DNA of 58,182 bases from the NCBI RefSeq assembly GCF_000455125.1, contig NZ_AUWR01000036.1:1-58182 (forward strand), written 5' to 3'. Under the pieces are notes generated by a model. That model had not been told where the DNA came from. It saw only the letters and a program-made list of their open reading frames with translations, and made no database searches. Numbering within the stretch: position 1 is the first letter of the stretch; each line of letters begins with the position of its first letter. Origin of the DNA: Mycobacterium sp. UM_WGJ (GTDB lineage Bacteria; Actinomycetota; Actinomycetes; Mycobacteriales; Mycobacteriaceae). A program made the translations under genes and the position numbers. Below are positions 1 through 58,182 of the stretch, one piece after another.

Positions 1-41
1 CGCAACTCGGCCGGGTACCTCTTCGACGTACTCCCTGACAT
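1..41 (-). CDS. Transposase OrfA of the IS6110-like element, N-terminal fragment
   Basis: The reading frame opens with ATG at 41-39 and reads MSGSTSKRYPAEL before leaving the window. This closely resembles the first residues of IS6110 OrfA (a Ser-rich start, then RRYPPELR), the helix-turn-helix-containing protein that is fused to OrfB by frameshifting in IS3-family elements. A purine-rich GGAAAGGA ribosome-binding site precedes it. Only 13 full codons are visible, so neither the frameshift nor integrity can be judged. Confidence 0.75.
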   Translation of the reverse strand, partial: MSGSTSKRYPAEL

Positions 42-92
42 GACTCCATCCTTTCCAAGAAACAGAGTCTCCGGACACGCCGGGGGGATTCA
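1..92 (-). mobile_element. Left end of an IS6110-like (IS3 family) insertion sequence, partial
   Basis: Read on the minus strand, the element starts at position 92 with TGAATCCCCCCGGCGTG and runs out of the window. The bases that follow (GTCCGGAGACTC, later TTGGAAAGGATGG and GTCATGTCAGG) match, from memory, the start of IS6110 with a few changes, including the distance to the first ATG. The first 17 bases occur again at 58166-58182 in the opposite orientation, which confirms that this is a repeated element end. The right end and the target-site duplication lie outside the window. Confidence 0.85.
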
Positions 93-122
93 GTCTTGTG
101 GTGCGCCCATGGTGTTCCCTCC
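93..122 (-). pseudogene. 5' end of an unknown gene cut by the IS element after codon 6
   Basis: On the minus strand a strong ribosome-binding site, GGAGGG (122-117), sits 6 nt before an ATG at 110-108. The frame reads MGAPQD and then meets the first base of the insertion sequence, whose own TGA at 92-90 stops it at once. This looks like the start of a gene lying 50-60 bp downstream of the PucR-type regulator on the same strand. Its remainder would lie beyond the insertion. Six codons are too few to identify it. Confidence 0.5.
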
Positions 123-173
123 GGAGATTCTGTGGACGACGCGACGAGGCTGCACTGATGTGCCGTCGGACCG

Positions 174-1367
174 CTAGCGGCCCTTGACCGTCTCGAATGC
201 GAGGCACAGTTCGGCGAGCTCACGTGGCGCGCTCAGGGAACGTCCGGTGTGTTCTTCGATGCGGCGCAACCTATTTCGTACCGTGTTGGGGTGACAGAAC
301 AGTACGGAAGCGGTCTCTGAAATCGACCCATCGTGGTCGAGCCACGCCTCGAAAGTCGCGCACAGACTGAGTTGCTCATCGCTGGGCAGCGAATTGAACG
401 GGCCGAGGATGATTTCGGAGATCTTGCGGGTCACCTCCGGTGCACTGACCGCGGCGATGCCGAGCACCGAATCGTCGAACGCACACACGTTGCCGTTCTG
501 TTGGGCTGGTGCCGCCTGGGCTACCCGGGCATAGCGCAAGGACATCGCGGTGTCGGCGAGATCGTTGAACACCGGGCTGACGCCGATGTTGGTGGTAGCC
601 ACGCGCCTGAGCAGGTCGATGACTCGCGACAGCGAATCGTTGGAAGGGAGGTGGGCGATACCGATCTGCACGTCGGGAAGCAGTCGCCATGCGGAGTGCA
701 CGTCCAGGCCGGCCAACATCGCCGTGGCGCTGCGGAGAGCTTGCTGACCGACTTTGGGCAATCCCGCGGCGATCACGATGTAGGGACCGTGGGCCGGCAG
801 TCCCAGCAGTTCCGCGACATCCCAGAGGCTGTACTCGCCCAGAGCTCGACCCTGCAGCAGCGCTTCGGTCAGGGCCGCCTGTTCGGCGGCGTCGTCGATG
901 GCGAGTTGTGTTGCGGTCTCGTGGTAGGCGGTGGTCATGGCCTCGGTGTAGCGGTCCTGTGCGTCCCAGAACCGTGCGGTAGCCGACAGCAGAGTCGCCG
1001 GACTGATATCCGGATTGTCGGCGCAGAACTTCATCATCTGGTTCCAGACGGTATGGCTGGCAACCCGAAAGGCGGCCACCACCGCGGATCGCGGTACGCC
1101 GCTTCGAGCTCTCAGCCGGCCGGTGTCCGCAGCCGGCGAGGTGTCGAAGGACGTGTGGTTCTGCAGCGCGCGGAACACAAAATGCATGTTGTCGGCCGCC
1201 GATTGCCCAAGTTCCTCGTCGGAAACTACGGCATTATTCCGATAGAAGGCGACTTCCGTGCGGACTTGGCCGACGATCTGGCGGCCCAGCTCTTCGACGC
1301 GTGATTCCAGCAGAGCCCCGAGCTTATCGAGCGCAATGTCGGGTTCGGGGTTGGTCATGCTGGGCAT
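174..1367 (-). CDS. PucR/CdaR-family transcriptional regulator
   Basis: This 397-residue protein ends in the PucR-type helix-turn-helix (roughly residues 333-395), seen in CHPNTVRNRLRRIEEHTG. That domain is typical of regulators such as PucR and CdaR, which control purine, sugar-acid or other catabolic genes. The N-terminal 150 residues are helical and resemble the sensor part of actinobacterial members; the middle is GGDEF-like in outline but lacks a recognisable catalytic motif. The start could be the ATG at 1367 or the third-codon neighbour MTNPEPD at 1358; neither has a clear ribosome-binding site. It diverges from the HdeD gene across about 190 bp. The IS-interrupted gene downstream may have been its target or operon partner. 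The effector is unknown. Confidence 0.85.
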   Translation of the reverse strand: MPSMTNPEPDIALDKLGALLESRVEELGRQIVGQVRTEVAFYRNNAVVSDEELGQSAADNMHFVFRALQNHTSFDTSPAADTGRLRARSGVPRSAVVAAFRVASHTVWNQMMKFCADNPDISPATLLSATARFWDAQDRYTEAMTTAYHETATQLAIDDAAEQAALTEALLQGRALGEYSLWDVAELLGLPAHGPYIVIAAGLPKVGQQALRSATAMLAGLDVHSAWRLLPDVQIGIAHLPSNDSLSRVIDLLRRVATTNIGVSPVFNDLADTAMSLRYARVAQAAPAQQNGNVCAFDDSVLGIAAVSAPEVTRKISEIILGPFNSLPSDEQLSLCATFEAWLDHDGSISETASVLFCHPNTVRNRLRRIEEHTGRSLSAPRELAELCLAFETVKGR

Positions 1368-1558
1368 TGTAGGGGGCCTATACGCGGTTGTACCCGTGGA
1401 CAGTCAAGACCTTGAATCCGTGTTCCCACGGCTATGGGCAGGTTCGAAATAGCTTCCTAGCATCGAGAAGTGTTATCGCAAGACCTGCGTTGGCACCCTC
1501 TTCGCTGTTGAGGATTTTTCTCCTTATGCAACTCTCCGGGAAGGACTTGGAATCAGTC

Positions 1559-2167
1559 ATGCCTGAATCACCGTCGGCGACACCCGCCACCATGATCGGA
1601 GTTCTTTGGCGAACGGCTATCGCATGGGGTGTGCTCGCGGTCATCTTCGGAGCGCTCATGCTGCTGTGGCCGACAATCACCGTGGTCGCGGCCTCAGTGC
1701 TGTTCGGTGCTTACCTGCTGGTGTCGGGGGTGGTGCAGGTGATCGCCGCATTTGGCGTGGAAATTTCGGGTGGTAGTCGCATCTTGCTCTTGATCAGCGG
1801 AGCGCTGTCGGTGATTCTGGCGATCATGGCCTTCCGGCATTTCGAGGAAGGCTACGGAGTCTGGCTGCTGGCCACCTGGATCGGCATCGGCTTTGTTTTC
1901 CAGGGGATCTCGGAGGTCGTCGTGGCGGCGAGCTATCGGGATCTGCCCGGGCGTGGCTGGCAGGTCTTCGGGGGAGTGGTCACCGTTGCGGCCGGCATCG
2001 TCACCCTGGCTTGGCCGATCACGTCGATCGTGACGCTGGCTCAGGTCACCGGAGCTTTCCTGATCGTCATCGGCATCATGCAGATCGTGAAGGCCATCCA
2101 GCTGCGCACTGGCGCGAATGAACTGACCCACGATCTGGGCTTGGATGGGCGCTACGCGCATCAGTGA
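1559..2167 (+). CDS. HdeD/DUF308-family membrane protein
   Basis: This 202-residue protein has six hydrophobic segments in three hairpins, the layout of HdeD (DUF308), a small membrane protein linked to acid resistance in E. coli. The N-terminal stretch of about 20 residues is polar. I chose the ATG at 1559 because the protein then begins MPESPSATPATM just before the first membrane helix, with a purine-rich GGGAAGGA 13 nt upstream. An in-frame ATG at 1526 would add 11 residues. The next gene starts 47 bp downstream on the same strand and is probably cotranscribed. The role in mycobacteria is not established. Confidence 0.8.
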   Translation: MPESPSATPATMIGVLWRTAIAWGVLAVIFGALMLLWPTITVVAASVLFGAYLLVSGVVQVIAAFGVEISGGSRILLLISGALSVILAIMAFRHFEEGYGVWLLATWIGIGFVFQGISEVVVAASYRDLPGRGWQVFGGVVTVAAGIVTLAWPITSIVTLAQVTGAFLIVIGIMQIVKAIQLRTGANELTHDLGLDGRYAHQ

Positions 2168-2214
2168 CGACGGGGCAGATACCTCAAGTGAATTCAATGA
2201 TGAAAGGGATATAA

Positions 2215-2658
2215 ATGGCACTGTCTGACCAACTCGCCAAGCTGAGCGCGCAGGCGAAGTCGCTGGAGGACGCCGCGGCCGCAGTATCGTCCAAGAACCG
2301 GGCATGGCTGGCCCAGCGAGAAGCGGAGGTACGGGCGACGCTGGACGAGACGCAATCTGCGACCAAGGCTGCGGTCCAGGAGACCAAGGACGACGTCGCC
2401 GCAGGCTGGCACGACCTTCAGCAGTCGGTGTCCGACGGCGTAGCGTCGATCAAGAACAAGGCGGACAAGCGGCGTACCGAGCACAAGGCCAAGCGGGCGG
2501 ACCGCGCCGCCGACAATGCCGAGATCGACGCCGAGGACGCGATCGCCTTCGCTGTCTACTCGCTCGAAGAGGCCGAATACTACGTGCTGGCGGCTGCGCA
2601 GGCGCGTATCGACGCAGACGAGGCAGAGCTGGAAGCGGCAGCCAAGTCCACCGAGTAG
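2215..2658 (+). CDS. Small Ala/Lys-rich coiled-coil protein of unknown function
   Basis: This 147-residue protein is rich in Ala, Glu, Asp and Lys and has no membrane segment or signal peptide. Almost all of it should be alpha-helical, with heptad-like stretches over residues 1-75, a basic patch (NKADKRRTEHKAKRADR) near residues 80-97, and an acidic Ala-rich C-terminus. AAAGGG lies 6-7 nt before the ATG. It follows the HdeD-like gene closely, so the two may act together, perhaps as a stress-response pair with the basic patch contacting membrane or nucleic acid. That is inference; I do not recognise a characterised family. Confidence 0.75.
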   Translation: MALSDQLAKLSAQAKSLEDAAAAVSSKNRAWLAQREAEVRATLDETQSATKAAVQETKDDVAAGWHDLQQSVSDGVASIKNKADKRRTEHKAKRADRAADNAEIDAEDAIAFAVYSLEEAEYYVLAAAQARIDADEAELEAAAKSTE

Positions 2659-2883
2659 CACGCTGGAGTGACTTCGCCGTCGGGTGCCGCCGTTCGTTGA
2701 TCCGGTGTGCACCCGGCGGGCGATGTCGTTGCCGCAGAGCAACCAACTCCACGGGGGCACCTCGCTCGAGCGCGTCTGCGCGAAAGATGTGCCGGGATAT
2801 GTTCGTACCGATGTATACCGGTCGATCCCGACCAGTGACGCAGCCGATCACGCGCATGTGGCGTGAAAGAACGGAGGAATCCC

Positions 2884-3741
2884 TTGGCTACGCAGATTCG
2901 CAGCGTGACCGTACTCGGTGCCGGCGTGCTCGGCGCGCAGATCGCATTCCAGTCCGCGTTCAAAGGTTTGACCGTGGTCGCCTACGACATCAACGACCAG
3001 GCATTGGCGGCCGCCCGCCAACGTTTCGACGGTTTGGTGCAGACCTATGTCACCGAGGTAGCCGACGCGAAAGATGGTGCAGCGCAGGAAGCCCTGACGC
3101 GATTGACTCTCTCCAGCGACCTGGGTGAGGCTGTCGCTGATGCCGATTTGGTGATCGAGGCCGTTCCTGAGGTGCTTTCGCTCAAGCAGGAGACCTACCA
3201 GAAGCTCGGCAGACTGGCGCCGCCGGAGACCATCTTCGCCACCAACTCCTCGACCCTGCTGCCCAGTGATCTCAAGGACTTCACCGGTCGACCGGACCGG
3301 TTTCTGGCGTTGCACTTCGCAAACCGGGTGTGGCAGTTCAACACCGCAGAGGTGATGGGCACCGATCAAACCGATCCGGCGGTCTATCAACAAGTCGTCG
3401 AGTTCGCCCGGGCTATCGGGATGGTTCCGATCGAACTGCACAAGGAGAAGGCGGGTTATGTGCTCAACTCGCTACTGGTGCCGTTCCTCAACGCCGCTCT
3501 CGAACTGGCGGCTGGTGGCTACGCCGACCCGGTCGATGTCGACACCACGTGGCGGATCGCCACCGGAGCGCCGGTCGGACCTTTCCAGATCTACGACATC
3601 ATCGGCATGAACACGCCCTACAACATTATGGCGCATGGCAGTCCGGCGGATCAGAAGCTCGCGGCCTGGCTCAAAGAGAACTACATCGACAAGGGCAAAC
3701 TCGGAATCGCCTCCGGCGAAGGCTTTTACAAATACTCCTGA
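2884..3741 (+). CDS. 3-hydroxyacyl-CoA dehydrogenase-family NAD-dependent dehydrogenase
   Basis: I place the start at TTG 2884: GGAGG at 2873-2877 lies 6 nt before it, and the NAD-binding motif GAGVLG then falls at residues 12-17 of 285. An upstream GTG at 2863 would put the ribosome-binding site inside the gene. The two-domain layout is that of 3-hydroxybutyryl-CoA dehydrogenases, with NSSTLLPSDL and a His in LHFANRVWQFNTAEVMG. That segment lacks the usual HFFNP proline. The gene lies only 19 bp upstream of oleate hydratase on the same strand. I infer that it oxidises the hydratase product (10-hydroxystearate to 10-oxostearate) rather than serving ordinary beta-oxidation. The alternative is a plain 3-hydroxyacyl-CoA dehydrogenase. 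Confidence 0.85.
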   Translation: MATQIRSVTVLGAGVLGAQIAFQSAFKGLTVVAYDINDQALAAARQRFDGLVQTYVTEVADAKDGAAQEALTRLTLSSDLGEAVADADLVIEAVPEVLSLKQETYQKLGRLAPPETIFATNSSTLLPSDLKDFTGRPDRFLALHFANRVWQFNTAEVMGTDQTDPAVYQQVVEFARAIGMVPIELHKEKAGYVLNSLLVPFLNAALELAAGGYADPVDVDTTWRIATGAPVGPFQIYDIIGMNTPYNIMAHGSPADQKLAAWLKENYIDKGKLGIASGEGFYKYS

Positions 3742-3760
3742 AACCCCCTCGAAAGGCAGC

Positions 3761-5524
3761 ATGTACTACAGCAGCGGCAATTACGAAGCATTCGCACGCC
3801 CGCGCAAGCCTGCCGGGGTCGACGACAAGACCGCCTGGCTCGTCGGCGCGGGCCTCGCGTCAATGTCGGCCGCTGCGTTCATGATCCGGGACGGACAGAT
3901 GAGCGGTGAGCAGATCACCATTATGGAACGGCTCAAACTGCCCGGCGGCGCCCTCGACGGAATCAAGGAACCCGAGAAGGGATTCGTCATTCGCGGCGGC
4001 CGCGAGATGGAAGACCACTTCGAATGCTTGTGGGACCTGTTTCGCACGGTACCGTCGATCGAGGTCGACGGCGCCAGCGTCCTCGACGAGTTCTACTGGC
4101 TCAACAAGGACGACCCGAACTTCAGCCTGCAGCGTGCCACTGTCAACCGCGGGCAAGATGCCCACACCGAGTGCAAGTTCGCGCTGAGTCACGCTGCACA
4201 GCAGGACATTCTCAAAGTCTTCCTCGCCACCCGCGCGGAGATGGAGAACAAGCGGATCGACGAGGTGTTTGGCAAGGATTTCCTGGCCAGCAACTTTTGG
4301 CTGTACTGGCGCACTATGTTCGCGTTCGAGGAATGGCACAGCGCGCTGGAGATGAAGCTGTACCTGCACCGCTTCATCCATCACATCCACGGGCTGCCCG
4401 ATCTGTCGACCCTGAAGTTCACCAAATACAACCAGTACGAGTCGTTGGTGCTGCCGCTGTACAGATGGCTGCTGGACCAGGGTGTGACGTTCGAGTTCGA
4501 CACCGAGGTCACTGACATCGACTTCGAGATCACCGCGGACCGTAAGCAGGCCAACCGAATCCACTGGATCCGCGGCGGTATCGGCGGCGGCGTCGATCTT
4601 GGACCAGATGACCTCGTGTTGACCACCATCGGCTCGTTGACGGAAAATTCCGACAACGGAGATCAACACACCCCGGCCAAACTCAACACCGGACCGGCGC
4701 CCGCCTGGGACCTGTGGCGGCGGATCGCCGCCACGGACCCGTCATTCGGGCGTCCCGACGTGTTCGGTGGCGACATCCCCAAGACCAAATGGGAATCGGC
4801 TACCGTCACCACCTTGGATCACCGTATCCCGGAATACATTCAGAAGATCTGCAAACGAGACCCGTTCAGCGGCAAGGTGGTGACCGGCGGCATCGTCACG
4901 GCGCGCGACTCGAAGTGGTTGCTGAGCTGGACAGTCAACCGCCAGCCACACTTCAAACAACAACCGAAAGACCAGATCGTGGTGTGGGTGTACTCGTTGT
5001 TCGTCGACGTGCCCGGGGACTACGTCAAGAAACCGATGCAGGACTGCACCGGCGAGGAGATCACCCAGGAATGGCTCTATCACCTCGGTGTTCCGGAAGC
5101 CGAGATTGCTGAGCTGGCGGCCAACGCGGCCAGGACGGTGCCGGTGATGATGCCCTACGTCACCGCGTTTTTCATGCCGCGCCAGGCCGGTGATCGGCCC
5201 GATGTGGTGCCCGACAAGGCGGTGAACTTCGCGTTCATCGGACAGTTCGCCGAGACCAGCCGGGACTGCATCTTCACCACCGAGTACTCGGTGCGTACCG
5301 GCATGGAGGCCGCATATCGGTTGCTGAACATCGAACGGGGCGTGCCCGAGCCGTTCGGATCCACCTACGACGTGCGCAAGTTGATCGAGGCGTCGCTGCA
5401 TCTGCGCGACGGCCAGGAGATGCAGTTGCCGGTGCCGGAGATCTTGCGCAAGCGAATGATGGCCAAGGTGACCGACAACGAAGTCGGCGCGCTACTGGTC
5501 CAGCACGGTCTGCTCGCGGAGTAG
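3761..5524 (+). CDS. ohyA: Oleate hydratase (MCRA family)
   Basis: This FAD-dependent enzyme adds water across the cis-9 double bond of oleate or palmitoleate to give 10-hydroxy fatty acids. The 587 residues match the family. The FAD-binding glycine motif VGAGLAS is at residues 28-34. The hallmark GGREMEDHFECLWDLF follows at 79-94, with the catalytic Glu at residue 82. The start is ATG 3761, with GAAAGG 4 nt before it; an upstream in-frame opening overlaps the preceding gene and adds no family sequence. It is translated with the dehydrogenase just upstream and converges on the transporter gene. In other bacteria oleate hydratases detoxify unsaturated fatty acids; here the context suggests catabolism. 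Confidence 0.93.
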   Translation: MYYSSGNYEAFARPRKPAGVDDKTAWLVGAGLASMSAAAFMIRDGQMSGEQITIMERLKLPGGALDGIKEPEKGFVIRGGREMEDHFECLWDLFRTVPSIEVDGASVLDEFYWLNKDDPNFSLQRATVNRGQDAHTECKFALSHAAQQDILKVFLATRAEMENKRIDEVFGKDFLASNFWLYWRTMFAFEEWHSALEMKLYLHRFIHHIHGLPDLSTLKFTKYNQYESLVLPLYRWLLDQGVTFEFDTEVTDIDFEITADRKQANRIHWIRGGIGGGVDLGPDDLVLTTIGSLTENSDNGDQHTPAKLNTGPAPAWDLWRRIAATDPSFGRPDVFGGDIPKTKWESATVTTLDHRIPEYIQKICKRDPFSGKVVTGGIVTARDSKWLLSWTVNRQPHFKQQPKDQIVVWVYSLFVDVPGDYVKKPMQDCTGEEITQEWLYHLGVPEAEIAELAANAARTVPVMMPYVTAFFMPRQAGDRPDVVPDKAVNFAFIGQFAETSRDCIFTTEYSVRTGMEAAYRLLNIERGVPEPFGSTYDVRKLIEASLHLRDGQEMQLPVPEILRKRMMAKVTDNEVGALLVQHGLLAE

Positions 5525-5549
5525 CGGCTCGGGTTCGCCGAACAAGCTC

Positions 5550-6974
5550 TCAGATGATCCACGGCGCAATGATCGTCATCGCCCCCAGGACCACCAACCC
5601 GATGACGAACGCCACGATCGTAAAGCCCATCACCTGACGGACATTGAGCTTCGCGATCGCCAGCAGTGGCAGCAGCCAGAAGGGCTGAATCATGTTCGCC
5701 ACGCCCTCGCCGACAGCAACGGCCATGGATACCAGGCCGAGATAGGCCGGTGACTGCTGGCCGATCGCCAGCGCAGAGTCGACGGCGATCGGGCCCTGCA
5801 CGGCCCAGTGCCCGCCGCCGGACGGCACGAACAGGCTGATGATCACCGAGCCGATAAAGGTCAGGAACGGCAACGTGTACTCCGTCGCGCCGTTGACCAG
5901 CGTCTGGGCCAGTAGCGTCTGCAGCGGCTTGGACCCCTCGGCGCCCTGGTACGCCAGCAGTCCGACCAGGCCCCCGTAGAGCGGATATTGCAGCAGCAGC
6001 GGGCCAGAGACCTTCGCGGCACCGGTGAATGCCCGGATGAAGCGAATCGGCGTGCGGTGCAGCAGGGCGGCGGTGATCGTGAACAGCATGATCATCGACG
6101 AGATGTTCAGCGCGAAACCACTGGTCACGAAATACGTGATCCCCGCCGCGAACAGCAGCACGTTGAGGATCCACTGATTCTCCAGCCATTCGGCAAATGT
6201 CTTGCCGGCCGGGATCTCAACGGCCGCTGTGTCGTCTTCGAACACCGCGGAATCGGGGGGCAGGCTTTCCGACGGCTCCATCCGCCACACCGCGAGCGCG
6301 AGCACCCCCAACACGATGAGCGCCGACAGCCAGCTGTACGGCTGGAAAATGGTCTGGCTCAACGGCACGGTGAATCCGGCGATCTTGTGGATCACGTTGA
6401 TGGGGCTGCCGGCATCGGTGTTCGCCAGCGCGATCGACGACGAGAGTCCCTGCGTCCAGACGATGAAGCCCATGAACGCCGCGGCGATCAGGTAGCCGAA
6501 ATGCGAGTCGGGGAAACGTCGCGCGACCTGCCGGGCCACCAGCGCACCGGCCACCAGGCCCAGGCCCCAGTTCAATAGGGACGCAGCGGCACTGACGGTA
6601 AAGCACAGCAGCGCCCCCTGCACCTGGTTGCGCGGCACAGCCGCGACGCGGACGATCGCCCGCTTCAGCACGGGGGCTTCGGCCAGCGTGTAGCCGGTCA
6701 CCAGGATCAGGGCCATCTGGAAGGCGAACGTGAAGATGTTCTGCGGCCCCCAGACCCCGGCGTACCAGGCCGTCAGCATGCCGCTGGCCGATGCGCCGCG
6801 CACCAGAGCGGCGACCATCCCGGCGACGATCAGCGTGAGGATCACGGCGAACAGGTACGGGTCGGGCATCAGGCGCTCGACGTAACGGACACTGAGCCCG
6901 GTGAGCGATTGCATGACGCCTCGGCGTTGCGTCGGCTGCTCAGTCATCGCGCCGTCTGCCCGTAGCTCGGTCAT
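5550..6974 (-). CDS. Short-chain fatty acid transporter, AtoE family
   Basis: This is a 474-residue polytopic membrane protein with about 12 hydrophobic segments. It has family sequences such as YVERLMPDPYLFAVILTL near the N-terminus and NWGLGLVAGALVARQVA in the middle. AtoE-type proteins are thought to move short-chain fatty acids such as acetoacetate or butyrate across the membrane. It lies 88 bp downstream of the TetR gene on the same strand and probably forms an operon with the BVMO and TetR. In that context it could take up or export the short or medium chain acids released by ester cleavage (inference). In-frame Met codons at residues 10 and 21 are alternative starts. Confidence 0.85.
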   Translation of the reverse strand: MTELRADGAMTEQPTQRRGVMQSLTGLSVRYVERLMPDPYLFAVILTLIVAGMVAALVRGASASGMLTAWYAGVWGPQNIFTFAFQMALILVTGYTLAEAPVLKRAIVRVAAVPRNQVQGALLCFTVSAAASLLNWGLGLVAGALVARQVARRFPDSHFGYLIAAAFMGFIVWTQGLSSSIALANTDAGSPINVIHKIAGFTVPLSQTIFQPYSWLSALIVLGVLALAVWRMEPSESLPPDSAVFEDDTAAVEIPAGKTFAEWLENQWILNVLLFAAGITYFVTSGFALNISSMIMLFTITAALLHRTPIRFIRAFTGAAKVSGPLLLQYPLYGGLVGLLAYQGAEGSKPLQTLLAQTLVNGATEYTLPFLTFIGSVIISLFVPSGGGHWAVQGPIAVDSALAIGQQSPAYLGLVSMAVAVGEGVANMIQPFWLLPLLAIAKLNVRQVMGFTIVAFVIGLVVLGAMTIIAPWII

Positions 6975-7062
6975 TGCGCAGCCTCTCGTCGGAAAACCGC
7001 TCGCATTGCGGTCGCTCGTGCTGTGCCACGATAAATCCCGCCGGCGCTCGGGCCGGGGGTTT

Positions 7063-7650
7063 TCAGCGCATGGTGGCGTGCAGCGCGTCGGTCATCGCTT
7101 CAATGGCAGCCTCGCGCTCCAGTGGCCAGCCGTCGACCAGCCACAGGTGCATGAAGGAATCGACCATGGTGTACATCATCGCGATGGCCAGCCGCAGCTG
7201 GGCCTCGGTGGCATCGGGCATGGCATCGGCCTCGATCCACTCGGTGACGTTGTCCTCCATGGTGGCTCGATGCGCCGCGGCGAACTCCGGGTCGGCCGCC
7301 CGCGCCTGATGCAGTGCCATATAGAGCTGCGGCGCGGAGGTGTAGAAGTCGACCACCTTCTCGAAGAACGCTCTGATCGAGGGCCGTCCCGATCTGCCGC
7401 CACGCGGGGCGTCCTGCTGGGACCAGACGGTCATGCGGGTATTGCGCAGTTCGCGCAGCACGGCAGCTTTGGAGTCGAAGTGCAGATAGAACGTCGCCCG
7501 CCCGATCCCGGCCCGGCGAACGATGTCGTCGATGGTCACTGCGACATAGCCGCGGTCGGCAAACGCCTCCAACGCGGCGGCCATGATCTGGTCGCGGGTC
7601 ATGGCGCGGTGCCGGTCACGCATCGTGAGTTTCGGTGCAGTGGAAGTCAT
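7063..7650 (-). CDS. TetR-family transcriptional regulator of the BVMO operon
   Basis: This 195-residue protein has a classical TetR DNA-binding domain at about residues 15-65 (ITMDD-like VTIDDIVRRAGIGRATFYLHF), followed by an all-helical ligand domain. The ATG at 7650 overlaps the BVMO stop codon (ATGA), so the two are translationally coupled; a longer upstream reading is antisense to real BVMO codons. A perfect 23-bp palindrome at 9503-9525, just upstream of the BVMO gene, is the obvious operator for this repressor. By analogy with EthR/EthA in M. tuberculosis, where a TetR repressor controls a BVMO, the ligand may be the ketone substrate or a related lipid. Confidence 0.9.
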   Translation of the reverse strand: MTSTAPKLTMRDRHRAMTRDQIMAAALEAFADRGYVAVTIDDIVRRAGIGRATFYLHFDSKAAVLRELRNTRMTVWSQQDAPRGGRSGRPSIRAFFEKVVDFYTSAPQLYMALHQARAADPEFAAAHRATMEDNVTEWIEADAMPDATEAQLRLAIAMMYTMVDSFMHLWLVDGWPLEREAAIEAMTDALHATMR

Positions 7651-9473
7651 TTCAGGATCACCCCCTCCAGCTGGCCGGTGGATCGCCACGCGTTCAGCAT
7701 CGCGAAGAACTCGACAGGCTTGCCTCCGAAATTGGTCGACAGCATGCCGTGCGGATTCTCCCGGTCGCCCTCGGAACTGAGGTAACTCGGCGTGCACTCG
7801 GCGTAGAAGGCTTTGGGCTTTCCTGATGCTTGGTCCATCGCGGCCAGCCACTGCTCCTCGGCGGCCTTGGTGGCTTCGATGGTGTTCGCACCCCGCTGCA
7901 CGAATGTGCTGACCAGGTAGGCGAAATGGCGGGCTCGCTCCTCGGCGGTGTGGGTGTAGTTGGGGGAGACCCCCGATTGGGTGTAGCCCAGGAAGAAGCA
8001 GTTGGGAAAGCCGTGGGTCTGTAGGCCGTGCAGTGTCCGCATGCCTTTGGCCCACTTGTCGCTCAGCCGCACATCGTCGCGGCCCACGATCTCGAAGCCG
8101 AGCCGACGGGTGAACTCGGTACCCACCTCGAAGCCGGTCGCGAACACCAGTGCGTCGAGTTCGTATTCGATGCCGTCGACCACGACGGCGGTCTCGGTGA
8201 ACCGATCGACGCCGCGCCCATCGGTGTCGACCAACGTGACGTTGTCCCGGTTGAACGTATCGAGGTACCGGTCGTGGTAGCCGGGCCGCTTGCAGTTCAG
8301 CCGGTACCAGGGCTTGAGCGCTTCGGCGGTCTTGCGGTCGCGGACGGTCTCGTCGATGCGGGCGCGCAGCCGTTGCATCGCCACGTAGTCGACGTGGAAC
8401 AGGAAGTCGGCGATCTCCTCGGGGGTCATCTGCCGGCCGAGGCGCTGAGTCTCGCGGATCACGGCGGGCTCACTGAGTTCCAGGGCCTTCTGCGTCCAGC
8501 CGTCGTCGGTGAGATCGAGGTCCATCTCCACCCCGCAGGTGACCCGGGTGAAGTTCTCCATGCGTTCGCGTTGCCAGCCCGGCTGCAGGCTCGCCGCCCA
8601 CGCCGGGTCGGTGGGCCGGTTGCCCCGCACCGAGACCGTGCTCGGGGTGCGTTGGAAGACGTAGAGCTGGCGCGCCCACTCTCCGAGGTGCGGGATGCAC
8701 TGCAGCCCAGTGGAACCGGTGCCGATGACGCCGACGCGCTTGTCGGACAGCTTGGTCAGCCCACCGGATTCGTCGCCGCCGGTGTAGCCGAAGTCCCAGC
8801 GGCTGGTGTGGAAGGTATGCCCGCGGAATTCGTTGATGCCGGCAATGCCCGGCAGTTTCGGCCGGGTGAGCGATCCGGGCGAGACCGCGACCAGCGTCGC
8901 GGTGAACGCGTCTCCGCGATCGGTGGTGATCTGCCAGCGCTTGGCGGCGTCGTCCCAGTGCAGGCCGGTGACCGTGGTGCCCAGCAACGCGTTGTCGTAG
9001 AGGCGGTAGTGCTTGGCGATGTTCTGCAGGTGTTCGCGGATCTCCGGGCCGTGCGCATAACGCTCGGTGGGCACGTAATTCAGCTCTTCGAGCAGTGGCA
9101 GATAGATGTAGGACTCGACATCGCACTGCACGCCGGGGTAGCGGTTCCAGTACCAGGTGCCGCCGAAGTCGCCGGCGGTGTCGATCATCCTGATGTCGTC
9201 GATACCGGACTCCTGGAGCCGCGCGGCGGCGATCAGGCTGCCCAGGCCGGCGCCGATGATCGCCACCTGGACGTGGTCGTGCACCGGGTCGCGCTCGACG
9301 CGTTCGGTCCACGGGTCGTCGGCGTAGTGCGAGAAATCGGCGGTGACCTCGATGAACTGGCCCACGGCGTCGGGACGCAGCCGTTTGTCGCGTTCGAGTG
9401 CGTACTTCGCCCGGACCCATTCGGGGTCGTACTCCGCTGGCTGCGGTCCCAGGGAGCTGGCCGTGGGGGGCAT
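7647..9473 (-). CDS. Type I Baeyer-Villiger monooxygenase (FAD/NADPH)
   Basis: This 608-residue enzyme should insert oxygen beside a ketone to form an ester or lactone. The FAD Rossmann motif GAGLGS is at residues 74-79. The BVMO fingerprint FRGHTFHTSRWD is at 216-227, and the NADPH Rossmann motif GTGSTG at 251-256. The N-terminal extension containing KYALERDKRLRPD places it among the longer BVMOs (cyclopentadecanone and steroid monooxygenase type) that take large or long-chain ketones, rather than EthA (about 490 residues). It is the first gene of the operon BVMO-TetR-AtoE. An esterase gene lies just upstream on the same strand, which is the usual partner for hydrolysing the ester product. 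The exact substrate is not visible in the sequence. Confidence 0.92.
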   Translation of the reverse strand: MPPTASSLGPQPAEYDPEWVRAKYALERDKRLRPDAVGQFIEVTADFSHYADDPWTERVERDPVHDHVQVAIIGAGLGSLIAAARLQESGIDDIRMIDTAGDFGGTWYWNRYPGVQCDVESYIYLPLLEELNYVPTERYAHGPEIREHLQNIAKHYRLYDNALLGTTVTGLHWDDAAKRWQITTDRGDAFTATLVAVSPGSLTRPKLPGIAGINEFRGHTFHTSRWDFGYTGGDESGGLTKLSDKRVGVIGTGSTGLQCIPHLGEWARQLYVFQRTPSTVSVRGNRPTDPAWAASLQPGWQRERMENFTRVTCGVEMDLDLTDDGWTQKALELSEPAVIRETQRLGRQMTPEEIADFLFHVDYVAMQRLRARIDETVRDRKTAEALKPWYRLNCKRPGYHDRYLDTFNRDNVTLVDTDGRGVDRFTETAVVVDGIEYELDALVFATGFEVGTEFTRRLGFEIVGRDDVRLSDKWAKGMRTLHGLQTHGFPNCFFLGYTQSGVSPNYTHTAEERARHFAYLVSTFVQRGANTIEATKAAEEQWLAAMDQASGKPKAFYAECTPSYLSSEGDRENPHGMLSTNFGGKPVEFFAMLNAWRSTGQLEGVILK

Positions 9474-9502
9474 CGCCTCGTGCTCCTTGCGTCATCGAGA
9501 TC

Positions 9503-9525
9503 TCACTGGACATAATGTCCAGTGA
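9503..9525. promoter_or_regulatory. Perfect 23-bp palindromic operator upstream of the BVMO gene
   Basis: Arms TCACTGGACAT (9503-9513) and ATGTCCAGTGA (9515-9525) are exact reverse complements around a single A. The site is 30 bp upstream of the BVMO start, where a repressor would block initiation. Its size and symmetry fit a TetR dimer site, and a TetR gene is the second gene of this operon, so autoregulation is likely. The assignment of this regulator to this site is inference. Confidence 0.8.
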
Positions 9526-9586
9526 ATAGACTAGGCGATAGCTGGCCAGACGCAACGTATATTCCTTGGGCTCAATTCGGCGGCCG

Positions 9587-10510
9587 TCAGCGCCGAGCTG
9601 GGAGAGCGGCGGCGATGTCCTCGAGGGCCCGGGCCGCGTCGTCGAACGGCCAGCGCATGAACTCGTGGATCATCCCGTCGTAGCGATTGATGGTGGTGGG
9701 GACACCCGCTTGTTGGAGTCGGGCGCCGTACTGTTCGCCCTCGTCGCGCAGGGCGTCGAATTCGGCGGTGACGATGAACGCCGGAGGAAGCTGCTCGAGG
9801 CTGGGGGCCAGCAGCGGCGAGACGTGAGCATCGAGCTTTTCGTGATCGCCGTTGAGGTAGTGGTTCATGAACCACTGCTGGGTCGCTCGACTGATGTTCC
9901 CGTACCGTCCCGCGAATTCTTGGATGGAAACATTCGATCGCCGAAAATCCAAGTCCGGGTAGATCAATACCTGGTGTGTGATGGCCGGGGCACCGGCGTC
10001 GCGAGCCATCAGCGCGACCACAGCTGCGAGATTTCCGCCGGCACTGTCACCGGCGACAGCGATGTTTGTGCCGTTGGCGCCGATTTCGCCCGCGTGCCGG
10101 CCCACCCACTGCGTGGCGGCGAAGCCGGCGTTGATCGCTGCCGGGTACTTGTGCTCGGGGGCCAGGGGATAGTCGACCGAGACGACGACGCGGCCGGTGC
10201 GGTTCGCCAGCGCCCGGGCCAGCCCGTCGTGGGTGTCGAGGTCGCCGAGCACAAAGCCGCCGCCGTGGAAGAAGACGATCACCGAACGCCGTTCCTCTGG
10301 TTGCGGGTGGTAGATCCGAACCGGCAAATCGCCGGCTTGCGTGGAGATGATGTGGTCGCAAACGCTTGCGACGGCTTCCCCGGTGCCCAGGCTTTCGGTC
10401 ATCAGACGCATGGCCTGCCGGACCTGCTCCGGGGCGAACGTGTGCAGGTCGGCAAAGTTACTGCCGGCCAGGCGTTCCAAATGGGCTTGGACCTGCGGAT
10501 GTAGTGGCAT
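9587..10510 (-). CDS. HSL-family alpha/beta hydrolase (esterase/lipase)
   Basis: This 307-residue hormone-sensitive-lipase-type esterase has the oxyanion motif HGGG at residues 82-85, the nucleophile Ser156 in GDSAGGN, an acid Asp252 (FDALRDEG) and His282 (DGMIHEF), so the catalytic triad is complete. It should hydrolyse carboxylic esters of short to medium chain. It lies 113 bp upstream of the BVMO gene on the same strand and may supply the second step, cleaving the Baeyer-Villiger ester. It diverges from the MerR-type gene, and the shared intergenic region carries a clear MerR-type operator, so this esterase is probably controlled by that regulator. Confidence 0.9.
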   Translation of the reverse strand: MPLHPQVQAHLERLAGSNFADLHTFAPEQVRQAMRLMTESLGTGEAVASVCDHIISTQAGDLPVRIYHPQPEERRSVIVFFHGGGFVLGDLDTHDGLARALANRTGRVVVSVDYPLAPEHKYPAAINAGFAATQWVGRHAGEIGANGTNIAVAGDSAGGNLAAVVALMARDAGAPAITHQVLIYPDLDFRRSNVSIQEFAGRYGNISRATQQWFMNHYLNGDHEKLDAHVSPLLAPSLEQLPPAFIVTAEFDALRDEGEQYGARLQQAGVPTTINRYDGMIHEFMRWPFDDAARALEDIAAALPARR

Positions 10511-10548
10511 GGCGCTGGGTGTCCTTTCTTAAGCGGCGCTTCGTCGCT

Positions 10549-10579
10549 AGTCTCTGACTTGAACCACGCTTCAAGTCAA
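10549..10579 (-). promoter_or_regulatory. MerR-type operator and leftward promoter of the esterase gene
   Basis: The inverted repeat TGACTTGAA (10555-10563) / TTCAAGTCA (10570-10578) is perfect, with a 6-nt spacer. On the minus strand it lies within a promoter with -35 TTGACT (10579-10574), a 19-bp spacer and a weak -10 GAGACT (10554-10549). The over-long 19-bp spacer holding the palindrome is the hallmark of MerR-activated promoters. The right arm also abuts the ribosome-binding site AAGGGG (10578-10583) of the MerR gene, so binding may repress the regulator itself. Confidence 0.72.
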
Positions 10580-10589
10580 GGGGATGGTG

Positions 10590-10967
10590 ATGCTGGACAT
10601 TGCTGAGGTGGCGAGTCGATCCGGTCTGGCGTCATCGGCGCTGCGGTTCTACGAGCGGCGCGGGCTGATCAGCTCCGGTGAACGCAACGGCCTGCGCCGC
10701 ACCTACGAGCCGGCGGTGCTTGACCGGCTCGCCTTGATCGGCTGTGCCAAAGCGGCCGGATTCACGCTTGCTCAGATCGAGCGCTTTCTGCGGGCCACGC
10801 CCAGTGACACCGAACTACGTGCACGAATGGCTGAGAAGGCTCGCCAAGTCGACGACGAAATCGCCCGCCTCACCCGCATGCGCGACAGCCTCACTCACGC
10901 GGTGACCTGCACCCATACCCCACTGGTCGAGTGCCCGGAGTTCAAGGCGCGCATCAGCGAGTCCTAG
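10590..10967 (+). CDS. MerR-family transcriptional regulator
   Basis: This 125-residue protein begins with the MerR winged helix (residues 1-70: LDIAEVASRSGLASSALRFY, then ERRGLI), followed by a long dimerisation helix (about 75-110) and a short tail with Cys and His (TCTHTPLVECPEF). The ATG at 10590 is preferred over the ATG at 10584 because the ribosome-binding site AAGGGG ends at 10583, leaving no spacing for the earlier codon. The two Cys of the tail could bind metal or sense redox state, but the SoxR cluster motif is absent. It diverges from the esterase gene and sits beside its own operator. Confidence 0.88.
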   Translation: MLDIAEVASRSGLASSALRFYERRGLISSGERNGLRRTYEPAVLDRLALIGCAKAAGFTLAQIERFLRATPSDTELRARMAEKARQVDDEIARLTRMRDSLTHAVTCTHTPLVECPEFKARISES

Positions 10968-11037
10968 CAGCTCGTCGGTTGTAGGGACCGTTTGATGTGC
11001 TACTACTGCCTAGCATCCTTCGATGAGAGGTTCCGCC

Positions 11038-11793
11038 ATGGCCGGTCTGTATCACGCCGCTGTCGTCTTCCTGATCGTCTTGACGGTCGTCACCTTCGCC
11101 AGCAGCTTCTGGTTCACCAATCCTTATGGCCGCTTCGCGAGTCCGGACGATCGCTTCACGCTGCCGGGAAAGATCAGCTGGCTGATGTTCGAGTGCCCGC
11201 AATGGTGGGCTTTTACCGTGACGTTCTGGCTGGTGGCGCACTCGCATGGGGCGCCGGCGATCGTGTTGTACGCACTGTGGCAGTGCCACTATCTCTACCG
11301 CGGGTTGATCTATCCGCTGAGCCGCAAGGGCGATGACAAACGCTTCCCGGTCTCCGGTATCGCCTTTGGCTTCGTCTTCAACGCCGTCAACGGATTCGCC
11401 AACGGTTACGCCGTGGCGCTGGCCCCGCACTTGCAGCAGGAGCGTTGGTTTGTCGACCCCCGCTTCATCGTCGGCCTGGCCGTGGCCGTGATCGGCTGGG
11501 GAATCAATTTCCAGGCCGATCGCATCCTGATCGGCCTGCGCGCCGACGGCAGCAGCGGGTACAGCATCCCGTACGGCGGGGTGTATCGCTGGGTGTCTTC
11601 GGGCAACTACTTCGGTGAGCTCGTCCTGTGGGCGGGCTGGGCGATCATGGCCTGGACTCTTCCGGGCCTGATCTTCCTGCTCTTCTCCATCGCCAACCTG
11701 GGGCCCAGGGCGATGGCCACCCACAAGTGGTACCAGCAGAAATTCCCCGACTACCCGCCCAACCGTAAGGCGATCATTCCCGGCGTACTGTAG
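11038..11793 (+). CDS. Steroid 5-alpha-reductase-like membrane protein
   Basis: This 251-residue integral membrane protein has about six to seven hydrophobic segments. Its C-terminal half fits the 3-oxo-5-alpha-steroid 4-dehydrogenase family, with YGGVYRWVSSGNYFGELVLW (about residues 180-199) and a terminal ATHKWYQQKFPDYP. Such enzymes reduce the delta-4 double bond of 3-keto steroids or related enones with NADPH. I chose ATG 11038, which has GAGAGG 7 nt upstream, rather than the upstream ATG at 11023, which would include that site. It converges on the next gene with only 9 bp between the stops. The natural substrate could be a steroid or another lipid; mycobacteria degrade sterols. Confidence 0.85.
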   Translation: MAGLYHAAVVFLIVLTVVTFASSFWFTNPYGRFASPDDRFTLPGKISWLMFECPQWWAFTVTFWLVAHSHGAPAIVLYALWQCHYLYRGLIYPLSRKGDDKRFPVSGIAFGFVFNAVNGFANGYAVALAPHLQQERWFVDPRFIVGLAVAVIGWGINFQADRILIGLRADGSSGYSIPYGGVYRWVSSGNYFGELVLWAGWAIMAWTLPGLIFLLFSIANLGPRAMATHKWYQQKFPDYPPNRKAIIPGVL

Positions 11794-11794
11794 G

Positions 11795-11821
11795 TGTCCG
11801 CCTCAGATATAGAGGCGGACA
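11795..11821. terminator. Bidirectional hairpin between convergent genes
   Basis: TGTCCGCCTC (11795-11804) and GAGGCGGACA (11812-11821) form a perfect 10-bp stem with a 7-nt AT-rich loop. It sits exactly where the rightward reductase gene (stop at 11791-11793) and the leftward gene (stop at 11803-11805) meet, and overlaps the last codons of the leftward gene. There is no T-run on either side, as is common in mycobacteria. It probably ends both transcripts. Confidence 0.65.
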
Positions 11822-12624
11822 GCGGAAATCTCGCCCCGGTCCGCGCCCGCTGTGGAGAACTCGAACAACCCCACCCCGCGGCGGCCGTCCAGGTGCACCG
11901 TCGCAGTGACGGTGTGCCCTGCGGCCAAGAGCTTTTCGACGGCCAGGTGCCGCGCCGTTGCGACGAACTCGGCGACCGAGGTCTCCGAAACACCGTCCGG
12001 ACTCAGCGTGGCATGGGGAGTCAGCTGCGCCGAAACCGCCGCCGCATCACCGTGCGCCAGCGCCGCGACAAGGTCTTCGACCCGACGCTTACCGCGCTTT
12101 CCCACCCCGGAAAGGCCGCGCAGGAATCCAGCGCAGCCAGAAAGGCCTTGGTGCCGAATCAGCTGCGGGCCCAGGATCACCGACGCCAGCAGGCCACGGC
12201 CACCGGAGGTAAGGAGCTGCCCGACCATCTTCTGCAGCTCCCAGTGCGCGAACAACCGCTGGATCTTCAGCGAGCTGTCCGGCCCCTGCGAGACCAGGTC
12301 ATAGCGCAGGTGCATCGGGATATGCATGGTGACACCCGTCGACATTGTGGTGTGCACCGTCAGGTCTCGGAGCACCGACATGCCGGCGACCACGTCGTTC
12401 TGCACCTCAAATGCGATCGTGTTAGGCGCGATGAAGGTGTCGAAGAAACGTCCGATGGCGGCCGTGCCGACATGGGGCCTCGAACCGACCGGATCATTCA
12501 CCTGGCCGTCGGCGGTGAAAATTCCGACCCACGCCGACTTATCGTGCACCGCAACAGCTTTCGGGGACCGCTCTACGGCGTCGAGCAGTGCACTGGCACT
12601 GTGCGAAGAACGCTGGTCCGACAT
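11803..12624 (-). CDS. Two-domain NTF2/SnoaL-like protein
   Basis: The 273 residues appear to hold two cone-shaped NTF2-like domains of about 120-130 residues, the first starting at ALLDAVERSPKAVAVHDKSA and the second at VEDLVAALAHGDAAAVSAQL. The family includes ketosteroid isomerases, polyketide cyclases and many non-catalytic ligand-binding proteins. The link between the domains is basic and Gly-rich (residues 145-185). It lies 43 bp downstream of the quinone-oxidoreductase gene on the same strand. A role in steroid or lipid handling is possible given the steroid-reductase-like neighbour, but the substrate is unknown and catalysis is not certain. The last codons form a terminator stem. Confidence 0.7.
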   Translation of the reverse strand: MSDQRSSHSASALLDAVERSPKAVAVHDKSAWVGIFTADGQVNDPVGSRPHVGTAAIGRFFDTFIAPNTIAFEVQNDVVAGMSVLRDLTVHTTMSTGVTMHIPMHLRYDLVSQGPDSSLKIQRLFAHWELQKMVGQLLTSGGRGLLASVILGPQLIRHQGLSGCAGFLRGLSGVGKRGKRRVEDLVAALAHGDAAAVSAQLTPHATLSPDGVSETSVAEFVATARHLAVEKLLAAGHTVTATVHLDGRRGVGLFEFSTAGADRGEISAVRLYI

Positions 12625-12667
12625 CGGAACTCCTCTCGTTTCGAAGACCGCTGAGAATTAACGCCGC

Positions 12668-13642
12668 TCAGTCACGCATCCGCAGCACGACCTTGCCGGC
12701 CGCGGTGCGATTCTCCAGTGCCGCCAACGCATCAGCGGCCCGGTCGAGGCCGAACACATCCGGTTGCGGCGCGGCCACCTTCCCGGAGGCCAGCAACGGC
12801 TCCAACGTCTCCCATTGGCGCTCCAGCTCACCCGGATGCGACATCACCCACGCGCCCCAACCGACGCCCACCACGTCGATGTTGTTGAGCAGCAGCCGGT
12901 TCACCTTGACAGTCGGAATGTCGCCACCGGTGAAGCCCACCACTAACAGCTTTCCGCCGGGGGCCAGCGAGCGCAGCGAGTCGGTGACACGGTCACCGCC
13001 CACCGGGTCGAGCACCAGGTCCACGCCGCGCCCGCCGGTCAGCTCGGCCACCGCCTCTCGGAACCCGTCGGCGAGCACGGTGTCGGTAGCGCCCGCAGCC
13101 CGGGCCACCTCGGCTTTAGCCTCCGTGGAGACCACCGCGATCACCCGCGAGGCCCCCAGCGGTGCGGCCAGCCGCAGCGTGGAGGTGCCGATCCCGCCGG
13201 CGGCGCCGTGCACCAGCACGGTGGCGCCTTCGGCCAGCCGGCCGCGGGTGGTCAGCGCGAAGAGCACCGTCAGGTCGTTGAACAGCAGCCCGGCACCGGC
13301 CTCGAACGACACCGTGTCCGGCAGCTTGAACACCTGCGCGGCGGGCACCGCGATCACCTGCGCCATGCCGCCGTTGAGCATGGTCAATACCGCCACGCGG
13401 TCCCCGGGGCGCACATGCGCGTCGGCCGGGGCGCTGCGCACCACGCCGGCAGCCTCGCCGCCTGGCACGAACGGCGGCTCCGGCTTGTGCTGATAGAGCC
13501 CGCGGGACTGCAACACATCGGGAAACGCCACTCCGGCGGCGTGGATGTCGATGACCACCAGGCCGGCACCGGCCGGTTCGTCTAGGTCGACTACCTGGGC
13601 AGCTGCCGGTCCGTCGAGTCGGGAAATCTGTACCGCGCGCAT
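12668..13642 (-). CDS. NADPH:quinone oxidoreductase, zinc-independent MDR family
   Basis: This 324-residue medium-chain dehydrogenase/reductase begins MRAVQISRLDGPA and has the GEAAGVV turn of the N-terminal catalytic fold. A Rossmann motif (HGAAGGIGTSTLRLAA) falls at about residues 143-158. The zinc-binding Cys and His residues of alcohol dehydrogenases are absent, which fits the quinone oxidoreductase group that reduces quinones or enones with NADPH. It is the first gene of a two-gene unit with the NTF2-like protein and diverges from an alpha/beta hydrolase gene across 98 bp. Confidence 0.85.
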   Translation of the reverse strand: MRAVQISRLDGPAAAQVVDLDEPAGAGLVVIDIHAAGVAFPDVLQSRGLYQHKPEPPFVPGGEAAGVVRSAPADAHVRPGDRVAVLTMLNGGMAQVIAVPAAQVFKLPDTVSFEAGAGLLFNDLTVLFALTTRGRLAEGATVLVHGAAGGIGTSTLRLAAPLGASRVIAVVSTEAKAEVARAAGATDTVLADGFREAVAELTGGRGVDLVLDPVGGDRVTDSLRSLAPGGKLLVVGFTGGDIPTVKVNRLLLNNIDVVGVGWGAWVMSHPGELERQWETLEPLLASGKVAAPQPDVFGLDRAADALAALENRTAAGKVVLRMRD

Positions 13643-13740
13643 GGGCGAACCCTTCGTCAGAAGTGCTTTTCCGAAAACCTAGTCCACGCAGGCGTATGCT
13701 CGCGATGCGGCAGCGTTGCCGCATTTCCGATGAGGTGGCG

Positions 13741-14727
13741 ATGAGTGCTCAACGGTCCGGTCGGCGGCGAAGTGCCGGCATGTTCCCGGTGGAGTTGCCG
13801 CCGGCCCGCACCATGGCGGTCCGGGCAGCCGACGGAACCAAGCTGCACACCCAGGTCTTCGGGCCGGCCGACGGGTATCCGATCGTGCTGGCGCACGGCA
13901 TCACCTGCGCCATCCGGGTGTGGGGACCTCAGATTGCCGACCTGAGCGCCGATCACCGGGTGATCGCCTACGACCACCGCGGCCACGGACGAAGCGGGGT
14001 GCCCAAGCGCGGCGGATACAGCCTGACGCACCTGGCATCCGATCTCGATGCGGTGCTGGAGGCCACCCTGGCGCCGGGAGAGCGTGCCGTCATCGCCGGA
14101 CACTCGATGGGCGGTATGGCGATCAGCGCCTGGTCAGACCGCTACCGGCACCGCGTGCAGCAGCGTGCCGATGCGGTAGCGCTGATCAATACCACCCTCG
14201 GCAACCTGCTGGCCGAAGTCGAACTGTTCCAGGTGCCACCGCCACTGCAGCGGGCCCGGGTGCAGGCAGCCCGTCGCGGGTTGCTGGCCTTTGGCAACGT
14301 GCCGATCGTCGGCCCGGCGAACCTGGCGGCTCGGCGATTCGTACACATGCTTGCCGTCGGCGGCGAGGCCGATCCGTGGGTCACCTCGTTGATCTGCGAC
14401 CTGTTCGCCAAGACGCCGGCCGCAAGCCGCGGCCACTGGGTGCGGGCGCTCGTCGACGCGCTCGGTCCGGCGTCCTTCATCAACCTCGACGGTCTGACCG
14501 TGCCCACCCTGGTCATCGGCAGCACCCGCGACCGATTGTTGCCGCTGGCGGCTTCGCAGCGAATCGCTGACGCCGCACCCAATCTCGCCCGGTTCGTCGA
14601 GGTCAGCGGGGGCCACTGCTCGATCCTGGAGCACCCTGTCGCGGTCAACCGTGAGCTTCGCGACCTGGTGGACCTGGCCACCGGATCCACCGGCGGCTTG
14701 GCCGTCGGGTCCGAAATCAGTTCATAG
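13741..14727 (+). CDS. Alpha/beta hydrolase
   Basis: This 328-residue protein of the classic alpha/beta hydrolase fold has an oxyanion-region motif (VLAHGITC), YDHRGHGRSG after strand 4, the nucleophile elbow GHSMGGMA, the acid in STRDRLLP and a His in GGHCSILEHP. The start at ATG 13741 has GAGGTGG just upstream; a longer opening from 13663 would reach into the divergent promoter. The F420-type oxidoreductase gene follows 15 bp downstream on the same strand, so the two are probably one operon. The substrate cannot be read from the sequence. Confidence 0.85.
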   Translation: MSAQRSGRRRSAGMFPVELPPARTMAVRAADGTKLHTQVFGPADGYPIVLAHGITCAIRVWGPQIADLSADHRVIAYDHRGHGRSGVPKRGGYSLTHLASDLDAVLEATLAPGERAVIAGHSMGGMAISAWSDRYRHRVQQRADAVALINTTLGNLLAEVELFQVPPPLQRARVQAARRGLLAFGNVPIVGPANLAARRFVHMLAVGGEADPWVTSLICDLFAKTPAASRGHWVRALVDALGPASFINLDGLTVPTLVIGSTRDRLLPLAASQRIADAAPNLARFVEVSGGHCSILEHPVAVNRELRDLVDLATGSTGGLAVGSEISS

Positions 14728-14742
14728 GGCTTCGGAGCCGCG

Positions 14743-15741
14743 TTGAGAGTTCTCACGGCCCTCAGCGGGCTGACCGGTGTCGTCGATCAGGCACGCGAGC
14801 TGCGCGACGCCGGCGTCGGCGGGGTCTTCACCTTCGAAGGTCCGCACGATGTGTTCGCACCGTTGACGTTGGCCGCCGGTGTGGGCGGCCTGGACCTGAT
14901 GACCAACGTCGCGATCGCCTTCCCACGCAATCCGATCCATTTGGCGCACCAGGCCAACGATCATCAGCTGCTCAGTGGCGGGCGATTCGTCCTGGGGCTG
15001 GGTACCCAAGTGCGTGCGCAGATCGAGAAGCGCTTCGGTGCGGACTTCGACCACCCGGTGGACCGCATGGTCGAGCTGGTCGCGGCGCTGCGGGCGATCT
15101 TCGAAGCCTGGAACACCGGCGCCCGCTTGGACTTTCGGGGTGACTACTATCGGCACACGCTGATGACGCCGACGTTCAGCCCCGGACCGAACCCGTACGG
15201 CCCGCCACCGATCTACGTCGGCGCGCTGGGACCACGGCTGACCCGTGCGGCCGCGACGCACGCCGACGGCCTGCTGGTGATGCCGTTCTCCACCAAGCGA
15301 TTCCTGCATGAGAGCACCATGTCCGCGGTGCGCGCAGGGCTTGCCCAATCCGGACGTCGCGCCGAGGATTTTGCGGTCGTGCCGGAAATCATCGTGGCCA
15401 CCGGCGCCACCGACGCCGAGCGGGAAGCCGCCGAAGCCGCTACCCGGATGTTGCTCGGCTTCTACGCATCGACTCCGGCGTATGCGCCGGTGCTGGCCGC
15501 GCACGGCTGGCAGGATCTGCAGCCCGAGCTCAACGCGCTGTCCAAGCAGGGCCACTGGGCGCAGATGGGTGCACGGATCACCGACGAGATCCTGCACACC
15601 ATCGCCGCATGCGGTACTCCGGCGCAGGTGGCCGCGCGAATCCGCGACCGGGTCGACGGAATCGCCGACACCGTCTGCGTTTACCAGGCTGCGCCCATCG
15701 CCCCGGCGGTCGTCGGGGCGATCGTCAGCGAGCTGGGCTGA
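14743..15741 (+). CDS. LLM-class F420-dependent oxidoreductase (TIGR03617-like)
   Basis: This 332-residue luciferase-like TIM-barrel protein resembles mycobacterial F420-dependent oxidoreductases: LSGGRFVLGLGTQVRAQIEK near residue 85 and PPPIYVGALGPRLTRAAATH near residue 155 match family positions. Coenzyme F420 rather than FMN is expected because actinobacteria use it with this class. The start is TTG 14743, with a weak GGAG 5 nt before it; no better ATG precedes the conserved N-terminal strand. It follows the alpha/beta hydrolase by 15 bp. The substrate is unknown. Confidence 0.82.
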   Translation: MRVLTALSGLTGVVDQARELRDAGVGGVFTFEGPHDVFAPLTLAAGVGGLDLMTNVAIAFPRNPIHLAHQANDHQLLSGGRFVLGLGTQVRAQIEKRFGADFDHPVDRMVELVAALRAIFEAWNTGARLDFRGDYYRHTLMTPTFSPGPNPYGPPPIYVGALGPRLTRAAATHADGLLVMPFSTKRFLHESTMSAVRAGLAQSGRRAEDFAVVPEIIVATGATDAEREAAEAATRMLLGFYASTPAYAPVLAAHGWQDLQPELNALSKQGHWAQMGARITDEILHTIAACGTPAQVAARIRDRVDGIADTVCVYQAAPIAPAVVGAIVSELG

Positions 15742-15755
15742 CGGGACAACCCGCT

Positions 15756-15770
15756 TAGCGCTGAGCGCTA
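15756..15770. terminator. Short palindrome at a convergent gene junction
   Basis: TAGCGCT (15756-15762) and AGCGCTA (15764-15770) form an exact inverted repeat around one G, in the 26-bp gap between convergent genes, overlapping the TAG stop of the leftward gene. The loop is too tight for a standard hairpin without opening inner pairs, so a terminator role is only possible. Confidence 0.3.
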
Positions 15771-16882
15771 GGGCGCCATGGTGACCCAGTCGGGGAATCC
15801 CGTCGGGTCATGCCGGCCCAGCACACCGTGCTCGTAGAGTCCCCAACCCTCGACCGGGGCGGCGTCGCCGTCGCGGCACACCGCGCGCCCCACGTGGTCG
15901 ATCATCCCGAAGCTGGTGCGCCCCAGGATGCCCGGATCGGTCATGTCATAGGTCAGGCGCTCGGTGAACTTCTCACCCTTCCACTCGCCGTGCAGCCAGT
16001 CGATGTCGCCGCCGTAGCCGCCGCCGACGTGAATGGGCACCGGCAGTTTGGATTCCACCTCGAACACCACTGGAGTGCCATCCGGGCGCGTGGCCTCGAT
16101 GGTGGCCCCGGTGGCGATGCGAGTGCCGGCGCGGTAGCGCGTGGAGATCCGTGGCCACCCCAACTGTTCGACACGGCCATCGCGCCAGACCCGGCTGCAG
16201 TCGTTGAGTGAACGGAAACCGTTGGGCTCCTCCTGGATGATCATCACCACCGCGAAGTCCTCGAACGCCATTGGCAGATACAGCCACCACATGCCATCGA
16301 ACGGCGGGTCGGCGGGCCGGCCCGCCGGTTCGCGTTCACCGACCGGGCGAATTCCCCAGGAGCGGTCGCGTGAGCCGATCCAGATCGCGGGGTCGACGGC
16401 GATCTCCTCGCCATCGATCACGATCTGCCCACTCCACGAGCCCAATTGAGCGAAGCGCTGCGCGTCCAGGGTCACCCGGTTGCCGGTCCGCAGGATGTGC
16501 CGCTGCTCCTGCACCGGGTCGAACAGCCCCTCCCAGCGCAGATCCAGCGCGATGCCCTCGGTCTCCTCCATCACCACCCGCAGAGAGCGCAGCGGATCGG
16601 TGACCTCGATGCGGTAAGCGCCGATCCGCTGATTGAGCCGATCTTGGTCGATGGCGTCGGACAGGTGCACCGCGGTCTGGGTGTCGCCGCGGCGTAGGAG
16701 CACGTAGGCGTCCTTGACACCGAGGTTGGGGTAGTAGCCGCACCCGGTGATCAAAAAGATGTCCCCGGTGCGGTCGTGGGCGTTGAGATAGCACCGGTCG
16801 TAGAAGTTGCGATCCGAGGAGCCCGGCCAGGCGAGCGGCTGTGGCAATTGGTGGATCGGGAATTCGTCGAGTGGCCCCAGCA

Positions 16883-16883
<1 letters not shown>
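15768..16883 (-). CDS. Conserved protein of unknown function, probably beta-rich (DUF7064/7065-like)
   Basis: This 371-residue protein has no membrane segment or signal peptide. It starts MLGPLDEFPIHQLPQPLAWP, and contains DRNFYDRCYLNAHDRTGD near residue 25 and a central SWGIRPVGERE motif. Alternating hydrophobic residues suggest a lipocalin-like or AttH-like beta structure; I believe mycobacterial relatives carry DUF7064/DUF7065 names, but this is from memory. Its ATG at 16883 overlaps the stop of the APH-type kinase by one base (TGATG), so the two are translationally coupled and probably act in one pathway. A longer upstream reading lies inside the kinase gene. Confidence 0.7.
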
Positions 16884-19366
<2,483 letters not shown>

Positions 19367-19370
<4 letters not shown>

Positions 19371-20365
19371 CCGGCACCAGGACGGTGCTGCGTATCGGCG
19401 TGCTCGGAGCAGCGCGGATCACCCCGGACGCACTGCTCAAACCGGCCGCCGCCAACCCTGAGGTCGTGGTGAGCGCAGTGGCCGCGCGCGACATCGGCCG
19501 GGCCCGGGCGTTCGCCGCGAAACACGGCATCGCCCGGGTGCATGACAGCTACAACGCACTGATCGCCGACCCCGAGGTCGACGCCATCTACAACCCGTTG
19601 CCGAACCACCTGCACGGCAGGTGGACACGCGCCGCACTGGACGCCGGCAAGCATGTGCTGTGCGAGAAGCCGTTCACCGCCAATGCCGAGGAAGCCCGCG
19701 AGGTGGCCGCGGCGGCCGCGGGCTCTGATCGGGTGGTCATGGAGGCCTTCCACTACCGCTACCACCCGATGACGGCGCGCATCGAAGAGATCATCGACTC
19801 GGGGGAGTTGGGCGAGCTGCGGCAGGTCGACACCGCGCTGAGTTTTCCGCTGCCCCGGTTCTCCGACATCCGCTATCACTACGCGCTGGCCGGCGGGGCG
19901 TTGATGGACGCGGGCTGTTATGCGGTGCACATGGCCCGCACCTTCGGCGGAGCTACCCCGGAAGTCGTTTCCGCGCAGGCGAAGTTGCGCGACCCGCTTG
20001 TCGACCGGGCCATGACGGCACAGCTGCGGTTTCCGGCCGGGCACACCGGCACCATCCGCTGCTCGCTGTGGTCATCGAACCTGCTGCAGATCAGCGCCCG
20101 GGTGATCGGCGAGCACGGCGAGCTGCGAGCGCTCAACCCGCTGATGCCGCAGTACTTCCACCGCTTGCGGGTCAGCTCGCCAAAGGGCAGGCGCGTCGAG
20201 CGATTCACCCACCGGGCGTCCTACGCCTACCAGCTCGACGCGTTCGCCGACGCGGTGTTGCGCGGCGTGCCGGTGCGCACCACTCCCGAGGACGCGATCG
20301 AGAACATGACCGTCATCGACGCGATCTATCAGGCTTCCGGTCTTCCGCTGCGAGAGCCGGGCTAA
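19367..20365 (+). CDS. Gfo/Idh/MocA-family oxidoreductase
   Basis: This 332-residue NAD(P)-dependent oxidoreductase has an N-terminal Rossmann fold (RIGVLGAARITPDALL, residues 6-21) and the family motif CEKPFTANAEEA, with Lys and Pro lining the active site. Substrates of the family are sugars, inositols and related polyols. It overlaps the deacetylase gene by 4 bp and is therefore its partner. The stop lies 20 bp from the convergent flavin-reductase gene with no obvious hairpin. Confidence 0.87.
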
Positions 20366-20385
20366 GCGCTGCTCGGGCCGTTCCG

Positions 20386-20874
20386 TCAGGCTTTGTGGCC
20401 CGGTTCGAGATCGTTGACGTCGGAAAGCGTCAGCAGGTCATCGTCGCTCTGGGCGGCATATCCGGCCACCGGGTCCAGCAGGTAGCCCATGTGGTCGCCG
20501 AGGTCGATCCGGCGCAGCGTCTTGCCGACGAACCAGGCCGGCGCATGGTCGAGGATTGGCATTCCCGCGGGACCGCTGTGCCAGGCGCAGCGCTCGAACT
20601 TGTCGATGTCGTCGCCGGTCTGACCGCCGAACAGCCGGGCCAGCTCGATGTCGCGGCGTGCCAGGACGTGAACGGCCAAGTGCTCGGACTCGGCAGCCAC
20701 CTCGAAGGTGTGGTTGCGCTTGGACATGCCGACCAGAAATCGCGGCGGCTCGATGCTGGCCTGGGTGGCGAACCCGACCAGACACCCCGAGGCGCGCTGA
20801 TCGGTCGCCGTGGTCACCACGAACATCGTGTAGTCCAGCATGGCGACCAGCTGCTGGAATGACTCGTCTGGCAT
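20386..20874 (-). CDS. Flavin reductase-like FMN-binding protein
   Basis: The 162 residues fit the flavin-reductase-like split-barrel fold (MLDYTMFVVTTATDQRASG, then CLVGFATQASIEPPRFLVGM, then SKRNHTF). These proteins bind FMN and reduce free flavin with NAD(P)H, often to supply a two-component monooxygenase. No oxygenase partner is adjacent. It is downstream of nuoN on the same strand with a 39-bp gap, so it may be read from the nuo transcript at low level or from its own promoter. Confidence 0.82.
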   Translation of the reverse strand: MPDESFQQLVAMLDYTMFVVTTATDQRASGCLVGFATQASIEPPRFLVGMSKRNHTFEVAAESEHLAVHVLARRDIELARLFGGQTGDDIDKFERCAWHSGPAGMPILDHAPAWFVGKTLRRIDLGDHMGYLLDPVAGYAAQSDDDLLTLSDVNDLEPGHKA

Positions 20875-20887
20875 CTCTCCATGTGTA

Positions 20888-20903
20888 CCCGCTGCACGGC
20901 GGG
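20888..20903 (-). terminator. Weak GC hairpin after nuoN
   Basis: CCCGC (20888-20892) and GCGGG (20899-20903) can pair around a 6-nt loop in the 39-bp gap after nuoN. With only 5 bp it may slow transcription at the end of the nuo operon but would not be a strong terminator. Confidence 0.3.
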
Positions 20904-20913
20904 CATGTTGCGC

Positions 20914-22515
20914 TTACTGCGCGAATTGGGTTGCGGCGTCCACCAGGTCGAGCAGCGGCTGCGGCAGCACCCCTAGCAGCACGGTGATCGCGGCACACAG
21001 CGCGATGGCTGCCTTGCTCCACACGCTGGGCAGCACCAGTTGCGGTGGGTCGGCGGGGGAGTCGGTGAAGAACATCAACACGATCACCCGGACGTAGAAG
21101 TAGGCGGCGACACCGCTGGCGATCACGCCGACCACCACCAGTGGTGCCGCACCGCCCTCGGCAGCGGCCTTGAACACCGCGAACTTGCTGATGAAACCAC
21201 TGGTCAGCGGGATGCCGGCGAACGCCAGCAGGAACATCGAAAACAGTAGGCCCACAACGGGGTAGCGCCGGCCCAAACCGGCCCACCGAGACATGTCGAG
21301 CTCTTCCTCGCCGCTGGAGCCGCGGATCAGGTTCACCACCGCGAAGGCACCCACCGTGGAGAAGCTGTAGGCGACCAGATAGAACAGCGTGGCGGAGATG
21401 CCGGCCGGGATCGCCGACAGCACACCGGTCAGCACAAAGCCCGCGTGGGCGACCGAGGAGTAGGCCAGCATCCGCTTGACCTCGGTCTGGGTGATCGCCG
21501 CGATGGTGGCGACCACCATGGTCAGCACCGCGATCAGCCACAGCAGCGGCCGCCAGTGGTCATGCAGCGCAGGCAGTGCGACGTAGAGGATCCGCAGCAT
21601 CGCCCCGAACGCGGCGACCTTGGTGGCCGCCGCCATGAAGCCGGTGATCGGCGTCGGCGCCCCGACGTAGACGTCGGGAACCCACGAATGGAATGGCACC
21701 GCGCCGACTTTGAAGAACAAGCCCACCAGCAGCAGCCCAGCCCCGATCAGCGCCAGCGGGTCGCTGCTGTGGGCGAACAACTGCTCACCGATGTCCGGCA
21801 GCGTCAGCACCCCGGTGGCGCCGTAGAGCAGCGCGGCGCCGAACAGGAACAGCGCCGAAGAGAAGGCGCCCAGCAGAAAGTACTTCAGCGCCGCTTCCTG
21901 CGAGAGCAGACGGCGGTAGCGGGCCAGCCCGCACAGCAGGTAGAGGGGCAGTGAGAGCACTTCCAGCGCCACGAACATGGTGACCAGGTCGTTGGCGGCG
22001 GTGAACACCATCATGCCGCCGGCGGCAAGCACGGTCAGCGGGAATACCTCGGTCTGAGCCACCCCGGCTCGCGCCGCGTCGAGTTCGGCGACGCTGTCCG
22101 GCACTGCCGACGCCTGCGGAGTGAACGCGTCCAGGCCCGCACGTGCCGGGGCTGCGGGGGCTGTCGCCGCTCCCGGACCTTCGGGAACTCCGGCACCGAT
22201 ATTGCGCTCGGAGATAAACAGCACGGCCATGATCCCGACCAGCACGATGGTGCCCTGCAGCACCAGTGCGGGCGCGTCGACGGCCAGCGCGCCCAGGACC
22301 GCGATGCGGCCACCGGTCGGCAGATCACGGCCCACCACGACGATCGCGGCGAACGTCGCGACTAAACCGCCGACAGCGAGCAGGACCTGCATTACGTAGC
22401 GCGCTCGGCGCGCAATGAACGCCTCGAAGAGCACACCCGTCACCGCAGTGCCGAAAACGATCAGCAGGGGCAGGACAAGGCTGTATTCGACGGATGGGAT
22501 AGGCATGCCCGCCAT
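20914..22515 (-). CDS. nuoN: NADH-quinone oxidoreductase subunit N
   Basis: This 533-residue polytopic membrane protein, about 14 hydrophobic segments, is one of the three antiporter-like, proton-pumping subunits of complex I. It begins VEYSLVLPLLIVFGTAV after the short MAGMPIPS lead and contains the family stretch PFHSWVPDVYVGAPTPITG. A Pro/Ala-rich cytoplasmic loop (about residues 105-140) is an actinobacterial insertion. It starts 2 bp after the nuoM stop and is the last gene of the operon. Confidence 0.95.
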   Translation of the reverse strand: MAGMPIPSVEYSLVLPLLIVFGTAVTGVLFEAFIARRARYVMQVLLAVGGLVATFAAIVVVGRDLPTGGRIAVLGALAVDAPALVLQGTIVLVGIMAVLFISERNIGAGVPEGPGAATAPAAPARAGLDAFTPQASAVPDSVAELDAARAGVAQTEVFPLTVLAAGGMMVFTAANDLVTMFVALEVLSLPLYLLCGLARYRRLLSQEAALKYFLLGAFSSALFLFGAALLYGATGVLTLPDIGEQLFAHSSDPLALIGAGLLLVGLFFKVGAVPFHSWVPDVYVGAPTPITGFMAAATKVAAFGAMLRILYVALPALHDHWRPLLWLIAVLTMVVATIAAITQTEVKRMLAYSSVAHAGFVLTGVLSAIPAGISATLFYLVAYSFSTVGAFAVVNLIRGSSGEEELDMSRWAGLGRRYPVVGLLFSMFLLAFAGIPLTSGFISKFAVFKAAAEGGAAPLVVVGVIASGVAAYFYVRVIVLMFFTDSPADPPQLVLPSVWSKAAIALCAAITVLLGVLPQPLLDLVDAATQFAQ

Positions 22516-22517
22516 GG

Positions 22518-24143
22518 TCAGTGCGCCCCCTCAGCGGTCAGTGGTGCCGGATCGGTCTCACCGATCGTGGTCAAGGTGTGCGCGACACCCGGATTGATGA
22601 TGTCCAGCGCGGGTTTGGGGTAGAAGCCGAGGAACAGCAGCAGCGCGATCAACGGCGTGACGACCAGCAACTCCCGCGGCACCAGATCGCGGATGCGCTC
22701 ATTGCCCGCCGTGACCGGGCCGGTCATCACCCGCTGATACAGCCACAACATGTAGATCGAGGACAACACCAGCGCCGTGGAGCCGACCGCCGCCGCCACC
22801 CAGTACCGGTTGAACGTGCCGACCAAGACCAGGAACTCGCTGATGAACGGGGCCAGACCGGGCAGCGACAGGGTGGCCATCGCGGCGACCATGAAGGTGC
22901 CGGCCATCACCGGCGCCACCTTCTGCACGCCGCCGTAGTCCGAAATCGCCCGGGCACCGTCGCGCCGGGACACCAGGAACCCGGCGATCAGGAACAGTGC
23001 CGCCGTCGACAAGCCGTGGTTGAGCATGTACAACGTCGAACCGCTCTGCCCCTGGCTGGTCATGACGAAGATGCCCAAGATGATGAAGCCGAAGTGCGAG
23101 ATCGAGGTGTAGGCGATCAAGCGCATCATGTCGCGCTGGCCGATCGCCACCATGGCCCCGTAGACCACGCCGATGACCGCCAGCACGATGATGACCGGAC
23201 GGAAATATGTTGAGGCGTCGGGGAAGAGCTGCAGGCAGTACCGCAACATCCCGAAGGTCCCCACCTTGTCCATCACCGCCATCATCAGCACGGCAGTGGC
23301 CGGGGTGGATTCCACGGCGGCATCGGGCAGCCACCGGTGCAGTGGCCACAGCGGGGCTTTGACCGCGAAGGCGAACATGAAGCCGGCGAAGAGCAGCTTG
23401 AGTACACCCGGATCCACCGTCGTGGTCGCCGGGGAGAAGATCGAGACCAGTTCACGGAAGTCGAAGGTGCCGCCGGAGGCGCCTTCGCCGGAACTCACCA
23501 CGTACACCCCGATCACCGCGGCCAGCATGATCAGACCGCCGAACAGGTTGTACAGCAGGAACTTCAGGGCCGCTTGGGAACGCTTGGCGCCATTCCCGAA
23601 ACCGCCGATCATGAAGTACATCGGGATGAGCATCGCTTCGAAGAACACGTAGAACAGCAGCACATCCAGCGAGACCAGCGAGATCAACACCATCGCCTCG
23701 ACGGTCAGGGTCAGCGCGGCGAACGCGTGCGGGCCGCGGGCTGACGAGCGCAAGCGCAGCGCAGCCGGGCGCTGGGGGTCGTTGGCATCGGCACCGTTCT
23801 GATCGGCCCGTTCGCCGTCGTTCCAGCCGGCCAACATCAGCAACGGCACCAGTCCGGCGGTCAACAACGCCAGGATCACCGCGATACCGTCCACTCCGAG
23901 CGTGTAGCTCGCGCCGAATGCCGGTATCCAGGAGTGCGACTCGACGAACTGGTAGGGGGCGGCCACCGGGGTCGTGTCGAAGCCGACGGTGACCACGATC
24001 GCGATCGCCAGCGTCGCCAGGCTCACCAGCAGGGCGGTCCACTTCGCCAGTGCTGCCGCTCGGGCCGGCAACACGATGACCAATCCGGCGCCGACCAGCG
24101 GTACCAACCACAGCAGGCTCAGCCAGGGCACGTTGTTGTTCAC
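22518..24143 (-). CDS. nuoM: NADH-quinone oxidoreductase subunit M
   Basis: This 541-residue membrane subunit of complex I pumps protons as an antiporter-like channel. [18 protein letters not shown] is the family's conserved loop, with Lys and Glu residues of the proton path nearby. A charged loop near residue 120 ([18 protein letters not shown]) is species-variable. Its GTG start overlaps the nuoL stop by 4 bp (GTGA), and nuoN follows after 2 bp. Confidence 0.95.
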
Positions 24144-26074
24144 AGCTGCACCGCCAGCACGAGTGCGACGACCAGGACCGTACCGGCCAGCATGGTCAGC
24201 GCGTAGGAGCGCACGAAACCGGTCTGCAGGCGCCGCACCAGGTATGACGCGATCGCAACCAGGCCGGCTGTCATGTTGACCGAGCCATCAACCACCCGGT
24301 CGTCGACGCCGACCAGGCCTTGTGCCAGTCGGTTACCCGGACGCATGAGCACCTCCTCGTTGAAGGCATCGCCGTAGAGATACTTGCGGGCCGCCACCGT
24401 CAGCGCCGACACGTCGGTGGGCGCGGTGATCGGTATCGGCTTGCGGCCGTACATGTTGAAGGCCACGGCGACACCGAGTAGGACAACTCCGAGGGTGATC
24501 GCGCCGGTGAGCCAGGCCGGGATGGCGTGCGCGTGCTCGGCAACCGGCGCTACCCGGGTGACCACCGGCTCCAGCCAGTGCTCCAGGCGCCCGCCGATGG
24601 CCAGCGCGGCGCCGGCGAACACAGCGCCCAGAGCCAGCACGATCATCGGCCAGGTCATCACCCGCGGGGATTCGTGCGGGTGCTGCAGCACGCGGTCCGC
24701 ACTCACCTCGCTCTCATCGGCGGCCCAGCGGCGCTCGCCGCCGAACGTCATCAGCATCACCCGGGTCATGTAGAAGGCGGTGATGCTGGCGCCCAGGATG
24801 GTGACCGCCCCCAGCACCCAGCCGCGGGTGCCGCCGGATGCCAACGCGGCCTCGATGATGGCGTCCTTGGACCAGTAGCCGGCGAACGGCGGCACCCCGA
24901 TGATCGCGAGATAACACAGTCCGAACGTCGCGAACGTCACCGGCATGAAGCTGCGCAGGGCGCCGTAGCGGCGCATGTCCTGTTCGTCGTTCATCCCGTG
25001 CATCACCGACCCCGAGCCCAGGAACAGCCCGGCCTTGAAGAAGCCGTGGGTAAGCAGGTGCATGATCGCCACCGCGTAGCCGGCCGGGCCCAGGCCGGCG
25101 GCCAGCACCATGTAGCCGATCTGGCTGACCGTGGAGGCGGCCAGTGCCCGCTTTATGTCGTCGTTGGCGCAGCCGATGATCGCGCCGAACAGCAGCGTGA
25201 GGGCACCGACCACGACCACCGCCAGCCGGGCGTCGGGGGACAGATCGAACACCGGTCCGGACCGCACGATCAGGTAGACACCGGCGGTCACCATGGTGGC
25301 GGCGTGGATCAGGGCCGACACCGGGGTCGGGCCTTCCATGGCGTCGAACAACCAGGCCTGCAGCGGGACCTGCGCGGATTTGGCGCAGGCACCCACTAAC
25401 AGCAGCAGGCCGATCGCGGTGGTCAGGCCGCTGGGGCCGGCGTCGCCGACCGCGCCGAACAGCCCGTCGTAGGACAGCGTGCCGAATCCGGCGAACATCA
25501 CGAACATGGCCAGCGACAACCCGATGTCGCCGACCCGGTTGGACACGAACGCCTTCTTGCCCGCCGCGGCCGCCACCGGCTTGGCGTACCAGAAGCCGAT
25601 CAGCAGGTAGGACGCCAGGCCGACGCCTTCCCAGCCGACGTAGAGGCCCAGGTAGTTGTCGGCCACGACCAGCAACAGCATCGCCGCGACGAACAGGTTG
25701 AGGTAGGCGAAAAACCGTCGCCGGTCCGGGTCGTGCTTCATGTAGCCGGTTGAGTAGATGTGGATCAATGCGCCGACGCCGCTGATCAGCAGCACGAAGC
25801 AGATCGACAGCTGGTCGATCAGTATCCCGAAATCGACCTGCAGGGCACCGACCGGCACCCAGCTGAACAGGTGCGTGTGAAGCGCCCGGTCCTCGCCGTC
25901 GCGGCCGAGCATGTCGGCCAGCAGGGCCAGGCCGATCCCGAACGAGCCGAGCACCGTGGCGCAGGCCAGTAGGTGTCCCCACCGATCGGTGCGGCGCCCG
26001 CCGAGTAACAGGATCAGGGCACCGGCCGTCGGAAGGGCCACCAGCAGCCAGCTCAGCTGGCTCAGATTCGTCAT
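24140..26074 (-). CDS. nuoL: NADH-quinone oxidoreductase subunit L
   Basis: This 644-residue subunit is the distal antiporter-like pump of complex I, with about 16 membrane segments and a long amphipathic lateral helix expected near the C-terminus. Family sequences include [19 protein letters not shown] and [20 protein letters not shown]. The start is ATG 26074 ([10 protein letters not shown]), preceded by GGGGAG 4 nt away; a TTG 4 codons earlier would overlap that site. It begins 15 bp after nuoK. Confidence 0.95.
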
Positions 26075-26089
26075 AGAGCTCCCCAACTC

Positions 26090-26389
26090 CTAGCCGCGCA
26101 GTAGGTTCGCGTCGTCGACCGAGGCGGATCGCCGGGCCCGGAAGATCGTCATGATGATGGCCAGGCCGATCACCACCTCGCAGGCGGCGACGACCATGGT
26201 GAAGAACGCGACCATCTGGCCGTCGAGCTGGGAGTGCAGCCGGGCGAAGGTGACGAACGCCAGGTTGGCGGCGTTGAGCATCAGCTCGACGCACATGAAC
26301 ATCACCAGTGCGTTGCGCCGCAACAGCACTCCGGTGGCGCCGATGGTGAACAGCATCGCCGACAGGTACAGGTAGTTCTCCGGATTCAC
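26090..26389 (-). CDS. nuoK: NADH-quinone oxidoreductase subunit K
   Basis: This small membrane subunit has 99 residues and three hydrophobic helices with conserved Glu residues in the second and third, which form part of the proton channel. [20 protein letters not shown] is the usual start of the family. It starts with GTG and overlaps the nuoJ stop by 4 bp (GTGA). Confidence 0.95.
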
Positions 26390-27243
26390 TGGTCCGATTC
26401 CTCCCCGTTGGCCGCGGCGGTGCTGATGCGCCGCTCCTCAGCATCGCTCCGCTGTGCACCGTCGGCGGCGGCGGCGTTGCCGGTGGAACCGACCCAGCGG
26501 TGCGTTAAGGTGTCCGACACCGACAACTCGGAGTAGGTCCCGTCGGGTAGTCGTGCGGCGATGTCGACAGCGTTGTGGCGGGCGTACACCCCGGGCGTGG
26601 GCAGCGGGGTGGCCCGCCGGCCGGATTGGAAACGCTGGATGGACAGCTCCCGCTGCGTCATTCGCGGCTGCAGTCGTTCGCGGTGCGTCAGCACCATGGC
26701 GGCGAGCACCGCGGTGATCAGCAACGCACTGGTGAGCTCGAACGCCCACAGGTAGCGGGTGAAGATCAGCGCCGCCAGTCCCTCGACATTGTGCTGGCCC
26801 AGGTCCGCCGAGCCGGTGCCCGTCGCGGCGGGCGTGCCAATGCTTCGCAGGTGCGTTGTGGCGCTGCCGATTCCGGCGATCAGCAGCATTCCGAAACCGA
26901 TGCCGGCGAGCGTGGCGCCGACTCGCTGGCCGCGCAGGGTCTCCACCAGAGACTCGGCGGAGTCGACACCGATCAGCATCATCACGAACAGGAACAGCAT
27001 CATCACCGCGCCGGTGTAGACGACGATCTGCACCACGCCCAGGAACATGGCGTCTTGCACGAAGTAGAACACCGCCAGGATCAACATCGTCATCGCCAGA
27101 AACAGCGCCGAGTAGACCGCCTTCGCGGCGGTGACGACGCCGATGGCACCGATGACCGCGATGACGCCCAGGACCCAGAACACGACCGCTTCCCCGGTCG
27201 AGGTGCGGACGACGATATCGGCGGCGAGCAGTGTGGTGCCCAT
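26386..27243 (-). CDS. nuoJ: NADH-quinone oxidoreductase subunit J
   Basis: This 285-residue subunit has five hydrophobic helices in the first two thirds, including the conserved [20 protein letters not shown]-like helix. The C-terminal 70-90 residues are a soluble, basic then acidic tail (ending [10 protein letters not shown]) typical of mycobacteria and absent from the E. coli protein. It overlaps nuoI by one base and nuoK by four. Confidence 0.94.
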
Positions 27244-27812
27244 CAGGCTTTACCCTGCTTGACTCGGTTCAGCATCACGAACAGGTCTGGCTCGGCATCG
27301 AGCCCGGCCGGGCTGACCCGGCCCAAGTAGTAGTCCTTTTCGGTGGCGCCGGGCGGCATCGCGTGCGGCGGCGCGACCATGCCCGGTTCCAGGGGCGCCA
27401 GTAGCTGGTCGCGTTCCCAGATCAGGTCGGCGCGGTTGTCGGCGGCCATCTCGTAGTTGTTGGTCATGGTCAGCGCGCGGGTGGGGCAGGCCTCGATGCA
27501 CAGTCCGCAGCCGATGCAGCGCAGGTAGTTGATCTGGTAGACGCGCCCGTAGCGTTCGCCGGGGGAGAAGCGTTCCTCGTCGGTGTTGTCCGCGGCTTCC
27601 ACGTAGATGGCGTCGGCTGGGCAGGCCCACGCGCACAATTCGCAGCCGATGCACTTCTCCAGCCCGTCCGGGTGCCGGTTGAGTTGGTGACGGCCGTGAT
27701 AGCGCGGCGCCGTGGGCTTCTTGCGCTCGGGGTAGCCATCGTTGATCGGCCGCTTGAACATCGTCTTCCAGGTGACGCCGAACCCGGCCAGGGCGTCTCT
27801 CAAGCTAGCCAT
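27243..27812 (-). CDS. nuoI: NADH-quinone oxidoreductase subunit I (2[4Fe-4S])
   Basis: This 189-residue ferredoxin-type subunit carries iron-sulfur clusters N6a and N6b. Two CxxCxxCxxxCP motifs are complete: Cys 54, 57, 60, 64 and Cys 99, 102, 105, 109, each set with the usual swap of the fourth Cys. The N-terminal amphipathic region ([16 protein letters not shown]) anchors it to the membrane arm. The ATG at 27812 overlaps the end of nuoH by 8 bp. Confidence 0.96.
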
Positions 27813-29037
27813 TGACGTCCTCCTTGACCCGCGATGGATTGCGTTGCGGCAGCGGTGGTGTCGGAAATGCCCCCTCGGACGAAGGCACTGCGACGGCTGG
27901 CGGCGGCGATTCGTCGAGGCGGCTGTTGAGCGCGCTGAACTTGCGATGCAGCGCCACCAGCAGCACCACCGTGGTCAGCGTGCTGATACCGGCCAGTGCC
28001 AGTTGCCAGTGCTGGTAGCCGTCGTTGCGCATGCTGCGCAGCACCGCGGCGAGCATTACCCACGACAATGACACCGGGATCAGGATCTTCCAGCCCAGCG
28101 CCATGAACTGGTCGTAACGCAGCCGGGGCAGGGTCCCCCGCAGCCAGATGTAGATGAAGATGAAGCCCCACAGCTTGACGGTGAACCACAGCAGCGGCCA
28201 CCAGCCGGTGTTGGCGGCCGGCCACATGTTGAACGGGAACGGCGCGTGCCAGCCGCCCAGGAACAAGGTGACGGCGACGGCCGAAACCGTGGCCATGTTG
28301 ATGTATTCGGCGAGGAAGAACAGCGCGAACTTCAGCGACGAGTATTCGGTGTGGAAGCCGCCGACCAGTTCGCCTTCGGCCTCGGGCAGGTCGAACGGCG
28401 CGCGGTTGGTCTCACCGACCATCGCGGTCAAATACACCAGGAAGGCCGGCATAAGCAGGAATGCGAACCATGCCCGATCCTGGGCCGCCACGATGCCCGA
28501 GGTCGACATGGTCCCGGCGTAGAGGAACACCGACGCGAACGCCAGACCCATGGCGACCTCGTAGGAGATCACCTGGGCGGTGGAGCGGATTCCGCCGAGC
28601 AGGGGATAGACGGATCCGGACGACCAGCCGGCCAGGATGATCCCGTACACCCCGATCGAGGACATCGCCAGCACGAACAGCACTGCGATCGGCAGGTCGG
28701 CCAGCTGCAGCGCGGTGCGGTGGCCGAAAATGCTGACCTCGGGACCGAGCGGGATCACGGCGAATGCGGTGATCGCCGGCACCGTCGAGATGATCGGCGC
28801 CAACGTATATATCACCCGGTCGACGTTGAAGGGGGTGATGTCCTCCTTGAGCGCCAGTTTGATCGCATCGGCCAGGCTCTGCAGCCAGCCCTTCGGCCCG
28901 ACGCGGTTGGGTCCGGGGCGCATCTGCATGCGGCCCACGACTTTTCGTTCGATGACGATTGCCAGGACCACCGTCAGAATCAGAAACACGAAGACGCCGA
29001 GGACCTTGACCAGCATCAACCACCAGGGATCGGTCAT
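27805..29037 (-). CDS. nuoH: NADH-quinone oxidoreductase subunit H
   Basis: This 410-residue membrane subunit forms the quinone-binding site with NuoB and NuoD. Conserved stretches include [36 protein letters not shown] and a charged loop between helices 5 and 6. The start at ATG 29037 (MTDPWWLML) overlaps the nuoG stop by 4 bp; a longer reading lies inside nuoG. The C-terminal tail is Pro-rich and charged. Confidence 0.96.
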
Positions 29038-31442
29038 GAGCTGCGTCCTATCTGTACCGTCGCGCCGGGGGTGACTCCCAGATCCCGATGCACCGCGCAG
29101 CCGTGCGAATTCATCGGCAGCCACAGCACGTTGTCGGGCATCTCGGTGATCACCAGCGGCAGGGTGATGCTGCCGTGCGCGGTGCTGACCGTGACCGGCT
29201 CGTCATCGGCCACACCGATATCGGCGGCCGTGGTCGCCGACAGACGCGCCACCGGTTTGCGGGCGGTGCCGGCCAGATTCGGTTCGCCGGCTTGCATCCG
29301 GCCCTCGTCGAGCAGCATGCGCCAGCCGGCCAGCACGGCTTCGCCGGTGCCGGGCTGCGGTGGTGACCCGGCGGCGACGTCGGGGCCGGCGACTCGCTCA
29401 CCGGACCAGGCGCCCAGCCCCGCCAGTTCCTCGCGGGCAGCTTCCAGCGTGCCCAGCCCCAGCGCGACGCCCATCTCCTCGGCGAGGACGTCGAGCACCC
29501 GCCGGTCGGGCAGGGCGCCGGTGTCACCGAGCGCGACACCGAACCGCCGATGGCGGCCTTCCCAGTTGACATAGGTGCCGGACTTTTCGGCGGCGGCGGC
29601 CACCGGCAGCACCACGTCGGCGCGTTCGGTGACATCGCTGTGCCGCAACTCGAGACTGACCAGGAATCCGACCGCATCCAGGGAGGCCAGCGCCGCTGCC
29701 GGGTCGACCAGGTCGGTCGGCTCCAGCCCGCCGACCACCAGTGCCCCCAACGTTCCGTCGGCCGCGGCCGCCAGGATGGCGTCGGTATCGCGACCCGTCT
29801 GCGCCGGCAGGTCGTCGGAGCCCTCGAGACCCCACGCCCGCGCCACCTCGGCCCGCGCCGCCGGATCCCCCAGCGGACGTCCGCCCGGGAGCAGGCCGGC
29901 CAGCGCCCCGCCGTCCAGTGCTCCGCGTTCTCCGGCTCGGCGGGGCACCCAGGCCAGCTTCGCGCCGGTGGCTTCGACCAGCCGGATCGCCGCCGACAGT
30001 GCTCCCGGTGAGGCCGCCAACCGCTCGCCGACCAGCACCACCGCGCCCGGTTGGCGAAGCGCTTGCCCCAGATCGGATTCGTTCCCGGTGTGCAGGCCGT
30101 CCAGCGCCGCCGCCTCACCGCCGGGAACCACTGCCAGCAGGGTGCCGAACATCTTGGTCAGCCCGCGATCGGCGAACGGCGCCAGGCTGAACACCTTGGT
30201 GGCGTTCTTGCGGGCCGCCTTGCGCAGTCGCAAAAAGACGATCGGCGATTCTTCCTCGGGTTCCAGACCGGCCAGCAGCACCACCGGGGCGGCTTGCAGA
30301 TCGGCATAGCTGACCTCGATGCCGCGGCCTGCCACCCGGGCGGCCAGGAACGCGGCCTCTTCGGCGGACTGTGCACGCGCCCGGAAGTCGATGTCATCGC
30401 TGTGCAGCGCCACCCGGGCGAACTTGGCGTAGCCGTAGGCGTCCTCGGCCGATACCCGGCCGCCGACCAGTACGCCGGTGCGCCCACGTGCGGCGGCCAG
30501 GCCACGCGCCGCCACTGCCACCGCGTGCGGCCAGGAGGTGGGGACCAGTTTCCCGCTGTCGTCGCGGACCAGCGGCGTGGTGATCCGGTCGCTCTGGGTG
30601 GCGTAGGTGAACGCCCAGCGGCCCTTGTCGCAGTTCCATTCCTCGTTGACGTCCGGGTCTTCGCCGGCCATCCGCCGCATCACCTTGCCGCGACGGTGGT
30701 CGGTGCGCTGGGCGCAGCCCGACGAGCAGTGTTCGCAGACGGTGGGGGTGGACACCAGGTCGAACGGGCGCGCCCGGAACCGGTAGGAGGCGCCGGTGAG
30801 TGCGCCCACCGGGCAGATCTGCACCGTGTTGCCCGAGAAGTAGGAGTCGAACGGCGTGTCGGTGTAGATGCCCACCTGTTGCAGGGCGCCGCGATCCATC
30901 ATTTCGATGAACTTGTCCCCGGCGATCTCATCGGCGAACCGGGTGCAACGTGCACACAGGATGCAGCGGTCGCGGTCCAGCAGCACCTGCGAGGAGATGT
31001 TGATCGGCTTGGGGTAGTGACGCTTGGTCTCCTCGAAGCGGGTCTCGGTGCGGCCGTGCGTCATCGCCTGGTTCTGCAGCGGGCACTCACCGCCCTTGTC
31101 GCAGGTCGGGCAGTCCAGCGGGTGATTGATCAGCAACAGCTCCATCACCAGGTGCTGGGCCCGATCGGCCTCGGCGGAGGTGTGCTGGGTGCGTACCACC
31201 ATGCCGTCGGCGGCGGCCACCGCACACGACGGCTGTGGCTTGCGCTGGCCCTCCACCTCGACCATGCACTGCCGGCACCAGGCCACCGGGTCCAGCAGCG
31301 GGTGATCACAGAACCGCGGGACCTCGATGCCCAACTGTTCAGCGGCCCGAATGATCAAAGTGCCCTTGGGGACCGTGATCTGTTGGTCGTCGATGGTGAG
31401 GGTCACCGACTCCTGGCCGTCCGGCTGAGAAGTTTGGGTCAC
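29034..31442 (-). CDS. nuoG: NADH-quinone oxidoreductase subunit G
   Basis: This 802-residue peripheral-arm subunit carries several iron-sulfur centres. Cys 45, 56, 59 and 73 bind the 2Fe-2S cluster N1b; His107, Cys111, 114 and 120 bind N5; Cys 160, 163, 166 and 210 bind N4. A fourth set (Cys 236, 239, 243 and 271) matches the extra cluster N7 found only in some bacteria. The remaining part is molybdopterin-oxidoreductase-like without a cofactor. It starts with GTG overlapping nuoF (GTGA). Confidence 0.96.
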
Positions 31443-32791
31443 GCCACACCGCCTGCTGCTCCACCTGGCACGAACATGCTCGCTTTCGGGTCGAACGGGC
31501 AGCCGCCCTCGAGGTGGGCGATGTATTCGTCACGGAAGTACTGGATCGACGACTTCACCGGCATGGCCGCGCCGTCGCCCAAGGCGCAGAACGACTTTCC
31601 GAACAGGACGTCGGCGATGTCCAGCAGGGTGTCGAGGTCTTCGGGGGTACCGCGGCCGGCTTCCAGCCGTTCGTAGATGGGCACCAGCCAGTAGGTGCCC
31701 TCACGACACGGCGTGCATTTCCCGCAGGACTCATGCTTGTAGAACTCCGACCAGCGTCCGGCGGCGCGTACCACGCAGGTGGTCTCGTCGAAGATCTGTA
31801 ATGCCTTGGTGCCCAGCATCGATCCCACCGATGCCATGCCCTCGTAGTCCAACGGGATATCGAGGTGCTCCTCGGTCAGAATCGGGGTCGACGATCCGCC
31901 CGGCGTCCAGAACTTCAACCGGTGTCCGTCGCGTATGCCGCCGGCGTAGGCGAGCAGTTCGCGCAGCGTGATGCCCAGCGGCGCCTCGTATTGGCCGGGC
32001 CGGTTGACGTGCCCGGACAGCGAATACAGGGTGAACCCGCGGGATTTCTCGGTGCCCATGGAGCGGAACCACTCCGCACCGTTGCGCAGGATCGACGGCA
32101 CGCTGGCGATCGATTCGACGTTGTTGACCACCGTCGGCGAGGCGTACAACCCGGCCACGGCGGGGAACGGCGGGCGCAGCCGCGGCTGGCCCCGATAGCC
32201 CTCCAGCGACTCGATCAGCGCGGTCTCCTCGCCGCAGATGTAGGCGCCTGCTCCGGCGTGCACAGTGATGTCCAGGTCGAAGCCGCTGCCGCCGATGTTG
32301 GTGCCCAGCAATCCCGCCGCATACGCCTCGGCGACCGCGGCCTGCATTCGGCGCACCACCGGCAGCACTTCGCCGCGGATGTAGATGAAGGCGTTGCGGG
32401 CGCGGATTGCGTAGCAACACACGATCATGCCCTCGATGAGGACATGCGGTGTCGCCATCAGCAGCGGCATGTCCTTGCAGGTGCCGGGCTCGGATTCGTC
32501 GGCATTGACCAGCAGGTAGTGAGGACGCGCCCCAGGACCCTCACTGCCTTGGGGGACAAAGGACCACTTGGTTCCGGTGGAGAATCCGGCGCCGCCTCGG
32601 CCCCGCAACCCGGAGTCCTTGACCAGTTCGATGACCTCGTCGGGTGTCATCGCCAGCGCGCGCTTCATGCCGACGTAGCCGTCGTGGCGGCGGTAGGTCT
32701 CTAGCGTCCAGGACTCGGGCTCGTCCCAGTAGCTGCTGAGCACCGGGGTCAGCGGTGTGCCCTCGGGCGGTGTTCCTTTGGTAAGGGTCAT
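31439..32791 (-). CDS. nuoF: NADH-quinone oxidoreductase subunit F (NADH/FMN binding)
   Basis: This 450-residue subunit binds NADH, FMN and the 4Fe-4S cluster N3. [16 protein letters not shown] (residues 61-76) is the nucleotide-binding stretch; Cys 356, 359, 362 and 402 bind the cluster ([15 protein letters not shown]). It takes electrons from NADH at the tip of the peripheral arm. The ATG overlaps the nuoE stop (ATGA), and its own stop overlaps nuoG. Confidence 0.97.
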
Positions 32792-33630
32792 TTCGCACCC
32801 CTATCGGTTTTGCTGCCGGGCTCCGGTGCCGTCATCCCGCGCTCACGGGCCACCTGCAGGCCGGCCAGCGTCGCCGCGCCGGCACCTCCTTGGCCGTCGT
32901 CGGAGCGTTCGTCCGGGAAGCCGGCGAGAATCCGCTCGGTGGCGGCGAAACTGCACAGCGGCATTCCTCGGGTGGGCCGCACTTCGGCATCGGCGCGCAA
33001 CTTGTCGACCAGTTCACGCGCCGATTCCGGGGTCTGATTGTCGAAGAACTCCCAGTTGACCATCACCACCGGCGCGTAGTCGCAGGCGGCGTTGCACTCG
33101 ATGTGCGCCAAGGTGACCGAGCCGTCCGCAGTGGTCTGATCGTTGCTGACGCCCAGGTGTTCCTTGAGCTCGGAGTAGATGGCGTCGCCGCCCATCACCG
33201 CACACAGGGTGTTGGTGCAGACGCCGACCAGGTACTTACCGGTGGGATCACGCCGGTACATCGAATAGAACGACGCGACCCCGGCGACGTCGGCGCTGGT
33301 CAACCCCAACAGTTCCGCGACGAACGACATGCCGGCCGGTGTGATGTAGGTGTCCTCCGACTGCACCAGATGCAGCAGCGGCAGGATCGCCGAGCGCGGC
33401 TGCGGGTATCGGCCGATGATCTCCTTGGCGTCGGCCTCCAGCCGGGCTCGCACGTCGGGGGAGTAGGCGGTCGGGGCGCCGGGGTGGTTGAACTGATTGG
33501 GTTCTTCGGGCTGTCGGCCCAGCTGCAGAAAGACTCGGTTGCCGTCGGTCCCGGCGGTCGGCGGCATCAACCGGCCACGCCCGGTCTTGTTGACGCCGAC
33601 CTTGTCGATCTCGCCTCCTGGCGCGCTCAC
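32788..33630 (-). CDS. nuoE: NADH-quinone oxidoreductase subunit E (2Fe-2S)
   Basis: This 280-residue thioredoxin-like subunit carries the 2Fe-2S cluster N1a: Cys 138 and 143 (CTNTLC) and Cys 179 and 183 (CNAACDYAP). It works next to NuoF. The GTG start at 33630 overlaps the nuoD stop (GTGA); a longer opening of the same frame lies inside nuoD and is not coding. The N-terminal 30 residues and a Gly/Ala-rich C-terminal tail extend beyond the E. coli protein (about 166 residues). Confidence 0.95.
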
Positions 33631-34931
33631 CGGTCCACCCCGCCCATGACCGGGTCGATGCTGGCGACCGCGGCGATCACGTCGGCGATCAGCCCGCCCT
33701 CGCTCATGGCGGCCACTGCCTGCAGGTTGGTGAACGACGGGTCCCGATAGTGCACCCGGTAGGGGCGAGTACCGCCGTCGCTGACCATGTGCACCCCCAG
33801 TTCGCCGCGCGGTGACTCGACCGAGACGAACACCTGCCCCGGCGGCACCCACAGATCCTCGGTGACTCGCTTGAAGTGGTGGATCAGACCTTCCATCGAG
33901 TGGCCCATGATCCAGCCGATGTGCTCGCGGGAGTTGCCCTGCCCGTCCGGGCCGATGGTCAGGTCGGCCGGCCAGGCGATCTTGCGGTCGGAGACCATCA
34001 CCGGGCCGGGCTGCAGCTTGTCCAGACACTGTTCGACGATTTTCAGGGACTCCTTGATCTCTGCGATGCGGATCAGGTAGCGGCCGTACGCATCACAGCC
34101 GTCGTCGGTGATCACCTCGAACTCGTAGTCCTGGTAGCCGCAGTAGGGTTCCGCACGTCGCACGTCATAGGGCAGGCCCGTCGAGCGCAGTACCGGTCCG
34201 GTGATGCCCAGCGCCATGCACCCGGTCAGGTCCAGGTAGCCCACGCCTTTGGTGCGGGCCTTCCAGATGTAGTTCTCGGTCAGCAGGTCCTCGATATCCT
34301 TGAGCCGCTTGGGCATCAGCTTGAGGAAGTCGCGAATCATGGGGATCGCGTCGCCGGGAAGGTCCACCGACACCCCGCCGGGCCGGACGTACTGATGGTT
34401 CATCCGCAGACCGGTGATCGCCTCGAAGATGTCGAGTACCAGCTCGCGTTCCCGGAAACCGAACAGCATCACCGAGAGCGCGCCGAGCTCCATGCCACCG
34501 GTCGCGAGTGCGACCAGATGCGAGGACATCCGGTTGAGCTCCATCATCAATACCCGGATGACGCTGGCGCGTTCGGGGATGTCTTCGGTGATGCCCAGCA
34601 GTTTCTCTACCCCGAGGCAGTAGGCGGTCTCGTTGAAGAACGGCGACAGGTAGTCCATCCGGGTCACGAATGTGACGCCCTGGGTCCAGTAGCGGCTTTC
34701 CAGGTTCTTCTCGATGCCGGTGTGCAGATAACCGATGCCGCAGCGGGCTTCGGTGACGGTCTCACCCTCGAGTTCCAGGATCAGCCGCAGCACGCCGTGC
34801 GTCGACGGGTGCTGGGGCCCCATGTTCACGACGATGCGTTCGCCGGGGTCAGCGGCCTTGGCGGCGTCGACCACCTGATCCCATTCCTGCCCGCCGACAT
34901 TGAGAACGGTGTGCGGTGTATCGGTGCTCAT
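33627..34931 (-). CDS. nuoD: NADH-quinone oxidoreductase subunit D
   Basis: This 434-residue, 49-kDa-type subunit lines the quinone pocket with NuoB and NuoH. The signature [20 protein letters not shown] (about residues 36-55) holds the conserved His residues, and the C-terminal DPVMGGVDR carries the family's terminal Arg. It starts one base inside the nuoC stop (TAATG) and overlaps nuoE by 4 bp. Confidence 0.96.
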
Positions 34932-35632
34932 TACTTGTAAGCCCTCCGCTGGTCCGGCGGCGGTATCTGTGCGCCCTTGTACTCGACCGGGATGCCGCCC
35001 AATGGGTAGTCCTTGCGCTGCGGGTGACCGTGCCAGTCGTCGGGCATCTCGATTCGGGTCAGTGAGGGGTGGCCGTCGAAGATGATCCCGAAAAAGTCGT
35101 AGGTCTCCCGCTCATGCCAGTCGGTGGTCGGGTAGATGGCGAAGAGCGAAGGAATGTGCGGATCCGCGTCGGGGGCAACGACTTCCAGACGGACGCGGCG
35201 GTTGTGGGTGATGGATCGCAGCGGATACACCGCGTGCAACTCGCGGTCGGCGTCGCTGGGGTAGTGCACACCGGAGACTCCGAGGCTCAGCTCGAAGCGC
35301 AGTTCCGGCTCGTCGCGCAGCAGCCGGGCGACCGCCGGCAGCTGCGCGCGTGCAACGTAGAGGGTCAGTTCATCGCGGTAGACGACAACTTTCTCAATGG
35401 CGTCGGTGAACTCGATTCCGTTGCGCTGCAGCGCGACGCTGAGGGTGTCGACAAGTTCGTCGAAGTATCCGCCGTAGGGCCGCGGGGTCTCGCCGGGGAG
35501 CGTGGCCTCGGTGACAAGACCTCCGTATCCGGATGTGTCGCCGGTGCCCGTCGCGCCGAACAGGCCGTGGCGGACCTTGATTAGGTCTTCGGGCCCGTTG
35601 CGGTCGCGGTCCCCGCCGCCTGCCTCGCTCAC
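34931..35632 (-). CDS. nuoC: NADH-quinone oxidoreductase subunit C
   Basis: This 233-residue peripheral-arm subunit has no cofactor. The family signature [18 protein letters not shown] falls near residue 170, followed by [17 protein letters not shown]. The GTG start at 35632 overlaps the nuoB stop (GTGA). A longer reading continues antisense to nuoB codons and was rejected. The N-terminal 60 residues are Gly-rich and variable. Confidence 0.95.
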
Positions 35633-36183
35633 CGCAGCAACCCCCTCATCTGCCAGGTGGACGGCGCCGACAAGGCGGCCTCCTCGGTCGCGGTGATCAC
35701 CTGTTCTCGGTTGGCACCCAAAGGCATTGAGCGAATCTTCTCGTGCAGCTTGAGGATTGCGTACATCAGCATCTCCGGCCGGGGCGGACACCCAGGCAGG
35801 TAGATATCGACCGGGACGACATGGTCCACGCCCTGCACGATCGCGTAGTTGTTGAACATTCCGCCCGACGACGCACACACGCCCATCGACAGCACCCACT
35901 TGGGCTCCACCATCTGGTCGTAGATCTGGCGCAGCACCGGTGCCATCTTCTGGCTGACCCGGCCCGCCACGATCATCAGATCGGCCTGCCGCGGTGAGGC
36001 CCGGAAAACCTCCATCCCGAACCGGGACAGGTCGTAGTCGGGTGCCATCGTCGACATCATCTCGATCGCGCAACAGGCCAGGCCGAAGGTGGCCGGCCAC
36101 AGCGACCCGGTGCGGAAGTACCCGGCCAGGTCTTCCACCGTGGACAGTAGGAGCCCGCTCGGCAGTTGCTCTTCTAATCCCAT
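35629..36183 (-). CDS. nuoB: NADH-quinone oxidoreductase subunit B (4Fe-4S N2)
   Basis: This 184-residue subunit carries cluster N2, the last centre before quinone. The cluster Cys residues 37, 38, 103 and 132 are seen in [18 protein letters not shown] and PGCPPRPE. It sits 22 bp after nuoA and overlaps nuoC by 4 bp. Confidence 0.96.
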
Positions 36184-36205
36184 GTCTAAGCCCGCCTACT
36201 CCCGC

Positions 36206-36583
36206 TCAATCCCAATTCAGGCCGCCGCGCCGCCAGACGTAGGCGTAGGCGACGAACACGATGACGGCGAACAGCACCATTTCGATGAGGGCGAACATTC
36301 CAAGCCCGTCGAAGGCCACTGCCCAGGGGTAGAGAAAAACGATCTCGATGTCGAAGACGATGAACAGCATCGCCGTCAGGTAGTACTTCACCGGGAACCG
36401 CTGCCCGGATGGGGCGTGCGGACCGCTGACCGGCTGGTCTGTGGGCTCGATGCCGCACTCGTAGGCTTCTAGTTTCGACCGGTTGTAGCGCGAGGGGCCT
36501 ACCAGAGCGGTGGCGACCACGGAAAATACGGCGAAACCGGCGGCGAGCGCGGCGAGGACCAGGATCGGCAGGTAGAGGTTCAT
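36206..36583 (-). CDS. nuoA: NADH-quinone oxidoreductase subunit A
   Basis: This 125-residue subunit has three membrane helices and the conserved YECGIEP loop, then RFPVKYYLTAMLFIVFDIEI. It is the first gene of the 14-gene operon nuoA-N. The 217-bp upstream region holds a possible mycobacterial -10 (TAGGCT on the minus strand, 36636-36631) with no clear -35, and a GGAAGGGA purine run 14 nt from the ATG. The CheY-like gene just upstream is on the same strand, so read-through is possible. Confidence 0.95.
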   Translation of the reverse strand: MNLYLPILVLAALAAGFAVFSVVATALVGPSRYNRSKLEAYECGIEPTDQPVSGPHAPSGQRFPVKYYLTAMLFIVFDIEIVFLYPWAVAFDGLGMFALIEMVLFAVIVFVAYAYVWRRGGLNWD

Positions 36584-36800
36584 GCTCAGTGACGTAGTTC
36601 CCTTCCGGGCACCGATGTGACTTCAGGCACAGCCTAGTCTGCTGCCACGAGGCGGTTGGGAAGAATCCGAAATTGCCGACAACTGTGACGGGTATCACCT
36701 GTAGCGGTAACGGCGACAGGGGAATTCGGTCCTGAGGCTGCCCTAACCCCGCCGGTTCAGCGAGGCTCGACGCAGGAGAGGTGAGGCTGGGACCGCGGTA

Positions 36801-37205
36801 TCAACCAGGGGTCGGCGTGCGCAGCAGACCCAGCACCGCGCGGCTCAGTTCCATCGGGTCGATCGGGTGGGCCACCGCGGTGTCGGCATGTGACCATTTG
36901 GCGAGCCAGACGTCGTCGGCGCGGCCGGTCAGCACCAGGATCGGCGGGCAGGGCGTGATCTCGTCTTTGAGCTGTTTGCAGATGCCCATCCCGCCGGCCG
37001 GGGTTGCCTCTCCGTCCAGGATCGCCAGGTCGATTCCGCCGGCATCCATCTGCCGGATCACCACCGGCTCGGTCGCGACCTCGACATAAGTCAGCTCCGG
37101 TAGGTCCGGGTGCAGCTGCTTGCCCAACGCGGTCATAACCCGTGCGCGGGTCGCGGCGTCGTCACTGTAGACAAGGATTCGCAGCGCGGCATTGGAGTCG
37201 GACAC
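36801..37205 (-). CDS. Atypical CheY-like response regulator (Rv3143-like)
   Basis: This 134-residue protein is a stand-alone receiver domain without an output domain. The acidic pair Asp15/Asp16 and the phospho-acceptor Asp64 (AILDGEAT) are present, and Thr93 is in place. The conserved Lys before the last strand is replaced by His113 (AVAHPIDP), so phosphate signalling is probably altered. The GTG start at 37205 gives the length of M. tuberculosis Rv3143 as I recall it; a longer reading adds unrelated residues. It is the gene just upstream of nuoA, so it may influence or be cotranscribed with complex I genes (inference). Confidence 0.82.
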   Translation of the reverse strand: MSDSNAALRILVYSDDAATRARVMTALGKQLHPDLPELTYVEVATEPVVIRQMDAGGIDLAILDGEATPAGGMGICKQLKDEITPCPPILVLTGRADDVWLAKWSHADTAVAHPIDPMELSRAVLGLLRTPTPG

Positions 37206-37292
37206 GCACCAGATGCTACTGCGCAGGTCCTGTCGATACACCAGGTTTGGAGCAGCGCCGTCGAAGTGATTGTCGCGCAGGAACTCTAGCGG

Positions 37293-37640
37293 TTACTGGG
37301 CGTATCCCGGATGGTCGATCGCCAACCGATGCTCCACCAGGGTGTACAGGCAGGCGGTGAGCGCCTCAGGCCGGTCGTCGAGGTCGCCGGCCCGGATGGC
37401 GGCGGCCAGCTCGGCCTCGTCGGCGAAACCCAGCCCGGCCAAGGCCTCGACCACGACGCCACCGGCGGTATCGCGCAACTCCCGTTCGACGATACGCAGT
37501 GCGTTGGCCGCCACCCGGGCGTGGAACCTGACCTGGCCGTCGTTGGCGGCATCGCCGTCGCGGTTCACCAGCGCGGTGTCCAGGAATTCGGTGACAGCTG
37601 CGACGAGTTCGGCCGCGGTGGGGCGGCGTCCGGCGCTCAT
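37293..37640 (-). CDS. DUF6285-like small protein, LvaB-like
   Basis: This 115-residue soluble, helical protein begins SAGRRPTAAELVAAVTEFLD and contains VRFHARVAANALRIVEREL, as in the DUF6285 family. From memory, the Pseudomonas putida levulinic acid operon has a similar small protein, LvaB, needed with the kinase LvaA to phosphorylate 4-hydroxyacyl-CoA. Its ATG overlaps the stop of the APH kinase (ATGA), so it is made with it, and the acyl-CoA dehydrogenase is the gene before. A longer opening of this frame lies inside the kinase gene. Confidence 0.78.
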   Translation of the reverse strand: MSAGRRPTAAELVAAVTEFLDTALVNRDGDAANDGQVRFHARVAANALRIVERELRDTAGGVVVEALAGLGFADEAELAAAIRAGDLDDRPEALTACLYTLVEHRLAIDHPGYAQ

Positions 37641-38617
37641 GGCCGCACTCCATCGAGCAGGCGCAGCACGTCCCATTCGGATTCGGAGACCCGCCGACCG
37701 ATGGTCGCCAGTTCCACCGAACGGGTTTGGCCACTGAGGTGACGCTGTGCCTGGTAGCGGCAGATGATGCCCCATCGCAGCGTGCCCAGCAGTAGCCACC
37801 AGTCGAACCGATCCGGGTCGACGGCACAGTCGCCGCCGGCCTGCTCATAGGCGGCCAGGAAGGCGTCGATATGGCCGAGCCCACCGGCGGCGCGCTCCAG
37901 GGGCGCACCGAACCGCCAGGCCCGGAGACAGAACCAGGCCAAGTCCTCACACCCGTCGCCGAGGTGCACCAGCTCCCAGTCCAGCACGGCGGCCAGGTCA
38001 CCGTTGCCGGAGACCATCAGATTGCCCATCCGGAAATCGCCGTGGACCAGCTGCTTCGGCACCGGCGATGGACGATCGGCGGCCAGCCGCCGAAACGCCC
38101 ATTCGAAGGCAGCGGTGGTATCGGGCATGGTGTCGAGCTGGGCGCGGCACGCGGCCAGCTGATCGTCGGTGCTCAGTGCGATGCCACTCGGATCGGCCCG
38201 GTGGATGGCGCTCAGCGCGCGCGCACACTGGCGCAGCAGGTGTTCGCCTCCGGCGTCATCGAGCTGGCGCTCGATGCGGCGAACCACCGTCTCGCCGTCG
38301 ATCAGGTCGCAGATGAGGTACGGATTCCCCAGTGCTGCAGGGGAATTATCGGCGAGTAACACGTGCGGAACGGGAGCGCCGGCCTCGCCTGCGGCGTGCT
38401 GGGCCTGCGCCTCGAGTTCCATGCTGGCGTAGAGCTCCTCGAGCGGCCCGGTGCGCAGAATCAGTGACCGGCGTTCCTGGTTGTCGGCGACGGCATCGAA
38501 AGCCCAGGTGATGCGGCTGGCGCCGCCGGTCAGGGCGCGCAGGCCCTCGACCGCGACGGGGCCCATCACCGGCGTCAGCACATCGGCCAGCCGATCGGCG
38601 AGCTGGTCGGCGGTCAT
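37637..38617 (-). CDS. APH-fold phosphotransferase, LvaA-like 4-hydroxyacyl-CoA kinase candidate
   Basis: This 326-residue kinase has an intact catalytic loop: His192-Gly-Asp194 and Asn199 in LVHGDFRMGNLMV, with Asp213 in VLDWELVHLGD. It follows an acyl-CoA dehydrogenase with a 4-bp overlap and precedes the LvaB-like gene with another, which reproduces the kinase/helper/dehydrogenase set of bacterial levulinate catabolism and the domain pair of mammalian ACAD10/ACAD11. In those systems the kinase phosphorylates the 4-hydroxyl of a 4-hydroxyacyl-CoA and the dehydrogenase-like enzyme removes the phosphate. An antibiotic kinase is much less likely in this setting. Confidence 0.82.
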   Translation of the reverse strand: MTADQLADRLADVLTPVMGPVAVEGLRALTGGASRITWAFDAVADNQERRSLILRTGPLEELYASMELEAQAQHAAGEAGAPVPHVLLADNSPAALGNPYLICDLIDGETVVRRIERQLDDAGGEHLLRQCARALSAIHRADPSGIALSTDDQLAACRAQLDTMPDTTAAFEWAFRRLAADRPSPVPKQLVHGDFRMGNLMVSGNGDLAAVLDWELVHLGDGCEDLAWFCLRAWRFGAPLERAAGGLGHIDAFLAAYEQAGGDCAVDPDRFDWWLLLGTLRWGIICRYQAQRHLSGQTRSVELATIGRRVSESEWDVLRLLDGVRP

Positions 38618-39855
38618 CGCCGGCGGTCGAACCCGAACAGGCGCTGGGCGACCCGACGGATCTGGATCTCCTCGGCGCCCTCGGTGATCCGGTATCGGCG
38701 GTGATGCCGGTAGATGTGCTCGAACTGCTCGTGGCGGGTGTAGCCGATTCCGCCGTGGATCTGAATGGCGCGGTCGGCGGCTTCGCACACCAGCCGGTTG
38801 GCGCGGTAGTTGGCCATCGACACCTTGTCGGAGACCTCCAGGTGGTGGTCACGGTCCAGGTGCCAGGCCGCATAGTTGACCAGCAGTCGCACCATCTGGG
38901 CCTCGGTCTGCAATTCGGCCAGCGGCCACTGCACCGCCTGGTTGACCGACAGCGGCTTGCCGAACACGATGCGTTGCCGGGCGTACTCGGCGGCGCGGTC
39001 GATGCAGTACTGCGCGGCGCCCAGGCTGGAGGCGGCCTGGCGGATCCGGTTTTCGTGCAGGAAAGTCTGTGCCACGTCCAACCCGCCGTCGACTTCGCCG
39101 AGCACCGCTTCGGCCGGAACTCGCACGTTGCGCAGTTCGACCTCGCCATGGTCGGTGGGCATGTTGAAGGTCCACCAGTAGAACGGGATGGTGAAGCCCG
39201 GGGTGTCGGTGGGCACCAGGAATGCGGTGATGCCCCGCGCCGAACCCGCCTCGCCGGACGTGCGGGCGAACACCAGATCGTGGGTGGCCCGATGCACTCC
39301 GGTGTTGAACCGCTTGGCACCGTTGATCACCCAGGTGTTGCCGTCGAGTTCGGCGCGGGTTTCCAGCCACGTCGCATCCGAACCATGGTCGGGTTCGGTC
39401 AAGCCGAAGGCCATCGAGCGCTCGCCGGTGATCATCGCCTCGGAGAACTCGCGGCGCTGCTCGTCGGTGCCGAACCGCTCCATCATGATCACCTGCGGGA
39501 AGTTCCCGACGATCGAGGACTCGTCCTGCAGATCGTTGTGCAGGCCGAGACCTTTGTGCGCCAGATGTTCCCGGATCACTGCCATGTCGACGTTGGTTCC
39601 GTTTCGCCCGCCCAGCGAGGAGGGCAACCCGTACCGCAGCCAGCCGGCGGCGTCGGCGCGGCGGCGCATCTCATCGAGCAGTTCTTCCCACTCACGTCGC
39701 GGGATGCCGCCACGTTCCACGTCGGTGCGGGCGAACTCGCGCCGGTGGTCGAAATACTGCATGTTCTCGGCCTGCAGCGGTGCGATCTCGCGTTCGATGA
39801 AGTCGTCCATCTCGGCGAGCACACCGGGAAGATGTTCGGGCAGTGTGAAATCCAT
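38614..39855 (-). CDS. Acyl-CoA dehydrogenase-family protein, LvaC-like
   Basis: This 413-residue FAD-dependent enzyme has the family blocks AFGLTEPDHGSDATWLETRA (about residues 150-169) and the C-terminal IQIHGGIGYTRHEQFEHIYR (about 365-384). The N-terminal stretch DDFIEREIAPLQAENMQYFD is typical of the ACAD10/11-related branch that works with APH kinases. I infer a role in eliminating phosphate from a 4-phosphoacyl-CoA to give an enoyl-CoA; ordinary acyl-CoA dehydrogenation is the alternative. It starts 17 bp after the TetR gene and overlaps the kinase by 4 bp. Confidence 0.87.
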   Translation of the reverse strand: MDFTLPEHLPGVLAEMDDFIEREIAPLQAENMQYFDHRREFARTDVERGGIPRREWEELLDEMRRRADAAGWLRYGLPSSLGGRNGTNVDMAVIREHLAHKGLGLHNDLQDESSIVGNFPQVIMMERFGTDEQRREFSEAMITGERSMAFGLTEPDHGSDATWLETRAELDGNTWVINGAKRFNTGVHRATHDLVFARTSGEAGSARGITAFLVPTDTPGFTIPFYWWTFNMPTDHGEVELRNVRVPAEAVLGEVDGGLDVAQTFLHENRIRQAASSLGAAQYCIDRAAEYARQRIVFGKPLSVNQAVQWPLAELQTEAQMVRLLVNYAAWHLDRDHHLEVSDKVSMANYRANRLVCEAADRAIQIHGGIGYTRHEQFEHIYRHHRRYRITEGAEEIQIRRVAQRLFGFDRRR

Positions 39856-39872
39856 GGCGATTCCTTCAGTTG

Positions 39873-40493
39873 TCAGTGATCACGGCCGTACAGGGTCTTT
39901 CTCCAGATGGTCGACAGCGTCTCGATTGCCTCGCTGTCACTGATCCGCCATCCCGGCCCGGACGGGCCGACGAACACGACGGTGAAATTCTCGAACAGTA
40001 GCGCGATGGCCGCCGCGATGTGGTCGGGATGGAGCTCGACGCCATAGCCCTGCTGCTGTGCCCGCCGCACCGAGGCGGCGACGATCTCCATGCCGAACCG
40101 GCGGAACTCGTTCTGCAGCGCGGCGAATCGCTCGCTGGTCGCGGCCAGCTGCGCGACTGCGATCATGACGCCGATGTTCGGCTTGAACATGGCCCAGTAG
40201 GCGCTGACCACCGACGAGAAGAACTCGGTGTCCTCCGGAGATTCCGGCAGTCGCATCTTGAGGCCGGAGGACTCGACCACCTGGGTGAGAAACGACTCGG
40301 CCAGCGCGGCCAGCAGCTCTTCCTTGTCGCGGAAGTACCGGTACAACACGGCCGTCGACTTTCCGGCGGCCGACGTGATGTCGGCCAGTGTGGTGCCGTG
40401 AAACCCACGTTCGGCGAACAGTTCTCGGGCGGCTTGCTCGATCGCACCACGCGTCAGGCGCCCCTTGGAACTGAGCTCACGCTGGGTCGACAT
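39873..40493 (-). CDS. TetR-family regulator inside the catabolic operon
   Basis: The 206 residues include a TetR DNA-binding domain at about residues 13-60 (LADITSAAGKSTAVLYRYF). The C-terminal domain is helical with several aromatic residues suitable for an acyl-CoA or aromatic ligand. It lies between the HMG-CoA-lyase-like gene (8 bp before it) and the acyl-CoA dehydrogenase gene, so it is made with the enzymes. The palindrome AAAAGTAA-CA-TTACTTTT at the operon promoter (44913-44930) is the best candidate for its site, which would make this an autoregulated operon. Confidence 0.88.
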   Translation of the reverse strand: MSTQRELSSKGRLTRGAIEQAARELFAERGFHGTTLADITSAAGKSTAVLYRYFRDKEELLAALAESFLTQVVESSGLKMRLPESPEDTEFFSSVVSAYWAMFKPNIGVMIAVAQLAATSERFAALQNEFRRFGMEIVAASVRRAQQQGYGVELHPDHIAAAIALLFENFTVVFVGPSGPGWRISDSEAIETLSTIWRKTLYGRDH

Positions 40494-40501
40494 CGAGGCT
40501 C

Positions 40502-41407
40502 TCAGACCCGCTTCCGGTCTCCGGCGGCCAGCAGGGCGCTGGGTAGCCCGTGGCCGACGACGGTGCTGGCCACGCCGGCCGCGGTGATGGCGGCATCCAG
40601 ATCGATTCCGGTGTCGATGCCGCAGTCACCGAGCAGGTACACGAGGTCTTCGGTGGCGATGTTGCCGGTGGCACCCGGGGCGAACGGACAGCCGCCCAGG
40701 CCGCCGGCTGAGGCGTCGAGTCGGGTGATTCCCGCCTGAATCGCCGCGTAGGCGCAGGCCAGCCCGGAGCCGCGGGTGTTGTGGAAGTGCGCTCCCAGGG
40801 GGATGTCGCCGATGATCGGCTGCACCGCCGCGATCAGGTCGGTGACGCGCCGGGGAGTGGCGGTGCCAATGGTGTCGGCGATGGCCAGCCGGTCGATTCC
40901 GAAAGCGGTCGCCGAGGCGACGATGTCGGTGACGCGGCCGGGCTCGGTCGGACCGTCGAACGGGCAGTCCCAGGCCGTGGCGACGATGACCTCCACCGAG
41001 GCGCCGGCGTCGTGGGCGATGCCGGCGATGTCGGTGATGGCTGCGACAGCCGCTGCCGTGGGGCGCCCGACGTTGGCGGTGCTGAAGGCATCCGAGGCGC
41101 ACACCACGTACTCGATGGACTTCAGGCCGGCGGCGACCGCCCGGGCGGCGCCACCGGGGCTGGCGACCAGTGCGGAGAACTCGAGTTGGGGGTAGCGCCA
41201 CAGCTCGGCGGCCAGCTCGGCGGCATCGGCGAGGGCCGGGACTTTGGTCGGGGAGACGAAGGAGGTCACCTCGACTTCGCGAACGCCGGTGGCGGCGATG
41301 GCGGCCAGCAGTTCGAGCTTGGCGCTCAACGGGATCGGTGCTTCGATCTGCAGACCGTCGCGCAGCGCGACTTCGCGGATCGCGACCTGGGCGGGCAGTG
41401 TGCTCAC
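40502..41407 (-). CDS. Hydroxymethylglutaryl-CoA lyase-like enzyme
   Basis: This 301-residue TIM-barrel lyase has REVALRDGLQIE (residues 12-23) with the metal-binding Asp and catalytic Arg. SAGGLGGCPFAPGATGN follows near residue 230, with the active-site Cys of HMG-CoA lyases. These enzymes split 3-hydroxy-3-methylglutaryl-CoA or similar 3-hydroxyacyl-CoA into acetyl-CoA (or another acyl-CoA) and a keto acid. Its substrate here may be a related branched 3-hydroxy-diacyl-CoA produced in the operon. It overlaps the CoA-transferase stop by 4 bp. Confidence 0.88.
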   Translation of the reverse strand: MSTLPAQVAIREVALRDGLQIEAPIPLSAKLELLAAIAATGVREVEVTSFVSPTKVPALADAAELAAELWRYPQLEFSALVASPGGAARAVAAGLKSIEYVVCASDAFSTANVGRPTAAAVAAITDIAGIAHDAGASVEVIVATAWDCPFDGPTEPGRVTDIVASATAFGIDRLAIADTIGTATPRRVTDLIAAVQPIIGDIPLGAHFHNTRGSGLACAYAAIQAGITRLDASAGGLGGCPFAPGATGNIATEDLVYLLGDCGIDTGIDLDAAITAAGVASTVVGHGLPSALLAAGDRKRV

Positions 41408-42609
41408 AGCACCCCCTCGGTGCGTAGGGCGTCGATCTGCGCGCTGGTCTTGCCGAGCAGGCCGGCGTAGACCTCGTCATTGTGCTGGCCGGGCCGGGCC
41501 GATCCGGCGTTGCGGATGGTGCCGGGGCTCTCCGAGAGCACGGGCATGACGCCGGGTCCCAGCACGGTGCGCTCGGCGCCTTCGTCCCAGTGTTCGGCGA
41601 GCATGCCGCGCGCCCACAGTTGCGGGTCTTTGACGACCTCGGCAACGGTGTTGATGGGCCCGGAGATCACGCCGGCGTCGCTGAGCGTCGCGATGATGGC
41701 ATCGGGCGCCCGCTGCGCCGCCCACTCGCCGATGATCGCGTCCAACTCATCCTGATTGCGGCCGCGGGCCCCGTGATCGGTGAACCGCGGGTCGGTTGTC
41801 AGCTCGGGGCGCCCCATGGCCTGACACAGCCGGGCGAACACGCTGTCCTGGTTGGCGGCGATCACCACCCAGCTGCCGTCGGCCGACTGGTAGATATTCG
41901 ACGGGGCGATCCCTTCCAGCCGGGTGCCCGACGGTCCGCGGACCACGCCGCCGACGTCGTAATCGGGGATGGTGGATTCCTGGATGGCCAAGCAGGATTC
42001 GGTGAGGGCGACGTCGACCACCTGGCCTTGGCCGGTGACCGTGCGACGGTAGAGGGCGGCCAACGCACCTTGGGCGGCGAACATGCCCGCGAGGCTGTCA
42101 CCGAGAGACAGGGCCAGCCTCGGTGGCGGGCCGCCGGGAAAGCCGTTCATGTGCCGCAGCCCGCTGGCCGCCTCAGCGACCGAGGCGTAACCGGCCTTGT
42201 GTGCATCCGGTCCGGTCTGTCCGTAACCGGAGACCCGCACCAGGATGATGCCCTTATTGCGTTGACGCAGGATGTCGAAGCCCAGCCCCCAGCGCTCCAG
42301 CGTGCCGGGCCGGAAGTTCTCCACGACGATGTCGGACTTGTCGATGAGCTCCAGGAACAGCTCGCGGCCGCGCTCGGTACGCAGGTCGAGGGTGACGGCC
42401 TTCTTGTTGCGGGCGTGCACGGTCCAGAAGAAGTGGTGCCCGTCGAGCTCGGCCTGTCCCCAGGTGCGCAGCGGGTCGGGTTTGCCGGGCAGCTCGATCT
42501 TGATGACCTCGGCACCCATGTCGCCCAGCAGCCGCCCGGCGAACGGCCCGGAGATCAGCGTGCCGAGCTCCAGCACCCGGATGCCGTCCAGCGCACCAGC
42601 GGTGTTCAT
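41404..42609 (-). CDS. CaiB/BaiF family (class III) CoA transferase
   Basis: This 401-residue enzyme begins NTAGALDGIRVLELGTLISG and has the family stretches GAEVIKIELPGKPDPLRTWG, VENFRPGTLERWGLGFD and LALSLGDSLAGMFAAQGALA with the catalytic Asp. Class III CoA transferases move CoA between a carboxylic acid and a donor acyl-CoA, often succinyl-CoA. It would activate the pathway intermediate that the lyase then splits. The ATG at 42609 overlaps the hydrolase stop (ATGA); the longer opening lies in that gene. Confidence 0.9.
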   Translation of the reverse strand: MNTAGALDGIRVLELGTLISGPFAGRLLGDMGAEVIKIELPGKPDPLRTWGQAELDGHHFFWTVHARNKKAVTLDLRTERGRELFLELIDKSDIVVENFRPGTLERWGLGFDILRQRNKGIILVRVSGYGQTGPDAHKAGYASVAEAASGLRHMNGFPGGPPPRLALSLGDSLAGMFAAQGALAALYRRTVTGQGQVVDVALTESCLAIQESTIPDYDVGGVVRGPSGTRLEGIAPSNIYQSADGSWVVIAANQDSVFARLCQAMGRPELTTDPRFTDHGARGRNQDELDAIIGEWAAQRAPDAIIATLSDAGVISGPINTVAEVVKDPQLWARGMLAEHWDEGAERTVLGPGVMPVLSESPGTIRNAGSARPGQHNDEVYAGLLGKTSAQIDALRTEGVL

Positions 42610-43790
42610 GCCGACGAGCCTACGAAATCGTGCTGGGCCAGCCAATCAGTGACGATCGTTACGGCCTGTCGCAGCGCGTCACGCTGATCCGGCCCGGCGT
42701 AATAGTGGTTGGCTCCGGGGATCTCGTGCATCGCCTTGTCGCTGGTGCCGATCGCCTCGAAGAGCCGGCGGGTGTGACTCGGGGTGCAGGCGTCGTCGGC
42801 CAGATTGCCGATCACCAGGGTGGGCACCGCGATGTCTGCTCCGCAGTCCAATCCGTCGCCGTGGGCGTCGTCGTAGCTCCACTGCGACAGCCAGCTGCGC
42901 AGCGTGCAGAATCGCGCCAATCCGACCGGGCTCATGTTCACCACCGCGGGCTCGCCCAGATAGCAGCTGCCGGGGGTGCGATCGTTGGGATCGACGGTGG
43001 GATCCAGCCAGCGCGGGTCGGCCATGGTGCCGTGTACGACGAACCCGAACTCCTGATCGGGCAGGCCGGCCTCGGTGTACTCGGCCAGCTTCGCCTTGAC
43101 CCAGGCGGTGATCCGGCGGTTGCGGGCGATCTGGGCCGCCCGGTAGCGGTCCAGGAACTCCGTGCTGTAGGGCGGCTGGTTGGGGTTGTCCGGGTTGTAG
43201 AGGTCCAGTTCCGGGTCGCGTTTGGTCGGGTCGGACTCGTCGAGGATGGACGCGTCCAGCCACTCGGTCAGCGTGCCGTGGCGGCTGATGTGGGCGGCCA
43301 GCAGCATCACGCCGTCGGCCGGGATCAGGTTCAGTTTGGTGAGGTCGGGGCCGTCACCGGACGGGCTGGCCGTCACCGTCGGGTGCTGTGCCTGCTGTTG
43401 GTAGAACAGTGACAGCGAACCTCCGCCGCTCCATCCGGCCAGCACCACCTTGGCGTAGCCGAGCCGGTTCTTGGCGTCGGAGATGCACTGACCGAGGTCT
43501 TCGACCACCTTCTCCATCAGCAACGCCGAGTCGGTGCCGCGGAATCGGCTGTTGCAGTAGATGACGTGGTGACCGGCGCGGGCCAGCGCATTGACCATCG
43601 GAAGGTAGGCGCCGCCGCCGATCGGGTGCATGAACACCAGCACGGTGTCGCTCGGCGCATCCTTCGGCTTCAGCAGGTAGCTCTCCAACACCACCAGCTC
43701 GGCGACTCCGCCGTAGACGTCACGGACGCCCGAGTTGTTCTGGTAGGCGATCAGGTAGGGGATTCGGTCGTAGTCGTGCTTGGCGGTCAT
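42606..43790 (-). CDS. Alpha/beta hydrolase of the catabolic operon
   Basis: This 394-residue alpha/beta hydrolase has an oxyanion motif HPIGGGAYLPM near residue 54, the nucleophile Ser in LAGWSGGGSLS (near 120) and a His in GANHYYAGPDQ near the C-terminus. Between them is a long cap (about residues 140-260). Its start at ATG 43790 overlaps the dioxygenase stop (ATGA). It could open a ring-cleavage product or hydrolyse an ester or thioester; the substrate is unknown. A longer opening of the frame lies inside the dioxygenase gene. Confidence 0.85.
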   Translation of the reverse strand: MTAKHDYDRIPYLIAYQNNSGVRDVYGGVAELVVLESYLLKPKDAPSDTVLVFMHPIGGGAYLPMVNALARAGHHVIYCNSRFRGTDSALLMEKVVEDLGQCISDAKNRLGYAKVVLAGWSGGGSLSLFYQQQAQHPTVTASPSGDGPDLTKLNLIPADGVMLLAAHISRHGTLTEWLDASILDESDPTKRDPELDLYNPDNPNQPPYSTEFLDRYRAAQIARNRRITAWVKAKLAEYTEAGLPDQEFGFVVHGTMADPRWLDPTVDPNDRTPGSCYLGEPAVVNMSPVGLARFCTLRSWLSQWSYDDAHGDGLDCGADIAVPTLVIGNLADDACTPSHTRRLFEAIGTSDKAMHEIPGANHYYAGPDQRDALRQAVTIVTDWLAQHDFVGSSA

Positions 43791-44881
43791 GCGTGCTGTC
43801 CTAGGTCGGCGGCCAAAACTTCGGGGGAGGGGATGAGGCGGCGCCGGGTGTCGATGGCGATGACCTGCCAGTCCACCCGCTGATAGTCGTCGAACTTCCG
43901 GCGCGCGCGCTCGCGGGCCTTCTCCGGTGCACCGTGATGCACGCCCTGCGGGGCGTGGCTGATCAGTCCGGGTGGCATCGGAATCCCGTAGAGCGAACCG
44001 CCGTGGAAGAAGGCGATTTCGTCGTAGTCGACGTTGCGGTGATACCACGGTGTGCGTTCGGTGCCCGCCACCCCTTCGGCGGGTTTGGGCAGGAAGTTCA
44101 TCACGTAGACCCCGGTGGCCTGCATGAACAGGTGCACCGTCGGTGGCAGATGCACGCTGTCAGACGTCACCACGTTGTAGTCGGCGATGTTGAACGAGAA
44201 CGCGAAGTTGTCGCCGCGCCAGCCCTCGACGTCAATCGGATTGTGTTGGTAGTGAAGCGTTGTCGGGCCGCCGTCATGGATCAGCCGGACCTCGTAGCTG
44301 TCCCGCCCATCGTCGTCGATGGGGGCTGGATCCGGGATGACGATCAGGGAAGGGTCGAACGGGAAGTGCCGGCCCAGCGGACCGGGCGGTGGAACCCGGA
44401 ACTCGTCGGTGGCCTCGATCATGAGCAGCGTCGTTTCGGCCGCGGGTAGTTGTCGCCAGGTGGTCGCTTTGGGCAGATATAGCCAGTCGCCCTCGCGGTA
44501 GTCCAGTGGGCCGAACTCGGTTTCCAGCTGTCCGGACCCGGCATGGACGAAGCAGAGCAGGTCGCCGTCGACGTAGCGGATGTGAAACGGCATCGGGACC
44601 GAGCGCCGCGACAGCCGGATGCGGCAGTCGGCGTTGCTGAACAGCAGCAGCGGATCGCCGGCGGCGTCGGTGGCGTCGGTCGGCTGCAGGAGCGCGGCCA
44701 GCACATCGACGGGCCGCAGTGGTCCTTCGGCACGGTAGGCGGTCGGGTCGTTGCGCCGGTACATGTTGGCGGTGCGGCCGATGAAGCCACCGCGGCCGAG
44801 TTCATCGTCCTTGAGGCCGTCGAGGTCGGCGTGCAGGCGATGCGGCGTGGTGCCTTTGCGCAGGTGGACGAAGGATTCCAT
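43787..44881 (-). CDS. Homogentisate 1,2-dioxygenase-like cupin enzyme
   Basis: This 364-residue protein of the homogentisate dioxygenase (HmgA) fold has family blocks: FIGRTANMYRRNDPTAYRAE near residue 33, a cupin core (VHAGSGQLETEFGPLDYREG, 112-131) and the C-terminal WYHRNVDYDEI block. Iron ligands would be His281, Asp287 or Glu288 (the usual Glu is shifted by one) and His315/316. True HmgA is followed by fumarylacetoacetase and maleylacetoacetate isomerase genes, which are absent here, so the substrate is probably not homogentisate. It is the first gene of the eight-gene operon. Start ATG 44881 has GGGAG upstream. Confidence 0.82.
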   Translation of the reverse strand: MESFVHLRKGTTPHRLHADLDGLKDDELGRGGFIGRTANMYRRNDPTAYRAEGPLRPVDVLAALLQPTDATDAAGDPLLLFSNADCRIRLSRRSVPMPFHIRYVDGDLLCFVHAGSGQLETEFGPLDYREGDWLYLPKATTWRQLPAAETTLLMIEATDEFRVPPPGPLGRHFPFDPSLIVIPDPAPIDDDGRDSYEVRLIHDGGPTTLHYQHNPIDVEGWRGDNFAFSFNIADYNVVTSDSVHLPPTVHLFMQATGVYVMNFLPKPAEGVAGTERTPWYHRNVDYDEIAFFHGGSLYGIPMPPGLISHAPQGVHHGAPEKARERARRKFDDYQRVDWQVIAIDTRRRLIPSPEVLAADLGQHA

Positions 44882-44912
44882 CGGCGACTCCCGGGGATAG
44901 GCGCAAGAAAGT

Positions 44913-44948
44913 AAAAGTAACATTACTTTTCGTTTATCTCCGGGGCAA
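44913..44948 (-). promoter_or_regulatory. Promoter and palindromic operator of the dioxygenase operon
   Basis: On the minus strand -35 TTGCCC (44948-44943) is separated by 17 bp from -10 TAATGT (44925-44920). The perfect palindrome AAAAGTAA (44913-44920), CA, TTACTTTT (44923-44930) covers the -10. A repressor bound there would block the promoter. Transcription would start near 44913, about 30 nt before the ATG. A related AAAAGTAA/TTAC array precedes fadE24. Confidence 0.68.
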
Positions 44949-44953
44949 GTGCG

Positions 44954-45011
44954 CGAGCAGACGCAAAAGCCCCCATTCCGTGCGGGAGATGGGGGCCTGT
45001 GCGTCTGCTCG
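44954..45011 (-). terminator. Long two-part hairpin terminating fadE24-fadE23
   Basis: The outer stem CGAGCAGACGCA (44954-44965) / TGCGTCTGCTCG (45000-45011) is perfect over 12 bp, then a 3x3 internal loop, then an inner stem GCCCCCAT (44969-44976) / ATGGGGGC (44989-44996) of 8 bp with a 12-nt loop. It begins 21 bp after the fadE23 stop (45032) and just before the next promoter, so it isolates the two units. No T-run follows. Confidence 0.75.
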
Positions 45012-45031
45012 GCGGGAAGGGGGCGGGTGCG

Positions 45032-46240
45032 CTACTTCAGCTCGGCCGAAGTCAGGCCCAGCAGCCGGCGGGCCACCACCAGCAGCTGAATCTGCTGGGT
45101 GCCTTCGAAGATGTCGAGGATCTTCGAGTCGCGGCTCCACTTCTCCAGCAGCATCTGCTCGGAGTAGCCCAGGGTGCCGGCCATTTCGACGGCCTTGAGG
45201 GTGATGTCGCTGGCCACCCGGCCGGCCTTGGCCTTGCCCATCGACGCCTCTTTGGAGTTGGGGATGTTGTTGTCGGCCTGCCACGCCGAGCGCAGCGTCA
45301 GCAGGTTCGCCGACTCCCAGTCGGCCTCCATGCGCAGGAATTCCGCGGCCGGTGCGCTCTGGGCGTGGGCCGGCTTGTCATAGGAGATCTCGATGCCCGC
45401 GGCGGTGAGCATCTTGCGCAGCTCTTCGAGTGCGGCGCGCGCGACCCCGACCGCCATCGCGGCCACGATCGGCCGGGTGTTGTCGAACGTCTCCATGACC
45501 CCGGAGAAGCTCTTCTCGGTGTTGATCTCCGGGCTGCCCAGCAGGTTGTCCTTGGGGATGCGGGCGTTGTCGAACCGGATCACGGCGGTGTCGGAGGCCT
45601 TGATACCGAGCTTGTGCTCCAAGCGCTCCACGATCACACCGGGGTGCTCGCGCGGCACGACGAACGACTTGATGGCTGCCCGCCCCAGCGCCTTGTCCAG
45701 GGTCGCCCACACCACGATGTGGGTGCATCGCGAACCGGCGGTGACGAAGATCTTCTCGCCGTTGATCACGTACTCGTCGCCGTCGAGGGTGGCCGTCGTG
45801 GTCACCGCCGCCGAGTCGGAGCCAAAGCTCGGCTCGGTGATGGCCATTGCGGCCCACACCTTGCCCAGTCGAGCGAGCTGTTCATCGGTGGCCACACCGG
45901 AGATCGCCGCATTGCCGAGGCCCTGGTAGGGGACCGACAGCATCAAAGCCACATCGCCCCAGCTCATCTCGAGCACCTGCAGCATTGCCGCCATGTTGGA
46001 GGCGTTGCGGTTGCCGGTCTGTGCGCCGGCGTCGCGGAAGGCCTCGGCGCCGGCCATCGCACTGCCGCCGACGCCCGAGACCCCGTCGAACAGGGATTCC
46101 AGGGTGTCCAGCTCGAGCGGATAGGCATGCTCGCGCGCGTCGTACTTGCGCGAGATGGGGCGCAGCAGTTCAGCGGCCCCGGCGTGCGTCATCTCGATGA
46201 CCTCTTGCATTTTACGGGGCAGTTCCAGATTGATTGCCAT
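45032..46240 (-). CDS. fadE23: Acyl-CoA dehydrogenase FadE23
   Basis: This 402-residue flavoprotein of the acyl-CoA dehydrogenase family is one half of the FadE23-FadE24 pair of mycobacteria. In M. tuberculosis the two adjacent genes are believed to form a mixed complex. Blocks such as AITEPSFGSDSAAVTTTATL (about residue 136) and the C-terminal IFEGTQQIQLLVVARRLLGL are family-typical. The start is ATG 46240 (MAINLELPRKMQE); the longer opening adds residues unlike the family. It starts 49 bp after fadE24 and ends before a strong hairpin. Confidence 0.85.
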   Translation of the reverse strand: MAINLELPRKMQEVIEMTHAGAAELLRPISRKYDAREHAYPLELDTLESLFDGVSGVGGSAMAGAEAFRDAGAQTGNRNASNMAAMLQVLEMSWGDVALMLSVPYQGLGNAAISGVATDEQLARLGKVWAAMAITEPSFGSDSAAVTTTATLDGDEYVINGEKIFVTAGSRCTHIVVWATLDKALGRAAIKSFVVPREHPGVIVERLEHKLGIKASDTAVIRFDNARIPKDNLLGSPEINTEKSFSGVMETFDNTRPIVAAMAVGVARAALEELRKMLTAAGIEISYDKPAHAQSAPAAEFLRMEADWESANLLTLRSAWQADNNIPNSKEASMGKAKAGRVASDITLKAVEMAGTLGYSEQMLLEKWSRDSKILDIFEGTQQIQLLVVARRLLGLTSAELK

Positions 46241-46289
46241 GATCAGACTTTCGTGTTCGCAGCGGAGTTGGCTGGGTGGCTCAGAAGAC

Positions 46290-47693
46290 TCAGATGACCA
46301 GGACACCCTCGGCGATGCCGAGTGCCCGCAGATCCCGGTACCACCGCTCGACCGGGTGCTCCTTTGTGTAGCCGTGCCCGCCGAGGAGCTGTACCCCGTC
46401 CAGGCCGATCTGCATGCCCTTGTCGGTCGCGATCCGCTTGGCCAGCGCAGCCTCTCGGATGAACGGCAGTCCCTGTTCGCACCGCGACGCGCCGCGCCAG
46501 GTCAGCAGTCGCAGCCCGTCGAGCTCGATGGCGATGTTGGCGCACATGAAAGCCACCGACTGACGGTTGGCGATCGGCTCGCCGAACGCCTCGCGCTCCT
46601 TGACGTAGGGCATCACGTGGTCGAGCACCGCGTGGCTGGTGCCGACCGCAAGCGCCGCCCAGCCCAACCGGGACAGTGCGATGGCCTGCGAGTAGTCCGC
46701 ATCGGTCGCGGCGTCCTCGCCGAGTCGGGCGTTGAGGGGGACCGACACCTTGTTCAGCTCGAGCTGGCCCAGGGCGGCGGCGCGCAGACCCATGCTGGGA
46801 TCGGCCTTGACCGTCAGGCCCGGCGCTGAGGACTCGACGATGAACAGTGCGGGATTGCCGTTCAGCTGGGCGGCCACGATGAACAGCTCGGCGTCGGCGG
46901 CCGCTACCACCAGCGACTTCACGCCGTCGAGCCGGTAGCCGCTGGGCGTACGCACCGCGGTCGTCTTGAGGTTGGTCGGGTCGAACAACGGGTGCGGCTC
47001 GACGATCGCGACGCAGGCCTGCGGAACCTTCTCACCGGCGAACTCAGGCAGGTAGGTGGCCTGCTGGTCGGCACTGCCCCAGTGGGTCAACGCCGAAGCC
47101 ACTCCGCCGGGGGCCAGGATCGGCAGCGCCAGGCTCATGTCGCCATAGCCCAGCGCCTCGGCCACCAGCACGTTGGTGACCGCGGAACGGTGTGCGGCGA
47201 TCCCGTCGAAGTCCTCCGGGATGTTGATCGCCGTGATCCCCAACTCGGCCGCCTTGCCGAGCAGCTCACGCGGGTAGTCGAGGGCTTCGTCGGCGTCGTG
47301 GGCGGCCGGGCGCAGCAGCTCGGCCGCGAACTCCTCGACCGTGTCGATGATCATCTGCTGGTCATCGTCGGGCGTCAGGTCGAAGTAGTCGCCCCCCTTG
47401 CTCCGGGCGGGGGCTCCGAGCCGGGCCGGGGCCTTGCCCAGACCCTGGACCTTCTTGAACTGGCGGGTGGAGGCTCCGGCGACGGAGAACACCGTCTTGA
47501 CGCCGTAGTTCAGGCCACGGTTGAGCGGTTGCCGCAAGCCGTAGCGGTCCAGAAAGTCCTGGCTGACCAGTGGCGTGACGAACGACAGGGCGGCTGCGAT
47601 CGGGCTGCGCTTGTGCGGAACCGACCCGACGCCGCTGGCGCGGCTGTTCAACCGGACCTTTGAGCCGTTGGTGGCGGGGGCGATATCAGTCAT
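46290..47693 (-). CDS. fadE24: Acyl-CoA dehydrogenase FadE24
   Basis: This 467-residue acyl-CoA dehydrogenase homologue carries an N-terminal extension of about 110 residues (basic, with SFVTPLVSQDFLDRYGLRQP), then the standard fold (DDDQQMIIDTVEEFAAELLR near residue 104). The C-terminal block GVQLLGGHGYTKEHPVERWY contains the usual cofactor loop. With FadE23 it is expected to form the alpha/beta unit that acts on a branched or cyclic acyl-CoA. It is first in its two-gene unit, downstream of an operator array at 47734-47768. Confidence 0.86.
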   Translation of the reverse strand: MTDIAPATNGSKVRLNSRASGVGSVPHKRSPIAAALSFVTPLVSQDFLDRYGLRQPLNRGLNYGVKTVFSVAGASTRQFKKVQGLGKAPARLGAPARSKGGDYFDLTPDDDQQMIIDTVEEFAAELLRPAAHDADEALDYPRELLGKAAELGITAINIPEDFDGIAAHRSAVTNVLVAEALGYGDMSLALPILAPGGVASALTHWGSADQQATYLPEFAGEKVPQACVAIVEPHPLFDPTNLKTTAVRTPSGYRLDGVKSLVVAAADAELFIVAAQLNGNPALFIVESSAPGLTVKADPSMGLRAAALGQLELNKVSVPLNARLGEDAATDADYSQAIALSRLGWAALAVGTSHAVLDHVMPYVKEREAFGEPIANRQSVAFMCANIAIELDGLRLLTWRGASRCEQGLPFIREAALAKRIATDKGMQIGLDGVQLLGGHGYTKEHPVERWYRDLRALGIAEGVLVI

Positions 47694-47733
47694 GTCAGAG
47701 CCTCACTCGATGGGAAGGTATCGATGAGACCAC

Positions 47734-47775
47734 CTTACTCCGAAGTAAGTTAACTCAAAAGTAAGGTGTGACGAA
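47734..47775 (-). promoter_or_regulatory. Promoter and repeated TTACT/AGTAA array upstream of fadE24
   Basis: CTTACT (47734-47739) and AGTAAG (47744-47749) form one palindrome, and the AAAAGTAAG at 47757-47765 adds a second half-site. CACCTTAC (47731-47738) pairs with GTAAGGTG (47761-47768) over the array. A possible -10 TAACTT (47752-47747, minus strand) with -35 TTCGTC (47775-47770) at 17-bp spacing lies within it. The shared AAAAGTAA element links this promoter to the dioxygenase operon. Confidence 0.5.
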
Positions 47776-47805
47776 GTCGTCAGTCGGCCCCCGCCGGTAG
47801 CCCGA

Positions 47806-48618
47806 TTACTGCGGGGTCAAGGCCGCCAGCACCTGCTGGTGCAGGGTGGGGTTGGCGGCCACGGCGCAGTTGCCGTGCGGGCCCGGGTTACCGGCCAGGT
47901 CGGTAAACACCCCGCCCGCTTCGCGCACCAGGATGTCGACGGCCGCCAGATCCCAGACCGACACTGCCGGCTCGATGGCTGCGTCCACAGCTCCCTCGGC
48001 GACCAAGCAGTACGCCCAGAAGTCGCCGTAGGAGCGTGCCCGCCACACCGCCTCGGTCAGCCCCAGGAACTGCTCCCGCAGGCCGCGCGCGGCCCAGTAG
48101 GGCAGCCCGGCGAACGTCAGGCTGGAGGAGCCCACATCGGCCACCGAGGAGACCGACAGCGGCCGGGCCGGGCCGCCGGCGACGGACCCGAACGCGCCCT
48201 GACCGCGCGTCGCCCACCACCGCCGGTGCAACGCCGGGGCGCTGACCACCCCCAGAATCGGGACGCCGTCTTCAAGCAACGCGATCAGAGTGGCCCACAC
48301 CGGCACCCCGCGCACGAAGTTCTTGGTGCCGTCGATCGGGTCGATAATCCATTGGCGCCCAGTGAAAGTGGCGGTGCCACCGAATTCCTCGCCGAGGATC
48401 TGGTCGTCGGCACGCTCGGCGACCAGGACCTCGCGCAGGGCGGTTTCCACCGCTTGGTCGGCGTCGGTCACCGGGGTCAGGTCGGGCTTGGTGTCGACCC
48501 GCAGGTCAAGCGCACCGAACCGCGCCAAGGTGATTTCGTCCGCCCGGTCGGCCAGGCCCAGGGCCAGGGTCAGGTCTTGATGAAGCTGCGAGTCGCGATT
48601 GTCGTTGATCTGCGCCAT
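47806..48618 (-). CDS. hisN: Inositol-monophosphatase-family phosphatase, HisN-type histidinol-phosphatase
   Basis: This 270-residue metal-dependent phosphatase has the family motifs GEEF (76-79), DPIDGTKNF (93-101) and WDLAAVD (222-228), which bind the two metal ions. In M. tuberculosis and corynebacteria the member at this location is histidinol-phosphatase (HisN), the missing step of histidine biosynthesis; an inositol or nucleotide phosphatase is the alternative. The start is ATG 48618 ([10 protein letters not shown]). It diverges from a small gene after only 23 bp. Confidence 0.8.
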
Positions 48619-48641
48619 GGCGAAAGTCCTACCATGACCAC

Positions 48642-48965
48642 ATGTGGGAGTTTGGGGCACTGCTGTTGCTACTGGCGGTTCTGGCGGTGTTCCTCGCGCC
48701 GCGTTTTCTGCGCTCGGGGCCGGGCTCGGGCGCCCAAGACGGCACCGTGCTGGTCACCGGCGTCAGCCCGCGGCCCGAGGCCACCGGCCCGCAATACGTC
48801 ACCATCACCGGTGTCCTGCATGGGCCCACCGTCGATGAGCACGAGGTCTACCAGCGCTACGCCGTCGATGTCAGCAAATGGCCGAGCGTGGGCGATCTAC
48901 TGCCGGTGCGCTACTCGCCGCGCAATCCGGACAACTGGAATCTGATCGGGCCGATCGGCGACTGA
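48642..48965 (+). CDS. Small membrane-anchored protein of unknown function
   Basis: This 107-residue protein has one N-terminal hydrophobic helix (residues 5-24, [17 protein letters not shown]) and a soluble beta-rich domain of about 75 residues with [20 protein letters not shown] and [16 protein letters not shown]. It could be anchored with the domain outside or inside. It begins 23 bp from the divergent hisN gene and converges on fprA with a 9-bp gap. I do not recognise a characterised family. Confidence 0.7.
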
Positions 48966-48974
48966 CGTTCCCGG

Positions 48975-50435
48975 TCAGTGCGACTGCGACTCCGGCAATG
49001 CCACCGGGTAGGACGTCAGGCCCGCGTCATCACAATCCGGGCAGGAGTCGGTCGCGCCCGGTCCGTGCCCGACCCGCAGCATCTCGGCGACGTTGGTCAG
49101 CTTGACCCGGGGGCGGCCGTGCGGCTCGCCGGTGGAGCGCTCGTGGGTATCGATCAGCTGCCAGTGCTCGGCGGTGACCAGTTCCGGCTGGCGAGACAGC
49201 AACCAACGGTGCAGTTGCGCTTCATAGTCGGTGTCGACATCGGGTAGGCCGCCTTGCGCTGCCCGGGAGGCCAGATCTGCGGCGAGCGTGTCGACGGTGG
49301 CCTGCGAATCGCTCTTGTTGGAACCGATCACCCCGGAAGGTCCACGCTTGATCCATCCGACCACGTACTGATTGCTGGTGCCTTCGATGCGGCCGTCGGT
49401 GTGCGGAATGGTGCAGCTGCGATCGTCGAACGGCAATCCCGGCATCGGAACCCCGCGATACCCGACGGAGCGCACCACCAACTGGGCCGGCAGAACCTCG
49501 CGCTCACCGGTGTCATTGGCGCTGACCCAACCGTTCTCGTCGGTCGTCAGCTCGTTGCGTCCCAACACGATTTCCTCAACCCGGCCGTTGCCGCGGATCT
49601 CGATCGGTGACGTGCAGAACCGGAAGACGATCCGGCGGTGATCAGGACGGGTTTCGCGCCCGACGTAGGTGCGCAGCACCTTGACGTTCTGCCGGGGATG
49701 CTTGGCGGCCGCCTCGATGTCCTCGTCGGTGATCCCGGCGAACTCGGCGGCGTCGATCACCACGTCGACGTCGTCGAGACCCTTCAGGTCGCCGAGTTCG
49801 CGTAGCTCGGGGCTGGTGAACGTGGCCTGCAGCGGGCCGCGCCGACCGACGATCACGACCTCCTCGACACCGCGCGGGCTGAGCAGATCCAGCGCGTGGT
49901 CGGCGATGTCGGTGCGGCGCAGTTCGTCGGGTTGACTGACCAGAATGCGGGCCACGTCCAGGGCCACATTGCCGTTGCCGACCACGATGGCGCGCTTGCA
50001 CGTCAAGTCGGGTGCATGGTCGGCGAAGTGCGGGTGGGCGTTGTACCAGCCGACGAAGTCGACCGCGGCGACGCTGCCGGGAAGGTCCTCCCCGGGAATG
50101 CCCAACTGCCGATTCGACTGCGCTCCGATTGCGTAGATCACCGCGTCGTAGCGCTCGGCCAGTTCCTCGGGCATGACGTGCTCGCCCACGGTGACGTTGC
50201 CGTAGAACCGGAATCGTGGATCGGCGGCGGTCTTCTCGAACTGGGCGCTGATCGACTTGATCTTCGGGTGATCCGGCGCCACACCCGAGCGCACCAGGCC
50301 CCACGGCGTCGGCAGCATCTCCAGCATGTCGACGCGCACGTCGACCTCACCGCCGGCAGCAAGCTTGAGCAGCGATGCCGCAGCGAAGTAGCCGGAGGGA
50401 CCGGAGCCGACGATGGCCACGTGGTAGGGCCGCAT
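48975..50435 (-). CDS. fprA: NADPH-ferredoxin reductase FprA
   Basis: This 486-residue FAD/NADPH enzyme of the adrenodoxin-reductase type passes electrons to ferredoxins that serve cytochromes P450. The FAD motif GSGPSG is at residues 10-15, [20 protein letters not shown] follows, and the NADPH motif [13 protein letters not shown] is near 165. It resembles M. tuberculosis FprA (Rv3106, 456 residues as I recall), but after [17 protein letters not shown] it has an extra tail of about 28 residues with CPDC. Start ATG 50435 is the first in the conserved frame; the longer opening overlaps prfB. It diverges from prfB. Confidence 0.92.
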
Positions 50436-50532
50436 CCTCGAACCTTCTTTCGGAGTCGGAAGTCGTTCATGCACCCGCGTAACCCCGATGCTAGAGGTCG
50501 CACGCCAATGGCCGCCGGTAACCTCGATAAAC

Positions 50533-51639
50533 GTGGAACCAGACCGCCAGCCCGATATCGATGCCCTCGACGCCACCTTGACCACGGTGGAGCGGGTGCT
50601 CGATGTCGATGGCCTGCGCCGCCGTATCAGCGATCTCGAACGCGATGCATCCGACCCGAACCTGTGGGACGACCAAGCCCGCGCCCAGAAGGTGACCAGC
50701 GAGTTGTCGCATGCTCAGGCCGAGCTGCGCCGGGTGGAGGAGTTGCGCCAGCGCGTCGACGACCTTCCGGTGCTCTACGAGTTGGCGGCTGAAGAAGGCG
50801 GTGCTGACGAGGTCGCCGAGGCTGACGCCGAACTGGCCCGGCTGCGCGAGGACATCGACGCGATGGAAGTCCGCACCCTGCTCTCGGGGGAGTACGACGA
50901 GCGCGAGGCGCTGGTCACGATCCGCTCCGGGGCGGGCGGCGTGGACGCCGCGGACTGGGCCGAGATGCTGATGCGGATGTACATCCGCTGGGCCGAGCAG
51001 CACAAGTACGGCGTCGAGGTGTTCGACACCTCCTACGCCGAAGAGGCCGGGATCAAGAGCGCCACCTTCGCGGTGCACGCCCCCTTCGCCTACGGCACCC
51101 TCTCCGTGGAGCAGGGCACCCACCGTCTGGTGCGGATCAGCCCGTTCGACAACCAGGGGCGCCGGCAGACGTCGTTCGCCGAGGTCGAGGTGTTGCCGGT
51201 GGTGGAGACCACCGACCACATCGACATCCCCGAGGGCGATGTGCGGGTCGACGTGTACCGCTCCAGCGGGCCGGGCGGACAGTCGGTGAACACCACAGAC
51301 TCGGCGGTGCGGCTCACCCACATCCCCACCGGGATCGTGGTCACCTGCCAGAACGAAAAATCGCAGTTGCAGAACAAGGTTTCGGCGATGCGGGTGCTGC
51401 AGGCCAAGCTGATGGAACGCAAGCGATCCGAAGAGCGAGCCGAGATGGACGCGCTCAAAGGCGATGGTGGCAGTTCGTGGGGCAACCAGATGCGCTCCTA
51501 CGTGCTGCACCCCTACCAGATGGTCAAGGACCTGCGTACCGAGTACGAAGTCGGCAACCCGGCCGCGGTGCTCGACGGTGACATCGACGGATTCCTCGAA
51601 GCCGGAATCCGGTGGCGCAACAGGCCGGAAGGCGACTAA
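50533..51639 (+). CDS. prfB: Peptide chain release factor 2
   Basis: This 368-residue class I release factor recognises UGA and UAA. The stop-codon-reading tripeptide SPF is at residues 203-205 and the catalytic GGQ at 248-250. The frame is continuous from the GTG at 50533, with no internal stop near codon 25, so the programmed frameshift used by E. coli prfB is absent. An upstream opening of the same frame overlaps fprA. It heads the rightward series that continues to smpB. Confidence 0.95.
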
Positions 51640-51643
51640 GCGG

Positions 51644-52546
51644 ATGGTCTTGGCTTTCTCTCCGGGGCAGCGCTGGCATGACTTGTGGCGCGGTGAGATC
51701 GGCGAGTGGGTCATCACCAAGGGCTTGCGAATCGTCCTGCTGCTGATCGGGGCGGCGCTGGCATCGCGGTTCATCACCTGGGCGGCGCGCCGCGTCACCC
51801 GGCGGCTGGAACGCGGCTTCGCGGCCAGCGACGCGCTGGTGCGGTCTGAAGCCTCCAAGCACCGCCAGGCCGTTGCCTCGGTGATCTCGTGGCTGTCGGT
51901 GGTGCTGCTGTGCGTGATGGTCGCCGTCCAGATCACCAGCATCCTCGACGTTCCGGTCGGCTCCCTGGTGGGGCCGGCCGCGGTGCTCGGTGGCGCGATC
52001 GGTTTCGGCGCCCAAAAGCTGGTGCAGGACCTGCTGAGTGGATTCTTCATCATCACCGAAAAGCAGTATGGCTTCGGCGATCTGGTGCAGCTGTCCATGG
52101 TGGGAGCACCGACCGAAGCGCTCGGGACGGTCGAGGAAGTCACGCTGCGGGTGACGAAGCTGCGCACCCCCAACGGCGAGGTCTACAACGTGCCGAACGG
52201 CAACATCGTCCGGTCGCTGAACTTGTCCAAGGACTGGGCGCGCGCCGTCGTCGACATCCCGGTACCCACCACCGCCGACCTGACCCGCGTCAACGAGGTG
52301 CTGCACCAGGTGTGTGAGAACGCCCGCGAGGCCGACGCTCCGCTGCGGGACCTGCTGTTGGACCAGCCGTCGATCATGGGCGTGGAGAGCATCGAGCTCG
52401 GCGTCGTCAATCTGCGGATGGTGGCTCGCACCCTTCCCGGGAAACAATTCGAGGTGGGCCGCCGGCTGCGCATCCAGGTGGTGCGGGCTCTGGCGGCGGC
52501 CGGCGTGGTCACCGCCGGCGATGTGAAGCCGGTGGAGACACTGTGA
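51644..52546 (+). CDS. MscS-family mechanosensitive channel protein (Rv3104c-like)
   Basis: This 300-residue protein has an N-terminal helix and two further membrane segments, with the pore-lining helix followed by the MscS signature GGAIGFGAQKLVQDLLSGFF (about residues 119-138) and a beta-domain (NGEVYNVPNGNIV). The C-terminal part is cytoplasmic. It starts 4 bp after prfB at ATG 51644. It may protect cells against hypo-osmotic shock; the neighbourhood is shared with M. tuberculosis Rv3104c as I recall. Confidence 0.85.
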   Translation: MVLAFSPGQRWHDLWRGEIGEWVITKGLRIVLLLIGAALASRFITWAARRVTRRLERGFAASDALVRSEASKHRQAVASVISWLSVVLLCVMVAVQITSILDVPVGSLVGPAAVLGGAIGFGAQKLVQDLLSGFFIITEKQYGFGDLVQLSMVGAPTEALGTVEEVTLRVTKLRTPNGEVYNVPNGNIVRSLNLSKDWARAVVDIPVPTTADLTRVNEVLHQVCENAREADAPLRDLLLDQPSIMGVESIELGVVNLRMVARTLPGKQFEVGRRLRIQVVRALAAAGVVTAGDVKPVETL

Positions 52547-53076
52547 AACTCAGCATCAGAAAGCCCGACGACGTTCCGGAGAAGCCAGAGGTGGCAGACG
52601 GCAGGCGACTGAAACTGCCGGCGCATCTGTTCGGCGGCCGGGTCCGCACGTCCACGGCGGCGCTGATCATCGCCTTCGTCGCGGTGTGGTGGGTCTACGA
52701 GACCTACCGGCCGGAGCCGACGCCGCCGCCCGCCCCGCAGGTGGTGCCGCCGGGATTCATCCCCGACCCGGCCTACACGTGGGTGCCGCGCACCAAGCTG
52801 CAACAGCCGCCGGTGACGGTCACCGAGACCGTCACACCGACACCAACCACCACCGAGGCGCCCGCCCCGACGGAGCCGCCGGCCGGTGCACCGCCGCCGG
52901 CGCCGGTGCCGGGATTCCCGTTCTGTCCGCCGCTGTGTCCGCCGCCCGCCCCGGCGCCGCCGGAGGAAGCCGGACCGGTCCCACCGGCTCCCGAGGCGCC
53001 GCCGGATGTTCGCCAGCCCGTGCCTGTGCCGCCCACACCCGCGTCCCCGCCCGGTCCGGGCGCCTCACCCGGCTAA
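52543..53076 (+). CDS. Proline-rich single-span membrane protein (Rv3103c-like)
   Basis: This 177-residue protein has a short basic cytoplasmic head, one membrane helix (about residues 44-63, [18 protein letters not shown]) and a Pro-rich extracellular part of over 100 residues. Two low-complexity stretches rich in Pro and Ala are visible (about 85-130 and 135-177). The GTG start overlaps the mscS-like stop (GTGA). It sits directly before ftsE, so it may function at the cell envelope or septum. Confidence 0.78.
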
Positions 53077-53089
53077 ACTTCGTGCCGTG

Positions 53090-53779
53090 ATGATCACGCT
53101 CGACCATGTCACCAAGCAGTACAAATCGTCGGCCCGTCCGGCGCTGGACAATGTCAATGTCAAGATCGACAAGGGCGAGTTCGTGTTCTTGATCGGGCCG
53201 TCCGGCTCCGGCAAGTCGACGTTCATGCGGCTGCTGCTGGCCGAGGAGACACCCACCTCGGGTGACATTCAGGTGTCGAAGTTTCACGTCAACAAGCTGC
53301 CCGGCCGCCACATCCCCAGCCTGCGGCAGGTGCTCGGATGCGTGTTCCAGGACTTCCGGTTGCTGCAGCAGAAGACCGTGTTCGAGAACGTCGCGTTCGC
53401 GCTCGAGGTGATCGGCAAGAAGCCGGAGATGATCAACCGGGTCGTCCCCGAGGTTCTGGAGATGGTCGGGTTGTCCGGCAAAGCGAACCGGCTGCCCGGT
53501 GAGCTGTCCGGTGGTGAGCAACAGCGGGTGGCGATCGCCCGGGCCTTCGTCAACCGGCCCCTGGTGCTGCTGGCCGACGAGCCGACCGGAAACCTGGACC
53601 CGGAGACGAGTGAGGACATCATGGATCTGCTGGAGCGGATCAACCGCACCGGAACCACGGTGCTGATGGCGACCCACGACCACCACATCGTCGACTCGAT
53701 GCGCCAGCGCGTCGTCGAACTGTCACTGGGCCGGCTGGTGCGTGACGAACAGCGCGGTGTTTACGGGATGGACCGCTGA
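53090..53779 (+). CDS. ftsE: Cell division ATP-binding protein FtsE
   Basis: This 229-residue ABC ATPase has Walker [10 protein letters not shown] (36-44), the signature LSGGEQQR (139-146) and Walker B VLLADEP (159-165). With FtsX it regulates peptidoglycan hydrolases at the division septum. ATG 53090 is preferred over the GTG 3 bp earlier because the mycobacterial protein begins [11 protein letters not shown]. FtsX follows after 1 bp. Confidence 0.95.
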
Positions 53780-53780
53780 C

Positions 53781-54674
53781 GTGCGCTTTGGATTCCTGTT
53801 CAACGAAGTCCTCACCGGCCTGCGTCGTAACGTCACCATGACGGTGGCGATGATCCTCACCACGGCGATCTCGATCGGGTTGTTCGGCGGCGGCCTGCTG
53901 GTGGTGCGGCTGGCCGACCAGTCCCGCAACATCTACCTGGACCGGGTGGAATCGCAGGTATTTCTGAACCCCGACGTCGCTGCCGATGACCCGAACTGCG
54001 AAGGCCAGGAGTGCAAGGCGCTGCGCGAACAGATCGAGACCCGCGATGACGTGAAGTCGGTGCGCTACCTCAACTCTGATGACGCGTATGCCGACGCGAT
54101 CCGTAAGTTCCCCGAGTTCAAGGATGTGGCGAGCAAGGACTCGTTCCCGGCGTCGTTCATCGTCAAGCTGGAGAATCCGGAGCAGAGCAAGGATTTCGAC
54201 GCCGCGATGCAGGGTCAGCCGGGCGTGCTCAGCGTGCTCAATCAGAAGAAGTTGATCGACCGGCTGTTCGCCGTGCTCGACGGACTGAGCAGTGCTGCGT
54301 TCGCGGTCGCCCTGGTGCAGGCGGTGGGGGCGGTGCTGTTGATCGCCAACATGGTTCAGGTCGCCGCCTATACCCGGCGCACTGAGGTCTCCATCATGCG
54401 TCTGGTGGGTGCCAGCCGCTGGTACACCCAGCTGCCGTTCCTGGTGGAGGCGGTGCTGGCCGCGACGGTGGGGGTGATCATCGCGATCATCGGTCTTCTC
54501 GTGGTGCGAGCGGCGTTCCTCGACAATGCGCTCAGCCAGTTCTATCAAGCGCATCTGATCGCGCGGATCGATTACGCCGACATCCTCTACATCTCGCCGA
54601 TCCTGCTGCTGTTGGGCGCGGCGATGGCCGGAGCGACCGCGTACGTGACGCTTCGGCTGTACGTGCGGCGGTAG
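53781..54674 (+). CDS. ftsX: Cell division protein FtsX
   Basis: This 297-residue permease-like protein has four membrane helices (first near residue 20-45) and a large extracellular domain between helices 1 and 2 (about residues 50-155) with a Cys pair in [16 protein letters not shown] that may be disulfide-bonded. It transmits the FtsE signal to NlpC/P60 peptidoglycan hydrolases such as RipC. The GTG at 53781 gives the same length as M. tuberculosis FtsX as I recall. Confidence 0.94.
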
Positions 54675-54676
54675 CG

Positions 54677-55177
54677 ATGGCTAAGAAAGCGGCGGACAAG
54701 GGCAGCAAGAAGAAGCCGGACAAGCAGATCGTTGCATCGAATCGCAAAGCGCGCCACAACTACTCGATTCTGGACGTGTACGAGGCTGGGGTGTCGCTGG
54801 TGGGCACCGAGGTGAAGAGCCTGCGGGCCGGGCAGGCTTCACTGGTCGATGCGTTCGCCACCGTCGATGACGGCGAAGTGTGGCTGCGCAACATGCACAT
54901 TCCCGAATACCACCACGGGACCTGGACCAATCACGAGCCGCGACGCACGCGCAAGCTGCTGTTGCATCGACGCCAGATCGACATGCTGATCGGCAAGATC
55001 CGCGACGGCAATCTCACCCTGGTGCCGCTGTCGGTGTACTTCACCGAAGGCAAGGTCAAGGTCGAATTGGCATTGGCACGCGGTAAGCAGGCCCACGACA
55101 AGCGGCAGGACCTCGCCAAGCGTGATGCGCAGCGCGAAGTGACCCGGGCGCTGGGTCGGCGCGCCAAGGGCATGTGA
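54677..55177 (+). CDS. smpB: SsrA-binding protein SmpB
   Basis: This 166-residue tmRNA partner has the oligonucleotide-binding beta barrel ([20 protein letters not shown]) and a basic C-terminal tail ([20 protein letters not shown]) that enters the ribosomal decoding centre. It lies 2 bp after ftsX, and its stop overlaps the next gene by 4 bp. The tmRNA gene ssrA is about 0.9 kb downstream on the same strand. Confidence 0.96.
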
Positions 55178-56019
55178 CCGGCGCCGTCCTGGCGCTGTTG
55201 TCAGCGGCCGGGTTCGGGGTCAGCGATTTCGTCGGTGGCCTCGCCGCGCGTCGCGTACCCGCCCTGCGGGTGGTGTTGGTGTCCTACCCGGTGGCGCTGG
55301 TGTTGCTGGGCACGCTCGCCATTGCGGTGGGCGGACCGATTCCTGCGGGTGCGATCGGCTGGGGCCTGGCCTCCGGTGTGGCGCTGGGGCTGGGTGGCTG
55401 GTGGTTCTACGCCGCGTTGGGTGCCGGGCCCATCGCGGTGGTGTCTCCGATTTCGGCGGTGCTGACGGCCGGGGTTCCGGTGGGGATCGGCTTGATCCAG
55501 GGGGAGCGGCCCGGCACGGTGGCCGATGGCGGGATTGTGCTGGCGCTGTTGGCGGTGGTCCTGGTGAGCCGGCAGGCCACCGACGAGGACGTCCGGCCGC
55601 ACCGCTTCACCCGCAAGGTGGCTTGGCTGACCGTGGGCGCCGGTATGGCGTTCGGGTTGGACTTCGTGTTCATCCACGAGGCGCCGGACGACTCCGGGCT
55701 GTGGCCGTTGGCGTTCGCGCGGGTGGCCGCCGCGGTGCTGGTGTTCAGTGCGGCGACCGGGGCGCGTGAATTGCGGTTGCCCACGGGCAGGCCGTTGAAG
55801 CTGGCGCTGGTGGCGGGGCTGTCGGACACCGCAGCCAATGTCGCGATGCTGCTCGCGCTGCGCGGCTCGGACCTGGCGTTGGCCAGCGTGCTGATTTCGC
55901 TGTTCCCCGCGGTGACGGTGGTGCTGGCCATCGTGGTGCTGCGTGAGCGGGTGCACCGCGGACAGGTGCTCGGCATGGTGCTGGCTGCGGTGGCGGTGGC
56001 GATGATCACCGCGCGGTGA
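55174..56019 (+). CDS. EamA/DMT-superfamily transporter
   Basis: This 281-residue membrane protein has about ten hydrophobic helices in two EamA repeats, each of five helices, the second ending [20 protein letters not shown] with the typical Pro and then ER-V. The superfamily exports small metabolites or amino acids. It starts with GTG overlapping the smpB stop (GTGA), and sits between smpB and ssrA. The substrate is unknown. Confidence 0.83.
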
Positions 56020-56070
56020 CGGTGCGGCGCCGATGGAATGAACAGGCGTCGGTCTGTCGTTGGAAACGCG

Positions 56071-56100
56071 TACCATGAAGTGTCCGCCGAGGGTCGGCGG
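56071..56100 (+). promoter_or_regulatory. Possible ssrA promoter and leader hairpin
   Basis: TACCAT at 56071-56076 fits a mycobacterial -10 (TANNNT). It is followed by a perfect leader hairpin CCGCCGA (56084-56090) / TCGGCGG (56094-56100) with a 3-nt loop, before the mature tmRNA end at 56117. No convincing -35 is seen. The leader would be removed when RNase P trims the precursor. Confidence 0.35.
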
Positions 56101-56116
56101 CAATCACCCAAGACAG

Positions 56117-56503
56117 GGGGCTGAAAGGTTTCGACTGCGTGTGTCGAATCAAGGGAAGCGTGCCGGTGCAGGCAGGAGACCACCGTAAGCGTCGCTGTAA
56201 ACAAGTAAGCGCCAAGGCACTTACGCCGGCTAAGGTCGCTCTCCAGAGCGACTTCGCCCTCGCTGCCTAAGCGAGGCGGGCCTGTCAGACCGGGAGCTCC
56301 CTCGGCCCGGACCCTGGCATCGACTAGAGGGATCCACCGATACGTCCGGTCGCGGGATTTATCGGGACACCAACAGCGACTGGGATCGTCATCTCGGCTG
56401 GTTCGCGTGACCGGGAGATCCAAGTAGAGGCATAGCGAACTGCGCACGGAGAAGTCTTGAGGGAATGCCGTAGGACCCGGGTTCGATTCCCGGCAGCTCC
56501 ACC
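56117..56503 (+). ncRNA. ssrA: Transfer-messenger RNA (tmRNA)
   Basis: The 5' end (GGGGCTGAAAGGTTTCGAC) and 3' end (GGTTCGATTCCCGGCAGCTCC) are the tRNA-like domain: GGGGCTG pairs with CAGCTCC, and GGTTCGATTCC is the T-arm. The interior holds the message: resume codon GCC at 56211 then 19 sense codons and TAA at 56268-56270, coding AKALTPAKVALQSDFALAA. The final LAA is the ClpXP recognition end. Mature RNA is about 387 nt. The encoded 3' end is ACCG rather than ACCA, so the last A must be added. It acts with SmpB to rescue stalled ribosomes. Confidence 0.95.
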
Positions 56504-56508
56504 GAAGC

Positions 56509-56543
56509 GGGACGGGCCAGGACGAAAAGTCCTGGCCCGTCCC
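56509..56543 (+). terminator. Strong hairpin terminator of ssrA
   Basis: GGGACGGGCCAGGAC (56509-56523) and GTCCTGGCCCGTCCC (56529-56543) form a perfect 15-bp stem with the loop GAAAA, beginning 6 bp after the mature tmRNA. No T-run follows, which is usual in mycobacteria. It should stop the transcript efficiently. Confidence 0.85.
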
Positions 56544-56789
56544 CGTTCCAGCTCAACCTCAACCGAGGCACCTGGCGCTCGCTTACACCTGCACGGTGGC
56601 GATTGCGCCGATGAGATGATCCGCTGGGGCTTATCCTGTTCGCGTCCCGCCCTGTGGCGAGGCCTCGATCGTGATGTGTGCCAGCGCTGCGCACCGTCAT
56701 GCGCTCACGCGAAATCGAGTGGACATCTGTCGCGTTGAAAGCTCGGCGCACAAGGAAGTAGGAACGGTGTTGACCGAGATGACGCGCAG

Positions 56790-57575
56790 ATGACCGACGG
56801 CGCAGCCGACGCACGAGGACGCCTGCTGGGAAAGTCGGCGGTGATCACCGGGGCAGCCCTTGGCATCGGTCGGGCCACCGCCGTGCTCTTCGCACGCGAA
56901 GGTGCGCGTCTGGTCGTGACTGACATTCAAGGCGAGCCGCTGCTGGCGCTCGCCGAGGAACTGCGGCACGCCGGGGCGCAGGTTGAGACCGTCGTCGGCG
57001 ACGTCTCGGTCCAGAGCGACGCGAAACGAATGATCGGCGCGGCGATCGACCGCTTCGGACGGCTCGATGTGCTGGTCGCCAACGCCGGCATCATCCCGCT
57101 CGGCGATGCGCAAGAAGTGACCGCCACCGACTGGGACAACGTGATGGCCATCGACGGCCGCGGCATGTTCCTCACGTGCAAATACGCAATCGAGGCAATG
57201 CTGTCAACCGGCGGCGGCGCGATCGTGTGCCTCTCGTCGATCTCGGGACTGGCCGGGCAGAAGCGACAGGCGGCCTACGGGCCGGCCAAGTTCATCGCCA
57301 CCGGTTTGACCAAGCACTTGGCGGTCGAGTGGGCCGACCGGGGAATCAGAGTCAACGCTGTTGCCCCCGGAACGATTCGCACCGAGCGAGTCAAACGGTT
57401 GCCGGAGGAGCCGGGGGGCTCAGAGTATGTGGCGGCGGTCGAACGCATGCACCCGATGGGCCGTATCGGCGAACCGGCCGAAGTTGCCAGCGCCATCGTC
57501 TTCCTCGCTTCCGACGACGCCTCCTTCATCACCGGAGCCGTGTTGCCCGTCGACGGGGGATACCTCGCCCAATAG
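56790..57575 (+). CDS. Short-chain dehydrogenase/reductase
   Basis: This 261-residue classical SDR has the cofactor motif GAALGIG (residues 21-27; TGxxxGIG family), NAG (98-100), and the catalytic Ser150, Tyr163 and Lys167 (YGPAK). The acidic residue after strand 2 (VVTDIQ, Asp45) favours NAD over NADP. It lies about 245 bp after the ssrA terminator, so it has its own promoter. The substrate, a hydroxy or keto compound, cannot be told from the sequence. Confidence 0.85.
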   Translation: MTDGAADARGRLLGKSAVITGAALGIGRATAVLFAREGARLVVTDIQGEPLLALAEELRHAGAQVETVVGDVSVQSDAKRMIGAAIDRFGRLDVLVANAGIIPLGDAQEVTATDWDNVMAIDGRGMFLTCKYAIEAMLSTGGGAIVCLSSISGLAGQKRQAAYGPAKFIATGLTKHLAVEWADRGIRVNAVAPGTIRTERVKRLPEEPGGSEYVAAVERMHPMGRIGEPAEVASAIVFLASDDASFITGAVLPVDGGYLAQ

Positions 57576-57673
57576 CGCTCTCCCCGTTGGTTCCACCGAT
57601 AGAACACCGGCACTTTCATGAGGGGAGATCGGCGGTCCAACCCGCGATATGCGTTGCCTTGGATAGTGGAGTC

Positions 57674-58114
57674 CTAGTGCGGCGTCAGACCGGCCACGTA
57701 ATAGCAGGGCCAGACCTTCTCCCCGGGAAGCCCCGGCCTGGGCATGGCGCCGGGCGCGAACCATTCGGGACCGGTGCTGTACATCCAGCAGTTCTTGTCC
57801 GCCAGGTCGCCCTTCTTGGAGGCATCGTTGTTGGTGGGGTTGTTCGGCGGGTTGGCGTTGGACGGGTTGTTGTTGGATGGGTTGTTGTCGGGAGCATCGG
57901 GCCGCGGCGGCGAGAATCCCTTCTGCTGCTGTTCGTCCTGCTGTTCCTGGTTCTCGGCCGGCTCCTGCTGAGTTGAGGGCTCCGGGTCGGCCCAGGCCAT
58001 CGGTGCACAGGCGAGGACGATGCCCGCGGCAGCCCCGGCCGAGACGGCTTTGGCAGTGGTGACGACGAAGCGCCCAACCCATCGGCGAGAACGCGTCCAT
58101 ACCCAATCAGTCAT
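57674..58114 (-). CDS. Secreted Asn/Pro/Gln-rich protein of unknown function
   Basis: This 146-residue protein has a signal peptide (basic RSRRWVGR, hydrophobic core, AWA cleavage near residue 42). A low-complexity region rich in Gln and then Asn/Pro follows (residues 45-100, with NNPSNNNPSNANPPNNPTN), and finally a folded C-terminal part with two Cys (KNCWMYSTGPEWF, VWPCYYVAG) likely to form a disulfide. The start is ATG 58114 with GGAGAGG just upstream. The IS element lies 51 bp upstream of the start. The family is unknown to me; similar short secreted proteins occur in mycobacteria. Confidence 0.75.
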   Translation of the reverse strand: MTDWVWTRSRRWVGRFVVTTAKAVSAGAAAGIVLACAPMAWADPEPSTQQEPAENQEQQDEQQQKGFSPPRPDAPDNNPSNNNPSNANPPNNPTNNDASKKGDLADKNCWMYSTGPEWFAPGAMPRPGLPGEKVWPCYYVAGLTPH

Positions 58115-58165
58115 CGGCCTCTCCAGTCCCAGCGTGACGATCTGCTGATTTCGCACAGTAGGCGA

Positions 58166-58182
58166 TGAATCCCCCCGGCGTG
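58166..58182 (+). mobile_element. Left end of the same IS6110-like element, partial
   Basis: The last 17 bases of the window, TGAATCCCCCCGGCGTG, are identical to the left end of the element at 92-76, in the reverse orientation. The element therefore continues to the right, outside the window. The preceding bases (58161-58165) are the interrupted chromosomal sequence; no target duplication can be assessed without the other end. Confidence 0.8.

Follow-up and report, generated by a model that had tools for sequence, protein, structure and literature searches.

The window analysed here is the whole 58,182-nt stretch of contig NZ_AUWR01000036.1 from Mycobacterium sp. UM_WGJ, in which two groups of genes, here termed blocks A and B, meet at a junction located by blastn (nt. 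5528..5544). Block A (nt. 1..5527) opens with a PucR-type regulator on the − strand (nt. 174..1367; HTH_30 and GGDEF_2 domains, PF13556 and PF17853 in Pfam), followed on the + strand by a DUF308 (HdeD-like) membrane protein (PF03729; nt. 1559..2167, the start being approximate and placed by eye), a 147-a.a protein without a Pfam match (nt. 2215..2658), a PRK08293-type member of the 3-hydroxyacyl-CoA dehydrogenase family (HADH; NF006143; nt. 2884..3741), and an oleate hydratase of the MCRA type (OhyA; PF06100, NF010584; nt. 3761..5524). Block B comprises, on the − strand, an AtoE-type short-chain fatty acid transporter (PF02667; nt. 5550..6974), a TetR-family regulator (PF00440, PF17918; nt. 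7063..7650), and a type I BVMO (nt. 7647..9473). Beyond these lie a LipP1-like, HSL-family esterase (PF07859, NF058653; nt. 9587..10510, − strand) and a MerR-family regulator (PF13411, PF09278; nt. 10584..10967, + strand). A preliminary description of this DNA had placed its named genes correctly, and all of them give strong family matches; the 19-bp gap it noted between HADH and OhyA, both on the + strand, was likewise borne out. OhyA (+) and AtoE (−) are convergent with 25 bp between them and, being on opposite strands, the two halves of this gene group cannot form one operon.

The product of the OhyA gene matches the full-length MCRA profile (PF06100, 719 bits) and the NCBIfam oleate hydratase model (NF010584, 879.4 bits against a cut-off of 567), and aligns to the oleate hydratase 7kav at 713 bits. 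Its predicted conversion of oleate to 10-hydroxystearate is thus strongly supported by sequence. The neighboring HADH scores 413.6 bits against NF006143/PRK08293 (cut-off 312), with the diketoreductase 4dyd as its nearest solved structure. Residues S123, H144, and E156 of HADH fall in columns identical to 4dyd, and we take these to be the catalytic Ser/His/Glu of diketoreductase, kept in HADH. The protein is also 63–64% identical to the product of a Rhodococcus erythropolis gene that we matched to Nc2-ADH through 11 published primers, all of which fit this gene in order with 0–1 mismatches each. In a phylogenetic tree, from which rows with fewer than 230 aligned residues (e.g., L008) were left out, HADH grouped with the Nc2-ADH match (100/100), and the three HADH homologues used as controls (two from the window's genome and one from another genome), whose branches are very long, fell outside this clade. 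Nc2-ADH converts 10-HSA to 10-KSA by oxidation, and knockout strains yield 10-HSA only (PMC7101164). Homology and the conserved pairing described below strongly support the prediction that HADH is an NAD-dependent dehydrogenase converting 10-hydroxystearate to 10-ketostearate.

The association of HADH with OhyA exceeds chance. An HADH match lies near OhyA in 27 of 80 named OhyA loci, in 18 of the 19 OhyA genomes of the genus, and in four of eight plasmid loci examined (198 plasmid records matched), and the pair recurs across phyla, on plasmids, and in both gene orders. No such recurrent pattern exists for the BVMO and HSL. Across the same 80 named loci, 27 of which extend <10 kb to at least one side, we noted no HSL match, no AtoE match, and a single BVMO-like match (L071) at 30% identity. 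The latter is an FMO-like domain, which LytR-type and pirin genes separate from the HADH–OhyA pair. On one plasmid (L191, among the eight examined of the 198 matching records), pieces of a BVMO lie <10 kb from OhyA on the opposite strand, with IS256 transposases between them. OhyA often has a dedicated dehydrogenase partner, which accompanies it in different phyla and also on plasmids; this partnership suggests that what the module yields in these bacteria is 10-ketostearate rather than 10-hydroxystearate. The HADH–OhyA loci are also a source of matched OhyA/dehydrogenase pairs.

The BVMO of block B, which had been described as long-chain-type, is instead a protein of ~600 a.a whose matches point elsewhere; its best NCBIfam model is PtlE (776.7 bits, below the model cut-off of 1100), and its best solved match is 5mq6 (451 bits). 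It carries motifs at residues 104 and 216 that we take to be the two type I BVMO fingerprints, and 5mq6 is presumably PockeMO, with CPDMO presumably in the same group as PtlE and PockeMO. The HSL scores 365.8 bits against the LipP1 model NF058653 (cut-off 350) and contains HGGG (residue 82), GDSAG (154), EFDALRD (250), and MIHEF (280), presumably the HSL esterase motifs with the catalytic Asp in EFDALRD and the His in MIHEF. When the regions around the BVMO were compared in 17 relatives, TetR adjoined the BVMO in 16 and AtoE lay near both in 13, while OhyA or HADH matches were found in none of the 17. The HSL adjoined the BVMO in only two (L122 and L126), in both of which the MerR gene sits beside the HSL. 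Such enzymes are numerous in the window's genome (the BVMO has 15 matches there at E ≤ 1e-20, and Abhydrolase_3 has 19), and on four other contigs of that genome an Abhydrolase_3 gene lies within ~5 kb of a BVMO-like one. Distant BVMO homologues (~47–56% identity) are also widespread, with 161 of 198 genomes having one at E ≤ 1e-120, and OhyA genomes lacking the orthologue may therefore still have a BVMO able to act.

Blocks A and B have different syntenic partners. By blastn, block A (nt. 192–5527) matches genome G322 in four pieces at 75–89% DNA identity, all five genes being present and collinear there (PucR 73%, DUF308 69%, and 147-a.a protein 80% identical); the modules in G012 and G270 are more divergent (PucR 63–64%, DUF308 63%, and 147-a.a protein 63–64%). 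Block B (nt. 5545–10984) matches genome G069 at 96.5% DNA identity. The change from one homology to the other is sharp, that to G322 stopping at nt. 5527 and that to G069 beginning at nt. 5545. G322 is not among the 31 genomes with a BVMO orthologue, nor is G069 among the 19 with OhyA. The GC content of block A is 0.618, against 0.656 and 0.669 for the remaining two parts. An MDMPI-type gene comes after AtoE, no more than 0.75 kb away, in five relatives, G069 among them, and a tRNA-Met gene lies downstream of AtoE in seven of the 17 relatives. Contig C71 of the window's genome ends ~265 bp past a tRNA-Met gene, and the G069 homology ends 2 bases after it; judged by these contig ends, C71 and C36 are probably neighbors. 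Inspection of the junction by eye for a duplicated tRNA-Met 3′ end yielded nothing convincing.

Among 396 congeneric genomes, we identified OhyA in 19 (E ≤ 1e-20), the BVMO orthologue in 31 (E ≤ 1e-230), and both in five, against 1.5 expected (hypergeometric p = 0.011, phylogeny ignored), or four against 1.4 with the window's genome removed (p = 0.039, phylogeny again ignored). The two genes are adjacent only in the window's genome, being separated by ~1.1 Mb in G012, 2.2 Mb in G016, 1.2 Mb in G270, and 1.9 Mb in G281, such that none of the 30 other BVMO-orthologue genomes has OhyA within 1 Mb of the BVMO. The preliminary description had read these genes as one native cluster and had proposed that their co-occurrence be sought in related genomes; 26 of these 30 genomes have no OhyA match at all, and, seen from the other side, 14 of the 18 other OhyA genomes lack the BVMO orthologue, which is far away in the remaining four. 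In the related genomes, OhyA, HADH, BVMO, and HSL are thus not conserved as linked genes.

Taken together, the window most likely holds two separate functional units side by side, an oleate module (block A) and a TetR–BVMO–AtoE unit with the HSL (block B), a reading from sequence comparison to which we assign a probability of about 0.85. The separate syntenic partners of the two blocks in the relatives compared make a natural gene cluster for oleate cleavage improbable here. In the oleate module, OhyA would hydrate oleate to 10-hydroxystearate, which HADH would then oxidize with NAD+ to 10-ketostearate, accompanied in some relatives by the divergent PucR regulator, the DUF308 membrane protein, and the small protein. 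Its role may be the disposal of unsaturated fatty acids or the supply of a keto acid to β-oxidation. A detoxification role is stated in PMC8994360, and the β-oxidation of 10-KSA to 4-ketolauric acid is described for Micrococcus luteus in PMC7411827. Block B occurs in relatives without OhyA and probably acts on other ketones. Block A may have been inserted into, or may have replaced, the variable stretch that separates AtoE from a tRNA-Met gene; we infer both this direction of change, the arrival of block A beside block B, and the enzyme activities in this strain.

The four-step oleate route of the preliminary description fared unevenly, its first two steps (OhyA and HADH) being strongly supported by homology and conserved pairing and its last two (BVMO and esterase) having no backing from gene linkage. 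A serial action of OhyA, HADH, BVMO, and HSL that would split oleate into C8/C10 or C9 products, with AtoE moving the acids, is suggested by the presence of four enzyme classes within 7.6 kb, by the engineered cascade that runs in this order (PMC8403116), by the slight surplus of genomes with both OhyA and the BVMO orthologue, and by a CPDMO-group BVMO from Dietzia that oxidizes 2-pentadecanone, though not cyclopentadecanone (PMC4052671). The absence of linkage in all four other genomes with both genes, the 26 of 30 other BVMO-orthologue genomes without an OhyA match, the lack of HSL and AtoE matches and the one weak (30%) BVMO-like match around OhyA in 80 named loci, the rarity of the HSL beside the BVMO, and the opposite strands with their sharp synteny junction make this very unlikely, and we rejected a native four-step cluster on the absent conserved linkage and the separate block synteny. 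There is likewise only a slim chance that in this strain, and conceivably also in the other four congeneric genomes where both genes occur unlinked, the BVMO and an esterase cut the ketostearate of block A into C8–C10 acids and alcohols. If so, the locus would be a naturally occurring equivalent of that engineered cascade, created by the gain of an oleate module beside a ketone-degrading block. The surplus of genomes with both genes is a mild counterpoint to the two-unit explanation, as is the consideration that a keto product could reach the BVMO regardless of gene order. A natural route of oleate cleavage would be noteworthy, and the failure of the linkage test averts a tempting false positive.

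The chance that HADH is an ordinary β-oxidation 3-hydroxyacyl-CoA dehydrogenase, beside OhyA by accident, is smaller still; its family name and NCBIfam label would fit, but OhyA and HADH are paired in several genera and with either gene first, the closest solved relative is a diketoreductase, and the tree groups HADH with the Nc2-ADH match, away from the long-branched controls. We rejected it on the kinship to the primer-matched gene, the recurrent pairing, and the tree. A further reading, complementing the two-unit explanation more than opposing it, is that the BVMO, HSL, and AtoE form a ketone-degradation unit of their own, independent of oleate, in which a ketone would be converted to an ester and then to an acid and an alcohol, with AtoE moving the short-chain acid. 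The constancy of TetR and AtoE around the BVMO, the lack of OhyA or HADH matches in the 17 regions, and the four same-genome contigs pairing BVMO-like and Abhydrolase_3 genes argue for it, the HSL adjoining the BVMO in just two relatives argues against it, and we consider its chances about even.

Among the titles and abstract openings listed by our literature searches, none reports a native OhyA–BVMO cluster or an HADH–OhyA gene pair; either may be in print. The BVMO resembles the CPDMO/PtlE/PockeMO type I enzymes in its size and best matches, differing from PtlE in scoring under that model's cut-off. An engineered OhyA–ADH–BVMO–esterase cascade does exist, as the preliminary description had noted, and it matches the window in its enzyme classes and in their logical order (PMC8403116). 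That cascade is a laboratory assembly, whereas the adjacency in the window occurs in one genome only, with a BVMO from another synteny block. There is also a close likeness to Nocardia cholesterolicum NRRL 5767, in which 10-HSA and 10-KSA are formed from oleate by OhyA together with an enzyme annotated as a 3-hydroxybutyryl-CoA dehydrogenase (PMC7101164). The surroundings of OhyA in R. erythropolis (L016) contain no HADH match out to 10 kb. Compared with the Nc2-ADH route, the two genes in the window are adjacent and are accompanied by the PucR regulator, the DUF308 protein, and the small protein.

The window, complete contig C36 of a 4.47 Mb genome in 116 contigs, carries every gene named in the preliminary description, each at the coordinates reported there. 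The 3-hydroxyacyl-CoA dehydrogenase-family gene (HADH; nt. 2884–3741, forward strand, TTG start) is followed, at the described spacing of 19 bp, by the oleate hydratase gene (OhyA; nt. 3761–5524, forward strand), and is preceded by genes encoding a PucR regulator (nt. 174–1367, reverse strand), a DUF308 membrane protein (nt. ~1559–2167, forward strand) and a 147 a.a. protein (nt. 2215–2658, forward strand). On the strand opposite to OhyA lie an AtoE-type short-chain fatty acid transporter (nt. 5550–6974), a TetR regulator (nt. 7063–7650), a BVMO (nt. 7647–9473) and an HSL-family esterase (nt. 9587–10,510), with AtoE and OhyA convergent and 25 bp apart. Farther along, nt. 20,386–36,138 hold an extended run of reverse-strand ORFs, many overlapping or abutting, and nt. 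56,117–56,503 a tmRNA gene with the tag AKALTPAKVALQSDFALAA.

The five genes from PucR to OhyA (the oleate module) and those from AtoE onward show separate synteny in congeneric genomes. The G322 genome has an OhyA 94% identical to that of the window and the same order of PucR, DUF308, small protein, HADH and OhyA; its homology spans nt. 192–5527 in four pieces (blastn), and a BVMO orthologue was not found in it (E ≤ 1e-230). Two further genomes, G012 and G270, have the same five genes rearranged, with PucR between HADH and OhyA, which lie about 2.4 kb apart. Homology to the G069 genome begins at nt. 5545, runs at 96.5% to nt. 10,984 and continues beyond (blastn). The GC content is 0.618 for nt. 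1–5545, 0.656 for nt. 5546–10,510 and 0.669 for nt. 10,511–58,182. Around the BVMO, compared in the 17 relatives that the first draw of genomes yielded (the second raised their total to 30), TetR adjoins in 16, AtoE is close in 13 and the esterase is present in two (G069 and G101), with G130 uninformative on the esterase as its contig begins 741 bp before the BVMO.

On the AtoE side, an MDMPI-type gene follows within 0.75 kb in 5 of the 10 BVMO relatives checked, and a tRNA-Met gene lies downstream of AtoE in 7 of 17; G069 additionally encodes a DsbA-like protein and a P450-reductase fusion in this interval. The first 4.86 kb after AtoE in G069, equal to the interval up to tRNA-Met, had no match in the window's genome (DNA search, 40 of 236 candidates scored), and the sequence beyond it matched the end of another contig, C71, at 92%. 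This contig has the same tRNA-Met gene about 265 bp from its end (L159, nt. 14,129–14,203), and its homology to G069 ends 2 bases past that gene, a likely point of insertion or exchange. In the simplest reading, the oleate module would have taken the place of a variable stretch that separated tRNA-Met from AtoE, and we infer that C71 and C36 are neighbours in the genome. Because the other arrangement is commoner, this would presumably be a gain here rather than a loss elsewhere.

The preliminary description had proposed a native cluster in which OhyA, HADH, BVMO and the esterase act in series to cleave oleate, a reading we now consider very improbable. OhyA was matched in 10 of 198 congeneric genomes in the first draw (one, G148, by just a weak hit of 53 residues containing a stop) and in 19 of 396 in the wider draw (E ≤ 1e-20), where BVMO orthologues (≥77% identity) occurred in 31 (E ≤ 1e-230); the two counts are taken as covering the same genomes since identifiers agree between both searches. 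Both genes occur in five genomes against 1.5 expected from random draws (p 0.011), or four against 1.4 without the window's genome (p 0.039), kinship between genomes being ignored in both figures; this excess speaks for the cluster reading. The same holds for the wide spread of more distant BVMO homologues (161 of 198 genomes at E ≤ 1e-120), which four OhyA genomes that lack the orthologue (G141, G157, G165 and G177) also have, at 48–52% identity. The linkage, however, is not conserved: among the 396 genomes the two genes are neighbours in the window's genome only, lying about 1.1, 2.2, 1.2 and 1.9 Mb apart in G012, G016, G270 and G281, respectively; neither OhyA nor HADH occurs in the BVMO regions of the 17 relatives; and in the four genomes with distant homologues, the best listed matches share no contig with OhyA, except in G157, where the distance is about 1.9 Mb. 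The conserved co-occurrence of the four-gene set, which the preliminary description had itself set as its genomic check, thus failed to appear, leaving cleavage by the adjoining BVMO and esterase without gene-linkage support.

The BVMO itself contains both type I fingerprints; its best model was PtlE, with a score below the cut-off, and its best solved-structure match was 5mq6. Four other contigs of the genome (C2, C8, C32 and C65) also carry a BVMO-like gene and an Abhydrolase_3 gene no more than about 5 kb apart; such pairs are thus locally common in this genome, and finding one beside any given gene would be no great rarity. 2-Alkanones as long as 2-pentadecanone, but not cyclopentadecanone, are oxidised by a Dietzia BVMO from the CPDMO group (PMC4052671), and activity of the window BVMO on a long-chain ketone is therefore possible in principle.

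The HADH-OhyA pairing extends well beyond the window. Among 80 named OhyA loci, the best 80 of at least 584 confirmed (53 of the 80 flanked by the complete 10 kb on either side), 27 have an HADH match nearby: directly upstream in 21, directly downstream in three (Stutzerimonas stutzeri, Stenotrophomonas pictorum and a Pseudoxanthomonas MAG) and at 1.1–6.6 kb in three. The other 53, Rhodococcus erythropolis included, have none in the available stretch. Near OhyA in these best 80 loci (E ≤ 1e-10, >60 residues), AtoE and the esterase were absent, and BVMO (L071, 30% identity) and PucR (33%) occurred once each. Within the genus, HADH lies ≤1.5 kb from OhyA in 16 of 19 OhyA genomes, a count that shares species with the named loci and is not additive; G063, where no HADH was seen, has an OhyA fragment only (C8, nt. 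1153–2076). OhyA is also partial or in pieces in G175 (C1, nt. 660,586–662,084) and G302 (C577 and C56, at contig ends). Tandem OhyA paralogues, 77% and 32% identical to the window OhyA, occur at L057 (nt. 8204–11,670) and L060 (nt. 1870–5277).

TetR-family genes are the next commonest OhyA neighbour (21 of 87 loci). On plasmids, where 198 records match OhyA, HADH lies directly upstream in four of eight examined, each time with a TetR-family gene before HADH and in two with an acyl-CoA thioesterase as well. The Agrobacterium pusense and Novosphingobium resinovorum plasmids (L195 and L196, nt. 4721–14,298) carry the row TetR, acyl-CoA thioesterase, HADH, OhyA; a heavy-metal P-type ATPase gene comes after it, and catalase-family and Dyp-type peroxidase genes lie before it on the opposite strand. 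On a Sphingobium sp. WTD-1 plasmid (L191), BVMO pieces at nt. 3585–4232 and 16,814–17,977 (query residues 394–607 and 3–391) flank OhyA on opposite strands with IS256 transposases between, which looks like a BVMO gene rearranged around an IS-flanked OhyA segment.

This conserved pairing, together with homology to an assayed enzyme, gives good support to the conversion of oleate to 10-ketostearate predicted for HADH and OhyA. The solved structure nearest to HADH is the diketoreductase 4dyd. Nc2-ADH of Nocardia cholesterolicum, which carries a 3-hydroxybutyryl-CoA dehydrogenase annotation and was identified through similarity to a Micrococcus luteus enzyme (47% identity), converted 10-hydroxystearate to 10-ketostearate as a recombinant protein, and knockout strains yielded 10-hydroxystearate as the sole product (PMC7101164). 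All 11 published Nc2-ADH primers fit an R. erythropolis gene (L153) in order with 0–1 mismatches. Phylogenetically, this gene falls within the OhyA-linked HADHs, a clade set apart from three control homologues on very long branches with 100/100 support. The window HADH is 63–64% identical to this primer-matched gene, which here represents Nc2-ADH in place of its own full sequence.
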